Source of the DNA: Flavivirga eckloniae
GTDB taxonomy: Bacteria; Bacteroidota; Bacteroidia; Flavobacteriales; Flavobacteriaceae
NCBI RefSeq assembly: GCF_002886045.1
Contig: NZ_CP025791.1
Location: 1,758,001 to 1,822,000, forward strand
Reading direction: 5' to 3'
Length of the DNA stretch: 64,000 bases
The notes beneath the pieces are model-generated. The model searched no databases. It had not been told where the DNA came from and worked only from the letters and a program-made list of their open reading frames with translations. Positions 1 through 64,000 of this stretch are shown here, one piece after another. The first letter of the stretch is position 1; each line of letters starts with the position of its first letter. A program made the translations under genes and the position numbers.

Positions 1-3000
1 AGCCCTATCCCACTTCCGTTACTAAAATTTTGACTTGTTTCTATTTGAAAAAAACGTTCAAAAATAAGATTAGTATGTTTGGGTTCCATGCCGTATCCAT
101 TATCCTTTATTGAAAGGCAAACACGATCAATGTCATCATTTTTTGGTGAAATCTGAGAAATTGTAAAAGAGATTTCACCTCCATCTGGCGTGAATTTAAA
201 AGCATTTGATAAAAGGTTATAGAGTACAATTTCCATCTTATCTCTATCAAAATATACATGATCCAACTCTGTTTTATTACTAAAGTTATAAGTAATACCT
301 CTAGATTCTGCTAATTGACGAAAGGAAATAAAGGTCTCATTACAAAACTTTACAATGTCCCCTTTCGCAGCTCTTAGTTTTAACTGCCCTATTTCATCCT
401 TTCGGAAATCCATAATATTATTAACATGGCGCAATAATTTTTGAGCATTGGAACGTACTAGTGAAATTTCTTCTTTAATCCCTTCAATTAAATCTCCTTT
501 TTTTTGCAAAATATTATCTAAAGGCCCCAATATTAAGGTTAATGGAGTTCTAAGCTCATGAGAGATATTTGTAAAAAACCTAAGTTTTAATTCGTATATT
601 TCTTCGTCTTTTTCTCTTTCCTTTATTTCATTTTGCAATGCATTTCTATCATTAATTCTAAGACGCGCATATCTCCATAAAAGATACCCGATAAAAACAC
701 AAAGAATAAAGTACAATAAAAAAGCCCACCAGGTACTCCATGGCGGTGGCAATATTTTAATCTTGATAGAAGTTCCTGCCTCGTTCCACGTGTGACTATT
801 ATTTGACGCTTTTACCTTAAATACATAATCTCCAGATTCAATATTTGTAAAGGTGACTTGGCGCCTATTACCAATATGTAACCAATCGTCATTAAACCCT
901 TCAAGCATATAAGCATATTCATTTTTTTCTGGTTGAGAATAATTAAAACCTATAAACTCAAAGCTGAATAATGACTGATCATAACTTAAGATTATTTCCT
1001 GTGTTTGCGACAAAGGTTTGGTAAGAGGTGCATTTTCATCTCCTATTTTCACCGTCTTTTCGTCGATTTTAAATTCGGTAAGTATTACAGGTGGCGGGTT
1101 ATTATTTTTCTTTATTTCTTGAGGGTTAAATATATTAAACCCGTTAACCCCTCCAAAGATAAGCTCCCCATCACTGCTTATGGCATAGGCATCATAATTA
1201 AATTCATTACTTTGAAGTCCATCATGGATATCATAATTATCAAACGTTTTAAGATCCATATTAAATTTTGATAAACCGCCATGTGTACTTAACCATAAAT
1301 TCCCATAATTATCGGGAAGAATGCCATAAACCACATCACTAGGTAGCCCCTCATTTTTTCTATATTTAATAATGGTTGAGAGATCATTTTCTACATATAC
1401 TAACCCCTCTCCTTCTGTACCCAACCAATAATTACTTTTATTATCTTGATAAATACAAAGCACATTTTCATTTATAGACGCATTAATTTTATTAAAATGG
1501 TCATATAAAATCTCTCTTTTTTCAATATCAACAAGCCCTAGCCCATTAGACGATCCTACTAAAATTTCTTTTTTATAATTCTCAAAAATGGTAGTGATCC
1601 AAACATAACCTTCTTTCTTTTCAGGAAATCTAACAAACTGTTTTAATTTTGGATCAAACATATTGATACCTGTATAGGTACCCATCCAAATGTTTTGGTT
1701 ACTATCTTCTAAAAGTGTAAATACATAATTGGAACCAATACTTAAACTATCAGAAACATTATTTTTATAATGTTCGAATTTGGCAGGGCTTTTGTTTGGA
1801 TTAAAATAGTTTACACCACCTCCAAAAGTCGCTATCCATAAGTTCCCTTCATCGTCTTGAATAACATCATGAACATTATCCTCACTTAAACTGTTCTTAT
1901 TATTTTCATCATGTTTAAAGTTTATAAATGTTCCTTCAGATCTATTAAAATAATCCAATCCACCACCTTCGGTACCAATCCATAAATTTTTATTATGGTC
2001 TTCTACAAAAGCACTTACTACTGGATAACTAAGCCCAGAAGGTTCGCTATAATGATTAAAGGAATCAAAACTTTTATCTAAATAATTTACACCACCAGCC
2101 CATGTTCCAATCCATAAATTCCCAATACGATCTTCAAAAATGGCATGGATTGAATTTTTACTAATACTATAGGGATCATATTTATCATGTCTAATATGAT
2201 GTGTGGTTTTTTTATCTATATTATCTATATAAAGTCCTGTATAGGATCCTATTAATAAATTCCCTTCTTCATCTTCCCAAAGTGCTCTTATAGATACATT
2301 TTCTAATATATTATTGAACCCAAAATAGCTTACAAATTTATCCTCAGCATCGTTATAATGCCATAACCCTTCCGTATCTCCTACCCAAATACGCCCCTTG
2401 GAATCTTCTTTTATAGCACCTGATATATTTACTACGTTATTGTTACCTAAAGGATAATATTTAAATGAATTTTCTTTAGTATTATACTTTTCAACACCTT
2501 GATCGGTTATCATCCACAAAATACCCTTAGAATCTGCATAGATCTCTTTTATAAAATTACCCCTTAAACTATTCTCTATCCGATCATTATGAACATATCT
2601 TTTAAAATTCTTTAGCTCTCTATTATACTTATGAAGTCCATTATCTGTTCCTATCCAAAGTACATGGTCTTTATCTTCGCAAATAGATAATACCACATTA
2701 CCTGCTAAACTTGAGAAATCACTATCATCACTGTAATATTTTTCAAAACCAACCCCCTCAATGTACCTATTGAGTCCTTTTTTGGTACCTATCCATAATT
2801 CCCCCTTACTATCTGTGAAAACTGACTGTATTTGATTATGACTTAGACTCATATCATCTTCTGAGTCATGAAAGAAATTGGTGAAGTCAAAACCATCAAA
2901 ACGACTTATACCATTCCTGGTACCAAACCACATGAACCCTTTAGAATCTTGAGTAATACAAGGAATTGAAATACTGGGAAGACCATCAAAAATCGTGTAA

Positions 3001-3104
3001 TTTTTAAATTTCAAATCTCCGTCAATGGAAAAATTATCTTGACAATTTCCTCTTTGAGATAAAAATATAATAAAAAACAGTAAAAATAATTTTAAAGGTT
3101 TCAA
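1..3104 (-). CDS. Propeller-type hybrid two-component sensor kinase, 3' end cut by window edge
   Basis: The reading frame is open for 1034 codons from a TTG start to the window edge; an in-frame TAA lies just upstream and no ATG is available. The order is a signal peptide (about 1-22), a two-component-regulator propeller with many WIGT-type repeats (about 30-690), a Y_Y_Y-like domain, one membrane segment (about 785-810), and a histidine kinase with the H-box SHELRTPLT (phospho-His 849), an N-box near 963 and G-boxes DNGYGM and GSGIGL at the very edge. In Bacteroidota such proteins bind oligosaccharides in the periplasm and usually carry a receiver and an AraC HTH after the kinase; that part would lie outside the window, so the hybrid nature is inferred. 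It diverges from the lyase genes and is the likely regulator of the locus. Confidence 0.93.
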   Translation of the reverse strand, partial: MKPLKLFLLFFIIFLSQRGNCQDNFSIDGDLKFKNYTIFDGLPSISIPCITQDSKGFMWFGTRNGISRFDGFDFTNFFHDSEDDMSLSHNQIQSVFTDSKGELWIGTKKGLNRYIEGVGFEKYYSDDSDFSSLAGNVVLSICEDKDHVLWIGTDNGLHKYNRELKNFKRYVHNDRIENSLRGNFIKEIYADSKGILWMITDQGVEKYNTKENSFKYYPLGNNNVVNISGAIKEDSKGRIWVGDTEGLWHYNDAEDKFVSYFGFNNILENVSIRALWEDEEGNLLIGSYTGLYIDNIDKKTTHHIRHDKYDPYSISKNSIHAIFEDRIGNLWIGTWAGGVNYLDKSFDSFNHYSEPSGLSYPVVSAFVEDHNKNLWIGTEGGGLDYFNRSEGTFINFKHDENNKNSLSEDNVHDVIQDDEGNLWIATFGGGVNYFNPNKSPAKFEHYKNNVSDSLSIGSNYVFTLLEDSNQNIWMGTYTGINMFDPKLKQFVRFPEKKEGYVWITTIFENYKKEILVGSSNGLGLVDIEKREILYDHFNKINASINENVLCIYQDNKSNYWLGTEGEGLVYVENDLSTIIKYRKNEGLPSDVVYGILPDNYGNLWLSTHGGLSKFNMDLKTFDNYDIHDGLQSNEFNYDAYAISSDGELIFGGVNGFNIFNPQEIKKNNNPPPVILTEFKIDEKTVKIGDENAPLTKPLSQTQEIILSYDQSLFSFEFIGFNYSQPEKNEYAYMLEGFNDDWLHIGNRRQVTFTNIESGDYVFKVKASNNSHTWNEAGTSIKIKILPPPWSTWWAFLLYFILCVFIGYLLWRYARLRINDRNALQNEIKEREKDEEIYELKLRFFTNISHELRTPLTLILGPLDNILQKKGDLIEGIKEEISLVRSNAQKLLRHVNNIMDFRKDEIGQLKLRAAKGDIVKFCNETFISFRQLAESRGITYNFSNKTELDHVYFDRDKMEIVLYNLLSNAFKFTPDGGEISFTISQISPKNDDIDRVCLSIKDNGYGMEPKHTNLIFERFFQIETSQNFSNGSGIG

Positions 3105-3857
3105 GCTATCTGTCTTTATATGTGGTTAGTATGATTCAAATTTACACAAAATTACTTTTTCAAGGTTTTAAGAAAATATATTTGAATTTTATAAAACATT
3201 AACTTTTAAATGAAAGCCTGTTTTATAAAAAGCCTTACGCGTTAATAACAAACAAATACTGGCCAATATAAATTTTATAATATTTTTGAGCGACACTTTT
3301 TAGCATTTCAAAATTCTTATATTAAAATCTATATTATCAAAATCTTAACTTCCAAGACCATAAGTATAATGTGTAGTCACAAGTTCTAATTAATTTACAT
3401 TACCAAGAAGGTCTTATGTTTCCTATTAGGGGGGTGAAATAACCAAATAAAACAATACAACCTTTTCCTTTTAAAGGTTTTCCTTTAGGTAAGCAAAACA
3501 GAAATATCGTAAGCGCTTCCTTTTTAATCTCTATTATTAAGCAGGTGGTTGTAGCGTGCATTCTTACCAAATGATTGTGGTTTATTAAATAGTTTGTTTT
3601 TAAAACATGCTGTAAACAAAATTTTAAAGCATAAGGCTTCAACAAACGATAAACGACCTTCTGTTATTTACATTAAAACCCAAATTAAGCTTCAAACATA
3701 AAGCACATAACTCCTTACGAACGAATCATTTGCCCCTAAAAAAACAAAGGGCTTCTCTTACATTTATAAAAAACATTAAGCCTCAAAAAACAAATTACTT
3801 TCGGCAAAATGTTTTGTAATTTTTTAATTAAACTAAACAAACAAAACATCTTCAATT
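3105..3857. other. Divergent intergenic region between sensor kinase and first lyase
   Basis: This 753-base AT-rich gap has no convincing gene. An 81-codon minus-strand ORF inside it (3400-3645) has no recognisable family and no clear ribosome site. The supportable content is the conserved promoter-proximal element near 3711-3766 that drives the lyase. The rest presumably holds the sensor promoter, which I could not place. Confidence 0.5.
3711..3766 (+). promoter_or_regulatory. Putative locus operator and -7 box, copy 1
   Basis: The core GAATCATTTGCCCCTAA is followed 36 bases after its first base by TACATTTA, a variant of TAnnTTTG. A weaker half-site lies about 21 bases upstream of the CCCCTAA half-site. 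The same layout and the identical 36-base spacing recur before the genes at 5730 and 7418. An AraC-type output domain of the neighbouring sensor is the likely binder; that assignment is inference. Confidence 0.55.
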
Positions 3858-5444
3858 ATGAAAAAAACAAAATTACTTTTCTCATTCCTGATACTATTAT
3901 TAGTATCAACGTCTTTATCTGCACAAGTTTATATCGATGGCGAAAACGCTTCAATACGCCAGTCAGATGGGTATATTACCGACAATGGCCGTACTTTAAG
4001 ATGGCAAAATCAAGGTAATGGACAGGTTACTCCATGGATAACAGGCTATAATAGAGCAGGCTCTAAAGGTATAGGTATGCTAATTAATGGTACCTCGGGA
4101 ACAGGACCTCAACGTTCAGAATACTGTTTAAACGCTTGTTACCAAAGTGAACCTGCTATAAATAACGGTGAGACTTGGTATACTGGTTTTAGTTTTCAGT
4201 TAGATTCTAATACATGGGCCAATCCAACTTCATGGTTTGTACTTCAACAAACTCAACAAAGTAAATCAGCCGGCCAAGGAAACAACAACCCGTTTGTATC
4301 TTTTGATATCAAAAGCGGCAATAAACTGGATCTTAGAGCTGGTTCAGGGATAGATGGAGCCACTGGTTTAAGTTTTAAACACAAAGAAATCATCACAGTT
4401 CAAAAAGGTGTTTGGTATGATGTCGTAATAGGTTTTAAATTTAGTCCAAATAGCACCAATGGATGGATGGCTTGTTGGATAAAGACTAAAAATCAAAGTA
4501 ACTATACCAGATATGGTATGGATAACATTAAGGTAGGTTATACTAATGCCCCTCAACGAATACAACAAAACAAGATTGGAATGTACAGAAACTCGGTACC
4601 TGGAGCGAACAAATTGTATTTGGATGAGATAAGATTTTCAAAAACTTTAAGTGGTGCTAAAATCCCAGGCAGTAGTGGTGCAAGTAACACAGGCGGCAGT
4701 CAAACTGTAACTAATGGTATTTACTATATTCAAGACCCTGCTGGAAATATACGAATTAACAGCCCTAGTGGTAGAATTATTGACAAAGCAAAATCAAATA
4801 CCAAAAGTGCTAAGTGGCAAATTACTAAAGTTGGAAGTTATTATACAATTAAAAACCTGAGAAATGGTGAGTATTTAGAAGTGCCATATGCTGCGTGCAA
4901 CATAAATCAAAAACCACAGAACAAGAATGTTAATTTAGGGACTTGGACTTCATCAGGTAGCAATCATCAACGCTGGAATATTACAAAAAGTGGTTCTGAT
5001 TATTTCTTTAAACCCTTACACTGTAATAAAGTAATAGATAGGAATGGCAATGGGAATAATCCTATGCACTTATGGGTATCTCAATCAGGTAACAGCAACC
5101 AAAATTGGAGACTGATAGCCACTAATAGCTCAAAAAGTTTAAATGATAAGACTGAAATTGCTGACCCATCAATATCTACCGAGCCGGAGCCTGAGTCAAT
5201 TGATCAGGAAAAATTCATGATTTTCCCTAACCCTGTTAATGATGCGATTACGATTAGAATAAATTCAAACCCTAATACGAATGCCAAAATTTATTTATAC
5301 AATAATATTGGTAGCCTTATTAAAACAGAACCTCTTGAAAGCGATGATCAATCACTTAAGCTTAATGGATTATCTTCAGGAATTTATATTTTAGAAGTTG
5401 TGAATGGAAGTAATACTTATAGGCAAAAAATAATTAAAAAATAA
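3858..5444 (+). CDS. Secreted polysaccharide lyase with ricin-type CBM and T9SS tail
   Basis: A 528-residue protein with a signal peptide cleaved near residue 22 (LSAQ). Residues about 23-265 resemble the heparinase-I-like jelly-roll polysaccharide lyases (PF14099 type), with RSEYC and a GVWYDVV...W.KTK core. After a Ser/Gly linker, residues about 285-425 form a ricin/CBM13-like trefoil with repeated KWQI, RWNI and NWRL motifs. The last 75 residues are a Por-secretion tail (FPNPVNDAITIRI ... IYILEV). It should be exported by the type IX system and cut a uronic-acid-containing glycan at the cell surface or outside. The exact CAZy family and substrate cannot be fixed by eye. It is paralogous to the next gene. 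Confidence 0.85.
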   Translation: MKKTKLLFSFLILLLVSTSLSAQVYIDGENASIRQSDGYITDNGRTLRWQNQGNGQVTPWITGYNRAGSKGIGMLINGTSGTGPQRSEYCLNACYQSEPAINNGETWYTGFSFQLDSNTWANPTSWFVLQQTQQSKSAGQGNNNPFVSFDIKSGNKLDLRAGSGIDGATGLSFKHKEIITVQKGVWYDVVIGFKFSPNSTNGWMACWIKTKNQSNYTRYGMDNIKVGYTNAPQRIQQNKIGMYRNSVPGANKLYLDEIRFSKTLSGAKIPGSSGASNTGGSQTVTNGIYYIQDPAGNIRINSPSGRIIDKAKSNTKSAKWQITKVGSYYTIKNLRNGEYLEVPYAACNINQKPQNKNVNLGTWTSSGSNHQRWNITKSGSDYFFKPLHCNKVIDRNGNGNNPMHLWVSQSGNSNQNWRLIATNSSKSLNDKTEIADPSISTEPEPESIDQEKFMIFPNPVNDAITIRINSNPNTNAKIYLYNNIGSLIKTEPLESDDQSLKLNGLSSGIYILEVVNGSNTYRQKIIKK

Positions 5445-5463
5445 GTATTTTAAACTTTACACG

Positions 5464-5500
5464 AAGAGGTTGTAACTAAATGTTATAACCTCTTTTTTTG
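5464..5500 (+). terminator. Rho-independent terminator after first lyase
   Basis: A 13-base stem (AAGAGGTTGTAAC with GTTATAACCTCTT, one G-U pair), a 5-base loop and a following T-run lie 20 bases after the stop codon. It ends the first lyase transcript and fits the separate promoter element before the second lyase. Confidence 0.85.
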
Positions 5501-5620
5501 TCTCTATAATAAATTTATTATCTATTTTATAATGTGATTAAATCTTAATGTAAGAGCTATTTACTCTTAAACTAATAGGCTTTTAAAAACCAAAAATAAA
5601 TTCTAATGCTTAACACATAT

Positions 5621-5675
5621 CCCCTATAATAAAATCATTTCTCCCTAATAAAAAAGGGGTTTTATCCTAAATTTG
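5621..5675 (+). promoter_or_regulatory. Putative locus operator and -7 box, copy 2
   Basis: Half-sites CCCCTATAAT (5621) and TCCCTAATAA (5642) are direct repeats spaced 21 bases apart, followed by TAAATTTG at 5668-5675, a perfect TAnnTTTG box. The distance from AAATCATT to the -7 box is 36 bases, as in copies 1 and 3. No TTTG is seen at -33, as expected for an activator-dependent promoter. Confidence 0.65.
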
Positions 5676-5729
5676 ATTAAAAATTAATCATTTACCAATC
5701 CTAATGCGGTTTTATAAAACCTCACTATT

Positions 5730-6947
5730 ATGAAAAAAACAAGACTATTTTTCTCTCTACTGATACTATTATTGGTGTCGACTTCTTTGTCGTCACAAGT
5801 TTTTATTGATGGCGAAGATGCATCTGTACGTCCTTCAGATGGATATATCACAGACAATGGTCGAACATTAAGGTGGCAAAATCAAGGCGATGGACAAAAC
5901 TTACCAAAAATAGAATCAAGTAAAAAAAGAGCTGGTTCTCATAGTGTAGCTTTCCAAATTGACGGTGCAAGCTCTGGTAGTACAAGTCAACGATCTGAAT
6001 ATTGTTTGAATGCTTGTTGGTCAACATCTGAGCCAGCAGTAAAAAGTGGTGACACTTGGTATACTGGTTTTAGCTTTCAATTAGATAATGATATATGGGA
6101 TAGCCCTACTTCATGGTTTTCAATTCAGCAAACGCAACAAAAAAAATCTACAGGTCAAGTAAACAATAACCCTTTTGTGTCTTTGGAGATAAAAAGTGGC
6201 AATGTACTTGACATTAGAGCAGGCTCTGGAAAAAACGGTGACAGCGGTCTAAAATTTACACATAAAGAACTCATTACACTAACAAAAGGAATTTGGTATG
6301 ACGCTATAATTGGCTGGAAATACAGTCCGAATACTACAGATGGATGGCTATCTCTCTGGATAAAAACAAAAGATCAAACTAACTATGTAAGATACAGTAT
6401 AGAAAACATTAAACTTGGTTACTCTGAAGCGCCTCAGCAAGTTAGTCAAAACAAAATTGGAATGTACAGGGGAAGAGTAACTGGTAATAATAAAATGTAT
6501 TTTGACGAAATTAGATTTGCTACCAATTTAGAGGATGCTAAAATAATCGACTTTCCTGACACCGATAAAGATGGCGTATTTGATATTAACGACACTTGCC
6601 CTAATACGCCTTCAGGAGCAGTAGTCGATGTTAAGGGATGCGAAGTGTTCTCATTGCCTAGTAACAACTTTAAGGTATTACATATTAGTGAGTCATGCCA
6701 CTCTAGTAATAATGGATCAATATCTATTGAAGCTATTCAAAATTTAAACTATACAGCTACATTATCTGGAGGAACTACAGCGTCTAAAAACTTTACCAAT
6801 AACGTATCTTTTGAAAATCTTGAGGCTGGCTCCTATAAAGTTTGTATCACAGTTGAAGGAGAAAACGATTATGAAGTTTGTTTTAACGCAACTATCACAG
6901 AACCTGAAGATATCACAGTAACTTCAAAAGGAGATCAAGGTAAATAA
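5730..6947 (+). CDS. Secreted polysaccharide lyase paralog, C-terminally shortened
   Basis: A 405-residue paralog of the previous lyase; signal peptide and catalytic domain (about 1-270) match it closely, including SDGYITDNGRTLRWQNQG. The trefoil is replaced by a thrombospondin-type-3/OmpA-like calcium repeat (DTDKDGVFDINDTCPNTPSG, about 278-297) and a flavobacterial module with the CHSSNNGSI motif. The protein stops at TEPEDITVTSKGDQGK. In related flavobacterial proteins this module usually runs on to a Por-secretion tail, so the tail seems lost. It may remain periplasmic or leave by another route. It has its own conserved upstream element, so it is probably transcribed separately. Confidence 0.82.
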   Translation: MKKTRLFFSLLILLLVSTSLSSQVFIDGEDASVRPSDGYITDNGRTLRWQNQGDGQNLPKIESSKKRAGSHSVAFQIDGASSGSTSQRSEYCLNACWSTSEPAVKSGDTWYTGFSFQLDNDIWDSPTSWFSIQQTQQKKSTGQVNNNPFVSLEIKSGNVLDIRAGSGKNGDSGLKFTHKELITLTKGIWYDAIIGWKYSPNTTDGWLSLWIKTKDQTNYVRYSIENIKLGYSEAPQQVSQNKIGMYRGRVTGNNKMYFDEIRFATNLEDAKIIDFPDTDKDGVFDINDTCPNTPSGAVVDVKGCEVFSLPSNNFKVLHISESCHSSNNGSISIEAIQNLNYTATLSGGTTASKNFTNNVSFENLEAGSYKVCITVEGENDYEVCFNATITEPEDITVTSKGDQGK

Positions 6948-7417
6948 TAATAAATCTTAAAAAAGAGGCTCTTTACTAAAGGAAAGACGATTCTTTTAAT
7001 ATAATTTAAAGTATTCAATTTCACTATAAAATACTGATTATTAGTATTATAAATATTTTATATTAGAAACGCCCTCCTTAATCCTCCCTCGAGGGAACTT
7101 TAGGGGTATCTTCAATGTAACTAATTAAAAATCAATAACCATTAAATCAAACTCATATTAATTTGTTATTAAGCAACTACATAACTATAAAACAACTTAA
7201 TTTTAATTCTCATATCTAAAGCCCCTATAATAGAATCATTTACCCCTAATAAAAAAGAGGTTTTACTTCAAATTTGGTTGAAAATTAATCGCACTAACCA
7301 TAAAACACCAAAGCTTACAAACACATTTTGTTAAAAGCACTTTATTTTATGGCTAAGTGATTCCTAATTAGATTTTACAAACCAAAACTTTAATTAACTC
7401 TATAATAGCTCTAAAAT
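6948..7417. other. Intergenic region with third operator copy
   Basis: This 470-base gap has no gene. It contains a short palindrome CCCTCGAGGG near 7086-7097 of the sort found in flavobacterial intergenic repeats, and the third copy of the operator/-7 element at 7222-7276. There is no strong hairpin with a T-run after the lyase stop. Confidence 0.5.
7222..7276 (+). promoter_or_regulatory. Putative locus operator and -7 box, copy 3
   Basis: Half-sites CCCCTATAAT (7222) and CCCCTAATAA (7243) are 21 bases apart. CAAATTTG at 7269-7276 is one mismatch from TAnnTTTG and lies 36 bases after the start of GAATCATT, exactly as in the other two copies. The leader to the next ATG is about 140 bases. 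Confidence 0.62.
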
Positions 7418-8641
7418 ATGAATAGAAGGAAATTTATACAAAATTCAGCTTTAGCGACAGTTGGGGCTTCGCTAATAAGTAATCATGCAAACGCGAATAT
7501 GTCGCCCAGCATAACTGAAAAAAAGGATCTGGATAAAATTAAATCAAGCGATGCCTTTAAGTATTACAAAGACAGAGCAGCTGGCTGTTATTTTGGTGCA
7601 GCAATTGCTGATGCTATGGGAGGCCCTCCTGAATTTATCCATTACAAACGACGCGAGCGCGACTTTGGTTGGGTCAAAGGGTTTCTAGAATACAAAACAC
7701 CACCCGGACATGGCACTATTGGTCCTGGCTATGCTTTACATACACGCGCCGGTTCTATTACAGATGACACTTTTATTCGAGCTGATTGCACCCGTTTTTA
7801 CTTGAATGTGAAGCCACCCTATACGGCACATAAAATGGCTCACTATTTCCTTAAGAACGCTGATTTTTCTAATTGGTGGACGGTAGCAGTAAAAGCATTA
7901 CGTCGTGTAGAGAGCGGTGAAGTTTCAGCCGAAGACGCTGGCTTTAAACATCAACAAGGCGGCGGTGGTGCTTGGTGGCAACCAGTGTCTATTCTTAATG
8001 CGGGCGATCCTTTGGCAGCATCCAACGAGGTTTCCAATCTATGCCGTATATGGAAGGCTCCGTTAGAACGAGATATCCTCTCTTCTGTAGTGGCAGGACA
8101 AGCTGCTGCTTATAAAAAGGGTTCTACAGTAGATTCTGTTATTAATGCTGTATTGGATGATTCTGGCCCCTTAGCTAAAAAATTATTTGAACGCGCTTTA
8201 GACATTGCTAAAAAAGCGAATTCACCTCAGGAATTATATAAAAATCTATATGCCAAAGCTATGGTGGATGAAGTTTCGACTGAGATTGATGGTCCTATGC
8301 CCAAACCGATGAAAGATGTATATGTAGAAGGTGGTTATGGAGGTGTAAAATTTGCTGAACAACAACCATGGGCTTTGGCTTATTTCCTTTATGGCAATGG
8401 CGATCCAGAAAAAACAGTTCTCACTGCAATTAATGGTGGGCGTGACTCTGATAGTATTGCTTCAAACGCGGCCAGTTGGTTGGGTGCTCTTTATGGTGAG
8501 TCTATTTGGCCAAAAGAATGGGTTGACACTGTACAAGAAGCAAACCTGATTGAAATGGATATCCGTGGCTTGCTGGATCAACTCGTAGATCTTGGGGTAC
8601 GTAATGGTACAGTTGCAATAATTAATAACTACGACATTTAG
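7418..8641 (+). CDS. Tat-exported ADP-ribosylglycohydrolase-fold protein
   Basis: A 407-residue protein that begins with a twin-arginine signal (RRKFIQ, then a hydrophobic stretch to about residue 26). Residues about 50-395 have the ADP-ribosylglycohydrolase (ARH/DraG) fold signature: GCYFGAAIADAMGG at 56-69, the metal-binding TDDT at 115-118 and GRDSDS ending at 346, so both metal sites look intact. Classical members remove ADP-ribose, but this one is exported and sits in a glycan locus. It is more likely a hydrolase of a glycosidic or related bond in the locus substrate; that is inference. It heads a probable operon: the next gene starts 29 bases after its stop. Confidence 0.85.
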   Translation: MNRRKFIQNSALATVGASLISNHANANMSPSITEKKDLDKIKSSDAFKYYKDRAAGCYFGAAIADAMGGPPEFIHYKRRERDFGWVKGFLEYKTPPGHGTIGPGYALHTRAGSITDDTFIRADCTRFYLNVKPPYTAHKMAHYFLKNADFSNWWTVAVKALRRVESGEVSAEDAGFKHQQGGGGAWWQPVSILNAGDPLAASNEVSNLCRIWKAPLERDILSSVVAGQAAAYKKGSTVDSVINAVLDDSGPLAKKLFERALDIAKKANSPQELYKNLYAKAMVDEVSTEIDGPMPKPMKDVYVEGGYGGVKFAEQQPWALAYFLYGNGDPEKTVLTAINGGRDSDSIASNAASWLGALYGESIWPKEWVDTVQEANLIEMDIRGLLDQLVDLGVRNGTVAIINNYDI

Positions 8642-8670
8642 TATATTAAAAAGACAAACAATTTTAACAA

Positions 8671-10086
8671 ATGAAAAATAGACTCCTAACAATTCTCCTT
8701 TTAGTATTACCAATAATTAGCTCAGCTCAAGGCTTGAAGCGTGAGTATTTAAAAGATCAAATTCATGATGATAATCGTACAAGACCACTGCATGTAATTC
8801 CTTCTGGTGGAAACTATATGGCACCGCCTTCTGATGCAATTATATTATTTGATGGTACTAACACCGATGCATGGGAAGGCAATTTTACCATTATTGATAG
8901 TACGCATATGGCGGCTGCAGAAGGTGGGTTAAAATCCAAACAAGCTTTTGGCGATATGCAGTTGCATGTGGAATGGCGCATTAACGATGCTTTAAAAGTA
9001 AACGGTCAAATGGGTGGTAACAGCGGAATATTTTTAATGGGGCTTTATGAAGTGCAAGTTTTAGAGAACTTCTTAAATGAAACCTATGCCGATGGTCAGG
9101 CTGGTGCTGTGTACGGACAATTCCCTCCTTTAGTAAATGCATCTGCACCACAAGGAAACTGGAATAGTTATGATATTTTCTTTAAGGCACCTATTTATAA
9201 AAATGGTAAAGTCGTAAAAAAAGCAGCCGTTACTGTACTATTTAATGGCGTTATAGTGCAATTTAATCAGGAATTTGAGGGGCCAACAAAATATAAGAAG
9301 GTGACCTCTTATCCTGAAAATCATCCTAAAAAAGCACCACTAAGCCTCCAGTATCATGGTGATCCCGTTGAGTATCGCAACATATGGGTAAGAGATATTG
9401 CTGTTACCGAAGAAGATACGTCTAAAAAGAAATTGGAGTGGATAAATCTATTTGAAGAAGGTAAAGAAGGCATTGATTATGTAACCACAAGTAGAGATAA
9501 AGATCCAAATGCACAACAACACTTTAAAGTTGTAGATAATAGAATTGAAGTCTTGTATGACTGGGTTGGAGAGGAAGCTCCTTTCGCCTTGATTTCTACA
9601 AAGAAGACATTTAGTTCTTTTAATATGGAATTGGAATATAAATGGGGAGAACGCAAATTTGCGCCACGTAAGGAAGTGAAACGTGATGCTGGTATTCTCT
9701 TTCACGTGCATAACGAAGTCGTTGTATGGCCAAGTAGTATTGAATGCCAGATTCAAGAAGAAGATACTGGAGATTTATGGGTAATAAAAGGACCTAAAGT
9801 AACAGTAGTTGAGAAAAACGGAAATCATAAAGTTATAGACACTAAGGTAGAAAACTATAAATCACACAGAAGATACGATCTTTTTGAAGTTGAAGGTTGG
9901 AATCATGTTCGGGTAGAAGTTCGAGGCTCTGAATCGGCGCGTTTTTATGTGAATGGTCATCTTGTAAATGAGGTACTTAATATGACTGATCGTGAAGGGA
10001 AAAAACTAAAGGAAGGTTTTATATCACTTCAGGCTGAAGGCGCTGAGATAATCTATAGAAATATACGTTTGCAAGAGGTACACTAA
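8671..10086 (+). CDS. Secreted protein with two DUF1080 (3-keto-disaccharide hydrolase) domains
   Basis: A 471-residue protein with a signal peptide (ISSAQ, about 1-19). Two concanavalin-like DUF1080 domains follow: about 55-250 (start ILFDGTNTDAWEG, core GGNSGIFLMGLYEVQVLEN) and about 258-470 (start WINLFEEG, core DAGILFHVHNEV). Family members are described as acting on 3-keto-glycosides and are common beside Gfo/Idh/MocA oxidoreductases, as here (13468). The role suggested is cleavage of a glycan link after oxidation of the sugar at C3. It lies between the ARH-like gene and the GH27 gene with short gaps, so it is probably co-transcribed. Confidence 0.83.
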   Translation: MKNRLLTILLLVLPIISSAQGLKREYLKDQIHDDNRTRPLHVIPSGGNYMAPPSDAIILFDGTNTDAWEGNFTIIDSTHMAAAEGGLKSKQAFGDMQLHVEWRINDALKVNGQMGGNSGIFLMGLYEVQVLENFLNETYADGQAGAVYGQFPPLVNASAPQGNWNSYDIFFKAPIYKNGKVVKKAAVTVLFNGVIVQFNQEFEGPTKYKKVTSYPENHPKKAPLSLQYHGDPVEYRNIWVRDIAVTEEDTSKKKLEWINLFEEGKEGIDYVTTSRDKDPNAQQHFKVVDNRIEVLYDWVGEEAPFALISTKKTFSSFNMELEYKWGERKFAPRKEVKRDAGILFHVHNEVVVWPSSIECQIQEEDTGDLWVIKGPKVTVVEKNGNHKVIDTKVENYKSHRRYDLFEVEGWNHVRVEVRGSESARFYVNGHLVNEVLNMTDREGKKLKEGFISLQAEGAEIIYRNIRLQEVH

Positions 10087-10142
10087 GGATTAATAAAACA
10101 ACTCGCATAATCATAATTAAAAACACACTATAAAAGAGTAAA

Positions 10143-11546
10143 ATGAACAAACAACAAAGACAGCTTTCAAGCTTAATTATACTAATCCTCTTTTCGCTTA
10201 CAATCAACAGTAACCTAAATGCTCAAAACGCTTATAGAACAGCTACTCCCTTTCTAGGTTGGAATAGTTACAATGCATACGGCTCATATATTAACGAGCA
10301 ACAAACCTATGCGAACCTAGATGCATTCATCCAGAAACTGAAACCACATGGCTATGAATACTTTGTCCTCGATGCTGGTTGGTACAGAGATTACGATTTA
10401 AAGCCGGGAGAAAGTTGGCCTACAGATGGGGATAAAGCAAATTTAACTCTTGATAAATACGGACGTTATACGCCTTCTAAAGTTCTTTTTCCAAACGGGC
10501 TAAAACCAATAATAGATTATGCACATAAACATGGAATAAAATTCGGATTACATATGATGCGGGGCGTTCCACGAGAAGCAGTGGAAAGAGACCTACCTAT
10601 TAAAGACTCTAAATATTCTGCAAAAGATATTGCAAATAAAGAAGATAGCTGTAGTTGGAGTGTTCTAAATTATGGCATTGATATGAATAAGCCAGGATCA
10701 CAAGAATACTATGACAGCATGTTGGAACTACTTGCCGAATGGGGAGTAGATTTTATAAAATACGACGACATTGTGCACAAGCCAGACGAAATTGTTGGAG
10801 TTGCTGATGCCATAGAAAAAACGGGGCGAAAAATTATGTTGAGTATTTCTCCTGGCGATGAAGAATACCCTAAGTTTTTTGAAGTTTATCACAGAGCCGA
10901 TATGATTAGAATGACACGGGATATATGGGACTTAAAAGAAGACATAGATATCACGTTTGAAACTTGGGAAAAAATTATCCCTCATGCTGGAAAAGGCTAT
11001 TGGTTAGATATGGATATGCTCCCTTTTGGCCACATTAGACTAAATCACCCTTTAACAAAAAACAAGTTAAAAACTACCAGAGGCTACGAACGCATGGATA
11101 ATCTTAGCTATCCACAAAAAAAGACGTTTATTACCCAGCGCGCCATGGGAGCTTCCCCCTTGTTTATGGGAGGCGAATTAACAAGTTCACCTAACGCTGT
11201 TTTTGAATTAATTACAAATCCTGATATGTTAGCGTGTAACCAAAATGGCATAACCGGCGAATTGGTTACAAGAATCTCAACTTACGAAGTAAGGTTAGAT
11301 ATTTGGAAAACGCCAAATAAAACCAAAGAAAATGAAGGATGGATAGGCGTTTTTAATCGTAATGGGTACAAAGAGTTAATTAAGATTAGTAAAGAACAAC
11401 TTGGTTTAAACAACAAGCTGTCTTATGGTTTATATGATATTTGGGGAAAACAAATGATTGAAGATACTGGATCAGAATTACTTTTTGAAATACCTGCTGA
11501 GGATGTTATTTTCATTCGTTTTAAAGAAAGAAAAAGCAATAAATAA
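10143..11546 (+). CDS. Secreted GH27-type alpha-galactosidase
   Basis: A 467-residue protein with a signal peptide (about 1-28, LNAQ). The GH27/melibiase barrel opens with TPFLGWNSYNAYG (35-47) and FVLDAGWY. The nucleophile is expected at Asp208 in FIKYDDI. The C-terminal beta domain carries the usual WIGVFNRNG line. It should remove terminal alpha-galactose (or a related sugar such as N-acetylgalactosamine or arabinopyranose, which the family also covers) in the periplasm. It lies 56 bases after the DUF1080 gene and shares its probable operon. Confidence 0.87.
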   Translation: MNKQQRQLSSLIILILFSLTINSNLNAQNAYRTATPFLGWNSYNAYGSYINEQQTYANLDAFIQKLKPHGYEYFVLDAGWYRDYDLKPGESWPTDGDKANLTLDKYGRYTPSKVLFPNGLKPIIDYAHKHGIKFGLHMMRGVPREAVERDLPIKDSKYSAKDIANKEDSCSWSVLNYGIDMNKPGSQEYYDSMLELLAEWGVDFIKYDDIVHKPDEIVGVADAIEKTGRKIMLSISPGDEEYPKFFEVYHRADMIRMTRDIWDLKEDIDITFETWEKIIPHAGKGYWLDMDMLPFGHIRLNHPLTKNKLKTTRGYERMDNLSYPQKKTFITQRAMGASPLFMGGELTSSPNAVFELITNPDMLACNQNGITGELVTRISTYEVRLDIWKTPNKTKENEGWIGVFNRNGYKELIKISKEQLGLNNKLSYGLYDIWGKQMIEDTGSELLFEIPAEDVIFIRFKERKSNK

Positions 11547-11605
11547 CTCGATTTAAAAGCAGTCTAATTTTAACGATAAATACACTAAAAATGTTACTTG
11601 TCACC

Positions 11606-11666
11606 TTGAGCGCAGTCGAAAGGTCATTAAAACCTATAATTTTAAATAGGTTTCGACTGCGCTCAA
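11606..11666. repeat. REP-like inverted repeat, possible terminator
   Basis: Perfect 16-base arms TTGAGCGCAGTCGAAA (11606-11621) and TTTCGACTGCGCTCAA (11651-11666) enclose 29 bases. The arm resembles a dispersed flavobacterial intergenic repeat; a related half (CTTCGACTACGCTCAG) occurs near 46791. Its place after the GH27 stop suggests transcript end protection or termination. Confidence 0.8.
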
Positions 11667-11828
11667 CCCGACACTTAAATTAAATCACTGGCATTCAGTA
11701 TAATAATATTATGGTTACGTCGAGTTAAATAACATGAGCTACTTTTAATTCATATAAAAAATTGTTCATTGAACATAAAATCAATACAATATATTCTTTA
11801 TATTCTTTGACCATCTTAACATAAATAA

Positions 11829-13343
11829 ATGAGAAAAAATATTTTCATAACACTATTTTGTCTGTCTATTATTCTTAGTGCATGTAAAACTAATGAAGAA
11901 GAAACAGTAAGTAAAACTGAAACAACATATGAACCAAATTGGGAATCACTCTCAAAACATAATCAATCTCCCGAATGGTTAGCCGATGCCAAACTAGGTA
12001 TTTATTTTCATTGGGGAGTATATTCTGTACCTGCCTATGGTTCTGAGTGGTACCCATTTCAGATGTATAGAAATACTAACACCTCAAAGCATCACATTAA
12101 AACTTATGGTCCATTATCTGAATTTGGCTACCATGATTTTGTACCCATGTTTAAAGGGGAAGCATTTGACCCAGAAGAATGGGCTGAGCTTTTTAAAAAT
12201 ACTGGAGCAAGATTTGCGGGACCTTCCGCACAACACCATGATGGCTTTGCCATGTGGGACAGCAAAGTAAACCCATGGAATTCAGCAGACAAAGGTCCAA
12301 AACAGGACATTACAGGGAAACTAGAAAAGTCAATCAAATCAAGAGGTATGAAGTTTATCACCACTTTTCATCATGCCAGAAACTTGCAGCGTCACAATGG
12401 TGATCCCAAAGAATGGGACACCTACAATAGTCACTTCGCTTATGGACCAGATTTCCCAACGTCTTCCACAGATTCTATCCTTTCAAAATTATACGGTAAT
12501 ATTCCAGAAAAGGAATTTAATCAATATTGGTTTGACCAATTAAAAGAGGTCATTGACCAATATTCTCCAGATATTATTTGGTTTGATTCATGGCTAAAAT
12601 TAATTCCACAAGAGCATCGTAAAAAGTTTGCCGCATATTATTTAAATGAGGCTAAAAAGAAAAAACAAGAGGCTGTAATTGTTTACAAACAACAAGATAT
12701 CCCTAGCTCTGTTGGTGTTTTAGATATTGAACAAGGTGGTAAAAAAGATTTATCTGAGTCGGTTTGGCTAACAGATGTTACGCTTAGTACTGGGTCATGG
12801 TCGTATACCGATGGTCAAACCTATAAACCTGCCGAATTGGTCGTTCGTAATATGATTGATGTTTGGAGCAAAAATGGTATTGTGCTCCTTAATATATCTC
12901 CTAAAGCTAACGGAGTAATTAATCAAGAACAACGCAGTATTCTTGCCAAGATAGGAGAATGGATGAAAAAACATGAAGAAGCGATTTATGAAACAAGACC
13001 TTTTGGTGTTTACGGATTTGGTAAAGCCAAATCAGAAGATGGTCACTTTGGAGGGCAATCGGCAACCATTGAATACACTAAAGATGATGGTCGGTTTTTA
13101 AAATCTAAAGATGGGAAATACCTTTATCTTTTTATGCTTGGTAAACCTGAGGTTGGTAGCATAATAGATATTGGAGTATTAGCACGACATACTTTTTATC
13201 CAGAACAAGGCGTGAAAAAAGTAACAGTATTAGGAAGCAACGTTGAAGCAAAATGGCATTTTGCAAAACGTAACTTTATACTTACTGTGCCTGATGCAAC
13301 AATGGATGATATTGCTACTGTTTTTAAGTTTGAACTGAACTAG
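11829..13343 (+). CDS. GH29 alpha-L-fucosidase lipoprotein
   Basis: A 504-residue protein with a lipoprotein signal (SIILSAC, lipidated Cys19). The GH29 barrel has LGIYFHWG (56-63), HHDGFAMW (136-143) and the nucleophile region IIWFDSW with the expected Asp253. The C-terminal part is a beta-sandwich. It should release alpha-L-fucose from oligosaccharides while anchored in a membrane; the residues after the cysteine (KTNEEE) are acidic, which in Bacteroidota can favour surface display. It is separated from the GH27 gene by 282 bases containing a REP-like hairpin, so it may have its own promoter. Confidence 0.9.
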   Translation: MRKNIFITLFCLSIILSACKTNEEETVSKTETTYEPNWESLSKHNQSPEWLADAKLGIYFHWGVYSVPAYGSEWYPFQMYRNTNTSKHHIKTYGPLSEFGYHDFVPMFKGEAFDPEEWAELFKNTGARFAGPSAQHHDGFAMWDSKVNPWNSADKGPKQDITGKLEKSIKSRGMKFITTFHHARNLQRHNGDPKEWDTYNSHFAYGPDFPTSSTDSILSKLYGNIPEKEFNQYWFDQLKEVIDQYSPDIIWFDSWLKLIPQEHRKKFAAYYLNEAKKKKQEAVIVYKQQDIPSSVGVLDIEQGGKKDLSESVWLTDVTLSTGSWSYTDGQTYKPAELVVRNMIDVWSKNGIVLLNISPKANGVINQEQRSILAKIGEWMKKHEEAIYETRPFGVYGFGKAKSEDGHFGGQSATIEYTKDDGRFLKSKDGKYLYLFMLGKPEVGSIIDIGVLARHTFYPEQGVKKVTVLGSNVEAKWHFAKRNFILTVPDATMDDIATVFKFELN

Positions 13344-13467
13344 TTCAATAAAAGATAAAACAGATAAAAAAGTTTTTTAGTTCGAATCCTCAATCGAGTT
13401 TATAAAGAAGAATTTCACACCCCAACTATTCATAGAAAGACCACTTAAGACTAAAAAAAATAAAAGG

Positions 13468-14820
13468 ATGTATAACAATAGAAGGAATTTTATAAAGAAA
13501 TCATCATTAGCTTTAGCAGGAACCAGCGCTGCGTTATTATTTCCAATGGATTTATTAGCTAAAATCAGAAAAACAGTAGGTCCAAACGACCGTATAAACG
13601 TAGGCTTAATCGGTTGTAAAGGCATGGGATTTTGGAATCTAACTTGCATGCTTAAGATGAGTAACATTAGTGTTATTGCACTTTGTGATGTAGATGAGAA
13701 TATATTAAAAAAGAGAACTGCAGATTTAGAAAAGGCTGGTATTAAAAAACCAAAATGGTATAACGATTATAGAAAATTATTAGAAAACAAGGATATAGAT
13801 GTTGTAATAATTGGCACGCCAGACCATTGGCATTGTTTGCAATTAACTGATGCTTTGGACGCTGGTAAAGATGTGTATTGCGAAAAGCCTATTGCAAACT
13901 CTATCCAAGAGGCAGATATCATGCTTAATCGTGTACAGTCTAGTGATAACATAGTTCAAGTCGGACAATGGCAACGTAGTTTACCGCATTTTGCTGATGC
14001 TATAAACTATGTGCATTCGGGTAAACTAGGAAAAATACGCTTGGCCAAAGTTTGGGCATATCAAGGTTGGATGGAGACCATTCCTGTGGTTCCAGATAGT
14101 CCTGTTCCAAATGGTGTAGATTACAAAATGTGGTTAGGACCGGCAACTCAAAGACCTTTTAATAAAAATAGATTTCATTTTAATTTTAGATGGTATTGGG
14201 ATTACGCTGGTGGCTTAATGACAGACTGGGGCGTACATCTTATGGATTATGCATTATATGGTATGAAAGCTGGTTATCCTAAATCTGTAATGGCCTTAGG
14301 AGGCAAATTTGCTTATCCAAATGATGCGGCAGAAACACCAGACTCCCTACAGGCTGTTTATGAATATGATGATTTTTCTATTCTATGGGAACAAGCTACA
14401 GGTATAGATGGAGGACCTTATGGAAAAACACATGGTATCGCTTTTATAGGAAATAATGGTACTTTGGTATTAAATCGTGATGGTTGGGAAGTTATTCATG
14501 AAAATGAACATAGTGGTTGGTCTGGTCCTAAAGTTCCTCGTATGGAAAGCATTCCGCATCAGGGCAACCAAAACGTAAATGGCACAGAGCTACATACTAA
14601 AAACTTTATTGAAGCAGTAAAAAGTAGAGATCGTTCTATTTTAAAAGCGCCTATAAAAGTAGGATATGATGCCGCTGTGGTTTGTCATATGGGCAATGTT
14701 GCTTATAAGACAGGCAATAGGATTTATTGGGATGCTGAAGCAGGAAAATTTAAAGAAAAAGAGGCCAATAAATTCGCAAAAGCAAATTATCAAAACGGAT
14801 GGGTACTGCCAAAAGTATAA
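13468..14820 (+). CDS. Tat-exported Gfo/Idh/MocA family oxidoreductase
   Basis: A 450-residue protein with a Tat signal (NRRNFIK then a hydrophobic run ending near residue 31). The Rossmann motif VGLIGCKGMG is at 45-54, GTPDHWH at 116-122 and the EKP triplet at 139-141, with the usual GGLMTDWGVHLMD segment. Exported members carry tightly bound NAD(P) and are folded before export, which explains Tat. In glycan loci they oxidise or epimerise sugars or hydrolyse glycosides by a redox mechanism. It pairs logically with the DUF1080 protein upstream. Gaps of 124 and 182 bases separate it from its neighbours. Confidence 0.88.
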   Translation: MYNNRRNFIKKSSLALAGTSAALLFPMDLLAKIRKTVGPNDRINVGLIGCKGMGFWNLTCMLKMSNISVIALCDVDENILKKRTADLEKAGIKKPKWYNDYRKLLENKDIDVVIIGTPDHWHCLQLTDALDAGKDVYCEKPIANSIQEADIMLNRVQSSDNIVQVGQWQRSLPHFADAINYVHSGKLGKIRLAKVWAYQGWMETIPVVPDSPVPNGVDYKMWLGPATQRPFNKNRFHFNFRWYWDYAGGLMTDWGVHLMDYALYGMKAGYPKSVMALGGKFAYPNDAAETPDSLQAVYEYDDFSILWEQATGIDGGPYGKTHGIAFIGNNGTLVLNRDGWEVIHENEHSGWSGPKVPRMESIPHQGNQNVNGTELHTKNFIEAVKSRDRSILKAPIKVGYDAAVVCHMGNVAYKTGNRIYWDAEAGKFKEKEANKFAKANYQNGWVLPKV

Positions 14821-15002
14821 TATCCCCTTGAATCTATTATCTTTTAGCCACTTGTAAAACCTATAATTTACTAATTGTGTATAATTAGTATTTTGGTTTT
14901 GGACGTAGTATATTTAGAACGAGTCAACGCAACTAACTATACACAAATAGGTTATAACCTGTAAAGAAAGAAGAAGCATTGAAGAACAAAACATAATAAA
15001 AA

Positions 15003-16457
15003 ATGAAAAGAGTCACTTTAATTATCTTAATAGCAGCATTTAACTTACTATTTATACAACCAATCAAGGCAGAGATTAAACTTCCTGCTATTGTATCGTC
15101 AAATATGGTTTTACAGCGCAATACCACCATTGTACTTTGGGGTTGGGCTGATGCTAAAGAGAAAATTACCATCAATGCCTCTTGGTTAGGTGAACCAATT
15201 AACCTAGAAGCAGATAAAGAAGGGAGTTGGCGTATTGAAGTAAAAACGACCGACAGTAAGGCTCCTCAATCCATTAATATAAATAGTAAAACTTCAAATA
15301 TTACATTAGACAATGTTTTATTTGGAGAGGTTTGGCTATGTTCTGGTCAATCGAATATGCAACAGTCTGTAAGGGGGTATGACGGGCAACCAACATTTGG
15401 TTCTGCTATGGCAACAGCAAAATCTAATAATGTCAATTTACGCCTTTTTAGTGTTGATAGAGTTGGTTCAAAAACGCCATTAAGAAATATAGAAAAATTT
15501 AAAGGTTGGCAACAAGCATCGCCACTTAGTGTTACAAACTTTAGTGCAGTAGCATATTTCTTTGGTCAGCAACTTCAAGAAATTTTAGGTTGTCCTGTGG
15601 GTATGATACATACTTCTTGGGGCGGAAGCACCGTGCAGGCTTGGATGAGTAAGGAAGCGCTTGGTCCTCATCAAAATATTAATCTAGATGATGTAGATAT
15701 CACAGAGAGGACAAATCATATCCCTACAGCATTGTTTAACTCCATGATTAATCCATTGATTCCTTATACAATAAAAGGAGTATTATGGTATCAAGGCGAG
15801 AGTAATCATAAAGAACCTGAGAAGTACAAAACACTCTTTCCTGCTATGGTAAAAGATTGGAGAACACGTTGGAGCATTGGTGATTTTCCATTTTATTATG
15901 TGCAAATTGCCCCATTTCATTATGGAAATAATGATGTATTTCAAACGGTTAACAATACTGCTTTTATGCGAGAAGCACAATTGCAATGTCTAGATTTAAT
16001 TCCAAATTCTGGAATAGCCATTACCATAGATATTGGAGAAGAAAACTACATTCACCCACCAAAGAAAAAGGAAGTTGCAGATAGGCTATTGTTTAATGCA
16101 CTTAACCAAACCTATGACTATAAAACTATAGATTACGCTGCTCCAATATATGATTCACTAGAATTAAAAGACGGAGGCATCCTCCTAAAATTTAAAAATG
16201 CTGAGACGGGATTGTATTCTTATAATGAGTTAACGGGATTCGAAATTGCGGGAGATGATAAAATATTTTATCCAGCCGTCGCCAAAATTGTAAAACGTAA
16301 GCATGTATTTGCTATTAGCGACAAAGTACCTAATCCCGTAGCGATTAGATACGCCTGGAAAAATTGGATAGTTGGTACCCTTTACGATGCTAATCTTTTA
16401 CCTGCCTCATCTTTTAGAACCGACAACTGGGATGATGCTACACAAGTTAAAAAATAA
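15003..16457 (+). CDS. Sialate O-acetylesterase-type SGNH esterase
   Basis: A 484-residue protein with a signal peptide (about 1-23, IKAE). The SGNH nucleophile block is CSGQSNM (Ser117), followed by the GMIHTSWGGS block, LWYQGESN, and the His block YIHPPKKKEVADRL. The family (DUF303/SASA) removes acetyl groups from sugars, not only from sialic acid. With no sialidase nearby, de-acetylation of the locus glycan is the better guess. It is the last gene of the locus. Confidence 0.88.
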   Translation: MKRVTLIILIAAFNLLFIQPIKAEIKLPAIVSSNMVLQRNTTIVLWGWADAKEKITINASWLGEPINLEADKEGSWRIEVKTTDSKAPQSININSKTSNITLDNVLFGEVWLCSGQSNMQQSVRGYDGQPTFGSAMATAKSNNVNLRLFSVDRVGSKTPLRNIEKFKGWQQASPLSVTNFSAVAYFFGQQLQEILGCPVGMIHTSWGGSTVQAWMSKEALGPHQNINLDDVDITERTNHIPTALFNSMINPLIPYTIKGVLWYQGESNHKEPEKYKTLFPAMVKDWRTRWSIGDFPFYYVQIAPFHYGNNDVFQTVNNTAFMREAQLQCLDLIPNSGIAITIDIGEENYIHPPKKKEVADRLLFNALNQTYDYKTIDYAAPIYDSLELKDGGILLKFKNAETGLYSYNELTGFEIAGDDKIFYPAVAKIVKRKHVFAISDKVPNPVAIRYAWKNWIVGTLYDANLLPASSFRTDNWDDATQVKK

Positions 16458-17098
16458 AGCGGTTTCGTTTAAATAGCACATAAATCATTTTAATTGTCAG
16501 CTATATAAATTTTTATAGCCTAAGCTATTCTAATTTCTTAGAATTGCCTTTATATTATTACTCTTTCTCCAACCTTATCTATCATTTTATAACATCAAAT
16601 AGTTATTTTCAAAAGATAAAACTCTCCTCCATAATCCAAACAGCTAAAATATAAATCGCATAAAAAATTGCTCCACAAAAAAGCAAGGCCATTATTGTAT
16701 TAATAAAATCTACTAATATCTTTATATAATTTTTATTATCTCTTGGTTTCATCGTTTATAATTAATCATTGTTAGATTATTTTTTCTACGAATTTCAGTT
16801 TGGATTTGTCATTTCTGTTTTCTGATGATGCATTTTTAGGCGTTGGAAAATTTAACTTGTAAAAAGGATAGTACGGAAGTAGATACTTTTTCAAATTTCA
16901 AACTTCTATTTTAAGAGTTTTATAGTTGCTTTTTCGGGAAATTAAAGTCAGAAGCCATTTTTTTCCTTTTCTAAAGTTGAAAAGGCTTCATTACCGGAAT
17001 CTTTTTTCTGTTTTTTCCAATTAGTAATTACAAAAAACAGTGTTCCAAGTAAAAAAGTATTAATACCTATCAAACGCTTATATTTATATTGTTTACAA
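16458..17098. other. Gap between the glycan locus and the S41 gene
   Basis: This 641-base gap contains one plausible small membrane ORF (16609-16752, minus). The remaining part, 16753-17098, has an open minus frame of about 40-50 codons with a membrane-like stretch but only a TTG start, and nothing recognisable. No strong terminator is seen for the converging genes. Confidence 0.45.
16609..16752 (-). CDS. Small single-span membrane protein, hypothetical
   Basis: An ATG-started ORF of 47 residues with a basic N-terminus (MKPRDNKNYIK) and one hydrophobic segment at about 20-39, ending EESFIF. No family is recognised. Its support is the typical N-in, single-helix layout and its position downstream of and on the same strand as the S41 gene. 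No strong ribosome site is visible. Confidence 0.4.
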   Translation of the reverse strand: MKPRDNKNYIKILVDFINTIMALLFCGAIFYAIYILAVWIMEESFIF

Positions 17099-18139
17099 CT
17101 ATTTATTAATGTATTTTATAGCTTCTATAATATTTTTGTCTTCCAATAAATTTTCAAAATTATCTTCTTTTGTTATCATAACATCTGGGATAATGTTTTT
17201 ATAAAAGATATTATTTCTATCGCAATCGTATCCTACGGTTAAAGCCATGTAGGCACCAAACGGTAAATCCACTTTATCATTAGTAGTTGTTTTTCCTATG
17301 GTTTTCTCACCTATGTAGATGGTATTATTACGCCCCTTAAAAGCCAATGCAACAATTTCTCCCGAACTAGCAGTAACTATACCCGTAATTATGGCTACTG
17401 GAGTTTTAGTAAGTTCTTTTCCTTTAGGAATTATGTATGAAGATAGTGTGTCATTTTCGTAATACTTTCCATTAGAAAGTGATGCTTTAGAAATTAGTTT
17501 GTTTTTATCTATACCTAATGTTCCGTAAACCTGAGAGGTGTCGCCTAAGAAATCATAAAGAGCTAATAGCATTGGATGTACATTTCCTCCAGTATTAAAT
17601 CTTAAGTCAATAATCCAACCTTTAATGTTATGATTATTTTTAATCGTACAAATTTTATCATAAAGTGGCTGAGCAATATTATGAACATTTTCAACACTGG
17701 TATCTTCATATAGCATTCCTGGTATTAGAATGTAACCATATTTGTTGTCTAATACTTTGGCTTCAAAAGCTGGGTTTGATGCATATTTAGTGAGCCATTG
17801 TTCGCTAAAATCTTCAGCTGTAAAATTCTTATTAATTGAATAAGCATTTTCCCCCAAATAAACACTGCAATGCTCTGCCTTTATTTTACTAAAAAGATGA
17901 GGAATAATTACTTCTAAAGAGGCTGAGAAACGTTTATATTTTCCTAAAGTATCTTTTATTTCTAATTCTATTTCATTCCACTTTATTTCATCTTTATATA
18001 AGTACTTAGATTTTAAATTTGAAAATAAAGAATTATAAAAAGTAGCGATACTATCTTTACTTGGTTTTATGCTTTGCGCATTACTATTAGTTGATATTAT
18101 AATTGTAAATAATAATACATTATATATTAGTCTGTGCAT
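17099..18139 (-). CDS. Exported S41-family peptidase
   Basis: A 346-residue protein with a signal peptide (about 1-22, SNAQ). The C-terminal half is a tail-specific-protease domain: GWIIDLRFNTGGN at 174-186 and the nucleophile region VTASSGEIVALAFKGR, with the catalytic serine at 258 or 259, then IGEKTIGKTT. There is no clear PDZ domain, so it belongs with the short bacterial S41 proteins of unknown substrate rather than with Prc (compare the gene at 59040). It follows two small membrane-protein genes on the same strand. Confidence 0.85.
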   Translation of the reverse strand: MHRLIYNVLLFTIIISTNSNAQSIKPSKDSIATFYNSLFSNLKSKYLYKDEIKWNEIELEIKDTLGKYKRFSASLEVIIPHLFSKIKAEHCSVYLGENAYSINKNFTAEDFSEQWLTKYASNPAFEAKVLDNKYGYILIPGMLYEDTSVENVHNIAQPLYDKICTIKNNHNIKGWIIDLRFNTGGNVHPMLLALYDFLGDTSQVYGTLGIDKNKLISKASLSNGKYYENDTLSSYIIPKGKELTKTPVAIITGIVTASSGEIVALAFKGRNNTIYIGEKTIGKTTTNDKVDLPFGAYMALTVGYDCDRNNIFYKNIIPDVMITKEDNFENLLEDKNIIEAIKYINK

Positions 18140-18213
18140 TTTTTGTTTATTGAATTTTTTCAGGTTTCTAATCTTTTTACAATGATTATTAATTGATTAT
18201 CTTCATGTATTAA

Positions 18214-18729
18214 TTATTTGGAAATTACTTCGATAATTTCTCTAATTAGCTCACTGCTCTCTTTTTTTTCTTTTTTCATGAAAATTGATTTGATAACATA
18301 AACCATTATACCTCCAGGAATAAGCCCTATAAGCCCTCCCAGACCAGCAGCTAATTTACGATTGCCTGGAAGAAAAGTTAAAGGCTCTATATCATTAACA
18401 CCCATATATGCTCCAACTAAAGATATTGGAATTATAATGCCATAAGTAAGCATATTACCTGTTATGCTAGATTCGGTTATCTCTATTCCGAAAGTATATG
18501 GGGTGTCTTTTTCCCATTTTAAACCAATTAGCACTCCAATTTTATTGCCTTTTCTTATTTTAATTTCGTGAGACCAATCTTTCTCAGGAACTTTAGGCTC
18601 ACTATATTTAATTTCGTAACCATTATGAAATCGTTGTTCAATTTTATTAATTAAAATGGTTGAATTTTTTTCTATAATCGATTCAATATCACTATTCTCA
18701 CTATGTTCTAAACTATATATGATGTCCAT
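18214..18729 (-). CDS. Hypothetical membrane protein with glycine-rich hairpin
   Basis: I place the start at the ATG encoding MDIIYSLEHSENSD, 10 bases after the upstream gene's stop; a longer frame starting at 18798 would overlap that gene. The 171-residue product has a soluble N-terminal half (about 1-95) and two hydrophobic segments, ITGNMLTYGIIIPISLVGAY and AAGLGGLIGLIPGGIMVYVI, then a charged tail. No family is recognised. It is probably co-expressed with the 18740 gene. Confidence 0.55.
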   Translation of the reverse strand: MDIIYSLEHSENSDIESIIEKNSTILINKIEQRFHNGYEIKYSEPKVPEKDWSHEIKIRKGNKIGVLIGLKWEKDTPYTFGIEITESSITGNMLTYGIIIPISLVGAYMGVNDIEPLTFLPGNRKLAAGLGGLIGLIPGGIMVYVIKSIFMKKEKKESSELIREIIEVISK

Positions 18730-18739
18730 GTATTTTATA

Positions 18740-18946
18740 TTATTTAGTAAAATAGTTGTAGAATTCTGATAAAGATGCCAATAAACAAAATATGGCAAGG
18801 GTTTTAGCCATAATTACATAGCCCTTTATTCCGAATATAGATTTAAAAACCCTTACAAATCCAGTTGCAGATTCTTCTGTTGGATCTTTAGCCATTCCAA
18901 ACCAAAATACAAGCGCTAAAATCATTAAAATTACTCCTGATATCAT
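18740..18946 (-). CDS. Small two-span membrane protein
   Basis: A 68-residue protein with a hydrophobic helix at 3-18 and a second at about 44-58, joined by a short polar loop (KDPTEESATG). No family is recognised. It is followed after 10 bases by another membrane-protein gene; together they look like a small operon of unknown role, perhaps with the S41 peptidase. Confidence 0.5.
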   Translation of the reverse strand: MISGVILMILALVFWFGMAKDPTEESATGFVRVFKSIFGIKGYVIMAKTLAIFCLLASLSEFYNYFTK

Positions 18947-18999
18947 TGTTTTACTTATTTAATAACGAGTTTAATTTACCGATAACTTAAATTAGTGGA

Positions 19000-19223
19000 T
19001 TAATTGGTTCTATTTATAACATGGCCCTGTATTAGTAATTTTTTCTGGCCATTTTCCAAAAAAACGTATTTTAATTCTTTTATTTTAGTCTTTCCGTTTT
19101 TCACAAAGAAGCCTTGTGTACTGGATTCTTCCTTTTTTAAAATCTCCTTTTTTCTACACTTATTTGAGAATAACAGATTGAACCAAATAATAGTGTTATT
19201 AAAATTGATTGTATTTTTTTCAT
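19000..19223 (-). pseudogene. Frameshifted small secreted protein
   Basis: The ATG frame encodes a signal peptide (MKKIQSILITLLFGSICYSQ) and stops after about 28 codons. Reading on after a run of six A (19148-19153, T on the plus strand) in another frame gives KEILKKEESSTQGF and a hydrophilic tail to a stop at 19000. The span is 224 bases, one short of 75 codons, so one missing base in the A-run would restore a 74-residue secreted protein. Either a true frameshift mutation or a sequencing error fits. No family is recognised. Confidence 0.5.
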
Positions 19224-19248
19224 GTGTAAATTAAATTTTACCATAAAA

Positions 19249-19385
19249 CAGTCACCCCTTCTATAATCGTTCAACCAAAAACCATTAACTAGTTTTTGTT
19301 TAGCGGTTTTTCCATTACAAAAAGGTACTTTACCTCCACTAAATTTTACTCCATTTTGTAGCGTAAATTTGCTCCAGGGTTCCAG
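19249..19385 (-). pseudogene. Remnant of a DUF285 lipoprotein C-terminus
   Basis: The minus strand encodes, without a start, WSKFTLQNGVKFSGG followed by a FCNGKTAKQKLVN stretch. This matches the common C-terminal module of the four DUF285 lipoproteins downstream on the map (WSKLTLQKGVKF and CHGEAAKQKLINDFGW). The rest of the gene is gone. It is the scar of a fifth array member, displaced by about 1.8 kb from the intact array. Confidence 0.7.
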
Positions 19386-19507
19386 TTAAGCATGATGATT
19401 TTACTTTTGGCTCTTCGCTATTGCATCATAAGGTTAAAAGCAAAAAATAAAATTACCAAGGTTTTAAAAATGTCATATACTAACTGTTTAAAAGTCTATA
19501 TAAATTA

Positions 19508-19708
19508 CTACGTTGAGACTTTTGAACCGCTACTATCATCATCTTCTGAACCACCACTATCATCTGTATTTGGTCCGCCACCAGTACTTAAAATACTGTC
19601 ATTACTATCGATTGTTTCATCTAATATTACATCCTCGGTTGTACATGAGTACATAACAGTTATTAAGGAAACCATTAAAACTCTGGTAAACATTTTTTTG
19701 ATTTTCAT
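19508..19708 (-). CDS. Small acidic lipoprotein
   Basis: A 66-residue product with a lipoprotein signal (VSLITVMYSC, lipidated Cys about 22) followed by TTEDVILDE and an Asp/Ser/Gly-rich tail. No family is recognised. The upstream 52 bases are nearly identical to those before the lipoprotein gene at 27720, so the two are probably co-regulated. Confidence 0.6.
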   Translation of the reverse strand: MKIKKMFTRVLMVSLITVMYSCTTEDVILDETIDSNDSILSTGGGPNTDDSGGSEDDDSSGSKVST

Positions 19709-19740
19709 AGTTTATTATAATTTATAGTTCATTGTATAAA

Positions 19741-19792
19741 CAAAACTATATCATTACGCAGCAAAGCATTTGTCAAAAAACTTTTATTTTAA
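19741..19792 (-). promoter_or_regulatory. Conserved upstream element with -7 box, copy 1
   Basis: These 52 bases match 28668-28719 at 50 positions. On the minus strand they end in TAGTTTTG (complement of 19741-19748), a perfect TAnnTTTG box about 33 bases before the start codon at 19708. A TTTTTTGACAAATGC block lies further upstream in the element. Confidence 0.6.
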
Positions 19793-19877
19793 CGTTTTAA
19801 TACTCATTTAGTCCTACGCACTTTGGGTGTTTTTGAACGTACTTTCTTGGAAATTTTAAAATTATATAACAGCATTT

Positions 19878-21164
19878 TCACTTTAATAAATCTTTATTAA
19901 CAGTATATATAGATATTTGTCCAAGATTTTGAGTTATTTCGCCATCTTCTCCAGAGGTAACAGCAACGGTATATCCATCATCACTAACCACAACCTGATT
20001 ACCAAAGCTATTAGGAAATAATGACGATGTGCCATTTAAATCCCATGTTTCCGACCAGATATTGTTATCATTTTTTATGTAAGCAACTATTTCTTTATTT
20101 TTATTTTGAGCGCTATCCTTTACCCAAAGTGGCCCTACTATTAATACTTTTCCACTCTTACTAAGTTTGACATTCCTTATATCACCAGATATTAACGCTG
20201 ACGCTTCTATACTTATCTTTTCTTCTATAAAACTCTGGTTTTCATAAGTATACACGGTCAGTTCAGATGTTTCTTTGTCGAATAAGTTAGATGTCAATAC
20301 GTTGCCATCACTACTTATACTAACAGAATTTACAAAGTCATTTTTAATTCCTGGGGTACTACTTCTTAATACCCACGAATTATTAGAAAATGTATACGTA
20401 CTTAAATGCCCTATGTTAATCGAATATAAATTGTTTTCACCTGCGGTTAACGTATTACCAGCATCATCTAAACTAACTGTAAACCCTAGATCATTGTCAT
20501 TAATTGGATTTCCTTTACGATCCCAATTTGTCCCATTGAATTGATATACTTGAATTTTTTCCGTGTTATTTGTGCCAAGACTTGCTGTCGACGAAATAGC
20601 TATTACAGTTCCAGAACTATTTAAATCTATAGAAGCTCCATTAAAATTAAGATCTATGTTACCAATATTTACCCAGTCATTCTTCTCAAACTTATATATG
20701 TGTACGCTACTTGGTTTACTGGTCGTTTTTGATGATATTGTTGCAATTATACTACCATCTTTATTAATAGTATTATGACTACTTATATTATATTCTGTGA
20801 TATCTGTGCCTTTTTGCACCCATTGTTCTCCCATTAATTCATAAACACGTGCATATCCAACACGGTTATCTGCTTGATTAGAGGCAGAATGTGCGCTAAT
20901 AACTAATGTTTTTCCATCACCACTTAGGTTAATGTAAGATCGCGCAAGATTAAACTCTTCTGTACCATTAATACTTTGACCAAGGAGTTTGAAATTTTCT
21001 AGTAAATTAGATGGGTTATCATTATTATCTGCATCAGCATCTGCATCTACACCATCATCATTGTTACAACCTAAAAACAAACTAATTAGCAATGTGAATA
21101 GAAATAATGTTTGTTTTTTAAGATTTAGTTGTAATTTGTAGCCTATACTACTTTTATCTATCAT
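19878..21164 (-). CDS. Propeller-like surface lipoprotein
   Basis: A 428-residue protein with an unusually long N-terminal lead before the signal helix, a lipobox SLFLGC (Cys about 33), and a low-complexity acidic linker (DADADADNNDN). The rest consists of repeated blades of the type LSGDGKTLVISA..GYARVYE..WVQKG, seen in integrin-like or FG-GAP-like propellers of flavobacterial lipoproteins. It follows the DUF285 array after 35 bases on the same strand, so it is likely the last gene of that operon. Ligand unknown. Confidence 0.7.
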   Translation of the reverse strand: MIDKSSIGYKLQLNLKKQTLFLFTLLISLFLGCNNDDGVDADADADNNDNPSNLLENFKLLGQSINGTEEFNLARSYINLSGDGKTLVISAHSASNQADNRVGYARVYELMGEQWVQKGTDITEYNISSHNTINKDGSIIATISSKTTSKPSSVHIYKFEKNDWVNIGNIDLNFNGASIDLNSSGTVIAISSTASLGTNNTEKIQVYQFNGTNWDRKGNPINDNDLGFTVSLDDAGNTLTAGENNLYSINIGHLSTYTFSNNSWVLRSSTPGIKNDFVNSVSISSDGNVLTSNLFDKETSELTVYTYENQSFIEEKISIEASALISGDIRNVKLSKSGKVLIVGPLWVKDSAQNKNKEIVAYIKNDNNIWSETWDLNGTSSLFPNSFGNQVVVSDDGYTVAVTSGEDGEITQNLGQISIYTVNKDLLK

Positions 21165-21199
21165 AATATTATTTTTATAAATTGGACACTACAATGTAA

Positions 21200-22168
21200 T
21201 TAGTTACAATTTTTACCACCATCGGCAACGGTCCAGCCAAAATCATTGATTAATTTATTTCTCCCGGCTTCTCCATTACAAAAAGTAGTGTTACCTACGC
21301 TAAGTCTTACTCCTTTTTGCAGTGTAAGTTTACTCCAGCTTTCCAGGATCTCATCATAATTCTCGCTAGAAAGTGTAACATCTCTAAACATACTTGACAT
21401 ATTGGTTACTTCTGACACATCCCAGCTACTAATATTATTACCATTAAAACTGGTAACATTTTCAAACATAGAACTCATGTCTGTTACCTTTGAGAGATCT
21501 GGTGCATCTGAAGCATTGATTTGTAAATCCCTACATCCCATAAAAGCAAATTGCATAGAGGTCCATACCTGATTGCCCCATTGTTCTACACTTTGTATTC
21601 TTCGACTGATGCTGCTTGATCCATTATTATAAACTCTTGGAAAATCTCCAGTTATAGAAACGGTATAGGTACCTGCCGTGGCATAACCATGGGTTGCATC
21701 GCCCGTTTGGTTAATACTAGTAGTATCGTCTCCCCAGTTTACAGTATAGTTGTAAGTTTCTCCCTTATATGTAGGTATAGTAATAAATTCGTTATTTCTT
21801 AAGGTTTTCCAGGTTGTTATAAAAGCAGTAGAAGGGTTACTCTTCACAGTTACCGTATACTTTTGTATTGAGCCATCTTCGGCTGTAACGGTAAACTCTA
21901 CAGGGTTTGTGTAATCTCTAGCTACTGCAGGGTCTGGTAAAATGGTGGCGTTGTCTGACAATTCCACCTCAGCTTTTAGAGAGGTTTTGTCTGTACCTGC
22001 TGGCAATGTAATCTCCAGTGCGCTATCTTGTTGGTTTACTGTGGCTTTAACATCATTTATGGTAAATGCTATAAGCTCTTTTGCTTCACTTCTTTTTACG
22101 TCTTCTTTTGAACAAGAAGCAATAAACATTAATAATAATGCAATTAGGGGTATTCTAAATATATTCAT
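21200..22168 (-). CDS. DUF285 (BspA-like) lipoprotein, 1 full repeat
   Basis: A 322-residue lipoprotein (LIASCSKED; lipidated Cys about 19 with acidic residues after it). One DUF5018/cadherin-like domain (about 25-108), a PKD-like domain with YTVNWGDDTT and THGYATAGTYTVSITGDFPR, then the 25-residue DUF285 region with a single full WDVSEVTNMSSMF repeat, and the shared C-terminal WSKLTLQKG / CNGEAGRNKLINDFGW module. It is the most diverged array member. The start follows the previous gene's stop by 38 bases, a spacing repeated throughout the array. Confidence 0.85.
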   Translation of the reverse strand: MNIFRIPLIALLLMFIASCSKEDVKRSEAKELIAFTINDVKATVNQQDSALEITLPAGTDKTSLKAEVELSDNATILPDPAVARDYTNPVEFTVTAEDGSIQKYTVTVKSNPSTAFITTWKTLRNNEFITIPTYKGETYNYTVNWGDDTTSINQTGDATHGYATAGTYTVSITGDFPRVYNNGSSSISRRIQSVEQWGNQVWTSMQFAFMGCRDLQINASDAPDLSKVTDMSSMFENVTSFNGNNISSWDVSEVTNMSSMFRDVTLSSENYDEILESWSKLTLQKGVRLSVGNTTFCNGEAGRNKLINDFGWTVADGGKNCN

Positions 22169-22206
22169 GATATTTTTTATTTAAAGGTTTAGGAACTACA
22201 ATGTAA

Positions 22207-23577
22207 TTAGTTACAATTTTTACCACCATCGGTAATGGTCCAGCCAAAATCATTGATTAGTTTTTGTCTGGCGGCTTCTCCATTGCAATAAGTACTGTTA
22301 GCTGCGCTAAATTTTACTCCATTTCGTAGTGTAAGCTTACTCCAGGCCTCTAACAACGTATCGTAATGTTGCGCAGATAGGTTTGTCTTTGTGAGCATAT
22401 ATTCCATATAAACCACCTTAGATACATCCCATTTACTCAAATCCTGATTAAAATTTGCTGCCCCATAAAACATATAGATCATATTTGTCACCTTAGACAC
22501 ATCCCATTTATTCAAATCCTGATTAAAATTTGCTGCCCCATAAAACATAACACTCATATCAGTCACCTCAGATACATCCCATTTACTCAAATCCTGATTA
22601 AAACTGATGGCCCCAGAAAACATAGCTCCCATATTAGTGACGTTAGATACATCCCAGTTACTCAAATCCTGATTAAAACTGGTGGCCTCAGAAAACATAT
22701 AGACCATAGTTGTCACCTTAGACACATTCCATTTACTCAAATCCTGATTAAAATTTGCTGCTTTCATAAACATATAGGACATAGTTGTCACCTTAGACAC
22801 ATCCCATTTACTTATATCCTGATTAAAATTTGCAGCTCCCAAAAACATACTTCCCATATCCGTTACTTTGGATAAATTAGGTGTATCAACAGCATTTACC
22901 ACTAAATTTTCACAATTATAAAAAGCACTGTTCATGGAAGTCCATACCTGGCTTCCCCAATTTTCTACACTTTGTATTTTTAAACGAAATCGACCTAGTT
23001 CATCTGAAGGGAAATATATTCTTGGAAAATCTCCTGTTATGGAAACGGTATAGGTACCTGCTGTAGCATAACTATGAGTTGCACTACCTGTTTGGTTAGT
23101 ATCTGTACTACCATCTCCCCAGTCTACAGAATAATTATAGACTTCTTCTGTTTCTCCATTATTATCAACACCAGAAAAAATTGGTATCAGAATAGACTCA
23201 TTGGCTTCTGTGGTTTTCCAGGTTGTTATAAAAGCTGTAGGAGGAGCATTTTTCACAGTTACCGTATACTTTTGTGTTGAACCATCCTCTGCAGTAACAG
23301 TAAACTCTACAGGGTTTGTGTAATCTCTAGATACTGCTGGGTCTGGCGTAATGGTGGCTTTGTCTGACAGCTCCACCTCAGCTTTTAAAGAGGTTTTGTC
23401 TGTTCCTGCCGGCAATGTAATCTCCAGTGCGCTATCTTGTTGGTTTACTGTGGCTTTAATATCGTTTATGCTAAATGCTATAAGCTCTTTTGCATTACTT
23501 CTTTTTACGTCTTCTTTTGAACAAGAAGTAATAAACATTAATAATAATGTAATTAGAGGTATTCTAAATATATTCAT
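22207..23577 (-). CDS. DUF285 (BspA-like) lipoprotein, 6 repeats
   Basis: A 456-residue lipoprotein with the same plan: lipobox (ITSCSKED), one DUF5018-like domain, a PKD-like domain (YSVDWGDGSTDTNQTGSATH), then six full 25-residue repeats of the form FNQDLSKWDVSKVT..MxxMF, and the shared C-terminal module. This is the longest repeat region in the array. The repeats form a right-handed or leucine-rich-like solenoid in the BspA family, used for adhesion. Surface display as a lipoprotein is inferred from the acidic residues after the cysteine. Confidence 0.87.
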   Translation of the reverse strand: MNIFRIPLITLLLMFITSCSKEDVKRSNAKELIAFSINDIKATVNQQDSALEITLPAGTDKTSLKAEVELSDKATITPDPAVSRDYTNPVEFTVTAEDGSTQKYTVTVKNAPPTAFITTWKTTEANESILIPIFSGVDNNGETEEVYNYSVDWGDGSTDTNQTGSATHSYATAGTYTVSITGDFPRIYFPSDELGRFRLKIQSVENWGSQVWTSMNSAFYNCENLVVNAVDTPNLSKVTDMGSMFLGAANFNQDISKWDVSKVTTMSYMFMKAANFNQDLSKWNVSKVTTMVYMFSEATSFNQDLSNWDVSNVTNMGAMFSGAISFNQDLSKWDVSEVTDMSVMFYGAANFNQDLNKWDVSKVTNMIYMFYGAANFNQDLSKWDVSKVVYMEYMLTKTNLSAQHYDTLLEAWSKLTLRNGVKFSAANSTYCNGEAARQKLINDFGWTITDGGKNCN

Positions 23578-23615
23578 GATATTTTTTATTTAAAGATTTA
23601 GGAACTATAATGTAA

Positions 23616-25196
23616 TTAGTCACAGTATTTATCGCCATCGGTAATAGTCCAGCCGAAATCATTGATTAGTTTTTGCTTAGCGGCTTCTCCATGACAATAG
23701 GTCGTATTACCTACATTAAATTTCACTCCTTTTTGTAGTGTAAGCTTACTCCAGGCATCTAATAAATTTTCGTAATGTCGTGCAGATAGGTTTGTCTTTG
23801 TGAGCATATCTTCCATATCAGTCACCTTAGACACATTCCAGTTACTCAAATCCTGATTAAAATTTATAGCTCCAGAAAACATAAAACTCATATCAGTGAC
23901 ATTAGATACATCCCAACTACTTATGTCCTGATTAAAACTTGTAGCTTCAAAAAACATACTTGCCATATCAGTTACTTTGGATAAATTAGGTGTATCAACA
24001 GCATTTACTACTAAATTTTCACAACGAGAAAAAGCACTGTTCATGGAAGTCCATACCTGACTTCCCCAATTTTCTACACTTTGTATTTTTAAACGGAATC
24101 GACCTAGTTCATCTGAAGGGAAATATATTCTTGGAAAATCTCCTGTTATGGAAACGGTATAGGTACCTGCTGTAGCATAACTATGAGTTGCACTACCTGT
24201 TTGGTTAGTATCTGTACTACCATCTCCCCAGTCTACAGAGTAATTATAGACTTCTTCTCTTTCTCCATTATTATCAACACCAGAAAAAATTGGTATCAGA
24301 ATAGACTCATTGGCTTCTGTGGTTTTCCAGGTGGTTATAAAAGCAGTAGAGGGAGCATTTTTCACAGTTACCGTATACTTTTGTGTTGAACCATCTTCGG
24401 CAGTAACGGTAAACTCTACAGGGTTTGTGTAATCTCTAGCTACTGCAGGGTCTGGCGTAATGGTGGCTTTGTCTGCTATTTCTGTTGTCGCTGATAATGC
24501 AGTAACATTGGTTCCGCTAGGCAACTTCAAAGTAATCGTTTTATCATTTTCATTGATATTACCTGCTACATCATTTACTATAAACTTAGTAATTGCGTTA
24601 GCATTACTTAAAACAGTTACCATTACCGTATATTTTTGTGTTGAGTCATCTTCAGCTGTAACGGTAAATTCAACAGGGTTTGTGTAATCTCTAGCTACTG
24701 CAGGGTCTGGCATAATGGTGGCTTTGTCTGCTATTTCTGTTGTCGCTGATAATGCAGCAACATTGGTTCCGCTAGGCAACTTCAAAGTAATCGTTTTATC
24801 ATTTTCATTGATATTACCTGCTACATCATTTACTATAAACTTAGTAATTGCATTAGCATTACTTAAAACAGTTACCATTACCGTATACTTTTGTGTTGAG
24901 CCATCTTCGGCAGTAACGGTAAATTCAACAGGGTTTGTGTAATCTCTAGCTACTACAGGGTCTGGTGAAATGGTGGCTTTGTCTGACAATTCTACCTCTG
25001 CTTTTAGAGAGGTTTTGTCTGTACCTGCTGACAATGTAATCTCCAGTGTTTTATTTTGTTGATTTACTGTGGCTTTAACATCATTTATGATAAATGATGT
25101 AAGTTCTTTTGCATTACTTCTTTTTACGTCTTCTTTTGAACAAGAAACAATAAACATTAATAATAATGTAATTAGGGGTATTCTAAATATATTCAT
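23616..25196 (-). CDS. DUF285 lipoprotein with three DUF5018-like domains, 2 repeats
   Basis: A 526-residue lipoprotein (VSCSKED). It has three consecutive DUF5018/cadherin-like domains of about 85 residues each; the second and third are almost identical (NANAITKFIVNDVAGNINEN), showing a recent in-frame 255-base duplication. A PKD-like domain nearly identical to that of the neighbours and two DUF285 repeats follow, then the C-terminal module. The result is a longer stalk and a shorter repeat head than its neighbours. Confidence 0.87.
   Translation of the reverse strand: MNIFRIPLITLLLMFIVSCSKEDVKRSNAKELTSFIINDVKATVNQQNKTLEITLSAGTDKTSLKAEVELSDKATISPDPVVARDYTNPVEFTVTAEDGSTQKYTVMVTVLSNANAITKFIVNDVAGNINENDKTITLKLPSGTNVAALSATTEIADKATIMPDPAVARDYTNPVEFTVTAEDDSTQKYTVMVTVLSNANAITKFIVNDVAGNINENDKTITLKLPSGTNVTALSATTEIADKATITPDPAVARDYTNPVEFTVTAEDGSTQKYTVTVKNAPSTAFITTWKTTEANESILIPIFSGVDNNGEREEVYNYSVDWGDGSTDTNQTGSATHSYATAGTYTVSITGDFPRIYFPSDELGRFRLKIQSVENWGSQVWTSMNSAFSRCENLVVNAVDTPNLSKVTDMASMFFEATSFNQDISSWDVSNVTDMSFMFSGAINFNQDLSNWNVSKVTDMEDMLTKTNLSARHYENLLDAWSKLTLQKGVKFNVGNTTYCHGEAAKQKLINDFGWTITDGDKYCD
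24433..24942. repeat. Two tandem 255-base units
   Basis: Within the gene at 23616, two adjacent 255-base units (85 codons) differ at only a few bases. The boundary positions are approximate; the period is fixed by matching landmarks at 24460 and 24715. A third, more diverged unit precedes them in the gene. Confidence 0.8.
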
Positions 25197-25234
25197 ACTA
25201 TTTTTTATTTAAAGATTTAGGAACTACAATGTAA

Positions 25235-26218
25235 TTAGTTACAGTTTTTACCGCCATCGGTAATAGTCCAGCCGAAATCATTGATTAGTTTTTGTCTAGC
25301 GGTTTCCCCATGACAATAAGTACTGTTAATTCCGCTAAATTTTACTCCTTTTTGTAGTGTAAGCTTACTCCAGACATCTAATAATGTATCGTAATGTTTT
25401 GTAGATAGCGTTACGTTTGCAAACATATCTTCCATATCAGTCACCTTAGATACATCCCATTTACTCAAATCCTGTTTAAAATTCATTGCATTCCTAAACA
25501 TATTTCCCATGCCAGTCACATTAGACACATCCCATTTACTCAAATCCTGATTAAAATTTGTTGCATTCTTAAACATACTTACCATGGTAGTCACCCTAGA
25601 TACATCCCATGTACTCAAATCCTGATTAAAATTTATAGCTCCAGAAAACATAGAACTCATATCTGTGACGTTAGAGACATTCCACCTACTTATATCCTGA
25701 TTAAAATTTTTAGCTCCAAAAAACATACTTGCCATATCGGTTACTTTAAATAAATTAGGTGTATCAACAGCATTTACTACTAAATTTTCACAACGAGAAA
25801 AAGCACTGTTCATGGAAGTCCATACCTGGCTTCCCCAATTTTCTACACTTTGTATTTTTAAACGAAATCGACCTAGTTCATCTGAAGGGAAATATATTCT
25901 TGGAAAATCTCCTGTTATGGAAACGGTATAGGTGCCTGCTGTAGCATAGCTATGAGTTGCACTACCTGTTTGGTTAGTATCTGTACTACCATCTCCCCAA
26001 TCTACAGAGTAATTATATACTTCTTCTGTTTCTCCATTATTGTCAACACCAAAAAAAATTGGTATCAGAATAGACTCATTGGCTTCGGTGGTTTTCCAGG
26101 TTGTTATAAATTCCGGGTTTTCTATTACATTATTATCATCCGATGAACAAGATAACAATGTGATACTTGTTAATACAAGTAATATTAAGTTCCACTGTTG
26201 TTTTAATGAAAAATTCAT
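25235..26218 (-). CDS. DUF285 lipoprotein without DUF5018 domain, 4 repeats
   Basis: A 327-residue lipoprotein with a different signal (LLSCSSDDNN) and no DUF5018 domain; the PKD-like domain begins within 40 residues. Four DUF285 repeats follow, then the shared C-terminal module. Although its N-terminus differs, its PKD DNA is almost identical to those of the two genes after it, suggesting gene conversion. It is the first gene of the array on the minus strand. Confidence 0.87.
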   Translation of the reverse strand: MNFSLKQQWNLILLVLTSITLLSCSSDDNNVIENPEFITTWKTTEANESILIPIFFGVDNNGETEEVYNYSVDWGDGSTDTNQTGSATHSYATAGTYTVSITGDFPRIYFPSDELGRFRLKIQSVENWGSQVWTSMNSAFSRCENLVVNAVDTPNLFKVTDMASMFFGAKNFNQDISRWNVSNVTDMSSMFSGAINFNQDLSTWDVSRVTTMVSMFKNATNFNQDLSKWDVSNVTGMGNMFRNAMNFKQDLSKWDVSKVTDMEDMFANVTLSTKHYDTLLDVWSKLTLQKGVKFSGINSTYCHGETARQKLINDFGWTITDGGKNCN

Positions 26219-26370
26219 AGTGTATAAATTTTAAGATTATGGTTTAGTGGGTTACTCTTTTATATAATGGCGTATTTTTTGTATTCATTTCTTTATTCTT
26301 TTTTTTATTTCAATAGCATATTCGTATCCATTAAGATGGATGAGTTTTTATACTATTGAAATTTTTAGGG

Positions 26371-27492
26371 TTATTGGATTATAACTTTACTATATCCTTG
26401 TTTCCCTTGTACCGTTTTAACTTTTATCATAATTATTGGTCCAGGAAGTCTTTCTGTTTTTATGGTATTATTTTTTTGTTTTAGAAATTGCCTACCTGTA
26501 ATATCAAAACAGGCAATTTCACTTATTGCTTCGTCTGCATCAATAATCAACTCATTGTTAGTATGACGTACAGATATTTTAACTTTTTGATTTTCTGTTA
26601 CGGTAACATCAGGAATGTTTAAAGTATGGTTCTGTAAGTTTTGCGCAAAGAGCCAATCCATTACAGCTTGGTTGCCATAGGTTTTGGTCCAGGCATCATG
26701 ATTTCCTTTCTTATAAAGCGTAAAACACATGTTTTGCTCTGGTTTTATAACGCCCATAGCAGCGCTCCAGCTTTGGTTCTCTATATCGAATTGCATCGTA
26801 TAATCTGTATTGGCAACTGTGTTACCAGGTCCAAAAGGATATACATCCATCACGCTACCAGAGGTATTAGCTATTCTATTTACATTATCTATGGTCAAGC
26901 CTTTTCCAACTGAACGATCTAAGAAATTATGATGCGCCCAAACAGGTACTTTTTGTAGAAATGCTGAAGGGTTTCCTATTCTATTTGCGCCACAAATAGG
27001 CACTATAGCTGCAATTTTATCAGGATGAGCTTCTGCTGCTCTCCACGTACCACCACCACCGGCACTTAATCCTGTTACATAAACTCTATCTGTATCTACG
27101 GGGTATTTTGATATAAAATAATTATACAACCTTAAGAAGTCTGCACCATTAAAATAACCATAGGTCGCTTGCGGAGATATTACAATAGCTGGATAATGCC
27201 TTCCTGCTTCAATTCTTCTTGGAGGGCCATTTTTAAGGACTTTTGCCAAATCGCTAGATCCATTTCCTTTTTCGCCAATGCCATGGTAAAAGAAAACTAT
27301 AGGGTATTTTTCTCCTGAGGTGGTACTAAAGTTTTGAGGCAGGTACTCATAAAATCCATAAGGCGGGTTATCTACGGCAGTATCCAACCTTACAGCAGTG
27401 TGAGAGCCTGCCGTTCCGTAAGGTGCTTGAGCATTAGTTTGTACACAAAAAGAAGACAGTACAATGACTAATGAAAATATAAATTTTTTCAT
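26371..27492 (-). CDS. Secreted alpha/beta-hydrolase esterase with T9SS tail
   Basis: A 373-residue protein with a signal peptide (TNAQ, about 1-22). The hydrolase domain (about 30-285) resembles polyhydroxybutyrate-depolymerase/feruloyl-esterase-like (LpqC, esterase D) proteins: VFFYHGIGEKG, the nucleophile elbow VTGLSAGGGG (Ser143) and the His block KKGNHDAW. The C-terminal 80 residues are a Por-secretion tail (ITGRQFLKQ ... MIKVKTVQGKQGYSK). It should be secreted by the type IX system. The substrate is not evident. It precedes the DUF285 array by 152 bases. Confidence 0.82.
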   Translation of the reverse strand: MKKFIFSLVIVLSSFCVQTNAQAPYGTAGSHTAVRLDTAVDNPPYGFYEYLPQNFSTTSGEKYPIVFFYHGIGEKGNGSSDLAKVLKNGPPRRIEAGRHYPAIVISPQATYGYFNGADFLRLYNYFISKYPVDTDRVYVTGLSAGGGGTWRAAEAHPDKIAAIVPICGANRIGNPSAFLQKVPVWAHHNFLDRSVGKGLTIDNVNRIANTSGSVMDVYPFGPGNTVANTDYTMQFDIENQSWSAAMGVIKPEQNMCFTLYKKGNHDAWTKTYGNQAVMDWLFAQNLQNHTLNIPDVTVTENQKVKISVRHTNNELIIDADEAISEIACFDITGRQFLKQKNNTIKTERLPGPIIMIKVKTVQGKQGYSKVIIQ

Positions 27493-27719
27493 AAAATAGG
27501 TTTTATAAATTGATGTTGGGTTTTGATTTTATAACAGAAATATTTTCTGCAAAGGGCACTAAAAACAATGGCTATTACTCTTGTAAAACGGTTTTATATT
27601 TAACATACCGTACTACTGCCGTAATTAAAGTGCTTGTTTTCAGGTTTATGATGATTTTTAATCGGGAAATCCTAAGGTTTAACATGAGAGAAATTCTTTT
27701 AGGCTGTTATTTATTATCT

Positions 27720-28586
27720 TTAAGAGTCTTCGGCAGTAATACAATTATACTTATAGGCCACAATACCATTAGAATCGTCCTGTGTATGTGTTTCAGAAGT
27801 GATATATCCATTTTCATCCAATTCATATGATATATCTGCACTTCCAGTAACCACGTTATTTTCGTCTTTATAAATAATCTTAATAGGTAAGTTCTTATTC
27901 GGGGTATTATAACCTAAAGCTACAAGTACTTCTGGTTCTACCTGTTTATTTATCAAACTTGTGTCATATTCATATTCCACGTAGTCGGTTTTTGATTCTT
28001 CTAAAGTAACTTTATTTGGTTCTGGTCCAACTGGGTCTACTTCACTTCTATGCAACCGATTAGTCTTTACCTCGATTAAATTACCATCCTTATAAGTATA
28101 TGTTATATTATCAATAAATGAGTCTACAATTGTACCTGAGAGTAGATCAAAAATTCTAATAACCTGTTCTGTGTTTCTTTCAATCAAATATTTGTTATCA
28201 TCATATTTATAAAATTCCCTAACTGTTTCTTCTCCCTGTTTAAGGAAAAATTGAATTTGGTTGTTTTGGAGAATATCATATGACGAGGTTCGTGTTTTGT
28301 TACCATCATTATCAAAATTGTTACAAACAACTCTACCTTCACTGTAAATATAATTTTGTGTACTTGTTTTTTCTCCTTCTTTATTAAACCATTCCGTTTG
28401 TATTAGTTGGCTTTCTTCATTATAATTATGTTTGCTTTCTATACCGTTTGAGTATTTAATACTTTTTGTTAAGCAACTCTTGGTTTTAGGAGAGATTGGC
28501 GGATCAACCGCATCATTATTTTCTGAACTACAGGAAAACAATGCTAATAATAGTAGGTAAAAAATTAAAATAGATTTGGTTTTCAT
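27720..28586 (-). CDS. YD-repeat-like lipoprotein
   Basis: A 288-residue lipoprotein (LLALFSCSSENND). The body has short Tyr/Asn-rich beta repeats (KYSNGIESKHNYNEESQL, NYIYSEGRVVC, YKYDDNKYLIERN, YTYKDGNLIEVKTN) like the diverged YD/RHS-type repeats of small Bacteroidota lipoproteins. No enzyme motif is seen. The upstream element at 28668 links its control to the small lipoprotein at 19508. Confidence 0.65.
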   Translation of the reverse strand: MKTKSILIFYLLLLALFSCSSENNDAVDPPISPKTKSCLTKSIKYSNGIESKHNYNEESQLIQTEWFNKEGEKTSTQNYIYSEGRVVCNNFDNDGNKTRTSSYDILQNNQIQFFLKQGEETVREFYKYDDNKYLIERNTEQVIRIFDLLSGTIVDSFIDNITYTYKDGNLIEVKTNRLHRSEVDPVGPEPNKVTLEESKTDYVEYEYDTSLINKQVEPEVLVALGYNTPNKNLPIKIIYKDENNVVTGSADISYELDENGYITSETHTQDDSNGIVAYKYNCITAEDS

Positions 28587-28667
28587 AGCTTTTAAAATGT
28601 CTTTGCTTAGATATAAAGAATGGGTATTTCATGCATACTTTTCATAATTTATACTTTATTACACGAG

Positions 28668-28719
28668 CAAAACTATATCATTACATAGCAAAGCATTTGT
28701 CAAAAAACTTTTATTTTAA
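28668..28719 (-). promoter_or_regulatory. Conserved upstream element with -7 box, copy 2
   Basis: These 52 bases match 19741-19792 with two differences. The minus-strand -7 box TAGTTTTG is the complement of 28668-28675, about 80 bases before the ATG at 28586. The surrounding 28587-28869 gap holds nothing else recognisable. Confidence 0.6.
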
Positions 28720-28869
28720 TCTTTTAAGATGTTTTTTTTGAGGGGTTTAACAATAAAACAGGCCTCTTTTATCGCATGAATTCAATGAATACATGATATA
28801 GCAGTTAAATAAAAAAGCGGGAATAGATAGGAATTGTTATTTTATGCAATTACAAACAAAAACCTATTT

Positions 28870-30600
28870 TTAAAGTTTAAATTTAATACCACTATAAACT
28901 CCAAAAATATAAGGTTGAAAACTTGTATTATTTTCAAAAGCATTGGGTTGATACTTAAAAATAGGTTCTATATTAATTTGTACTCTTTTAGTTATATAAT
29001 AATCAACTCCAAGACCTATATTTCCAGAAAAACTAGCAGTATTTACATTGTTTGTACTTCCTATTTGGCTTTTGCCTAATTCTGTAGCTATAAATACTTT
29101 ATTTTTATCGGCATTTAAAATAAATGTGCTGATGCCACCTATAATAGAAACACCTATTTTTTTATCTATAATTTTATATGCCAGCTCAACTGGTATTTCT
29201 ATATAATTTATTTGCTGTTGTAAGCTTCTAGGACCTTCTGTTTGTAAAATAGGGAGGTTGCTTAGTCCTATCCCCCCTCCTGGATCTTCTATTCCTCCAT
29301 CTGGATTAGATTCTATATTTATAGCAATAGCATTACCTAATTTAAAAAGTTCGCTATTAGACAGCTCTTTTGTATATAAATTTACATTAACAGTACTTAA
29401 ACCTGAACGGATTTCTATATTATTTGCAATTTTATAGCTTATTTTTATACCATAGCTTATATCACTTTTTGACGATTGAGGCTTGTTAGAAAAATTGGAA
29501 TTTATTTGAGATCCTTTCGAAATAGAATTATATGCCAAAGGGGCTACTTGGGGCAGTAAAGTCCACCTGTTTTTTTCTTTCTTTTTGTTGTTATTGTTAT
29601 CTTCTGCCCCCTCTTCTATGGCTTCTAAAAATGGGTCTTTGTTAATGTCTTGTGCTATTTCTATAGGGTTTAAAGGTTTTTCAGTAACTATTTCTTTTCC
29701 TGTTGCTATTACCGGATTAGATCCTATTTTTGATTTTTGATCTTTAGTTGCCCACCCAATAAGCCTATCTGCTTCTAAAAACGGTTCTTTGGTAATGCCT
29801 TGTACTATTTTTGTAGGGTTCGAAGATTCTTTAGGGGCTATTTCATTTACTATTGCTATTACTGGATTAGATTCTGTTTTTGACTTCTGATCTTTGGTAG
29901 AAACCCCAATAAGCTTATCTGCTTCTAAAAACGATTCTTTGGTAATGCCTTGCACTATTTTTGTAGGGTTCGAAGATTCTTTAGGGGCTATTTCTTTTAC
30001 TGTTGCTATTACCGGATTAGATTCTGTTTTTAATTTTTGATCTTTAGTGGAAACCCCAATAAGCTCATCTGCTTCTAAAAACGATTCTTTGGTAATGCCT
30101 TGTACTATTTTTGTAGGATTTAAAGATTCTTTAGGGGCTATATCTTTTCCTGTTGCTATTACCGAATTAGATTCTGTTTTTGATTTTTGATCTTGTTGTG
30201 TAACTACAATCGGATTTGCATTAAAATTATTTTTATTACTAATGCCTTTAAATTCGTTTACCTGACTACTTGAATCTAATTGTTCTGTGTCATTCTCTGT
30301 ATCTAATACATAATTACTTTCAACATCATCGGGACATAATTCTTCTTCATGATAAGGGGTAACTGTAATTCTATTTATATCGTTATTTTGTGAAGGCTCT
30401 TGTTTTAATATTAATAATAATACTAATGAGGCAGCTACACCAATAGGTAATAACCAAATTATTCTAGTCTTTTTCTTTTTCTTATTCTGAGGCAGGTTTT
30501 CCTCAATGCGATCCCATAAACTTTCACTATAAGGCAGCTTCAAGTCTTTCAACTTGTTTTTAACTAAATTTTCTAAATTTTTGTGCTCCTTATTTATCAC
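28870..30600 (-). CDS. Sigma-linked protein with cytoplasmic head, membrane helix, repeats and outer-membrane barrel
   Basis: A 576-residue protein. Residues 1-45 are soluble and charged (LPYSESLWDRIEENLP), typical of anti-sigma-like heads; 47-66 is one membrane helix; 137-336 holds four tandem 50-residue repeats (starts at 137, 187, 237, 287; consensus DQKSKTESNPVIAT ... KESFLEAD.LIG); and about 345-576 is a PorT-like outer-membrane beta-barrel ending in GVYSGIKFKL. It starts 12 bases after the ECF sigma stop codon. The layout implies one chain linking cytoplasm, inner membrane and outer membrane, probably controlling the sigma factor; this function is inference. Confidence 0.75.
   Translation of the reverse strand: MINKEHKNLENLVKNKLKDLKLPYSESLWDRIEENLPQNKKKKKTRIIWLLPIGVAASLVLLLILKQEPSQNNDINRITVTPYHEEELCPDDVESNYVLDTENDTEQLDSSSQVNEFKGISNKNNFNANPIVVTQQDQKSKTESNSVIATGKDIAPKESLNPTKIVQGITKESFLEADELIGVSTKDQKLKTESNPVIATVKEIAPKESSNPTKIVQGITKESFLEADKLIGVSTKDQKSKTESNPVIAIVNEIAPKESSNPTKIVQGITKEPFLEADRLIGWATKDQKSKIGSNPVIATGKEIVTEKPLNPIEIAQDINKDPFLEAIEEGAEDNNNNKKKEKNRWTLLPQVAPLAYNSISKGSQINSNFSNKPQSSKSDISYGIKISYKIANNIEIRSGLSTVNVNLYTKELSNSELFKLGNAIAINIESNPDGGIEDPGGGIGLSNLPILQTEGPRSLQQQINYIEIPVELAYKIIDKKIGVSIIGGISTFILNADKNKVFIATELGKSQIGSTNNVNTASFSGNIGLGVDYYITKRVQINIEPIFKYQPNAFENNTSFQPYIFGVYSGIKFKL
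29593..30192. repeat. Four tandem 150-base coding repeats
   Basis: Four in-frame units of exactly 150 bases encode the periplasmic linker of the barrel protein. The first three are very similar, the fourth more diverged. Such repeats can change in number by slippage or recombination without breaking the frame. Confidence 0.85.
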
Positions 30601-30612
30601 TCTAAAGTACTT

Positions 30613-31137
30613 TTAACTTGATTTGGTTTTTATCTCTTTTCTTAATAGCGCTTTTGCTCTTGTTAAATTTGATTTTGAGGTACTAACCGCAATATTTAAC
30701 AAATCTGCAATTTCTCTATGAGGCAAATCATCCAACACATACATATTAAAGACCAATCTGTATTGTTGTGGTAGTTCTTGGATTTTATCCAGCAAAAAAT
30801 CAATGGAATATGCTTCAAAATCATACGTTTCTTCTGTTAAATCTTCAACAAAATCTTTACTTACAGGTAAAAAATGAATTTGTTTTTTTAAATGCGTTAA
30901 TATTGTGTTTATACTTAACCTTTTTAACCAGCCTTCAAAAGAACCTTCCCCTTTAAATTGATGTATTTTATTAAATATTTTTATGAAAGATTCCTGAAAT
31001 AAATCTTCTGCTAAAGCCTGATCCTTACAATACTTAATACATATCCCCATAAGTGTAGGTGCAAACATCTCATAAAGTTCCTTTTGAGCCTTAATATTGT
31101 TTTCCTGACACTTTTTTATTAAATCCTCTATACTCAA
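30613..31137 (-). CDS. ECF-type RNA polymerase sigma factor
   Basis: A 174-residue sigma-70 family protein. Region 2 is near 10-80 (YCKDQALAEDLFQESFIKIF ... FEGWLKRLSINT) and region 4 near 110-165 (LPQQYRLVFNMYVLDDLPHR then EIADLLNIAVSTSKS). It is co-transcribed with the dual-membrane barrel protein. A strong palindrome pair lies between its start and the divergent AraC gene. Confidence 0.92.
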   Translation of the reverse strand: MSIEDLIKKCQENNIKAQKELYEMFAPTLMGICIKYCKDQALAEDLFQESFIKIFNKIHQFKGEGSFEGWLKRLSINTILTHLKKQIHFLPVSKDFVEDLTEETYDFEAYSIDFLLDKIQELPQQYRLVFNMYVLDDLPHREIADLLNIAVSTSKSNLTRAKALLRKEIKTKSS

Positions 31138-31220
31138 AAACCAAAACTAAATTTAAAACAATTGTTTGTTAAATCATGAATTTCATATAATTAAAACTAC
31201 CGTAAAAATTTAAAAATAAA

Positions 31221-31245
31221 TACAGTCTATATACTATAGACTGTA
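31221..31245. promoter_or_regulatory. Perfect 11-base palindrome in divergent region
   Basis: TACAGTCTATA and TATAGACTGTA flank three bases. It lies between the divergent sigma and AraC genes, where an operator for either would be expected. No binding protein can be named. Confidence 0.55.
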
Positions 31246-31246
31246 C

Positions 31247-31296
31247 TTTTTATAAAAGGCTGCGTACATTTTTTTTTGCGCAGCCTTTTATAAAAA
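31247..31296. terminator. 18-base perfect hairpin
   Basis: Arms at 31247-31264 and 31279-31296 (core AAAAGGCTGCG / CGCAGCCTTTT) are perfectly complementary over 18 bases with a T-rich 14-base loop. It looks like a bidirectional terminator but sits between divergent genes, 58 bases before the AraC ATG. Attenuation of one of the two transcripts is possible. Confidence 0.6.
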
Positions 31297-31354
31297 ATGA
31301 AGTCTACATAATCGAACATGCCTATGTAAAATACATTAAAACACTTACTTAATT

Positions 31355-32281
31355 ATGACTGAAATTGCCCCCACAAATTTTGAAAATATTTATTATGAAC
31401 ATTTTTCAAGAAAAAAATCAAAAACACCCCCTACCTATTCCAATAAAAAAAATTATGTAACCCGATTTAATTGTATGTTAGACCATTTTCAGTTTAACGA
31501 AAACAGTTTAACTATTGCCTATATAAAGCAGGGCAAAGGTAATTTTTTATTAGAAAAAAAACGTTTAGCTATAAATAATAACAAAGTTGTGGTTGCAAAT
31601 CATGGCCTTGGTTGGGAATACATAAATGCAGGCAATAAAAAGCTAGATTTACTGTGCTTTGTAATATCTGAAAACTTCTTGAATGAATTTTCATTTTGCT
31701 GTAACACTAAAACAAAAAGTTTATTAGATCCGCCTTTACAAAAAGACCTAAAAGATTTTTTATTCATAGAGAGGTCCTATAATACAGATTTATATCCTAC
31801 CGGAAAGTTATTAAAATCGATATATGAATGTACAAATATGGGAGGTTTTAATATTTTAGATGCTAAAGAGTTAACTATTGAAATGTTACAAAGCCTATAT
31901 AGAGATCAATATTATGCTTATTTGTCTGCGAGTAAAATTCAGTTACAAAAAAAAACGGCTAAAATAGAAACCTTTAAAAGGTTGCTTTTGGCTTATGAAT
32001 ACATTAATGACAATTACGATAAAAACATTTCTATAGATGAGCTTTCGAAAGTTTCTTCTCTTTCTGAATTTCATTTGTACAATTCATTTAAGCTTATTTT
32101 TAAAAGAACACCACACCAGTACATTTTAACTCTAAAAATGCAAATGGCAAAAACTTATTTAAGAGAAAAAAAACATACATTAACGGATATTGCCATAATG
32201 CTAAGTTTTCCTAATTTATCGACTTTTAGTAAACTCTTTAAAAAAACATATGGAATCTCACCTAGCCAATATGCTTTATAA
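31355..32281 (+). CDS. AraC-family transcriptional regulator
   Basis: A 308-residue protein. The N-terminal part (about 1-190) is a cupin-like sensing domain with no clear match (YIKQGKGNFLLEKKRLAIN). The C-terminal 100 residues are the double HTH of AraC/XylS proteins: YINDNYDKNISIDELSKVS, SEFHLYNSFKLIFKRTPHQY, and LTDIAIMLSFPNLSTFSKLF followed by KKTYGISPSQYA. It is divergent from the ECF sigma operon. Confidence 0.9.
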   Translation: MTEIAPTNFENIYYEHFSRKKSKTPPTYSNKKNYVTRFNCMLDHFQFNENSLTIAYIKQGKGNFLLEKKRLAINNNKVVVANHGLGWEYINAGNKKLDLLCFVISENFLNEFSFCCNTKTKSLLDPPLQKDLKDFLFIERSYNTDLYPTGKLLKSIYECTNMGGFNILDAKELTIEMLQSLYRDQYYAYLSASKIQLQKKTAKIETFKRLLLAYEYINDNYDKNISIDELSKVSSLSEFHLYNSFKLIFKRTPHQYILTLKMQMAKTYLREKKHTLTDIAIMLSFPNLSTFSKLFKKTYGISPSQYAL

Positions 32282-33156
32282 CAGTTATGATTATAAGATA
32301 ATTTTACTTACACAACTAAAAATTAGTTATAAATAATTTACATCCGCAACTGCTTCTGTTTTTCATTAATATAACGTCAAGGTCGATATATTGAATACTG
32401 ATAATCAGTTTTTTGAGAGATTTTAAAGATGAAACCTTTACAATTTCGACGAGGAACGAGGAGAAATCTCATCATAATGGGATGTCTCGTCGCTCATGCT
32501 TCGCTCCCTGCCAGCCGACAGCTACGGTGTCCCCACAAATACGGCTTTATATTAAACAATAATTTTAGAAAGATAGACACTAATTCCACGAATTATCACA
32601 AATGGCTCTAAATATAAATTATTTACAAATAAGTAATTTAAGTTTATTTATTAATAAATTAAAGTGCGAAAAATATAATAGAATTAAATCGGGTTTGGAT
32701 TGTAAAAACAGACCGAAAGTCTGATTCGTGATTATGAATAGTATAGAGAGTTATCCATTATATTGAGGTTTTATTCGTGTAAATCTGTGTAATTCGTGGC
32801 TTGATTAAAAAGATGTGGGTACACCGTAGCAGCCGAGTAGGTGTAGACATTACAAAAAACTGTATTTCAATGTTTTAATTTAGTTTTTTTTCTGTATAAC
32901 TTACATCGAATACGTTAATATAAGTGATTTAGCATACTTATAAAGGTTATGGTAACTAGGGAGTAGTTGTGTTGGTTGCACAAAATATGAGGCTTTTTGC
33001 TTAAGATAACTATTTAATATTTTATTTAACCCTTTGAGAATCCCTTTTCCATATTCCAATTAAAAAAATTAACTTGCGGCCATATAACTAAGAATTAGGG
33101 TATTCATTTTTTATTTAAAAAATAAAAAGTGCCTTACACTTATAATTTGATATGCC
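32282..33156. other. Gene-free stretch dominated by repeats
   Basis: In this 875-base gap a 60-codon frame at 32429-32611 lies inside repeated DNA and is not believed. The gap holds a short hairpin near 32461-32488 (GAGAAATCTC ... GATGTCTC) and a nested inverted-repeat element at 32514-32836. The region just before 33157 has a weak TATAATTTG box. Confidence 0.6.
32514..32836. repeat. Nested inverted-repeat (MITE-like) element
   Basis: Outer arms are GCTACGGTGTCCCCAC (32521-32536) and the complement of GTGGGTACACCGTAGC (32815-32830), one mismatch in 16. Inner arms are CCACGAATTATCACA (32586-32600) and the complement of TGTGTAATTCGTGG (32786-32799). It has no coding capacity. The layout suggests a small non-autonomous mobile or recombination-derived element. 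Confidence 0.6.
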
Positions 33157-34401
33157 ATGCCTCAAAAAAAAAATCATTTTAAAGTTATTTTCTTTTTAAT
33201 TAGCCTTTATATTGTTGCTTGCAGCAATGATGATATAACATCTGAGACTAATAATTTAACTTCAGAAAAAGAAGCCCTGATTGCCATATACAATGCAAAT
33301 CCTGATAACAATTTAAATTGGGATATTACAAAAGATATATCCAATTGGCAAGGAGTAGATATTGAAAATGGAAAAGTAGTAGGTCTTTCTTTCACGGGAA
33401 AACTTGATGATGGTATAGATAATGAGCAATCGGGCTCGGATACCGGTATTCAAATTATAGATGAAAATGAATCCGATCCAAGAATTGACGCTCCTGAGCC
33501 AGTTTCAATAAATCATATTCCTGAAGAAATAAAAGGCTTAATACACCTTAGAAGCCTTAAATTTAATAATTTAAAAATTAAAAACTTCCCAGGGGCAATG
33601 GGAAAACTTGAACAACTAGAGGTATTAAGTATAATAGGTTGTGAAATTACAAGTTTGCCCGTAGCAGTTTATAACTTAAGCAACTTAAACATCCTTAACG
33701 TTTCTAAAAATCAGATTAAATCTATTAAACCTACTATAAGTAACTTGAAAAAATTAGAAATTTTACATTTGGATGAAAATCAATTAAGTGATATCCCCGA
33801 ATCTATGGATAAACTTACCGAACTCAAAGTACTCTGGCTATCAAATAACAACTTCAGTAACTTCCCTAAACCTATAACTAATATTAAAAAACTTCGTCAT
33901 TTATCTCTAAATAATAATTTATTAACTGAAATTCCAGAGTCTTTAGAAAACTTAAGTCAATTAGAAAGTTTGCTATTGAAAAACAATCTTTTAACCAACA
34001 TGCCTGAATCTATTTCTAAATTAGACCATTTATCTTCTTTAGATTTAAGTAATAATAGCTTAACAAGCTTTCCTTCTATTTCACCAGATAATATATTTTT
34101 TGATTTAAATTTAGAAAATAATGGTTTGACTACATTACCCGCTTCAATTGAAAATTTCGTCATCAGATCTTTTAATTTGGATAAAAATCAATTAAAAGAA
34201 CTTCCTAAAGAAATTGGAAGCATTCAAAATTTACAAATCCTATCATTATCAAGAAATCAGCTTTCTCAGTTACCTGTAGAAATCAGATTGCTTGAAAAGC
34301 TTCGTATACTTGATTTAAGCCATAATCAATTTACCAGTTTCCCTGAAGAAACAATAGGGTTACCCGTAGATTTAACAGGAAATCCTTTTTCTTCAAGATA
34401 A
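33157..34401 (+). CDS. Leucine-rich-repeat lipoprotein 1
   Basis: A 414-residue lipoprotein (LYIVACSNDD). An N-terminal cap (EALIAIYNANPDNNLNW ... ISNWQGV ... GKVVGLSF) resembles the LRRNT-like cap also found in plant LRR proteins and many Bacteroidota LRR proteins. About 11-12 repeats of 23 residues follow (LPxxIxxLxxLxxLxLxxNxL). It is probably surface exposed and binds protein or glycan partners. It is the most diverged of the three paralogs. An ATG six bases upstream is out of the best context, so I keep this start. Confidence 0.87.
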   Translation: MPQKKNHFKVIFFLISLYIVACSNDDITSETNNLTSEKEALIAIYNANPDNNLNWDITKDISNWQGVDIENGKVVGLSFTGKLDDGIDNEQSGSDTGIQIIDENESDPRIDAPEPVSINHIPEEIKGLIHLRSLKFNNLKIKNFPGAMGKLEQLEVLSIIGCEITSLPVAVYNLSNLNILNVSKNQIKSIKPTISNLKKLEILHLDENQLSDIPESMDKLTELKVLWLSNNNFSNFPKPITNIKKLRHLSLNNNLLTEIPESLENLSQLESLLLKNNLLTNMPESISKLDHLSSLDLSNNSLTSFPSISPDNIFFDLNLENNGLTTLPASIENFVIRSFNLDKNQLKELPKEIGSIQNLQILSLSRNQLSQLPVEIRLLEKLRILDLSHNQFTSFPEETIGLPVDLTGNPFSSR

Positions 34402-34476
34402 TAATTCTTAATCAAGAGATAATAAAAATTATTGATTAGTGTCACATACGTTTATACAGAAAACAAACTAAATCGA

Positions 34477-34506
34477 TTGTCAAAAACTTTTTTAAAGCTA
34501 CTTTTA
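34477..34506 (+). promoter_or_regulatory. Promoter of LRR gene 2
   Basis: TTG at 34477-34479 and TACTTTTA at 34499-34506 are 19 bases apart, near the Bacteroidota -33/-7 consensus. About 110 bases around it are conserved before LRR gene 3, including ACATACGTTTATACA. Confidence 0.6.
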
Positions 34507-34553
34507 CATTTAATAAAGCCCATTAATTCGCCTCAATTAAAAGATTATTCGCT

Positions 34554-35864
34554 ATGCAAAAAAAGCATGTTATCATAAAAAACATCTTTGTTTTAATTTG
34601 TGTTTGTTTTACTGCTTGCAATAATGATGATCAAATTATTGATGCTGGTGCTAAGACACCTCTTTCAGATAAAGAGGTTCTTATTGCCATATATAATGCA
34701 AATCCTGATAACAATTTAAATTGGGATATTACTAAAAGTATTTCCTCCTGGCAAGGTGTACAAGTTAGAGATGGTAGAGTAGTAGAGTTACATTTAGATC
34801 GTTTTAGTTCTCCTATTATCATCATAGATAATAATACTTCTGAGACCTCTGATTCATCTGAAATTTCAATAAGTCATATTCCTGAAGAAATAGGTTGCTT
34901 AACCAATTTAGAGCGGCTTAGTTTTTCACATATAGACATAAAAGGGCTTCCAGAAACAATAAAAGACCTGCAAAATTTAGAGAGTCTAGATATTGTGGGC
35001 ACTAAAATCACTGAGATACCAGAATCTATTTATAGTTTAAGTAACTTAGAATTTTTAAGTTTAAGAAATACCAAAATTAAATCAATAGACCCTGGCATAG
35101 GCAATTTAAGTAAGCTTAAAGGTTTATTTTTAGAGGCTAATGGGTTAAGCAAAATCCCAATAAGTATTGGAAAACTTACACAGCTAGAATATCTTTTTTT
35201 AAGAAATAATCAGTTAAGCGAAATTCCCAAGTCTATTGAAAACCTAAAACATTTAAGAGGACTATACTTAGATAATAATCTGTTGCGTAGTATACCTGAA
35301 TCGATATCAGGATTAGTTAATTTGAAATCACTAAACTTGGAAAACAACCGGTTACGTAGTATGCCTGAATCGATATCTAAATTAGTTAATTTGGAATTAC
35401 TATACTTGGATTATAACCAGTTAAGTAATATGCCTGAATCGATTTCAAAATTAGTTAACTTAAACTTACTAAGTTTGGATTATAACCAGTTGAGTAATAT
35501 ACCTGAATCTTTTTTTTCTGCTCCTTTTTTAAACCTTGGTAAAGTAAGCATAAATTATAATCAATTAAAGGAACTGCCAGAAGGAATAGGACAGATTGAA
35601 ACACTAAGAGTTTTGGAATTGTCAGTAAACAAAATTACTGAACTACCAAAAGGAATCGGACAGCTTAAGCAATTGGAAACATTAGATTTATCTTATAACA
35701 GATTACATACACTGCCTCAAGAAATAGAGCTATTAACATCGCTAGAAACTATCAATTTAAGCTTCAATCAGTTTACTAGTTTTCCTAAAGAGTTAGTAAA
35801 ACTAACTAATGGAGGTATTAATATAGATTTAACAGGAAACCCTTTTCTTCAAGATAGTAATTAA
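34554..35864 (+). CDS. Leucine-rich-repeat lipoprotein 2
   Basis: A 436-residue lipoprotein (FTACNNDDQ) with the same LRRNT-like cap and about 13 repeats of 23 residues (e.g. IPESISGLVNLKSLNLENNR). It is much closer to LRR gene 3 than to LRR gene 1 at both protein and DNA level. It has its own promoter, so the three genes are probably separate transcripts under related control. Confidence 0.88.
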   Translation: MQKKHVIIKNIFVLICVCFTACNNDDQIIDAGAKTPLSDKEVLIAIYNANPDNNLNWDITKSISSWQGVQVRDGRVVELHLDRFSSPIIIIDNNTSETSDSSEISISHIPEEIGCLTNLERLSFSHIDIKGLPETIKDLQNLESLDIVGTKITEIPESIYSLSNLEFLSLRNTKIKSIDPGIGNLSKLKGLFLEANGLSKIPISIGKLTQLEYLFLRNNQLSEIPKSIENLKHLRGLYLDNNLLRSIPESISGLVNLKSLNLENNRLRSMPESISKLVNLELLYLDYNQLSNMPESISKLVNLNLLSLDYNQLSNIPESFFSAPFLNLGKVSINYNQLKELPEGIGQIETLRVLELSVNKITELPKGIGQLKQLETLDLSYNRLHTLPQEIELLTSLETINLSFNQFTSFPKELVKLTNGGINIDLTGNPFLQDSN

Positions 35865-36203
35865 GAGATAAGAATTATTGATTATCATCATTTTCACTTA
35901 TATACTTCTTAATGATGACAATATTTATTAAAAATTTGTATTTAATTCTCCATTTCTAATTTTCATGTACCCGTTGGTGGATCGTGTCCCTTAACTAGCT
36001 GCGTGGTCAGAACCTGTTGTACCTCCTCTTAAAACAAAAAACTTTTCCTACGTAAGCACAATATTAATTTTGTAATAATGTTTATAGGGTGCCACATACG
36101 TTTATACAAAAAAATAAACTAAATCGGTTGTCAAAAACTTTTTAAAGTTACTTTTGCATTTAATAAAGCCTATTAATTAGCCTCAATTAAAAGTTTATTT
36201 GCC
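35865..36203. other. Gap between LRR genes 2 and 3
   Basis: This 339-base gap has no gene. Its right half (about 36091-36203) is the duplicated promoter region shared with LRR gene 2. The left half holds nothing recognisable. Confidence 0.5.
36128..36156 (+). promoter_or_regulatory. Promoter of LRR gene 3
   Basis: TTG at 36128-36130 and a perfect TAnnTTTG box, TACTTTTG at 36149-36156, are separated by 18 bases. The block is the paralog of that at 34477. Confidence 0.72.
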
Positions 36204-37604
36204 ATGTACAAAAAACATATTATCATAAAAAGTATCTTTTTTTTAATTTGTGTTTGTTTTACTGCTTGTAATAATGATGATCAAATTATTGATGCTGGTG
36301 CTAACATACCTCTTTCAGATAAAGAAGTCCTGATTGCCATATACAATGCAAATCCTGATAACAATTTAAATTGGGATATTACCAAAAGTATTTCCTCCTG
36401 GCAAGGTGTACAAGTTAGAGATGGCAAAGTGGTAGGGTTATCTTTAGCTGGAAAAAATCCTGATTTTAGTCTTCCTATTATCATAGATAATAATCCTATA
36501 TCAAGTACTTCTGAGCCATCTGATTTATCAGAAATTTCAATAAGTAATATTCCTGAAGAAATAGGTTCCTTAACCAATTTAGAGTGGGTTCATTTTTCAT
36601 ATATAGACATAAAAGGGCTTCCAGAAACAATAAAGAGCCTGCAAAATTTAAAAAGCCTAGAAATAGAAGGCACTAAAATTACTGAGATACCAAAATTTAT
36701 TTATAGTTTAAGTAACTTAGAAAACTTAAGTTTATTAAATACCAAAATTAAATCAATAGACCCTGGCATAGGTAACTTAAGTAAGCTTAAATATTTATTT
36801 TTAGAGGCTAATGAGCTAAACAAAATCCCTGTAACTATTGGAAAACTTACACAGCTAGAGTATCTTTCTTTAGAAAATAATCAGTTAAACGAAATTCCCA
36901 AGTCTATAGGAAACCTAAAATATTTAAGAGGACTATACTTAGATAATAACCTATTGAGTAGTATACCTGAATCGATATCAAAATTAGTTGATTTGGAATC
37001 ACTGGACTTGGAGAACAACCAGTTGCGTAGTATACCCGAATCGATATCAAAATTAGTTAATTTGGAATCACTAGACTTGGACAACAACCTATTGAGCAGT
37101 ATGCCTGAATCGATATCAAAACTAGTCAACTTAAACTTACTAAGCATGGATAATAACCAGTTGAGCAATATACCTGAATCTTTTTTTTCTAATCCTTTTT
37201 CAAACCTTTTTAGAGTAAGTATAAATAACAATCAATTAAAGGAACTGCCAGAAGGAATAGGAGAAATTAAAATGCTAGACGTTTTGGAGTTTTCAGGAAA
37301 TCAAATTACTAAATTACCAAAAGGAATAGGAGAAATTGAAACACTAAAAGTTTTGGAATTGTCAGGAAACCAAATTACTGAACTACCAAAAGAAATTGGA
37401 CGGCTTAAGCAATTAAAAACATTAGATTTATCTCGAAACCAATTACATACACTGCCTCAAGAAATAGAGCAATTATCATCGCTATTAACTATCAATTTAA
37501 GCTTTAATCAGTTTACTAGTTTTCCTAAAGAGTTAGATAAATTCACTAATGGAGATGTTGATGTAGATTTAACAGGAAACCCTTTTAAACCAATTAAGAA
37601 TTAA
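36204..37604 (+). CDS. Leucine-rich-repeat lipoprotein 3
   Basis: A 466-residue lipoprotein (FTACNNDDQ), near-copy of LRR gene 2 with one to two additional 23-residue repeats (IGEIKMLDVLEF / IGEIETLKVLEL are a fresh tandem duplication). Cap and C-terminus (LTGNPF) are shared by all three. It is the last gene before the tRNA. A surface recognition role is inferred from the lipoprotein signal and solenoid. Confidence 0.88.
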   Translation: MYKKHIIIKSIFFLICVCFTACNNDDQIIDAGANIPLSDKEVLIAIYNANPDNNLNWDITKSISSWQGVQVRDGKVVGLSLAGKNPDFSLPIIIDNNPISSTSEPSDLSEISISNIPEEIGSLTNLEWVHFSYIDIKGLPETIKSLQNLKSLEIEGTKITEIPKFIYSLSNLENLSLLNTKIKSIDPGIGNLSKLKYLFLEANELNKIPVTIGKLTQLEYLSLENNQLNEIPKSIGNLKYLRGLYLDNNLLSSIPESISKLVDLESLDLENNQLRSIPESISKLVNLESLDLDNNLLSSMPESISKLVNLNLLSMDNNQLSNIPESFFSNPFSNLFRVSINNNQLKELPEGIGEIKMLDVLEFSGNQITKLPKGIGEIETLKVLELSGNQITELPKEIGRLKQLKTLDLSRNQLHTLPQEIEQLSSLLTINLSFNQFTSFPKELDKFTNGDVDVDLTGNPFKPIKN

Positions 37605-37853
37605 AACTACCTCAATATATATCTTTGTATTCTATTATGGGGATTAGAATATAGTGACCATCTTACTAGAATTTTTACAATGTGTGATCTATAAACTTTA
37701 GTATCCTTCCTACAGTACTTCTTTCTTTTGACGAAATTATAACGCAATAAAAAGTGATTTCTAGTGAATTGTTTCGAATTCAACTGAAAACAAAAAAAGC
37801 ATACTTACAAATTCAAGCAAGCTTGATTTGACGTACACTTTTTTGTTTATTTG

Positions 37854-37927
37854 TGACCGCGGAGGGATTCGAACCCCCAACCCTCAGAGCCGAAATCTGA
37901 TATTCTATCCAATTGAACTACGCAGCC
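37854..37927 (-). tRNA. tRNA-Arg (TCG)
   Basis: The minus strand folds into a 74-base cloverleaf: acceptor GGCTGCG with CGCGGTC (two G-U pairs), anticodon stem TCAGA/TCTGA with loop TTTCGGC and anticodon TCG, and T-loop TTCGAAT. CCA is not encoded. Its 3' end points to the LRR/DUF285 accessory region. Confidence 0.93.
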
Positions 37928-37930
37928 ATA

Positions 37931-37957
37931 AATCCCTGCAAAAGCAGGGATCTCTAT
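37931..37957. repeat. REP-like hairpin upstream of tRNA
   Basis: AATCCCTGC, four A, GCAGGGAT form a compact hairpin. Related CCTGC/GCAGG palindromes occur at 48278-48299 and in the 37980-38069 gap. Confidence 0.6.
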
Positions 37958-38069
37958 ATTTTAAATTGTCATTTTAAATTATAAAACATTGCTTTATCTA
38001 GTGAATTCTTGCCTTTTACCGAAACAAGTTCGGCACATGCCGCAGGAATAACAAGCAATTACATAAAAC

Positions 38070-38519
38070 TTAAGACAATTTAGCCTTTACAATATTAGAA
38101 ATGGTTTTACCATCTGCTTTACCAGCTAATTCCTTGCTAACAATACCCATAACCTTACCCATATCCTTCATACCTTCTGCTCCTACTTTATCTATGGTTG
38201 CAACAACAACTTTCTCAATATCCTCTTCGCTTAGGGCTTCAGGTAAAAACTGAGCAATAATATCTGCTTCTGCTAATTCCGGAGCAGCTAAATCTTCACG
38301 ACCTTGTTCCGTATAAACAGCAGCACTATCTCGTCGTTGTTTTACTTGTTTTTGAAGTATTTTAAGCTCTTGTTCTTCAGTTAAATCTTCTTTAGCACCA
38401 CTTTCTGTTTGTGCTAACAAAATAGCAGACTTTACGGCACGTAGAGCTGTTAAAGCTGTTTGATCTTTTGCCTTCATTGCTTCTTTTAAAGCAGACATAA
38501 CATCTTGTTGTAAACTCAT
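38070..38519 (-). CDS. GatB/YqeY domain protein
   Basis: A 149-residue protein that matches the YqeY family over its whole length: LRAVKSAILLAQTESG near 26-41, ILQKQVKQRRDSAAVY, FLPEALSEEDIE, and GMKDMGKVMGIVSKELAGKADGK. The family resembles the tRNA-binding tail of GatB; its precise function is unsettled. It lies downstream of ftsZ behind a terminator. Confidence 0.92.
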   Translation of the reverse strand: MSLQQDVMSALKEAMKAKDQTALTALRAVKSAILLAQTESGAKEDLTEEQELKILQKQVKQRRDSAAVYTEQGREDLAAPELAEADIIAQFLPEALSEEDIEKVVVATIDKVGAEGMKDMGKVMGIVSKELAGKADGKTISNIVKAKLS

Positions 38520-38626
38520 GGTAAATTTTATTTGAATGCGAAGATATGAAAAAGTGGGCAGTCTTCAGTAATAGGTTTTCAGTAAAAAAACATATTTTAC
38601 AATGAAAAAAACAGACCTAATACTTC

Positions 38627-38665
38627 AAAAGAAAACCCGAAAACTTGAGGGAAGCTTTTCGGGTT
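38627..38665 (-). terminator. Terminator after ftsZ
   Basis: On the minus strand AACCCGAAAA and TTTTCGGGTT (complements of 38656-38665 and 38634-38643) form a 10-base stem with a 12-base loop, followed by TTCTTTT. It closes the dcw transcript before the YqeY gene. Confidence 0.82.
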
Positions 38666-38692
38666 CATAACTAAGTAAGGCCAGTATACTTT

Positions 38693-40708
38693 TTAGTCCA
38701 CGTTATCGTGTAAAAACGAATTATTACTTCTTAGTTGTATGTCGTCGTTATCATCCAAACCAATACTGGTTCTCGACATATCAGTTTCGGAAGAGTGTTT
38801 AGCCTCATCTAAATTAACACCTTGACGTTTGTATGCAGGCACTTTTTCTATATCATCAATTTTAGCATTGTTGAATTTATAATTAAAGTCCTTCATTTTA
38901 CGTCTGCGCTCTTCTGCGCGTTCTTTAAGCAGCTCCGAAATCGGGCTGTTCAATGGATCTACTTCTTCTGTTATTTCTTCTTTTACAGCAGGTTCTTCTT
39001 CCGTTACCTTCTTTTCAAATACAATATCATTGTCTATTTCCTCTAAAACCTCATTAGACTCTGGTTGTTTTTTGTTCATTGAAGATTCAACCTCAACATA
39101 GTCATCCAGCGCATAACGAATGTCTCCGTCTTCATTAGTTTCTGTAACAGGAATAAGCTCTACATAATCATTTACCGGTATCTTTTTTATATCATCGTCA
39201 ATTAATTGATGCGATATGACATCTTCCTTGTTCTTTTCTTCTTCCGCCTCCTTTTCTTTGTTACCCGATGAAAGCGGTAAATCGAAGGTTAAGGTAATTT
39301 GTTGCTCTTCTTCTATATAATCTGAAATAATCTCCACATCAGTTATATCTTCAACATCATCAGACATTCGTGTAACTGGTTTTATGATAAAATCGTCGTC
39401 ATCTTCTTCAATTTTAGCAGCTACCTCATCATATACCACATTAATATTTTTAATAATTTCTGTGGTTGGTATTAAGTCTATATTCTCATTAATTGACTCA
39501 ACTGGTTTTTGTTTATTTATTGGTCGCTTTTCAAATTGAGGCTCCTCAGCTTCTTCTGTTTCTAAATCTAAAGTATGACGTACAATAGGCTCCTCCTTTT
39601 TCTCTTCCAGTTCAATTGTGGGAGCAATAATTACTGGCTCTTTTTCTTTAGTATTCACATCTTGTTCCTCACTAAGCGAATGCACCACTTTTTTAGTTTC
39701 TGTATTAGAAATCTCGTTTTGCTGTTCAAGATTAAAACCCGTAGCGATAATAGTTACTGCTATAGATTCTTCTAAGGCTTCATCTTCTCCAACTCCCATA
39801 ATAATGTTCGCACCATGTCCAGCTTCTGTTTGAATATGGTCATTAATTTCTCCTATCTCATCAATAGTAATTTCATGAGATCCAGAAACAATTAATAATA
39901 AAACATTCTTTGCCCCAGTAATTTTATTATCGTTTAGTAACGGAGAATCTAGCGCTTTACGAATCGCATCTTGAGCACGGTTTTGACCTGATGCTAGGGC
40001 AGATCCCATAATGGCAGTTCCACTATTACTCAATACGGTTTTAGCGTCACGTAAATCAATATTTTGTGTGTAGTGATGTGTAATAACTTCGGCTATACCA
40101 CGAGCAGCGGTTGATAATACTTCGTCGGCTTTAGAGAATCCTGCTTTAAAACCAAGATTACCATAAACCTCACGAAGTTTATTGTTATTTATTACAATTA
40201 AAGAATCTACAACATCTCTTAACTTTTCAATCCCTTTTTGGGATTGCTCAATACGCATTCTACCTTCAAACTGAAATGGCATAGTTACAATACCTACGGT
40301 TAGGATTTCTTTTTCTCTAGCCATTTTGGCAATAATCGGTGCAGCTCCGGTACCAGTACCACCGCCCATTCCTGCGGTAATAAATACCATCTTGGTATTG
40401 CAATCCAACATTTGCGAAATATCATCAAAACTTTCAACTGCAGATTGCTCTCCAATATCTGGATTTGCTCCTGCTCCTAACCCTTCAGTAAGGTTAACCC
40501 CTAATTGAATCTTGTTAGGAACACCACTATTTTGTAGTGCTTGCGCATCGGTATTACATATGTAAAAATCAACACCCTTAATACCTTGTTGGAACATATG
40601 ATTAATGGCATTGCTGCCACCTCCTCCAACGCCAATAACTTTAATAACATTTGATTGATTTTTAGGCAAATCAAATGAAATACTTTCGAATTCTTCTTTG
40701 CTGCTCAT
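38693..40708 (-). CDS. ftsZ: Cell division protein FtsZ
   Basis: Tubulin-like GTPase that forms the division ring. GVGGGGSNAINHM at 27-38 and the signature GGGTGTGAAP at 115-124 are intact; the GTPase/T7-loop core covers about 1-330. The protein is long, 671 residues, because of an acidic low-complexity linker (about 335-625) before the conserved tail that contains PAYKRQGVNLDE, the probable FtsA-binding peptide. Long tails are known in Bacteroidota. It follows ftsA after 112 bases. Confidence 0.97.
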   Translation of the reverse strand: MSSKEEFESISFDLPKNQSNVIKVIGVGGGGSNAINHMFQQGIKGVDFYICNTDAQALQNSGVPNKIQLGVNLTEGLGAGANPDIGEQSAVESFDDISQMLDCNTKMVFITAGMGGGTGTGAAPIIAKMAREKEILTVGIVTMPFQFEGRMRIEQSQKGIEKLRDVVDSLIVINNNKLREVYGNLGFKAGFSKADEVLSTAARGIAEVITHHYTQNIDLRDAKTVLSNSGTAIMGSALASGQNRAQDAIRKALDSPLLNDNKITGAKNVLLLIVSGSHEITIDEIGEINDHIQTEAGHGANIIMGVGEDEALEESIAVTIIATGFNLEQQNEISNTETKKVVHSLSEEQDVNTKEKEPVIIAPTIELEEKKEEPIVRHTLDLETEEAEEPQFEKRPINKQKPVESINENIDLIPTTEIIKNINVVYDEVAAKIEEDDDDFIIKPVTRMSDDVEDITDVEIISDYIEEEQQITLTFDLPLSSGNKEKEAEEEKNKEDVISHQLIDDDIKKIPVNDYVELIPVTETNEDGDIRYALDDYVEVESSMNKKQPESNEVLEEIDNDIVFEKKVTEEEPAVKEEITEEVDPLNSPISELLKERAEERRRKMKDFNYKFNNAKIDDIEKVPAYKRQGVNLDEAKHSSETDMSRTSIGLDDNDDIQLRSNNSFLHDNVD

Positions 40709-40820
40709 AAATTCTATTTTACTGAGGTTTTATACTTTATTTTTTTATTCAATGGATTTATTATACTATCTCGCTAGGTCATTAAAACTGGTTAGCAAAC
40801 AGTTTTAATGCTTTAGCTAC

Positions 40821-42131
40821 TTATTCTGCGTTATCTAAAAAATCTTTAACGCGCTCTGTTAATTTATCTAGAAAAGAACGTCGTTCTTTTATAGGTTTTT
40901 CTTGAACTTCTTCTGCAGATTGATCCTCTTCTTTTTCATTCTCAATCTCGATTTCTTCTAGCTTTTTCCTGTCTTGTCGTTTTAGGCCGTCTAAAACCAA
41001 TCCTACAGCAGTGGCATACAACGGACTTGTTATATCGCCATCACTATCTCCCGCTAAATGCTCATTTGGATACCCTATTCTGGTATCCATTCCGGTTATA
41101 TATTCTACTAATTGTTTTAAATGTTTTAACTGACTACCTCCACCAGTTAATACAATACCGGCTATTAATTTTTTCTTTTGTTCTTCGTGTCCGTAATTCT
41201 TAATTTCAACATATACCTGTTCAATAATTTCAACAACACGCGCATGAATTATTTTTGAGAGATTTTTTAATGTAATTTCTTTTGGTTCTCTACCTCGCAA
41301 ACCTGGTATGGACACTATTTCGTTATCCTTATTTTCCCCCGGCCATGCAGAACCAAATTTTATTTTTAATAATTCGGCTTGTTTTTCAATAATGGAACAG
41401 CCTTCTTTTATATCTTCTGTAATCACGTTACCTCCAAAAGGAATTACAGCGGTATGACGAATAATACCGTCTCTAAAAATGGCCAAGTCTGTTGTACCAC
41501 CTCCTATGTCGATAAGCGCTACACCTGCTTCTTTTTCTTCTTGACTTAAAACTGCATTGGCAGAAGCCAACGGCTCTAACGTAATACCTTCTAAGTTTAA
41601 ACCCGCACTTTGTACACAACGCCCAATATTCCGAATAGAAGATACCTGTCCCACAACAACATGAAAATTGGCCTCTAAACGGCCGCCATACATGCCTATA
41701 GGTTCTTTTATTTCTGCTTGCCCATCTACTTTATATTCTTGAGGCAATACATGAATAATTTCTTCACCAGGCAACATAACTAGCTTATGTACCTGATTTA
41801 TTAATCTATCTATATCCTCATCATCTATAACATGCTCAGAGTTGGGTCTTGTTATATAATCGCTGTGTTGTAAACTTCTTATGTGCTGTCCTGCTATACC
41901 AACGGTTACACCTTTTATTTTCATTTCGGCAGATGCTTCTGCTTCTTGAACGGCTTGTTGTATAGACTGAATTGTTTGTGTAATATTATTTACGACACCA
42001 CGGTGCACACCTAAGCTTTTAGATTTGCCTATTCCTAAAATTTCAACTTTGCCGTATTCATTTTTACGACCAATCATGGCCACAATCTTTGTGGTTCCTA
42101 TATCTAATCCTACTGCTAAATTATGCTCCAT
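40821..42131 (-). CDS. ftsA: Cell division protein FtsA
   Basis: A 436-residue actin-like ATPase that tethers FtsZ to the membrane. VGLDIGTTKIVAMIG opens the fold, with the SHS2 insert (KGVTVGIAGQHI), ALIDIGGGTTDLAIF and GIVLTGGGSQLKHL. The C-terminus has a charged stretch and ends SFLDKLTERVKDFLDNAE, an amphipathic membrane-targeting helix. It starts 3 bases after the ftsQ stop. Confidence 0.97.
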   Translation of the reverse strand: MEHNLAVGLDIGTTKIVAMIGRKNEYGKVEILGIGKSKSLGVHRGVVNNITQTIQSIQQAVQEAEASAEMKIKGVTVGIAGQHIRSLQHSDYITRPNSEHVIDDEDIDRLINQVHKLVMLPGEEIIHVLPQEYKVDGQAEIKEPIGMYGGRLEANFHVVVGQVSSIRNIGRCVQSAGLNLEGITLEPLASANAVLSQEEKEAGVALIDIGGGTTDLAIFRDGIIRHTAVIPFGGNVITEDIKEGCSIIEKQAELLKIKFGSAWPGENKDNEIVSIPGLRGREPKEITLKNLSKIIHARVVEIIEQVYVEIKNYGHEEQKKKLIAGIVLTGGGSQLKHLKQLVEYITGMDTRIGYPNEHLAGDSDGDITSPLYATAVGLVLDGLKRQDRKKLEEIEIENEKEEDQSAEEVQEKPIKERRSFLDKLTERVKDFLDNAE

Positions 42132-42134
42132 GGC

Positions 42135-42854
42135 TTATCTTTTGGTACATATTACTTGGTTGTCAAACTGCAAATTGATTTTGCTATAATTATTAAATGT
42201 TTTCTCTTTTAGATTTTTTTGATAAAACGCCTTTAAATTATTAATCTTCTTATCTAAAAAACTCACATCGCCTAATTGTACTATAAAAGGGCATTGTCTT
42301 AATTTTAAATAAAGACTTTTGTTCCTACTTTGATGAATTTCTATGACATGCTTTTTTAAGAATTCATCGTTTCTAATTTTTTTTGCAACCTTATAGATAC
42401 TTTTTAATTTATTCTTTTCTACATACCCAGTTACCAATGGTACTCTAGCTGAATAATTAGTAGACAAAGGCATATATAAACCTTCGCCATCAATATAATA
42501 AGAGGCATTTGTACTCACGCGCGCAATAGGGGTTCTTTGTTCTATTTCAGCATTAAGTGTACCATTTACAGCAAGATACACTTCTGCCTTTTTTATCATC
42601 GGATTAGATTTTAGAGCATTTTCTAGGTTATTCAAATCTAAAGTTTCTTTAGGTACATTTTTAACACCGCCATAATTTTGTATTAACAATTTACTAACAG
42701 CTTCGTTAGTAACGTAAAGGCTATTTTCTCCTATAAATTTAACCTTGGGATCCGAAATCTTTCTAAGAGCATTTCTTTGAGACGCAAAAGCGAACAAAAA
42801 AATCACTAACCCTAATAAAACGGTCATCTTTATGTAATTCCAATTAATTCGCAA
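42135..42854 (-). CDS. ftsQ: Cell division protein FtsQ
   Basis: A 239-residue bitopic protein: a short cytoplasmic end, one helix (VLLGLVIFLFAFASQR), then a POTRA-like segment (FIGENSLYVTNEAVSKLL) and the FtsQ/DivIB domain (QRTPIARVSTNASYYIDGEG). The family links early and late divisome proteins. It overlaps murC by 11 bases. Confidence 0.9.
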   Translation of the reverse strand: MRINWNYIKMTVLLGLVIFLFAFASQRNALRKISDPKVKFIGENSLYVTNEAVSKLLIQNYGGVKNVPKETLDLNNLENALKSNPMIKKAEVYLAVNGTLNAEIEQRTPIARVSTNASYYIDGEGLYMPLSTNYSARVPLVTGYVEKNKLKSIYKVAKKIRNDEFLKKHVIEIHQSRNKSLYLKLRQCPFIVQLGDVSFLDKKINNLKAFYQKNLKEKTFNNYSKINLQFDNQVICTKR

Positions 42855-44196
42855 TGGTTAATTCTTTTTTAATATATTTTACTTGTTCTCCTATATCTCC
42901 TGCTCCAATAGTTAATACTATTTTCGCATTACTACGGTGTATAGCTGGCAGTAGCTCTTTTTTACTTACCAACTGTTTATTCTCATGTTCTATCTTATTT
43001 AACAACCATGCAGACGTCACCCCTTCTATTGGCAGCTCTCTCGCTGGGTAAATATCTAGCAATAACAATTCATCGAACTGCGATAGACTTTTAGCAAAAT
43101 CGTTTGCAAAATCGCGGGTTCTACTGTATAAATGAGGCTGAAAAATGGCCAACACGGTTTCTTTGGGATACATCTCCCTAACAGCCTGATGCACAGCATT
43201 AATTTCTTCTGGGTGATGCGCATAATCGTCAATAAAAACCAAATCATTTGTTTTTATATGATATGTAAATCTGCGTTTAACCCCTTTATAAGACTCTAAC
43301 CCTTTAGCCAATTGTTGGTGAGAACAACCATACTCAATAGCCATCGTTAAAGCTATTAGGGCGTTTAACAAATTGTGTCTGCCCGGTAGATTGAATCGTA
43401 AACCTTCTAGCACCGTTTTTGGTGTTTTTACGTCAAAAACATAAGTACCATTTTCTATTGTTATATTTTGAATAACATAATCCGAATCGTCCTCTATACC
43501 ATAAGTTACACCTTGTAAAGGCAATCCATTTCTAACAAACAATGTTCCGTTAGGCTTAAGTCTTTTTGAAAAATCTTCAAACGTTTTCTTTAATTCTGAA
43601 GCTTCTCCATAAATATCTAAATGGTCGGCATCCATTGATGTAATGCAAGCCATATCTGGAGACAATGTTAAAAAAGAACGATCAAATTCATCTGCTTCTA
43701 CTACCGAAACCTCTGTACCCTTAAGTATTAAATTAGAATCGTAATTTTCACTAATTCCTCCCAGAAAAGCTGTTAAAGGCACTCCGCTTTCATACATTAA
43801 GTGCCCCAAAATGCTTGTTGTTGTCGTTTTTCCATGCGTACCTGCAACAGCTAAACAAAATGTGTTTTCTGTTATCAAGCCTAACATCTGAGAACGTTTT
43901 AACACCCGATATCCATTAGTATTAAAATACTTTAATTCCTGATGTTCTTTGGGGATTGCTGGTGTATACACAACCAAGGTGTTTTCTTTATTTAAAAATG
44001 ATTTAGGAATATTATCCACCAAATCTTCAAAATGAACTTCCATACCCAAAGCCATCAAACCATCGGTTATTTCAGTTTGGGTTTTATCATACCCCGCCAC
44101 ACATTTATTGTTGGCATGAAAATAGCGCGCCAAAGCACTCATCCCAATACCGCCGATGCCTATAAAATAAATGTTATGTATGCTTTTTAAATTCAT
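42844..44196 (-). CDS. murC: UDP-N-acetylmuramate--L-alanine ligase
   Basis: A 450-residue Mur ligase. N-terminal nucleotide site YFIGIGGIGMSALA, ATP loop AGTHGKTTTT, middle domain DADHLDIYG and C-terminal DDYAHHPEEI are all present. It adds L-Ala to UDP-MurNAc in the cytoplasm. It overlaps ftsQ and follows murG after 35 bases that contain a small palindrome. Confidence 0.97.
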   Translation of the reverse strand: MNLKSIHNIYFIGIGGIGMSALARYFHANNKCVAGYDKTQTEITDGLMALGMEVHFEDLVDNIPKSFLNKENTLVVYTPAIPKEHQELKYFNTNGYRVLKRSQMLGLITENTFCLAVAGTHGKTTTTSILGHLMYESGVPLTAFLGGISENYDSNLILKGTEVSVVEADEFDRSFLTLSPDMACITSMDADHLDIYGEASELKKTFEDFSKRLKPNGTLFVRNGLPLQGVTYGIEDDSDYVIQNITIENGTYVFDVKTPKTVLEGLRFNLPGRHNLLNALIALTMAIEYGCSHQQLAKGLESYKGVKRRFTYHIKTNDLVFIDDYAHHPEEINAVHQAVREMYPKETVLAIFQPHLYSRTRDFANDFAKSLSQFDELLLLDIYPARELPIEGVTSAWLLNKIEHENKQLVSKKELLPAIHRSNAKIVLTIGAGDIGEQVKYIKKELTIAN

Positions 44197-44203
44197 TTAA
44201 TTG

Positions 44204-44221
44204 TTCCTGTACATACAGGAA
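44204..44221. repeat. REP-like palindrome between murG and murC
   Basis: TTCCTGTA, CA, TACAGGAA. It fills the short murG-murC gap and resembles the other CCTG/CAGG palindromes of the window. Confidence 0.6.
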
Positions 44222-44231
44222 TCCTTTATAT

Positions 44232-45332
44232 TTATTTCTTTTTTAGAAGCTTTTCAACTTCATCTACTATTTCTGTTGTGGCATTTACCAATGCCATTTT
44301 TTTAATGTTAGTCCCCAACTCCTTTTGTTTTTCGGTTGATGCTATAAGCTGAGAGAACTTATTTTTGAAATCGACATCTAAATCGGCTTCTTTAATTATC
44401 ATAGCCGCATCATTATCTACAATCGCCATCGCATTTTTTGTTTGATGGTTCTCTGCCACATTGGGAGATGGTATAAAAATAACTGGCTTACCTACAATAC
44501 ATAACTCCGAAACTGAGCTCGCACCAGCTCTTGATATGATTATATCTGCCGCCGCGTAGGCAAAATCCATATTATTTAAAAACTCGTAAACCTGTACGTT
44601 ATTTGTGTTATTGTATATTTTGTACTGCTGATAATACAACTTCCCACACTGCCATATCACCTGAACGTTTTGCGTATCTAGAAAATCCAATTCTTCCTCA
44701 ATCAGCTCGTTTATTCTTCTTGCCCCCAGGCTACCACCCAACACCAAAAGTGTATACTTTCCGTGTTTAAGATTAAAGAAGTTTTTAGCATCTACCGCTT
44801 TGCTATCTATATCCAATAAATCCTGACGCACCGGGTTTCCTGTTTTTATAATTTTTTCTTTTGGAAAAAACCGTTCCAAACCATCATATGCCACACATAT
44901 TTTTTGTGTTTTTTTAGATAACAGCTTATTAGTAATTCCAGGATACGAATTTTGTTCTTGTATTAAACTTGGAATTCTCTTTGATGCCGCTACATATAAC
45001 AATGGACCACTGGCAAATCCACCGGTTCCTATGGCAACGTCTGGTTTAAATGACCGTATGATACTTCTCGCTTTCCAAATACTACTTATTAACTTAAAAG
45101 GAAATGCCAGATTTCTTAAAGTTAACTTACGCTGAATTCCAGAAATCCAGAGCCCTTTAATATCATATCCTGCTTGCGGCACTTTTTCCATCTCCATTCT
45201 ATCCTTTGCCCCTACAAACAAAAACTCAGCATCAGGAAAACGAGACTTTAGCTCATTCGCAATAGCAATGGCCGGGTAGATATGTCCTCCTGTTCCTCCT
45301 CCAGATAATATGATTCTGTATTTTTGATTCAC
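44232..45332 (-). CDS. murG: UDP-GlcNAc--lipid I transferase MurG
   Basis: A 366-residue glycosyltransferase (GT28) that makes lipid II on the inner face of the membrane. [15 protein letters not shown] near 10-25, [24 protein letters not shown] and the donor-binding [12 protein letters not shown] ... PVIFIPSP ... ENHQTKNA motifs are present. It is followed by murC and preceded by a 150-base gap after ftsW. Confidence 0.97.
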
Positions 45333-45482
45333 GATTTTTAATTACGATTTACGATTAAGCATTACTTTTACGGATGCCACTACTATTATTGACGCCTCAT
45401 TACCTTCTATATATTTATTTGTTATATTTTTTAATACCTGTTTCACTTCTTAAATTGTGATTCAAAAATTTCACATCCAAAA

Positions 45483-46676
45483 TCAAATGGTTTCCGATAG
45501 AATTTCCAGCGGATTATTTTCTTTTATTTCTTGATTTTTAATTTCTTCTCGTTTGGCGCTTACACTCAAAATAATTCCTAGTGCTAAACATGTCATCCAT
45601 ATAGATGTACCTCCACTACTTATCAACGGTAATGTTTGTCCTGTTACCGGAAACAGTTCTACAGCCACAGCCATATTTATTAGTGCTTGAAACACTATTG
45701 GAATACCAACACCAAGCACCAAAAGCTTACCAAATATGGTATCGGATTTTTGGGACACGATAACAATTCTAAACAATAACCATAAGTAAAGAATGAGTAT
45801 TGTAAAACCTCCTATCAACCCATATTCTTCTATTATAATAGCAAAAATGAAATCTGATGACGATTGTGGCAAAGCATGTTTTTGAATACTCTTACCTGGT
45901 CCAACACCAAATACTTTACCAGATGCTATGGCTATTTTTGCTTTTTCTATTTGATAATCTGCCTCTGTATCTTTATTATTCGAGTAATTTTTAATTCTAT
46001 TTTCCCAGGTATTTACCTTAACATGTATTGGTCCAGAGGTTAATTTGGCGAACATTACAAAAAGCATTAAAGCCAAAAAACCAGAGCCTAAAATAACGCC
46101 CAAATAGCGTACAGGGTATCCACCTAGAAAAACCAAGAATATTACCATTAGAAAAATAATGGCTGCTGTTGAAAAATTTGATGGTAGTATTAGTGCCAAT
46201 ACAAAGAAAACAGGCATCCAAAGCGGCAAAACAGATTTCTTTAATGTGATATTAACATCCTTAATTTTAGACATATATCGCGCTACATAAACCATGAGTA
46301 CTACTGAAGCCAAGGCTGATGTTTGAAAAGACATACCCACAATAGGTATTTTAATCCATCTACTAGCACTGGCTCCTCCTACTACAGTGCCTTGCAACAT
46401 GGTAATTACCAGTAACATTAAAACTATAGGAATCGCCACTAAAGACAACCCTCTAAAATATCTATAAGGGATTTTATGAACCCCATACATTATTGCAAAA
46501 CCTAAAAACAAATGCACAAAATGCTTTACAAATGAGATAAATGTATTTCCGTCGTATTTATCGTATGCTAAATCGCTAGCAGCGCTATAAACAGGCAAAA
46601 ATGAAGCTATGGCCAACAACGTTACTATTGCCCAGATCAACCTATCTCCTTTTATGTTTTTAAATACTGTTTGCAT
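45483..46676 (-). CDS. ftsW: Division glycosyltransferase FtsW
   Basis: A 397-residue SEDS-family protein with about ten membrane helices. Diagnostic segments are GGASASRWIKIPIVGMSFQT, the periplasmic IASGKVFGVGPGKSIQKHAL loop and LPLISSGGTSIWMTCLALG. With the PBP encoded at 51008 it polymerises septal peptidoglycan. The flanking gaps of 150 and 157 bases contain repeats. Confidence 0.95.
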   Translation of the reverse strand: MQTVFKNIKGDRLIWAIVTLLAIASFLPVYSAASDLAYDKYDGNTFISFVKHFVHLFLGFAIMYGVHKIPYRYFRGLSLVAIPIVLMLLVITMLQGTVVGGASASRWIKIPIVGMSFQTSALASVVLMVYVARYMSKIKDVNITLKKSVLPLWMPVFFVLALILPSNFSTAAIIFLMVIFLVFLGGYPVRYLGVILGSGFLALMLFVMFAKLTSGPIHVKVNTWENRIKNYSNNKDTEADYQIEKAKIAIASGKVFGVGPGKSIQKHALPQSSSDFIFAIIIEEYGLIGGFTILILYLWLLFRIVIVSQKSDTIFGKLLVLGVGIPIVFQALINMAVAVELFPVTGQTLPLISSGGTSIWMTCLALGIILSVSAKREEIKNQEIKENNPLEILSETI

Positions 46677-46694
46677 TCTATTTATCCTTCCGAC

Positions 46695-46765
46695 TTTATT
46701 CCGATAACAATCGGAATAAACCCACCTTCCTTTAAAAAAGGAAGGAGTTTTTTAGTTATATTTTT
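46695..46765. repeat. Two palindromes between ftsW and murD
   Basis: TTTATTCCGAT, four bases, ATCGGAATAAA (46695-46720) is a perfect 11-base palindrome. A second hairpin follows (CCTTCCTTT / AAAGGAAGG near 46725-46747) with a T-run on the plus strand. A half of the CTTCGACTACGCTCAG repeat lies near 46791. These are dispersed intergenic repeats, possibly affecting message stability. Confidence 0.65.
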
Positions 46766-46833
46766 TATTAATATTGAATTCCTGCCTTTCCTTCGACTAC
46801 GCTCAGCAACCAAGGGAATGAGTTTTTAGTTTA

Positions 46834-48165
46834 TTATAAGTTTCTAACGGCGTCTTTAAATTGACGCCCTCTATCTTCATAGCTTTCAAATAAATCAAAA
46901 CTTGCACATGCCGGCGACAACAATACATTATCTCCTGCCTCTGTAAGCTTATAAGCAATTTTTACTGCTTCACTCATAAACTGTGTTTCTATAATGAAAT
47001 CGACCATACCACCAAATGTTTTCATGAGCTTATCATTATCGACTCCCAAGCAAATAATCGCTTTTACTTTTTCGTTTACAAAAGAGAATAACTCTTCGTA
47101 ATTATTGCCTTTGTCTTCTCCCCCAACAATCCAAACCGTTGGCGCATCCATACTTTCTAAAGCGTAATATGTAGCATTTACATTAGTAGCTTTGGAATCG
47201 TTTATATATTGTACTTTATTAATCTTTAAAACCTGTTCCAAGCGGTGCTCAACACCTTGAAAGCTCTCTAAGCTTTCTCTTATAGTTTGTTTTCTAATCC
47301 TTAACAAATGTGAGACTGTTGAAGCAGCCATAGCATTTTTCACATTGTGTTTTCCTTCTAGTGTTAAGTTTGTTGTTGGCATAATTATTTGGTTGGTGTT
47401 TATTGTTATTATTATTTTATTGTCGTCTAAATACGCGCCATTTTCTACTTGTTTTGTTAAAGAAAATGGCAGTAATGTTGATTGAACTGGGTTGTTTTCC
47501 AGGTAATTCACTATAACTTCATCATCTGCGTCATAAATCAAATAATCATCTTTAGTTTGATTCATAGCTATTCTAAATTTTGAAGCGATATACTTTTCAA
47601 ATTGATAGTCGTACCGATCTAAATGATCGGGCGTTATATTTGTAATTACACCTATATGCGGCTTAAAATCGACAATATCATCTAACTGAAAACTGCTAAT
47701 CTCCAACACGTAATTTTCAAAGCCTTCTTCCAAAACCTGTTTGGCAAAACTATCCCCTATGTTACCCGCTAAGCCCACATTTAATTCTTGTTTTAAAATA
47801 TGGTGCGCTAAGGAGGCGGTTGTGGTTTTTCCATTACTTCCTGTTATTCCTACTATAGTAGCTTGAGTAAACTTTGATGCAAATTCAATTTCTGACACTA
47901 CTAATATGCCTTTGTCACGAATTTGTTTTACCAAAGGCACTTTATCTGGAATTCCCGGGCTTTTCATAACGACATCGGCATTCAGAATTTTTCCTTCAGA
48001 ATGCTTTTCTTCTTCCCATTCAATCTCATTATGTATAAGAACTTGTTTATATTTCTCTTTTATTTTTCCTTTATCGGAAACAAAAACGTCATACCCTTTT
48101 TCTTTCCCCAAAAGCGCTGTACCTATGCCACTTTCTCCTCCTCCTAATATGACTAAACGCCCCAT
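46834..48165 (-). CDS. murD: UDP-MurNAc-L-alanine--D-glutamate ligase
   Basis: A 443-residue Mur ligase. LVILGGGESGIGTALLG at the N-terminus, ATP loop GITGSNGKTTTASL, TPDHLDRYD in the middle domain, and YINDSKATNVNATYYAL with WIVGGEDKG in the C-terminal domain. It adds D-Glu in peptidoglycan precursor synthesis. Its upstream neighbour is mraY. Confidence 0.97.
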   Translation of the reverse strand: MGRLVILGGGESGIGTALLGKEKGYDVFVSDKGKIKEKYKQVLIHNEIEWEEEKHSEGKILNADVVMKSPGIPDKVPLVKQIRDKGILVVSEIEFASKFTQATIVGITGSNGKTTTASLAHHILKQELNVGLAGNIGDSFAKQVLEEGFENYVLEISSFQLDDIVDFKPHIGVITNITPDHLDRYDYQFEKYIASKFRIAMNQTKDDYLIYDADDEVIVNYLENNPVQSTLLPFSLTKQVENGAYLDDNKIIITINTNQIIMPTTNLTLEGKHNVKNAMAASTVSHLLRIRKQTIRESLESFQGVEHRLEQVLKINKVQYINDSKATNVNATYYALESMDAPTVWIVGGEDKGNNYEELFSFVNEKVKAIICLGVDNDKLMKTFGGMVDFIIETQFMSEAVKIAYKLTEAGDNVLLSPACASFDLFESYEDRGRQFKDAVRNL

Positions 48166-48277
48166 CCTAAATCCTTCCCCAAAGGGTAAGGACTTACCAC
48201 TCTGTTTTTATCAATTGTTTTTATATAAATTTCTTTTATCACTTTTCTCAGCTCTATTTCTTTTTTCACAATTATGA

Positions 48278-48299
48278 GATTCCCGCCTTCGCAGGAATC
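48278..48299. repeat. REP-like palindrome before murD
   Basis: GATTCCCGC, CTTC, GCAGGAATC: a near-perfect hairpin in the 139-base mraY-murD gap. Confidence 0.62.
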
Positions 48300-48304
48300 A
48301 CATA

Positions 48305-49546
48305 CTATCTTATTTTCAATGTTACTATTGAAAGAATCGCTAACAGAATGCCTATAATCCAAAATCGGGTTACGATTTTACTTTCGTGATATCCTTTTTT
48401 TTGATAGTGATGATGCAACGGCGACATTCTAAAAATGCGACGTCCTTCTCCATATTTTTTCTTAGTATACTTAAACCAGCTCACCTGCATAACCACCGAC
48501 AAATTTTCGGCTAGAAAGATGCCACATAGCACTGGAATTAACCACTCTTTACGTACCGCTATAGCTATAACCGCAATAATACCTCCAATGGTTAAACTAC
48601 CGGTATCCCCCATAAAAACTTGTGCCGGAAATGTATTGTACCACAAAAACCCTATTAACGCTCCAACAAAAGCAGTGATATATATGGTTATTTCTTCTAC
48701 ATCGGGTATATACATGATATTGAGATAGTCTGAAAAAATGATGTTACCAGAAACCCATGCAAATATGCCTAAAGTGAGCGCTATTATTGCCGAAGTTCCT
48801 GCTGCCAACCCATCTATACCATCTGTTAGGTTTGCTCCATTTGAAACTGCTGTTATAATAAAAATGGTTATTATAATGAAAACGATCCAGGCATATTTCT
48901 CTAAACCTGGACTTATCCAGGTAACCAGTTTAGCATAATCAAACTCATTTCCTTTTACAAAAGGAATGGTTGTTTTGGTAGATTTCGCTTCTTCCTTAAA
49001 AAGCTTGGAGGGTGTAGCATTTGCATCTTCTGCCAGTATTTCCTGCTGAACTTCAACTGGAAGCTTTTCTTTTATGGTAACGTCTGAATGAAAAAACAAA
49101 GTCGCGCCTACTATAATACCAAGCCCTACTTGCCCTAGAATCTTGAATTTTCCTTTTAATCCTTCTTTATCATTTTTAAACTTTTTAATATAATCGTCAA
49201 CAAAACCAATAGTCCCCATCCAAAGCGTGGTTATTATTAGTAAAATGATGTAAATATTTTCCAATTCAGCCAATAACAGCACCGGTATTAACGTAGAGAG
49301 GATAATGATAATTCCTCCCATGGTTGGTGTTCCTGCTTTTTCTTGCTGTCCTTCTAATCCTAAATCCCTGATAGTTTCGCCTACTTGTTGTTTTTGTAAA
49401 AAACGTATAATCCGTTTTCCATATATTGTCGAAATAAGCAGCGACAAAATCATCGCCAAAGCAGCCCTAAAGGTTAAAAAACCAAAAAGTGTTGCCCCAG
49501 GAAACTGAAACTGTTTTTCTAAATAATCGAATAGATAATACAACAT
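48305..49546 (-). CDS. mraY: Phospho-MurNAc-pentapeptide transferase MraY
   Basis: A 413-residue polytopic enzyme that makes lipid [33 protein letters not shown], the catalytic [25 protein letters not shown] and [14 protein letters not shown] are intact. A long insertion ([20 protein letters not shown], about 145-190) separates two helices, as is usual in this phylum. It starts 4 bases after murE ends. Confidence 0.97.
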
Positions 49547-49550
49547 GCTC

Positions 49551-51011
49551 CTATTTTTGTATTTGCTTTAAAAGTTCTTGTGCTATTTTATAATCATCAA
49601 AATCAAAGCGTTCGCCTTTAATCTCCTGATATGTTTCATGACCCTTTCCTGCTATTAGAATGATATCATTAGGTTCTGCCAACTGACAGGCTGCTTTTAT
49701 AGCCTGCTTTCTGTCGACAATGGTTAGTGTTTTTTTATAATTTTGAGGCTCAACGCCTTTCTCAATATCTTTAAGAATCTCTTCTGGAACTTCACTACGC
49801 GGGTTATCGCTTGTAAAAATGACCTTCGTACTTAAAGCCGAAGCTATATGTCCCATTTTTGGCCGCTTGGTTTTATCCCTATCACCTCCACAACCTACTA
49901 CCGTTATTAATTCTTCGTTTTTGGTTCGAATACTATTAATGGTCTCAAGCACATTCTTCAATGCATCCGGGGTATGCGCATAATCTATTATCGTTGTAAC
50001 TCCATCTGATACAAAATACTGGAATCGGCCGCTTACATTATCCAGTTCGCTTACTAAGCGTAATATTTCAACTCTTTCTAAGCCTAACAATTCTGCGGTA
50101 GCGTAAATTGCCAATACGTTATATGCATTAAAACTCCCAATAAGCCTCGTCCAAACCTCACTATCATTCACCTTAAGCAGCAAACCACTAAACTGATTTT
50201 CTAGAATCTGAGCTTTATAATCAGCATAGTCTTTTAAAGCATAGGTAAGTTTTCGAGCCTTCGTATTTTGCAACATTACAAGCCCATTCTTATCATCTAT
50301 ATTGACCAGCGCAAAAGCTTTTTTTGAAAGTCCATCAAAAAACTTTTTCTTAACATCTCTGTATTCTGCAAATGTTTTATGGTAGTCTAAATGATCGTGA
50401 GACAGATTGGTAAATATCCCGCCTTCAAAATGCAATCCTTCTGTTCTATACTGGTGAATCCCATGAGAGCTTACCTCCATAAAGCAAAACTCAACCCCCA
50501 CATCATTCATGTCCTTTAAATACTTGTTTATAGTTAATGAATCCGGAGTTGTATGCGTAGCTTTATATTCCGTATTATCAACCATTATTCTCACTGTTGA
50601 TAATAACCCAACTTTGTAACCAGCTTTTTTAAACAATTGATACAATAAACTGGCAACCGTAGTCTTTCCATTAGTACCTGTTACACCAACTAGTTTTAAA
50701 TTTTCGGAAGGCGCATTATAATAATTAGCCCCCATAAAAGCCAAAGCTTTACTGGAGTTATCTACCTCTACATAAGTAATACCATCAACTAAATTTTCTG
50801 GCAAGGCTTCACAAACAACTCCCACAGCTCCGTTCTTAATCGCCTTATCAATAAAATCATGACCATCGACCACACTTCCTCGAATAGCAACAAATAAATC
50901 ACCATTCTCAATGTTTCGAGAATCGAAATCGATAGCACCAATATTGATACCTGTACTACCTACTACAGTATCGAGAGTTACCTTGTACAATATGTCTTTT
51001 AATGCTATCAT
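49551..51011 (-). CDS. murE: UDP-MurNAc-tripeptide (meso-DAP) ligase MurE
   Basis: A 486-residue Mur ligase. ATP loop [22 protein letters not shown] and [10 protein letters not shown] in the middle domain, [13 protein letters not shown] and [12 protein letters not shown] later. [10 protein letters not shown] carries the DNPR motif that selects meso-diaminopimelate, so the wall is DAP type. The start overlaps the ftsI stop by 4 bases, which indicates translational coupling. Confidence 0.97.
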
Positions 51012-53023
51012 GAGGCTTTTAACACTATGGTTTGATTCTTTTTTAACTTTACATTTTTACTAACAGACTGCGCTTCTACAATACCGCTACCATCAAGCTC
51101 AACCTTTACATCTACCTCCATATTCTCCAAAAGCGCCAAGGCATCCATAACAGGTAAGCCCACTACGTTCGGCATGATTGTTCTGTAGGTTCCTGCTGTA
51201 TCGTAAAAGGTTTCATATTCTTTTTCTACTGCCGCAATTTTCACGTCAAGTGAGTTAATCTCATTTATTAGCGGCGTATCTATAAATATTTTTTGTGCAA
51301 TTTTTTTAAAAACCGGACCAGACACATCCGCCCCATAATACCCTACCTCTCTATCAGGCTCATGTATAACCACAATACATGAATACTTTGGGTTGTCTGC
51401 GGGAAAATACCCTGCAAACGACGAGATATAATTCAGTTTTTCTTTGTTTTTATAATCTTTTTGACACGTACCTGTTTTTCCTGCCATAGAAAAATTCTTA
51501 GAATACAGTCTATGACCCGTTCCGTGTTTTTTCTCTACTACATTTTTTAATAATTGTTGCAGCTTAGTAATTGTTTCTTTGGAACAAATGCTTCTATTAA
51601 TGACCTCCTTTTTATAAGGCACAATCACATTATCAAACTCTTTAACTTCTTTTAAAAATTTAGGCTTTACCATTTCACCATTATTGGCGACTGCATTATA
51701 AAATGTTAGTGTTTGTAACGGTGTAAACGACACGCCATAACCGTAAGCCATCCACTGCAGCGCAATACCACTCCAGCGTCCGTTTTTAATTCTCGGATCT
51801 GGAATTATAGGCTCTGGCTCACCTATAATAGATAAGCCTAGTTTTCGATTTAAACTCATATCATAGAGTCTATCGACAAATTCGCTTGGTTTTTTCTTAT
51901 AAGCCTGATGTATCGCTTTAACTATTCCTGTATTCGATGATACTTCAAAAGCTTCGGAAACTGATATTTTCCCATAGCCCCCATATTTAGAATCGCGCAC
52001 TTTTTTTCCATAAAAAGTAAGCACCCCTTTTTCTGTATCCACAACATCACTGGTATCAACTACCTTATCTTCTAAAGCAGCAGCTAACGCCATTAATTTA
52101 AAAGTAGAACCCGACTCATGGCTTTCTCCTACAGCATAATTTAATCGCTCGTAGTACACCCCTTTTTTGTTTCTACCTAAATTAGAAATGGCTTTAATCT
52201 CTCCTGTTTTAGTTTCCATAACAACTACACAACCATGATCTGCCTTATATTTATCTAACTGCTCTTTTAATGCGTGGTGCGCAATATCTTGTATATTTAC
52301 ATCTATCGTAGTGTACACATCATAACCATCTTTTGGCTCTACATGATTAAAATCGGTCATGGGTTTCCACTTACCATTCCCAATTTTTTGTTTTTTTCTT
52401 AACCCATCTGTACCTCTTAAGTATTTCACGCCAAAAGCACCATCAATACCTGGTCTGGTTACATTGCCCTGGTCATCGAATCGCTCATACCCAATCGTAC
52501 GTCTTGCAATCTCTCCCATAGGAAACTCACGCTTTGTAGTTTGTTCAACAATCAATCCACCAGAAATAGCCCCAAGCTTTAAAAGCGGGAAATTTCTAAA
52601 CCGAACATAATCTGTGTAAGTGATATTTTTGACTAATAAGTAGTATTGATTTCTATTCTTCCTTGCTTTCCTCAGCTCTCTTTCGTAATAGCTTGATGGC
52701 TTACCCAAATATCCAGAAAGCGAATCGCATAATGGTTTTATAAATTCTTCAAATGTTTTATTACCTGACGTTACTGCATCTATAGCAATATTATATTTTG
52801 GAATAGAAGTCGCCAATAAACTCCCATCATCAGCATACACATTACCTCTGTTAGCTGGTATGGTTACGTTTTTAATATCCCTCTTATCTACTAAAGCGCG
52901 ATATTGATCACCTTGCAAAAACTGTATGCTTAGCAACTTAAACATTACAGCAAGCCCGAAGACGAACATACATCCTGCTATAAAATACAATCGGTTTAAT
53001 ATGCCTTTTTCGTTTACTGCCAA
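51008..53023 (-). CDS. ftsI: Division transpeptidase FtsI/PBP3 with PASTA domain
   Basis: A 671-residue class B penicillin-binding protein. One N-terminal helix, a PBP dimer domain (RGNVYADDGSLLATSIPKY), and a transpeptidase with SGSTFKLMAL (SxxK), VSSNTG (SxN) and MAGKTGTCQKD (KTG), then one C-terminal PASTA domain (MPNVVGLPVMDALALLENM). It cross-links septal peptidoglycan with FtsW. The start codon is TTG; an in-frame TAA lies a few codons upstream, so no ATG is possible. Confidence 0.96.
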   Translation of the reverse strand: MAVNEKGILNRLYFIAGCMFVFGLAVMFKLLSIQFLQGDQYRALVDKRDIKNVTIPANRGNVYADDGSLLATSIPKYNIAIDAVTSGNKTFEEFIKPLCDSLSGYLGKPSSYYERELRKARKNRNQYYLLVKNITYTDYVRFRNFPLLKLGAISGGLIVEQTTKREFPMGEIARRTIGYERFDDQGNVTRPGIDGAFGVKYLRGTDGLRKKQKIGNGKWKPMTDFNHVEPKDGYDVYTTIDVNIQDIAHHALKEQLDKYKADHGCVVVMETKTGEIKAISNLGRNKKGVYYERLNYAVGESHESGSTFKLMALAAALEDKVVDTSDVVDTEKGVLTFYGKKVRDSKYGGYGKISVSEAFEVSSNTGIVKAIHQAYKKKPSEFVDRLYDMSLNRKLGLSIIGEPEPIIPDPRIKNGRWSGIALQWMAYGYGVSFTPLQTLTFYNAVANNGEMVKPKFLKEVKEFDNVIVPYKKEVINRSICSKETITKLQQLLKNVVEKKHGTGHRLYSKNFSMAGKTGTCQKDYKNKEKLNYISSFAGYFPADNPKYSCIVVIHEPDREVGYYGADVSGPVFKKIAQKIFIDTPLINEINSLDVKIAAVEKEYETFYDTAGTYRTIMPNVVGLPVMDALALLENMEVDVKVELDGSGIVEAQSVSKNVKLKKNQTIVLKAS

Positions 53024-53032
53024 GGGCTCACT

Positions 53033-53350
53033 TTATTTTTTAGATTTTACTTTTATCTTTTTGGGCGGAATCACCGAAGGCGCCATCCCTTTTTCTTTCA
53101 TTTTTCGGATAACCCTCGATTCCATTTTAAGTTTCATGAGCCGGGAACGACCATCTACAAATGCCGAACGCATTTCCTTAACCTCATTTTTTAATCGAGC
53201 AATTTCATATACTTTTTTATCTGCGCTATGCGAACTCGCTATCATTACAATAGCCAAAACAGAAATAAAAATGATGAACCTCCAATTTTTAAAGGAGTCA
53301 TCACTAACTAAAAAAGTTCCTTTTAATATGTTATAAATGCTTTTTTTCAT
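53033..53350 (-). CDS. ftsL: FtsL-like divisome protein
   Basis: A 105-residue bitopic protein: one helix (FIIFISVLAIVMIASSHS) followed by a coiled-coil stretch (YEIARLKNEVKEMRSAFVDG) and a basic tail. Position between rsmH and ftsI and the layout identify it as FtsL, although sequence identity in this family is low. Confidence 0.82.
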   Translation of the reverse strand: MKKSIYNILKGTFLVSDDSFKNWRFIIFISVLAIVMIASSHSADKKVYEIARLKNEVKEMRSAFVDGRSRLMKLKMESRVIRKMKEKGMAPSVIPPKKIKVKSKK

Positions 53351-53407
53351 TTCCCTCTGCCTCTTTGAGACACACCTCCAAAAGGAGGATATTTAACCAT
53401 TATAATT

Positions 53408-54304
53408 TTAAAGTTTTTCTGCTATTCGCAGCTTGGCACTTCTAGCCCTACTATTAATTGCTATTTCTTCTTTAGACGGCACAATTAAACCTGTTACTTT
53501 TTTCAATGGCACCTCAAAATTTCCAAACATATCCCGTTCCGGCTCCCCTTCAAACATCCCATTTCTTATAAAACGCTTCACCAGCCTATCCTCCAACGAG
53601 TGATAGGATATAAAGCTTAAGCGCCCTCCTTTAACCAGAACTCCTGGCGTTTGTTCTAAAAATTCTTTTAAAACCTCAATCTCCTGATTCACCTCTATTC
53701 GAATAGCCTGATAAATTTGAGCCAACACTTTATTTTCATGCCGTGGCGGCAAAAACTTTTTCAACACATTTTTCAATTGCTCGCTTGTCACAATCGGTTC
53801 CGCTTGTCTATGCTCAACAATTAAGCGTGCCATAGCTGGTGCAGCACGCAGCTCCCCATATTGCAAAAACACTTGCTTTAATCGTTCTTCTTCATATTCA
53901 TTCACCACATGAAAAGCAGACAATTCATTTTGCTGGTTCATACGCATATCCAAATCCGCCTCAAAACGTGTTGAGAATCCACGCTCTGCTACATCAAATT
54001 GATGGGACGACACTCCAAAATCTGCCAAAACACCATCAACCTGCTTTACTCCATGAAAGCGTAAAAAGCGCTTTAGATATCTAAAATTCTCATGAATCAA
54101 AGTAAATCGCGGATCGTCTATTGTATTCTCAAGAGCATCTTCATCCTGATCAAAAGCAAACAACCTTCCATTTTCTCCCAACCTGCTTAATATTTCCTTA
54201 CTATGACCTCCGCCTCCAAATGTTACATCTACATAAACACCGTCCGCCTTAACATTTAAACCATCAACGGTTTCCTTTAACAATACTGGGTTATGATATT
54301 CCAT
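53408..54304 (-). CDS. rsmH: 16S rRNA m4C1402 methyltransferase RsmH
   Basis: A 298-residue SAM-dependent enzyme formerly called MraW. VDVTFGGGGHSKEIL, DGVLADFGVSSHQFD, ERGFSTRFEADLDMRM and ISYHSLEDRLVKRF are diagnostic. I take the fourth-codon ATG (MEYHNPVLL) as start because family members begin there; an ATG three codons upstream at 54313 is also possible. Either way the gene overlaps the end of mraZ. Confidence 0.95.
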   Translation of the reverse strand: MEYHNPVLLKETVDGLNVKADGVYVDVTFGGGGHSKEILSRLGENGRLFAFDQDEDALENTIDDPRFTLIHENFRYLKRFLRFHGVKQVDGVLADFGVSSHQFDVAERGFSTRFEADLDMRMNQQNELSAFHVVNEYEEERLKQVFLQYGELRAAPAMARLIVEHRQAEPIVTSEQLKNVLKKFLPPRHENKVLAQIYQAIRIEVNQEIEVLKEFLEQTPGVLVKGGRLSFISYHSLEDRLVKRFIRNGMFEGEPERDMFGNFEVPLKKVTGLIVPSKEEIAINSRARSAKLRIAEKL

Positions 54305-54761
54305 GATCGTCATCGTCTTGTCCCATTACTTCTTCGGCTAAATCGGCAAAATCAATAGCCGCATCATCAATAGCTTGCTCATACAAATCTTTATCCCAAA
54401 TCTCGATAATGTTTATAGCCGAGGCTACAACAATGTTTTTCGAAATATTTGCAAACACAGTTAAATCTTTTGGGATTAATAAGCGCCCATTAACGTCAAC
54501 TTCTACTATTTTTGCACCCGCCGTAAACCGTCGTATAAAATCGTTGTTTTTCTTTTTAAACTTATTAAGCTTGTTCATCTTCTGCATTAAAACCTGCCAT
54601 TCGCTCATTGGATACAACTCTAAACACTTTTGAAACACAGAACGACGTAACACAAATCCTTCGGGTAAAACTGAAGACAGCTGTTTTTTAATAGCAGCTG
54701 GCATCATTAACCTACCCTTGGCATCTACTTTACAATCGTATGTTCCTGTTATTAAGTCCAA
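54291..54761 (-). CDS. mraZ: Transcriptional regulator MraZ
   Basis: A 156-residue protein with two SpoVT/AbrB-like halves (GTYDCKVDAKGRLMMPAAIK and GAKIVEVDVNGRLLIPKDL), the expected MraZ layout. The start is TTG; upstream in the same frame there is a stop and no ATG. It is the first gene of the dcw cluster. MraZ represses its own operon by binding direct repeats before its promoter; such repeats are seen at 54812-54837. Confidence 0.95.
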   Translation of the reverse strand: MDLITGTYDCKVDAKGRLMMPAAIKKQLSSVLPEGFVLRRSVFQKCLELYPMSEWQVLMQKMNKLNKFKKKNNDFIRRFTAGAKIVEVDVNGRLLIPKDLTVFANISKNIVVASAINIIEIWDKDLYEQAIDDAAIDFADLAEEVMGQDDDDHGIS

Positions 54762-54793
54762 AGCGGCTTTTAAAAATTCTAACGTTTAAGATT

Positions 54794-54837
54794 CAAATAT
54801 ATTGAAAAAAATACCACATTTTACCACTTTATACCAC
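54794..54837 (-). promoter_or_regulatory. mraZ promoter with MraZ-type operator
   Basis: On the minus strand GTGGTA occurs three times at an exact 10-base period (complements of 54832-54837, 54822-54827 and 54812-54817), followed by TATATTTG (complement of 54794-54801), a perfect -7 box. The period equals that of known MraZ boxes (TGGGN repeats spaced 10 bases). The boxes cover the -33 region, which suits repression. Confidence 0.78.
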
Positions 54838-55000
54838 TTTGTTGATAAATTTTCGATCAAATGGGGACTAAACACGTTTTCTGCTCCTTACAACGACGTT
54901 TAACACTTACTATCAATGCCTTAAAAACAAAAACTTGGTCATACAGTTTTTATCAACATTCTTCTCGAAAAGTTTTATTTTTACCAAAAAATTTAAATGG

Positions 55001-55029
55001 TTGAAATATGAATGAATTAACTATATTTG
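55001..55029 (+). promoter_or_regulatory. Promoter of the alpha/beta hydrolase gene
   Basis: TTG at 55001-55003 and TATATTTG at 55022-55029 are 18 bases apart, matching the Bacteroidota vegetative promoter. Confidence 0.7.
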
Positions 55030-55054
55030 TTTTTAATGCAGTGACCAACAAATA

Positions 55055-55819
55055 ATGACTTATCGTTTAAAAAAGGAAAAAGAATACAATTACATTGAAG
55101 CCGGAGAAGGCACGCCAATAGTGGTGTTACATGGTCTTATGGGTGGATTAAGTAATTTTAATGCCGTTTCGGATTTTTTTAGCATTAAAGGTTATAAAAT
55201 CATCATTCCGGAATTACCCATATACACAATGTCTTTACTAAAAACCAATGTAAAAAGCTTTGCAAAGTATTTACATGATTTTATTGAGTTTAAAGGCTTT
55301 GACGAAGTTATTTTACTGGGAAATTCTCTTGGAGGACACATTGGCCTGTATCACACTAAATTGTACCCGGAAAAAGTAAAAGCTTTAATTATTACCGGTA
55401 GTTCGGGGCTTTACGAAAGCGCTATGGGAGGTGGTTACACCAAACGTAGTGACTATGAAGTTATAAAGAAAAAAGCCCAAGAGGTTTTTTACGATCCTGA
55501 AGTAGCCACTAAAGAAATTGTCGATGAAGTTTACCAAACAGTAAACGATCGCAATAAACTTATTAAGACTTTGGCTATTGCTAAAAGTGCTATAAGACAT
55601 AACATGGCAAAGGATTTACCCAATATGAACACACCAACTTGCATTATTTGGGGTAAAAACGATAATGTTACGCCTCCAGAAGTTGCAGAAGAGTTTAACG
55701 AGCTTCTTCCGGATTCTGATTTATACTGGATTGACAAATGCGGTCATGCTGCTATGATGGAGCATCCTGATGAATTCAATAAAATTCTGCACGAGTGGCT
55801 TAATAAACGAGGGATTTAG
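55055..55819 (+). CDS. Alpha/beta-hydrolase
   Basis: A 254-residue cytoplasmic hydrolase without a signal peptide. IVVLHGLMGGLSNF is the oxyanion region, LLGNSLGGH has the nucleophile Ser91, IWGKNDNVTPPEVA the acid and DKCGHAAMMEHP the catalytic His. The substrate is unknown; the fold is that of small-molecule ester or C-C hydrolases. It stands upstream of engB, as often in flavobacteria. Confidence 0.87.
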   Translation: MTYRLKKEKEYNYIEAGEGTPIVVLHGLMGGLSNFNAVSDFFSIKGYKIIIPELPIYTMSLLKTNVKSFAKYLHDFIEFKGFDEVILLGNSLGGHIGLYHTKLYPEKVKALIITGSSGLYESAMGGGYTKRSDYEVIKKKAQEVFYDPEVATKEIVDEVYQTVNDRNKLIKTLAIAKSAIRHNMAKDLPNMNTPTCIIWGKNDNVTPPEVAEEFNELLPDSDLYWIDKCGHAAMMEHPDEFNKILHEWLNKRGI

Positions 55820-55915
55820 GGCTATAAAAACAATTAAAAGATTCCTGTTTTACTGAAACATCTATCCTGAATTTAGTTCAGGAAGTTCAGCACAGGTCTC
55901 AGGAACGATAAGATA

Positions 55916-56521
55916 ATGAAGATTAAGTCTGCCGAATTTGTAATGAGCAATTCTGATGTTGCTAAATGTCCAAAAAGCATGTTGCCGGAATACGCCTTTA
56001 TTGGCAGAAGTAATGTTGGCAAATCGTCGCTTATTAATATGCTCACTAGCCGAAAAAGCTTGGCTAAAACCTCGGGCAGACCAGGAAAAACACAGTTAAT
56101 AAATCATTTTTTAATTAATAAAAACTGGCATTTGGTAGATTTGCCTGGTTATGGTTATGCACGTGTTTCTAAAAGCGCAAAAAAAGTATTCCAAAAATTT
56201 ATAACACAATATTTTGCCTTACGAGAACAACTCGTTACAGCTTTTGTTTTAATAGATATTAGGCATAAGCCCCAACCCATAGATCTAGAATTTATGCAAT
56301 GGTTAGGCGAAAATAGCATTCCGTTCTCCATTATTTTCACAAAAGCCGACAAGCTAAAACCTAAGGCTATCGAAAACTATGTTGAGGCTTACAAAGCCAT
56401 TCTTTTAGAAACCTGGGAGGACATGCCAAATTATTTTATCACCTCATCTTCAAAAGCTATTGGCAAGGATGATGTTTTGGAGTATATAGATACTTTAAAC
56501 GCTAATATGGAAACTAATTAG
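55916..56521 (+). CDS. engB: Ribosome-assembly GTPase EngB (YihA/YsxC)
   Basis: A 201-residue TRAFAC GTPase. G1 FIGRSNVGKSSLIN at 29-41, G2/G3 region TSGRPGKTQLINHF and LVDLPGYGYARVS, G4 FTKADKL and G5 TSSSKAIGKDD. It is needed for large-subunit assembly. A REP-like stretch (TCCTG / CAGGA) precedes it at about 55844-55905. Confidence 0.95.
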   Translation: MKIKSAEFVMSNSDVAKCPKSMLPEYAFIGRSNVGKSSLINMLTSRKSLAKTSGRPGKTQLINHFLINKNWHLVDLPGYGYARVSKSAKKVFQKFITQYFALREQLVTAFVLIDIRHKPQPIDLEFMQWLGENSIPFSIIFTKADKLKPKAIENYVEAYKAILLETWEDMPNYFITSSSKAIGKDDVLEYIDTLNANMETN

Positions 56522-56573
56522 GGCTAACCCATACTCAAGAATTTTTAGCAAACCAAATTCCTTTTAATTCTAA

Positions 56574-57167
56574 ATGAAAGATTTACTAGCACAATTTATT
56601 TCAAAACTTAATACATTCGACGAGAACGAAATAACTGCTATTGTAGAAAATACTCAAATAGAATCTTTCAAAAAAGGAACATTAATTTTAGAAGAAGGCA
56701 AAATTTGCAATAAATGCTATTTTGTTTTAAAAGGATGTATTAGACAGTATCAACTAGTAAATGGCGAGGAAAAAACCACTGGTTTTTTCATGGAAGGACA
56801 GGCTGCTGTTTTATACTCTAGTTATTTAAATAAAAGCCCCTCGAAATATTACCTTTCCTGTATTGAGGATAGTGTTCTTACTACGGGCACTAGAGAACAA
56901 GAAGAATTACTACATAAGCAATACCCAAAATTGGAATATCTGGTTCACAGCTTGATGCCCCAGGACTATACTGTTGCTCAAGAACGGATTTCATTACTAA
57001 ACAACCATAGTCCGGAAGAACGATATATTATAATAATGAAAACCCAACCTGAACTTTTTAGAAGAGTGCCTTTACATTATATTGCCAGTTACATTGGAGT
57101 AACACCAGAATCTTTTAGCAGGATCAGGAAAAGGGTTTTACTAAATGATAAAACAAAGGACAGTTGA
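56574..57167 (+). CDS. Crp/Fnr-family regulator
   Basis: A 197-residue protein with a cyclic-nucleotide-binding-like N-terminal barrel (FKKGTLILEEGKICNKCYFV) and a C-terminal HTH (LHYIASYIGVTPESFSRIRK). The pattern is of the Bacteroidota Crp/Fnr subgroup; the ligand is unknown. There are no iron-sulfur cysteine motifs of Fnr. Confidence 0.88.
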   Translation: MKDLLAQFISKLNTFDENEITAIVENTQIESFKKGTLILEEGKICNKCYFVLKGCIRQYQLVNGEEKTTGFFMEGQAAVLYSSYLNKSPSKYYLSCIEDSVLTTGTREQEELLHKQYPKLEYLVHSLMPQDYTVAQERISLLNNHSPEERYIIIMKTQPELFRRVPLHYIASYIGVTPESFSRIRKRVLLNDKTKDS

Positions 57168-57180
57168 TATATATGTTATT

Positions 57181-57609
57181 TTAAACTGATTTGTGTTTTT
57201 TGCGATAATAAACCAACACATAAAGACTAGCCCCTCCTATAACCAATTCAATAATCGTTGCCCCTATTAAGGAGCTTGAAGGCATCCCATCTATGATTAC
57301 ACTAAAAACACGAGAAACTCCATAAGAAAGATAAAACAAACAGGTCAACAGAACCGAACCATATGTCAACCTAGCCATAAACGCCCCGGATAAAATTAAT
57401 ATACCAGCAATAAGCAATGTACCTCCTGGAGCTCTTACCTCGCTTAAAAGATTAATGTTTCCTTCAAGATCAATTCCGGCTGAAGCCTGAAAAGCTACAG
57501 GCACAAACAATAGGCTTCCTCCTATAAAGATCCCTATAATTCCAGAAGCAATTAATAATGCTTTAACTAATTTTGATTTTTCCATTTTTTTGATGATTTT
57601 AATTAACAA
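57181..57609 (-). CDS. DUF4345-like membrane protein
   Basis: A 142-residue protein with four membrane helices. SEVRAPGGTLLIAGILILSG and the pattern around it fit DUF4345 proteins of unknown function. It converges with the Crp/Fnr gene (13-base gap). Confidence 0.68.
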   Translation of the reverse strand: MLIKIIKKMEKSKLVKALLIASGIIGIFIGGSLLFVPVAFQASAGIDLEGNINLLSEVRAPGGTLLIAGILILSGAFMARLTYGSVLLTCLFYLSYGVSRVFSVIIDGMPSSSLIGATIIELVIGGASLYVLVYYRKKHKSV

Positions 57610-57936
57610 TGCAAAGGTCTTACGAGTAAAACAAAAATCTCTTGACTTAAGATAAGATTTGATATGTCACAAAATGTAGGCGGCAAATTCAGCCTCTATG
57701 ATTTTATGCGGAACAGATAATTATGGAAAAAGAAGCGTCTGGATTTGGTCAACCAAGCAAGGTTACTGTTCATTTTTATGATTTTGCTTACCAAAATACC
57801 GAACTACAAAAGACTCTGCAGCTACCCAGACTATTGGTGATTATAATCAAAAATATTTGAGTCTTTTATATACTTACCATTAAAGCTAAGGTAAAACTGA
57901 GTATAGAAATATGGTTTTTACTGCACAAACACCTTA
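57610..57936. other. Gap with no believable gene
   Basis: In this 327-base gap the plus strand has a 45-codon frame at 57723-57860 and a second short open frame with NYGKRSVWIW-like coding texture. Neither has a start context or a recognisable family. It may be gene debris. Confidence 0.35.
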
Positions 57937-59031
57937 TTAGCTTTTAACATCTAAAGCATCCCTAAGCGCATTACCAATAAGCATAAACGCCATTACCAAA
58001 CTCATAATACAAAGCCCAGGTATCATAGCTAAATAAGGCTTACCAAGTATAATGTAATTGTAGTGATCTTTAATCATAGCACCCCAACTTGCCATGGGCG
58101 GCTGTGCTCCAATACCTAAAAAGCTAAGACCGCTTTCTATTAAAATAGCACCTGCAAAATTAGCGGCTGAAATCACTATTACCGGCGCCATAATATTGGG
58201 TAAAATATGTTTAACAATAATTCTAAAATCATTGAATCCTAAAGCTCGTGCCGCAGTTACATATTGCATCTCTTTGGCACTTATTATTTGTCCGCGCACA
58301 ACTCTGGCCACCTCAACCCACATGGTTAGTCCCACAGCTATAAATACTTGCCAAAACCCTTTCCCTAACGCTAAAGTAATTGCTATTACAAGTAATAACG
58401 TAGGAATAGACCAGGTTACATTAATAATCCACATGATTACAGCATCTACTTTCCCACCAAAATAGCCTGCTAAACTCCCCATAAAAATTCCTATAAACAG
58501 GGAAATAAAAACCGCTACAAATCCTATAAAAAAAGAGATTCTAGCACCCACTAATACACGACTCAATAAATCTCTTCCGTATTTATCTGTACCAAAAAGA
58601 AACGTCTTCTTTTTTATATAGCCATCTATTCTGCTATCGGGAAAGGCATTTAATGAAATTGACTTCTCCACACCTTCTAAACCATCGGATGCATATTCCT
58701 TATACATTAAAGCGTCTTCCTGTACTTCATATTCCGAAATTGGAATTTCTGTATCGGTATTTTTCTTCCCAAAAAAAACTTTATTTACCCAACTTTGATC
58801 AGTAACCAATTGTGATGGAATGGTTAACATGTCTACTTTAAAGCCAGGCTTCTTGGAATGAATTGACAAATGCATCTGGTTGGCTACCTGCGAATTATCG
58901 GGAGCAAAAACATAAGCAAACACGGATACTAAACCCACCAAAATAATAAAGCAAAAACTAAAAACGCCCCAAAAGTTCTTTTTAAACTTTTGGAGCGCCA
59001 ATTGTTTTAATGAGCTTGATGTATGACTCAT
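57937..59031 (-). CDS. OppC/DppC-type ABC transporter permease
   Basis: A 364-residue inner-membrane permease. One N-terminal helix (FWGVFSFCFIILVGLVSVFA), a long periplasmic loop (about 40-145), the TDKYGRDLLSRVLVGARIS entry motif and five more helices with the EAA loop (VTAARALGFNDFRIIVKHIL). It moves peptides or similar solutes as one half of a dipeptide-type importer; no ABC ATPase or binding protein is adjacent. The periplasmic loop is longer than in classical OppC. The gene lies 8 bases after the protease gene's start. Confidence 0.9.
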   Translation of the reverse strand: MSHTSSSLKQLALQKFKKNFWGVFSFCFIILVGLVSVFAYVFAPDNSQVANQMHLSIHSKKPGFKVDMLTIPSQLVTDQSWVNKVFFGKKNTDTEIPISEYEVQEDALMYKEYASDGLEGVEKSISLNAFPDSRIDGYIKKKTFLFGTDKYGRDLLSRVLVGARISFFIGFVAVFISLFIGIFMGSLAGYFGGKVDAVIMWIINVTWSIPTLLLVIAITLALGKGFWQVFIAVGLTMWVEVARVVRGQIISAKEMQYVTAARALGFNDFRIIVKHILPNIMAPVIVISAANFAGAILIESGLSFLGIGAQPPMASWGAMIKDHYNYIILGKPYLAMIPGLCIMSLVMAFMLIGNALRDALDVKS

Positions 59032-59039
59032 AAATAAGT

Positions 59040-61196
59040 TTATTTTCTAACCTTAGCTACTGCTTTTTTAATTGGATATGATACTTTTAAATCTTCTAAT
59101 ACGTTAATTGCTTCTTCAATATAAACATCCTGACTTAAGCTTTTATGCCAATATTCACGCTTTTGTTTTAAGTCTGTCGTATCTTTATTGAAAAGTGATT
59201 TCTCGTAACTATGCGAATCGAACGTTAAGTTTGTTTGATAATTTGATATGGCTTCAAATCGCTCAGACTCTTCCTTATTTATATCTAATTGAGCTCTATA
59301 AGTCTTATAGTTTAAAGAAAAAATAGTCTCATCTATTTTTTGCTTTACCCATTTAGCATTTTCTTCAATAAGCTTTAACTGCTCATTATTAGCCATACGC
59401 TCTTTACTCTTTCTTATTGTTTCATCGTAATCGAAATAATACTCCCATGGGGTGTAATCGGCTGCATCAATTTCATCCCATGGTAATGGGTTTTCTTTAT
59501 CCTTTTCACCTACATCAATAAAACTAAAACGTCCAGGTACATTTACATCACTTTTAACTCCTTCTAATTGAACAGACCCTCCATTAATTCTATAATACTT
59601 TTGGGTTGTTAATGCTAAAGCGCCAAGATCGCCACTAGTATTATTTCTTAACATCTTGTTTAAGTTAACAACATTCTGAACGGTTCCCTTACCATAAGTT
59701 TGTTTACTACCTATAATGATAGCACGTTTATAATCTTGCATCGCGGCTGCCATAATTTCGGAAGCTGACGCTGAAATCTCATTAACCAGTACAACTAAAG
59801 GCCCATCCCATGAAATAGATTTATCTACATCTTTTAAAACCTCTTTGGCTTCACCAGTTGAACGTACCTGTACCACGGGTCCTTCTTTTATAAATAAACC
59901 AGCCATATCTACAACTGCTGGCAAAGACCCACCACCATTGTTACGTAAATCTAAGACCAAACCTTCAATACCTTCTTGTTTTAAACGCTCGATTTCTTTT
60001 TTTACATCTATAGCTGCATTTACATTTTCGTAATCTTTAAAGTCAACATAAAAAGCTGGTAAATTAATTACTCCGAATGCTTTACCTCCCTTGTTTACTA
60101 CCGAAGATTTTGCATAGGTTTCAACCAATTCTACAATATCCCTGATGATTTCTATATCTTTAACCGTACCATCGACTTTTTTTACAGTTAGGGTTACTTT
60201 AGTTCCCTTTGGTCCTTTTATATATTTTATGGCGTCGTTTATACGCATACCTACTATGTTTACAGGATCCTTTTCGTCTTCCTGCTTCACTTTTAAAATA
60301 ATATCTTCCACTTCCAACTCTTTATTTCTCCAAGCTGGTCCACCAGAAATAAGCTCAACTACTTTTATGTAGTCCATTCTCTTTTGTAACCTAGCTCCAA
60401 TTCCTTCCAGCTTACCAGACATACGTTGGTCAAAATCTTCTTTACCTCTGGGTGCTAAATAATATGTATGTGGATCGAACTCTTCAACTATAGTGTTTAC
60501 ATAAATAGCAAACCAATCTTCCCTTTGTAAGTCATCTATATTATCATTAAAATAAATATCAATAGATTTTAACGTGGCCTCACGAGCTTCTTTTTCTATT
60601 TGAGCCTCTGGCTTCATCACATAAGATGGATCTTTTTCTTTTGCTAATTGTTCTTCATTAACAATATCGTCGTAATTAGAAAGTGTTGAGAATTTAAGTT
60701 GTTTTCTCCAACGCTCTTTCATTTCCTCTCGGGTTGTTACAAACTCACTATCTTCGTGACTTGTATCATATATTTCATTAATAGTATAATCGAAAGGTTT
60801 CGACAACACTTCTTTATATATTGACTTAGCTTCTTCTATACGCTTCAACATACGTTCATGTACTACATTGAAGAATGTAATTTCTGGTTCTTCAGCTTTA
60901 AGCTGATTATCGATAAAAAACTTATACTTTTCAAAATCTTTATAATCAGACTCATAGAAATAGCGTTTAACTGGATCAAGAACTTCTATATAATCTGAAA
61001 ATAATTCGGCAGAAAAAACATCATTCATCGCTATAGGATCAAAATGCCCCTTTTCTAAAACAAATGTTATTATTTGTATTAGCAATTTATCTTTATCTGG
61101 ATTACTGAATTTTTTTGTAGTAAAACTGCATGATCCGAAAGCCAATAATAACAGAAGCGACAAAATTTTATAATTCCTTTTCATAGTATTTCTCAT
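59040..61196 (-). CDS. prc: Tail-specific protease (Prc/CtpA-type, S41)
   Basis: A 718-residue exported protease with a lipoprotein-type signal (LLAFGSCSF; the likelier start is the ATG at the fifth codon, giving MKRNYKILS). The N-terminal domain (about 40-230) is of the TSP_NTD type, PDZ is about 245-335 (GIGARLQKRMDYIKVVELIS), and the protease domain has GLVLDLRNNGGGSLPAVVD and NEISASASEIMAAAMQD with catalytic Ser then the Lys in QTYGKGTVQ. A C-terminal DUF3340 domain follows. It degrades proteins with exposed C-termini in the periplasm. Confidence 0.93.
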   Translation of the reverse strand: MRNTMKRNYKILSLLLLLAFGSCSFTTKKFSNPDKDKLLIQIITFVLEKGHFDPIAMNDVFSAELFSDYIEVLDPVKRYFYESDYKDFEKYKFFIDNQLKAEEPEITFFNVVHERMLKRIEEAKSIYKEVLSKPFDYTINEIYDTSHEDSEFVTTREEMKERWRKQLKFSTLSNYDDIVNEEQLAKEKDPSYVMKPEAQIEKEAREATLKSIDIYFNDNIDDLQREDWFAIYVNTIVEEFDPHTYYLAPRGKEDFDQRMSGKLEGIGARLQKRMDYIKVVELISGGPAWRNKELEVEDIILKVKQEDEKDPVNIVGMRINDAIKYIKGPKGTKVTLTVKKVDGTVKDIEIIRDIVELVETYAKSSVVNKGGKAFGVINLPAFYVDFKDYENVNAAIDVKKEIERLKQEGIEGLVLDLRNNGGGSLPAVVDMAGLFIKEGPVVQVRSTGEAKEVLKDVDKSISWDGPLVVLVNEISASASEIMAAAMQDYKRAIIIGSKQTYGKGTVQNVVNLNKMLRNNTSGDLGALALTTQKYYRINGGSVQLEGVKSDVNVPGRFSFIDVGEKDKENPLPWDEIDAADYTPWEYYFDYDETIRKSKERMANNEQLKLIEENAKWVKQKIDETIFSLNYKTYRAQLDINKEESERFEAISNYQTNLTFDSHSYEKSLFNKDTTDLKQKREYWHKSLSQDVYIEEAINVLEDLKVSYPIKKAVAKVRK

Positions 61197-61359
61197 GTAT
61201 TATTAATTTAATTACCCTCTAAAGCAAAATTTATTTTTCACTAAAATAAAGAAAAAACTATGCCAATATAGTTAATTATAACTAATTTTTTGTTAAACCA
61301 AAGAATTTAACCGTTTACTGACTAAATTGTGTATTTTAGCGATGACATTACAGTATTAA

Positions 61360-62136
61360 ATGACAGAAAAACCTCTTATTTTAGTTACTAACGACGACGG
61401 AATTAGTGCCCCCGGTATTCGAACATTAATTTCTATTATGAATACCATTGGTAATGTGGTGGTTGTCGCCCCGGATAGTCCACAAAGTGGAATGGGTCAT
61501 GCTATTACGTTAGATTCTACTCTTTATTCAGAACGCGTTTACATAGATGATGGCCCACAAATTGAGTACAGCTGTTCCGGTACTCCTGCCGATTGTGTAA
61601 AATTGGCTATTAGGGAATTGTTAGATCGAAAACCAGATATTTGCGTTTCTGGTATTAACCATGGATCAAATTCATCTATAAATGTTATTTATTCTGGCAC
61701 TATGAGTGCGGCTATTGAAGCTGGGATTGAAGGCATACCTGCTATTGGATTTTCTTTGCTTGATTACACATGGAATGCCAACTTTGAACCTTCGGAAACT
61801 TATGTAAAAAAGATTACCGAACAAGTTTTGAATAACGGCTTACCCAACGGCATTATACTTAATGTAAACATTCCTAATATTTTAAAGAAAGCCATAAAAG
61901 GTATTAAAATTTGTAGGCAAGCTAAGGCTAATTGGGTGGAGGAATTTGACAAACGCAAAAGCCCTCAAGGTAAAGACTACTATTGGCTTACGGGCAAATT
62001 CGTTAATTTGGATGGAGGCGAAGACACCGATGAATGGGCGCTGGAACAGGATTACATTTCTGTTGTACCTACTCAATTTGATTTAACGGCACATCAATTC
62101 ATTAAAAATTTAAATACTTGGAATTTGAATGATTAA
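61360..62136 (+). CDS. surE: 5'-nucleotidase SurE
   Basis: A 258-residue protein. VTNDDGISAPGIRTL binds the metal; APDSPQSGMGHAIT, CSGTPADCVKLA and SGINHGSNSSINVIYSGTMS are family landmarks. It removes phosphate from nucleoside monophosphates in the cytoplasm. It overlaps the next gene by 8 bases. Confidence 0.96.
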   Translation: MTEKPLILVTNDDGISAPGIRTLISIMNTIGNVVVVAPDSPQSGMGHAITLDSTLYSERVYIDDGPQIEYSCSGTPADCVKLAIRELLDRKPDICVSGINHGSNSSINVIYSGTMSAAIEAGIEGIPAIGFSLLDYTWNANFEPSETYVKKITEQVLNNGLPNGIILNVNIPNILKKAIKGIKICRQAKANWVEEFDKRKSPQGKDYYWLTGKFVNLDGGEDTDEWALEQDYISVVPTQFDLTAHQFIKNLNTWNLND

Positions 62137-62413
62137 AAAAGATATTTTTATAGGAATATTTGTTGGTCTAATAGCCAATGCTATTGGATTATTTTTTGCT
62201 GCAACCCTTTTAGGGCATGGGGATAATTTTGTAACCGTTGTTAAAGCTGCTGCAAGTGAAGGTTTTTTAGGGAAGCTAATAAGCTTAGGAGCTATTTTAA
62301 ATTTAATAGCCTTTTTTATTTTTATAAGAAAAAAACAAGATTATAGAGCTAGAGGCGTTTTATTAATTACAGTTTTTATAGCTGTTTTTACATTCGTTTT
62401 TAAACTTTTTTAA
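62129..62413 (+). CDS. Small membrane protein between surE and lpxB
   Basis: A 94-residue protein with about three helices (IGIFVGLIANAIGLFFAATL, LISLGAILNLIAFFIF, VLLITVFIAVFTFVFKLF). Function unknown. The 8-base overlap with surE indicates translational coupling and supports the gene. Confidence 0.75.
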   Translation: MIKKDIFIGIFVGLIANAIGLFFAATLLGHGDNFVTVVKAAASEGFLGKLISLGAILNLIAFFIFIRKKQDYRARGVLLITVFIAVFTFVFKLF

Positions 62414-62506
62414 ATCATATATAAATAGGTCTCGGCTTTAGTCTGTTTTGAGAATCCGCTTACTTAGCGAACAAACAGTCGAAAAGCTTGATCTAGTAAT
62501 TGAAAA

Positions 62507-63622
62507 ATGAAATATTATATTTTAGCAGGAGAAGCTTCGGGCGATTTACACGGCTCTAACTTAATGAAGGCGTTACTAAAAGAAGATGTTAATGCAGACA
62601 TCAGGTTTTGGGGTGGTGATCTTATGCAAGCTGTCGGCGGTACTTTGATAAAACACTACAAAGAGCGTGCATTCATGGGGTTTACCGAAGTTATTATGAA
62701 CCTTTCTAAAATTTTTAAACTCATTTCGTTTTGTAAAAGCGACATTAAAGCTTTCAATCCGGATGTTATTGTTTTTATTGATAACTCAGGTTTTAACTTA
62801 CGTATAGCTAAATGGGCAAAACAACATAATTTTAGAACCAACTATTATATTTCTCCACAAGTTTGGGCATCGAGGGCCAGTAGAGTAAAAGCTATAAAGC
62901 GAGATATTGATGCTATGTATGTTATTCTACCTTTTGTAAAACCTTTTTACAAAAAATACGATTACGATGTAACGTTTGTTGGGCATCCTTTGATTGATGC
63001 TATTTCTAATCGTGAACAGGTGGATGAGTTCGAATTTAGGAAAACTTACAATTTAAATGACAAACCAATTATTGCACTGTTACCTGGAAGCAGAAAGCAA
63101 GAGATAACGAAAATGCTATCGGTTATGTTAAGTCTGGTTGACGATTTCCCCAATTACCAATTTGTAATTGCCGGTGCTCCAAGTCAAGATTATAGTTTTT
63201 ACGAAACTTTTATAAAATCTTACGATGTTGCATTTATTTCCAATAAAACATACGATTTATTAAGTGTTTCAACTGCTGCATTAGTAACTTCCGGTACTGC
63301 CACATTAGAAACGGCTTTGTTTAAAATACCTCAAGTAGTTTGCTATAAAGGAAGTGAGATTTCGTATCAAATTGCTAAAAGAATTATCACTTTAAAATTC
63401 ATTTCGTTGGTTAACCTTGTAATGGATAAAGAGGTGGTTACCGAACTCATTCAAGGCGATTTTAATAAAAAAAGACTCCACAAGGAATTGGATAACATTT
63501 TAAATACCGATACGCGCAACAAACTATTTATAGATTATTATGAACTGGAAAATACTTTAGGCGGAAAAGGAGCTAGTGAAAAAACGGCCAAACTAATCTA
63601 CAACAGTTTATCACATAATTAG
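62507..63622 (+). CDS. lpxB: Lipid-A-disaccharide synthase LpxB
   Basis: A 371-residue GT19 glycosyltransferase. YYILAGEASGDLHGSNLM at the start, FIDNSGFNLRIAKWAK, YYISPQVWAS, VGHPLIDA, LLPGSRKQEI and TSGTATLETALFKIPQVVCY identify it. It condenses UDP-diacylglucosamine with lipid X in lipid A synthesis. Confidence 0.97.
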   Translation: MKYYILAGEASGDLHGSNLMKALLKEDVNADIRFWGGDLMQAVGGTLIKHYKERAFMGFTEVIMNLSKIFKLISFCKSDIKAFNPDVIVFIDNSGFNLRIAKWAKQHNFRTNYYISPQVWASRASRVKAIKRDIDAMYVILPFVKPFYKKYDYDVTFVGHPLIDAISNREQVDEFEFRKTYNLNDKPIIALLPGSRKQEITKMLSVMLSLVDDFPNYQFVIAGAPSQDYSFYETFIKSYDVAFISNKTYDLLSVSTAALVTSGTATLETALFKIPQVVCYKGSEISYQIAKRIITLKFISLVNLVMDKEVVTELIQGDFNKKRLHKELDNILNTDTRNKLFIDYYELENTLGGKGASEKTAKLIYNSLSHN

Positions 63623-63877
63623 TTTATAGCAACCTACCCTTGGTTAAATACATTTGTAAATTTTATGATGCCTTTCTTTTAATATTTAAAAGGAAACTTA
63701 AAGTTACGTTTTCAAGAAATTATTTTCGATTAAAATGAAAGCAATTATCTCCCTTTAGATCAAATAAAAACAGCAGCAAAACTCAAGCTGATACTATCGT
63801 CTACTAAAAATAAAAAACTTTTGTATCTTATTTTATTATAAATTTACAATTAGTAACCCAAACCTACTTTATTATAC

Positions 63878-64000
63878 ATGCAAAGAACTATTATTATTCT
63901 TTTAGTAATTATAAGCTTTACTAGCTGTAAATCCTCCAAAAAGGCCAGAAGTAAAAAAGAAACGCCTACTAAAGTTGTCATCTCCAGAAAAAACAAAAAA
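63878..64000 (+). CDS. Lipoprotein, 5' part only
   Basis: An ATG-started frame of 41 codons reaches the window end. It begins MQRTIIILLVIISFTSCKSS, a lipoprotein signal with Cys17, then a basic stretch (KKARSKKE). In related genomes an NlpC/P60 wall hydrolase often follows lpxB; that identity is a guess, since no domain is visible here. The 255-base gap before it holds nothing recognisable. Confidence 0.7.
   Translation, partial: MQRTIIILLVIISFTSCKSSKKARSKKETPTKVVISRKNKK

Follow-up and report, generated by a model that had tools for sequence, protein, structure and literature searches.

Members of the ARH superfamily are studied as enzymes that erase ADP-ribosylation, and the annotation names attached to Pfam family PF03747 follow that use. 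In ARH structures, an N-G-x-x-M-R loop binds ADP-ribose; we take the position of this loop to be beside ARH3 residues Phe143 and Ser148. Published work describes a two-metal center, coordinated in ARH3 by Thr76, Asp77, Asp78, Asp314, Asp316, and Thr317 (PMC8141533), with Ser305 at the last ligand site in ARH1 (PMC9738213). For binding to be correct, the ligand must offer cis hydroxyls at 2″ and 3″ and the two metals must both be present; selectivity is for the α-1″ linkage, and adenosine contacts vary greatly between true ADP-ribosyl hydrolases (PMC7050489). Mutation of the adenine-coordinating ARH3 residues Phe143 or Ser148 nearly abolishes activity (PMC8319183). A full-text search, with subscription journals mostly outside its coverage, returned titles and opening abstracts that mention no exported ARH-fold glycan hydrolase.

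An exported-type ARH-fold protein in a polysaccharide locus

We analysed a 64,000-nt stretch of Flavivirga eckloniae DNA (the window; contig NZ_CP025791.1, positions 1,758,001 to 1,822,000), in which an ORF on the + strand at 7418–8641 encodes the protein P0001 (ATG start, 407 codons of protein, 0 internal stops). Residues 56–367 of P0001 score 100.6 bits with the PF03747 (ADP_ribosyl_GH) model, whose cut-off is 26.2, a margin so wide that the family match is not due to chance, and P0001 is the sole match to PF03747 in the 5.67-Mb genome. The N-terminus, MNRRKFIQNSALATVGASLISNHANA, reads by eye and by a crude hydropathy script as a twin-arginine-like signal, with a putative signal peptide comprising residues 1–26 and ending in A-N-A (7418–7495, +). 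An AlphaFold model built from a 10-row alignment has a pTM of 0.75 and a mean pLDDT of 69.8, with pLDDT below 50 at residues 76–90, 92–113, and 177–182, which surround the active-site loops. Structure search groups the model with MJ1187, DraG, and ARH3: the best Foldseek match is to MJ1187 (1t5j; 9.3e-7), which is also the best match in a single-sequence PDB search (7e-11), and VIA-align gives Z scores of up to 27.5, to ARH3 (6g1q_B; rmsd 3.7, 293 residues); absence of a family from these match lists carries no evidential weight. P0001 falls below the cut-off of both NCBIfam equivalog models tried, reaching 38.8 of the 490 bits required for Tri1 and 33.6 of the 337 required for DRAG. P0001 is a member of PF03747 and of the ARH fold, and is filed here outside the ADP-ribosyl hydrolases. 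The intact ORF, the family score, and the structural match bear out the original prediction of an exported-type ARH-fold protein, and the N-terminus agrees with the Tat signal that it proposed.

The metal center of P0001 is complete. In particular, alignments place the two-metal ligand set (T/S-D-D and D-x-D-T/S) at T115, D116, and D117 of motif 1 (T115-D116-D117-T118; 7760–7771, +; ligand roles from PMC8141533) and at D343, D345, and S346 of motif 2 (R342-D343-S-D345-S346; 8441–8455, +), so that both Asp-rich motifs are intact, as had been predicted. The Glu flap is E72 (7631–7633, +), the equivalent of ARH3 Glu41 and DraG Glu28 (role from PMC7050489). The ADP-ribose loop is replaced: by alignment and pattern count, residues 181–189, GGGGAWWQP (7958–7984, +), take the place of N-G-x-x-M-R, with W186 at the position of the loop Arg, a residue present in each of the four different solved proteins whose alignments were inspected (N-G-x-x-M-R in DraG, close variants in MJ1187, Lmo0067, and 6dre). 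The Thr-His motif is absent from P0001, the aligned stretch being R-I-W-K-A-P, with no His.

We scored the loop as the pattern [NG][GASN][AGST][AGSILVCT][ML]R at any place in the protein, across 104 Bacteroidota proteins assigned by hand to exported or cytosolic type from a tree and their N-termini (the crude script finds a signal in 42 of the 43 exported-clade proteins, all except L079, and marks some cytosolic N-termini too). The pattern occurs in 35 of 60 cytosolic-type proteins versus 0 of 43 exported-clade proteins, and is absent from P0001 (Fisher p 1.5e-11, uncorrected for kinship; the proteins are kin, so this value overstates the contrast). Because the pattern is also missing from 25 of the 60 cytosolic-type proteins and adenosine contacts are variable, loss of the loop is no proof of a new substrate. 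As read from the sequence, substrate recognition by P0001 differs from that of ADP-ribosyl hydrolases: the metal center is intact but the part that grips ADP-ribose is altered, so a sugar bond may be cut instead.

The ARH gene sits within a locus of SusCD, regulator, and carbohydrate-active enzyme genes. Upstream lie a sensor-kinase-type regulator truncated by the window edge (3–3104, −; Reg_prop, Y_Y_Y, and HisKA by Pfam), a PF14099 polysaccharide lyase with a ricin-type lectin and a T9SS tail (3858–5444, +; Pfam and NCBIfam), and a second PF14099 lyase, identified by Pfam and nucleotide identity as a tandem relative of the first (5730–6947, +), with no PDB match at E ≤ 0.01. Downstream, all on the + strand and assigned by Pfam, lie a protein of the DUF1080/3-keto-disaccharide hydrolase family with two domain stretches, whose nearest solved chain is 4qhz (8671–10086); a GH27-like protein whose nearest solved chain is a β-L-arabinopyranosidase (10143–11546; 3e-72); a GH29-like protein whose nearest solved chains are an α-L-fucosidase and an exo-α-L-galactosidase (11829–13343); a Gfo/Idh/MocA protein with a Tat-like N-terminus (13468–14820; also NCBIfam), which scores 167 of 750 bits, below cut-off, with the glycoside 3-dehydrogenase model; and a SASA-type carbohydrate esterase (15003–16457). 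Beyond the window edge, Pfam identifies in the left flank a TonB receptor and SusD_RagB proteins, together with KDPG aldolase, creatininase, ROK, FAD oxidoreductase, SDR, SIS, and GntR proteins. The predicted company of lyases, glycosidases, and an esterase is thus confirmed by Pfam. The polymer addressed by the locus is probably uronate-containing, because the locus combines PF14099 lyases with KDPG aldolase. Characterised DUF1080 proteins include a 3-ketotrehalose hydrolase and an endo-xanthanase/lichenase (PMC9007349). A search of 199 family genomes with the DUF1080 protein at E ≤ 1e-60 gave one match beyond its own genome, a separate protein resembling the C-terminal half (54%), in another genus and beside GH29 and two sulfatase genes; our script called no ARH homolog within 20 kb of this stand-alone relative.

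Several further features of the DNA were observed. The two lyase genes share 81% (170 nt) and 74% (300 nt) identity in two stretches (3855–4447 and 5727–6328). The signal regions of the ARH gene (7416–7455) and the Gfo/Idh gene (13472–13511) are 80% identical over 40 nt. The gap between the GH27 and GH29 genes contains an inverted repeat (11594–11678), perhaps a terminator, whose 39-nt arms (77%) are separated by 7 nt. Farther along the window are a run of DUF285/DUF5018 proteins (21200–26218) and a run of leucine-rich-repeat proteins (33157–37604).

Gaps of 29 nt from the ARH gene to the DUF1080 gene and 56 nt from there to the GH27 gene, followed by 282 nt to the GH29 gene, indicate that the ARH gene leads a putative ARH-DUF1080-GH27 run with operon-like spacing. 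Ahead of the ARH gene is a 69-nt element (7222–7290, +) that is 86% identical to a 69-nt element ahead of the second lyase gene (5621–5689, +; E 4e-19 among intergenic stretches). The first lyase gene is preceded by a 28-nt core, 86% identical to the ARH copy (3723–3750, +), and a 56-nt copy (87.5%) lies in the left flank (L060:1736–1790) ahead of a T9SS/DUF4955 gene that starts at 1859. With copies thus standing before four genes in the locus, the element could function as an operator or a leader, or could be left over from duplication. Of the "locus operator" in the original prediction, the repeat shared by the ARH gene and three others is present in the DNA, and operator function is one role that such a repeat might have.

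Relatives of P0001 and their gene neighborhoods

No close homolog of P0001 was found in the other genomes searched (11 of the genus, 396 of the family, 294 of the class, and 394 of the phylum, in overlapping samples), and the glycan-gene link of P0001 itself therefore rests on one genome. With its own genome included, the search gave matches in 3 of 12 genus, 38 of 397 family, and 54 of 395 phylum genomes, and at E ≤ 1e-5 the 295 class genomes gave a single match, P0001 itself; the best non-self match reached 7.8e-7 among family genomes and 1.2e-17 among phylum genomes (~30% identity). Genome contigs gave no match to the single P0001 sequence and nine loci to profile A1, and viral contigs gave no match. 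PF03747 itself matched 82 of 247 phylum genomes at 106 places, of which 83 were listed and 80 regions fetched, 10 of the 80 being without a called ARH ORF (L062 and L080 are the same place, as are L063 and L082). Four ARH-family genes stand in a row at each of two loci, L125 and L127, in two genomes of different families.

In a tree of 104 proteins, P0001 joins three Tat-signal proteins with a support of 88 and a long-branch warning. These three, from Kapaibacterium, Microscillaceae, and Thermochlorobacteriaceae MAGs (L080, L081, and L082), are 24–26% identical to P0001; identity to L080 is 60% for L081 and 63% for L082. All three loci contain GH28, no more than three genes from the ARH gene, and MR_MLE; two of the three contain GH2, and one adds SSF and MFS transporters and mannitol-dehydrogenase-type and altronate-dehydratase-type proteins. 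MR_MLE (enolase superfamily) proteins with Tat-like N-termini occur near the GH28 and ARH genes at L080 (8536–9756 and 17310–18542) and L082 (2977–4194 and 11242–12468), and seem to be exported enzymes of the sugar-acid dehydratase type. Searches with a Tat-type profile gave no match at E ≤ 1e-15 in 82 genomes, a sample without a positive control; one match in 98 genomes, the genome G520 itself; two at E ≤ 1e-12 in 167 genomes, the genome of L081 and G1132 (1.2e-20, on a short contig); and four in 102 genomes, only that in G665 being strong and full-length.

We took a census of neighboring genes by phmmer with chosen queries, over at most ~20 kb per locus, in loci of unequal length and related sources, leaving out L077, L120, and L134. 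Genes for macro-domain proteins or NAMPT occur in 11 of 51 loci of cytosolic type and in none of the 41 of exported type (p 9e-4, with macro and NAMPT queries drawn from the cytosolic-type loci L068 and L077), a contrast retained when the locus that gave the macro query is removed (10 of 50 versus 0 of 41, p 0.002) and when unused loci are added to the cytosolic side (12 of 63 versus 0 of 41, p 0.003). The Sir2 query yielded no sequence by its motif and added nothing to the counts, though the Pfam listing shows three Sir2 neighbors. Glycan genes, with Gfo/Idh and SASA excluded, occur in 15 of 41 exported-type versus 6 of 51 cytosolic-type loci (p 0.006) with queries partly from exported-type loci (GH28, GH2, MR_MLE, GH32, PfkB, nucleoside hydrolase, APH, PNP, and one SusD query were drawn from these), in 15 of 41 versus 10 of 63 (p 0.02) when all unused loci are added, and in 9 of 41 versus 6 of 51 (p 0.26) when queries are restricted to proteins of the window, its flank, and L182. 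The last comparison weakens the proposal that exported ARH proteins are generally tied to glycan genes. By class, glycan genes in the census are found with Tat proteins in 3 of 3 loci, long C/F forms in 6 of 13, class A lipoproteins in 6 of 13, and class B in 0 of 12. Exported ARH genes were not found with NAD or ADP-ribose genes, and the Tat trio lies in glycan loci; both observations are firm.

With the window's own proteins as phmmer queries, DUF1080 genes were found near 0 of 41 exported-type ARH genes and Gfo/Idh genes near 2 of 41. The conserved link to DUF1080 and Gfo/Idh genes that the original prediction had put forward does not hold at these counts, and we dropped the pair as a marker of the exported ARH class.

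Pfam neighbor lists, drawn from within three genes of each ARH gene and read for the 25 most frequent families in each, differ between classes. Among these families, C/F neighbors (n = 62) include SusD_RagB (3), sulfatase (3), PfkB (3), Melibiase_2 (2), Gfo/Idh (2), and a nucleoside symporter (1); class A neighbors (n = 76, of 78; A5) include APH kinase (8), GH32 (4), and PNP (3); and cytosolic-type neighbors (n = 107, of 129; A6) include Macro (4), Sir2 (3), NAPRTase (2), GH65 (1), and GH97 (1). For class B (n = 69), the 25 most frequent of 125 families include pyrophosphatase (3) and Gfo/Idh (2) and no polysaccharide genes. A nucleoside hydrolase gene lies near an exported relative at L083. 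Because neighbors vary by class in this manner, exported ARH proteins seem to differ in role, several of them resembling ribose or nucleoside salvage proteins. The expectation that ADP-ribose-type substrates would not be met outside the cell was therefore too strong, exported ARH genes being found near ribokinase-type, nucleoside hydrolase, PNP, and nucleoside transporter genes. In the class A loci, an APH-type kinase is present in 9 of 13 and GH32 in 4 of 13, and lipoprotein ARH genes (L071–L076, for example L072:8713–10859) abut or overlap the APH-type kinase gene.

Outside Bacteroidota, 24 plasmid records have an ARH match, and we inspected three regions. A Halalkalicoccus relative adjoins two genes of the mandelate racemase family; an Ensifer relative lies in a carbohydrate ABC operon with a second ARH gene adjacent; and the Nonomuraea plasmid region carries no annotation at that place. 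In the Halalkalicoccus and Ensifer proteins the loop Arg is missing and metal site 2 is G-R-D; reading by eye found no export signal in either.

Candidate function and comparison with known systems

The reading that we favor, at somewhat less than even confidence, is that P0001 is a Tat-exported periplasmic two-metal glycosidase acting on oligosaccharides of the locus. P0001 would be exported by the Tat route to the periplasm, where it would work beside the DUF1080 protein and the GH27-like protein. The lyases of the locus would release oligosaccharides from a uronate-type polymer, and P0001 would then cut a glycosidic bond using two metals, Mg or Mn, held on the ARH fold; the upstream repeat may co-regulate P0001 with the other genes of the locus. 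Because the metals and Asp side chains of ARH3 hold the cis 2″ and 3″ hydroxyls of an α-linked ribose, we guess that the sugar released may have a cis diol adjoining its anomeric carbon. R342 could, as a further guess, hold a carboxylate; Arg is also present at this place in the Tat relatives and in 12 of 13 class A lipoproteins. Periplasmic export, catalysis, repeat-driven co-regulation, and substrate are all what we infer for P0001.

The proposal of a glycan hydrolase made in the original prediction is in part sustained: the metal ligands are retained and other residues stand in place of the loop and the Thr-His motif, macro or NAMPT genes are absent from exported-type loci (0 of 41 versus 11 of 51), and the Tat relatives have GH28 and MR_MLE in 3 of 3 loci; that exported ARH proteins as a whole are linked with glycan genes is not shown (p 0.26). 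More tentatively, and as a possibility that we regard as doubtful, P0001 and the Tat trio may be the first members of a class of ARH-fold, two-metal glycosidases that has so far escaped notice; exported and encoded in glycan loci, these enzymes would have lost the ADP-ribose loop, kept the metal center, and would cleave α-type bonds of cis-diol sugars, perhaps uronic acids.

It is unlikely, though worth serious weight, that P0001 is instead a salvage enzyme present in the locus by chance, releasing ribose or a ribosyl group from compounds outside the cell that resemble nucleosides or ADP-ribose. Exported relatives near PfkB (3 of 62 C/F neighbors) and a nucleoside symporter (1 of 62; both among the 25 most frequent families), the nucleoside hydrolase at L083, and the class A neighbors APH (8 of 76) and PNP (3 of 76) all speak for salvage; we also count here an ARH protein that we take to lie in a ribose locus of Bacteroides thetaiotaomicron. 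Around P0001 itself, however, Pfam named neither a PfkB ribokinase nor a nucleoside hydrolase or transporter in the subset of ORFs scanned, although the left flank contains a ROK-family protein that may be a sugar kinase, and the three Tat relatives are near GH28. P0001 is also improbable as a conventional ADP-ribosyl hydrolase that works beyond the cytoplasm on proteins or glycans bearing ADP-ribose: family, fold, and every metal ligand match such an enzyme, but the loop and Thr-His motif are replaced, the protein falls far under the Tri1 and DRAG cut-offs, and the searched part of its locus has no macro-domain or NAMPT match.

Two further explanations have still lower probability in our estimate. 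P0001 might be a relative without catalytic activity that has retained fold and metals and serves in sugar binding or as a structural protein, since ARH2 is suspected to be inactive (PMC7050489) and ARH-like chains are present in organelle complexes among the structure matches; the retention of all metal ligands and of the Glu flap argues against this. The gene might, at a similarly small probability, have been acquired recently from a foreign source and have no fixed function in the locus. Its G+C content (0.426, versus 0.353–0.374 in neighboring genes) and the absence of a close homolog from the 11 other genus genomes are consistent with capture, but its third-position G+C is like that of its neighbors (0.304, versus 0.241–0.308), and the tight spacing to the DUF1080 and GH27 genes and the shared upstream element also speak against capture.

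If exported, loop-less members do cut glycans, some "ADP-ribosylglycohydrolase" labels are misleading, metal-dependent chemistry joins polysaccharide breakdown, and the ARH superfamily widens from NAD biology to glycan biology. The contrast in residues makes the glycan reading testable with a few purified proteins.

Compared with known systems, P0001 shares with ARH3 the fold, the two-metal ligands, and the Glu flap, and differs from it in appearing to be exported and in having the loop and Thr-His motif replaced, at 16% identity in structural alignment. DraG has the fold and metal motifs in common with P0001, but its N-G-A-A-M-R loop is lost in P0001, which scores below the DRAG cut-off. MJ1187 (1t5j) begins at the domain, with no signal, and keeps G-A-A-M-R, whereas P0001 has a Tat-like signal and lacks that motif. 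YegU of the Escherichia coli yegTUV operon resembles P0001, by description in PMC10819704, as an uncharacterised ARH-family gene linked to sugar metabolism, and differs in that its operon has a nucleoside-type transporter and a sugar kinase. The Tat trio shares with P0001 a Tat-like signal, ADAMGG..E, TDDT, YGNGD or YGEGD, GRD at metal site 2, and a place in polysaccharide loci. The trio differs in having Glu as the second Asp of motif 2, where P0001 keeps Asp; in keeping His at the Thr-His position, where P0001 has none; and in a GH28 context, where that of P0001 is PF14099.
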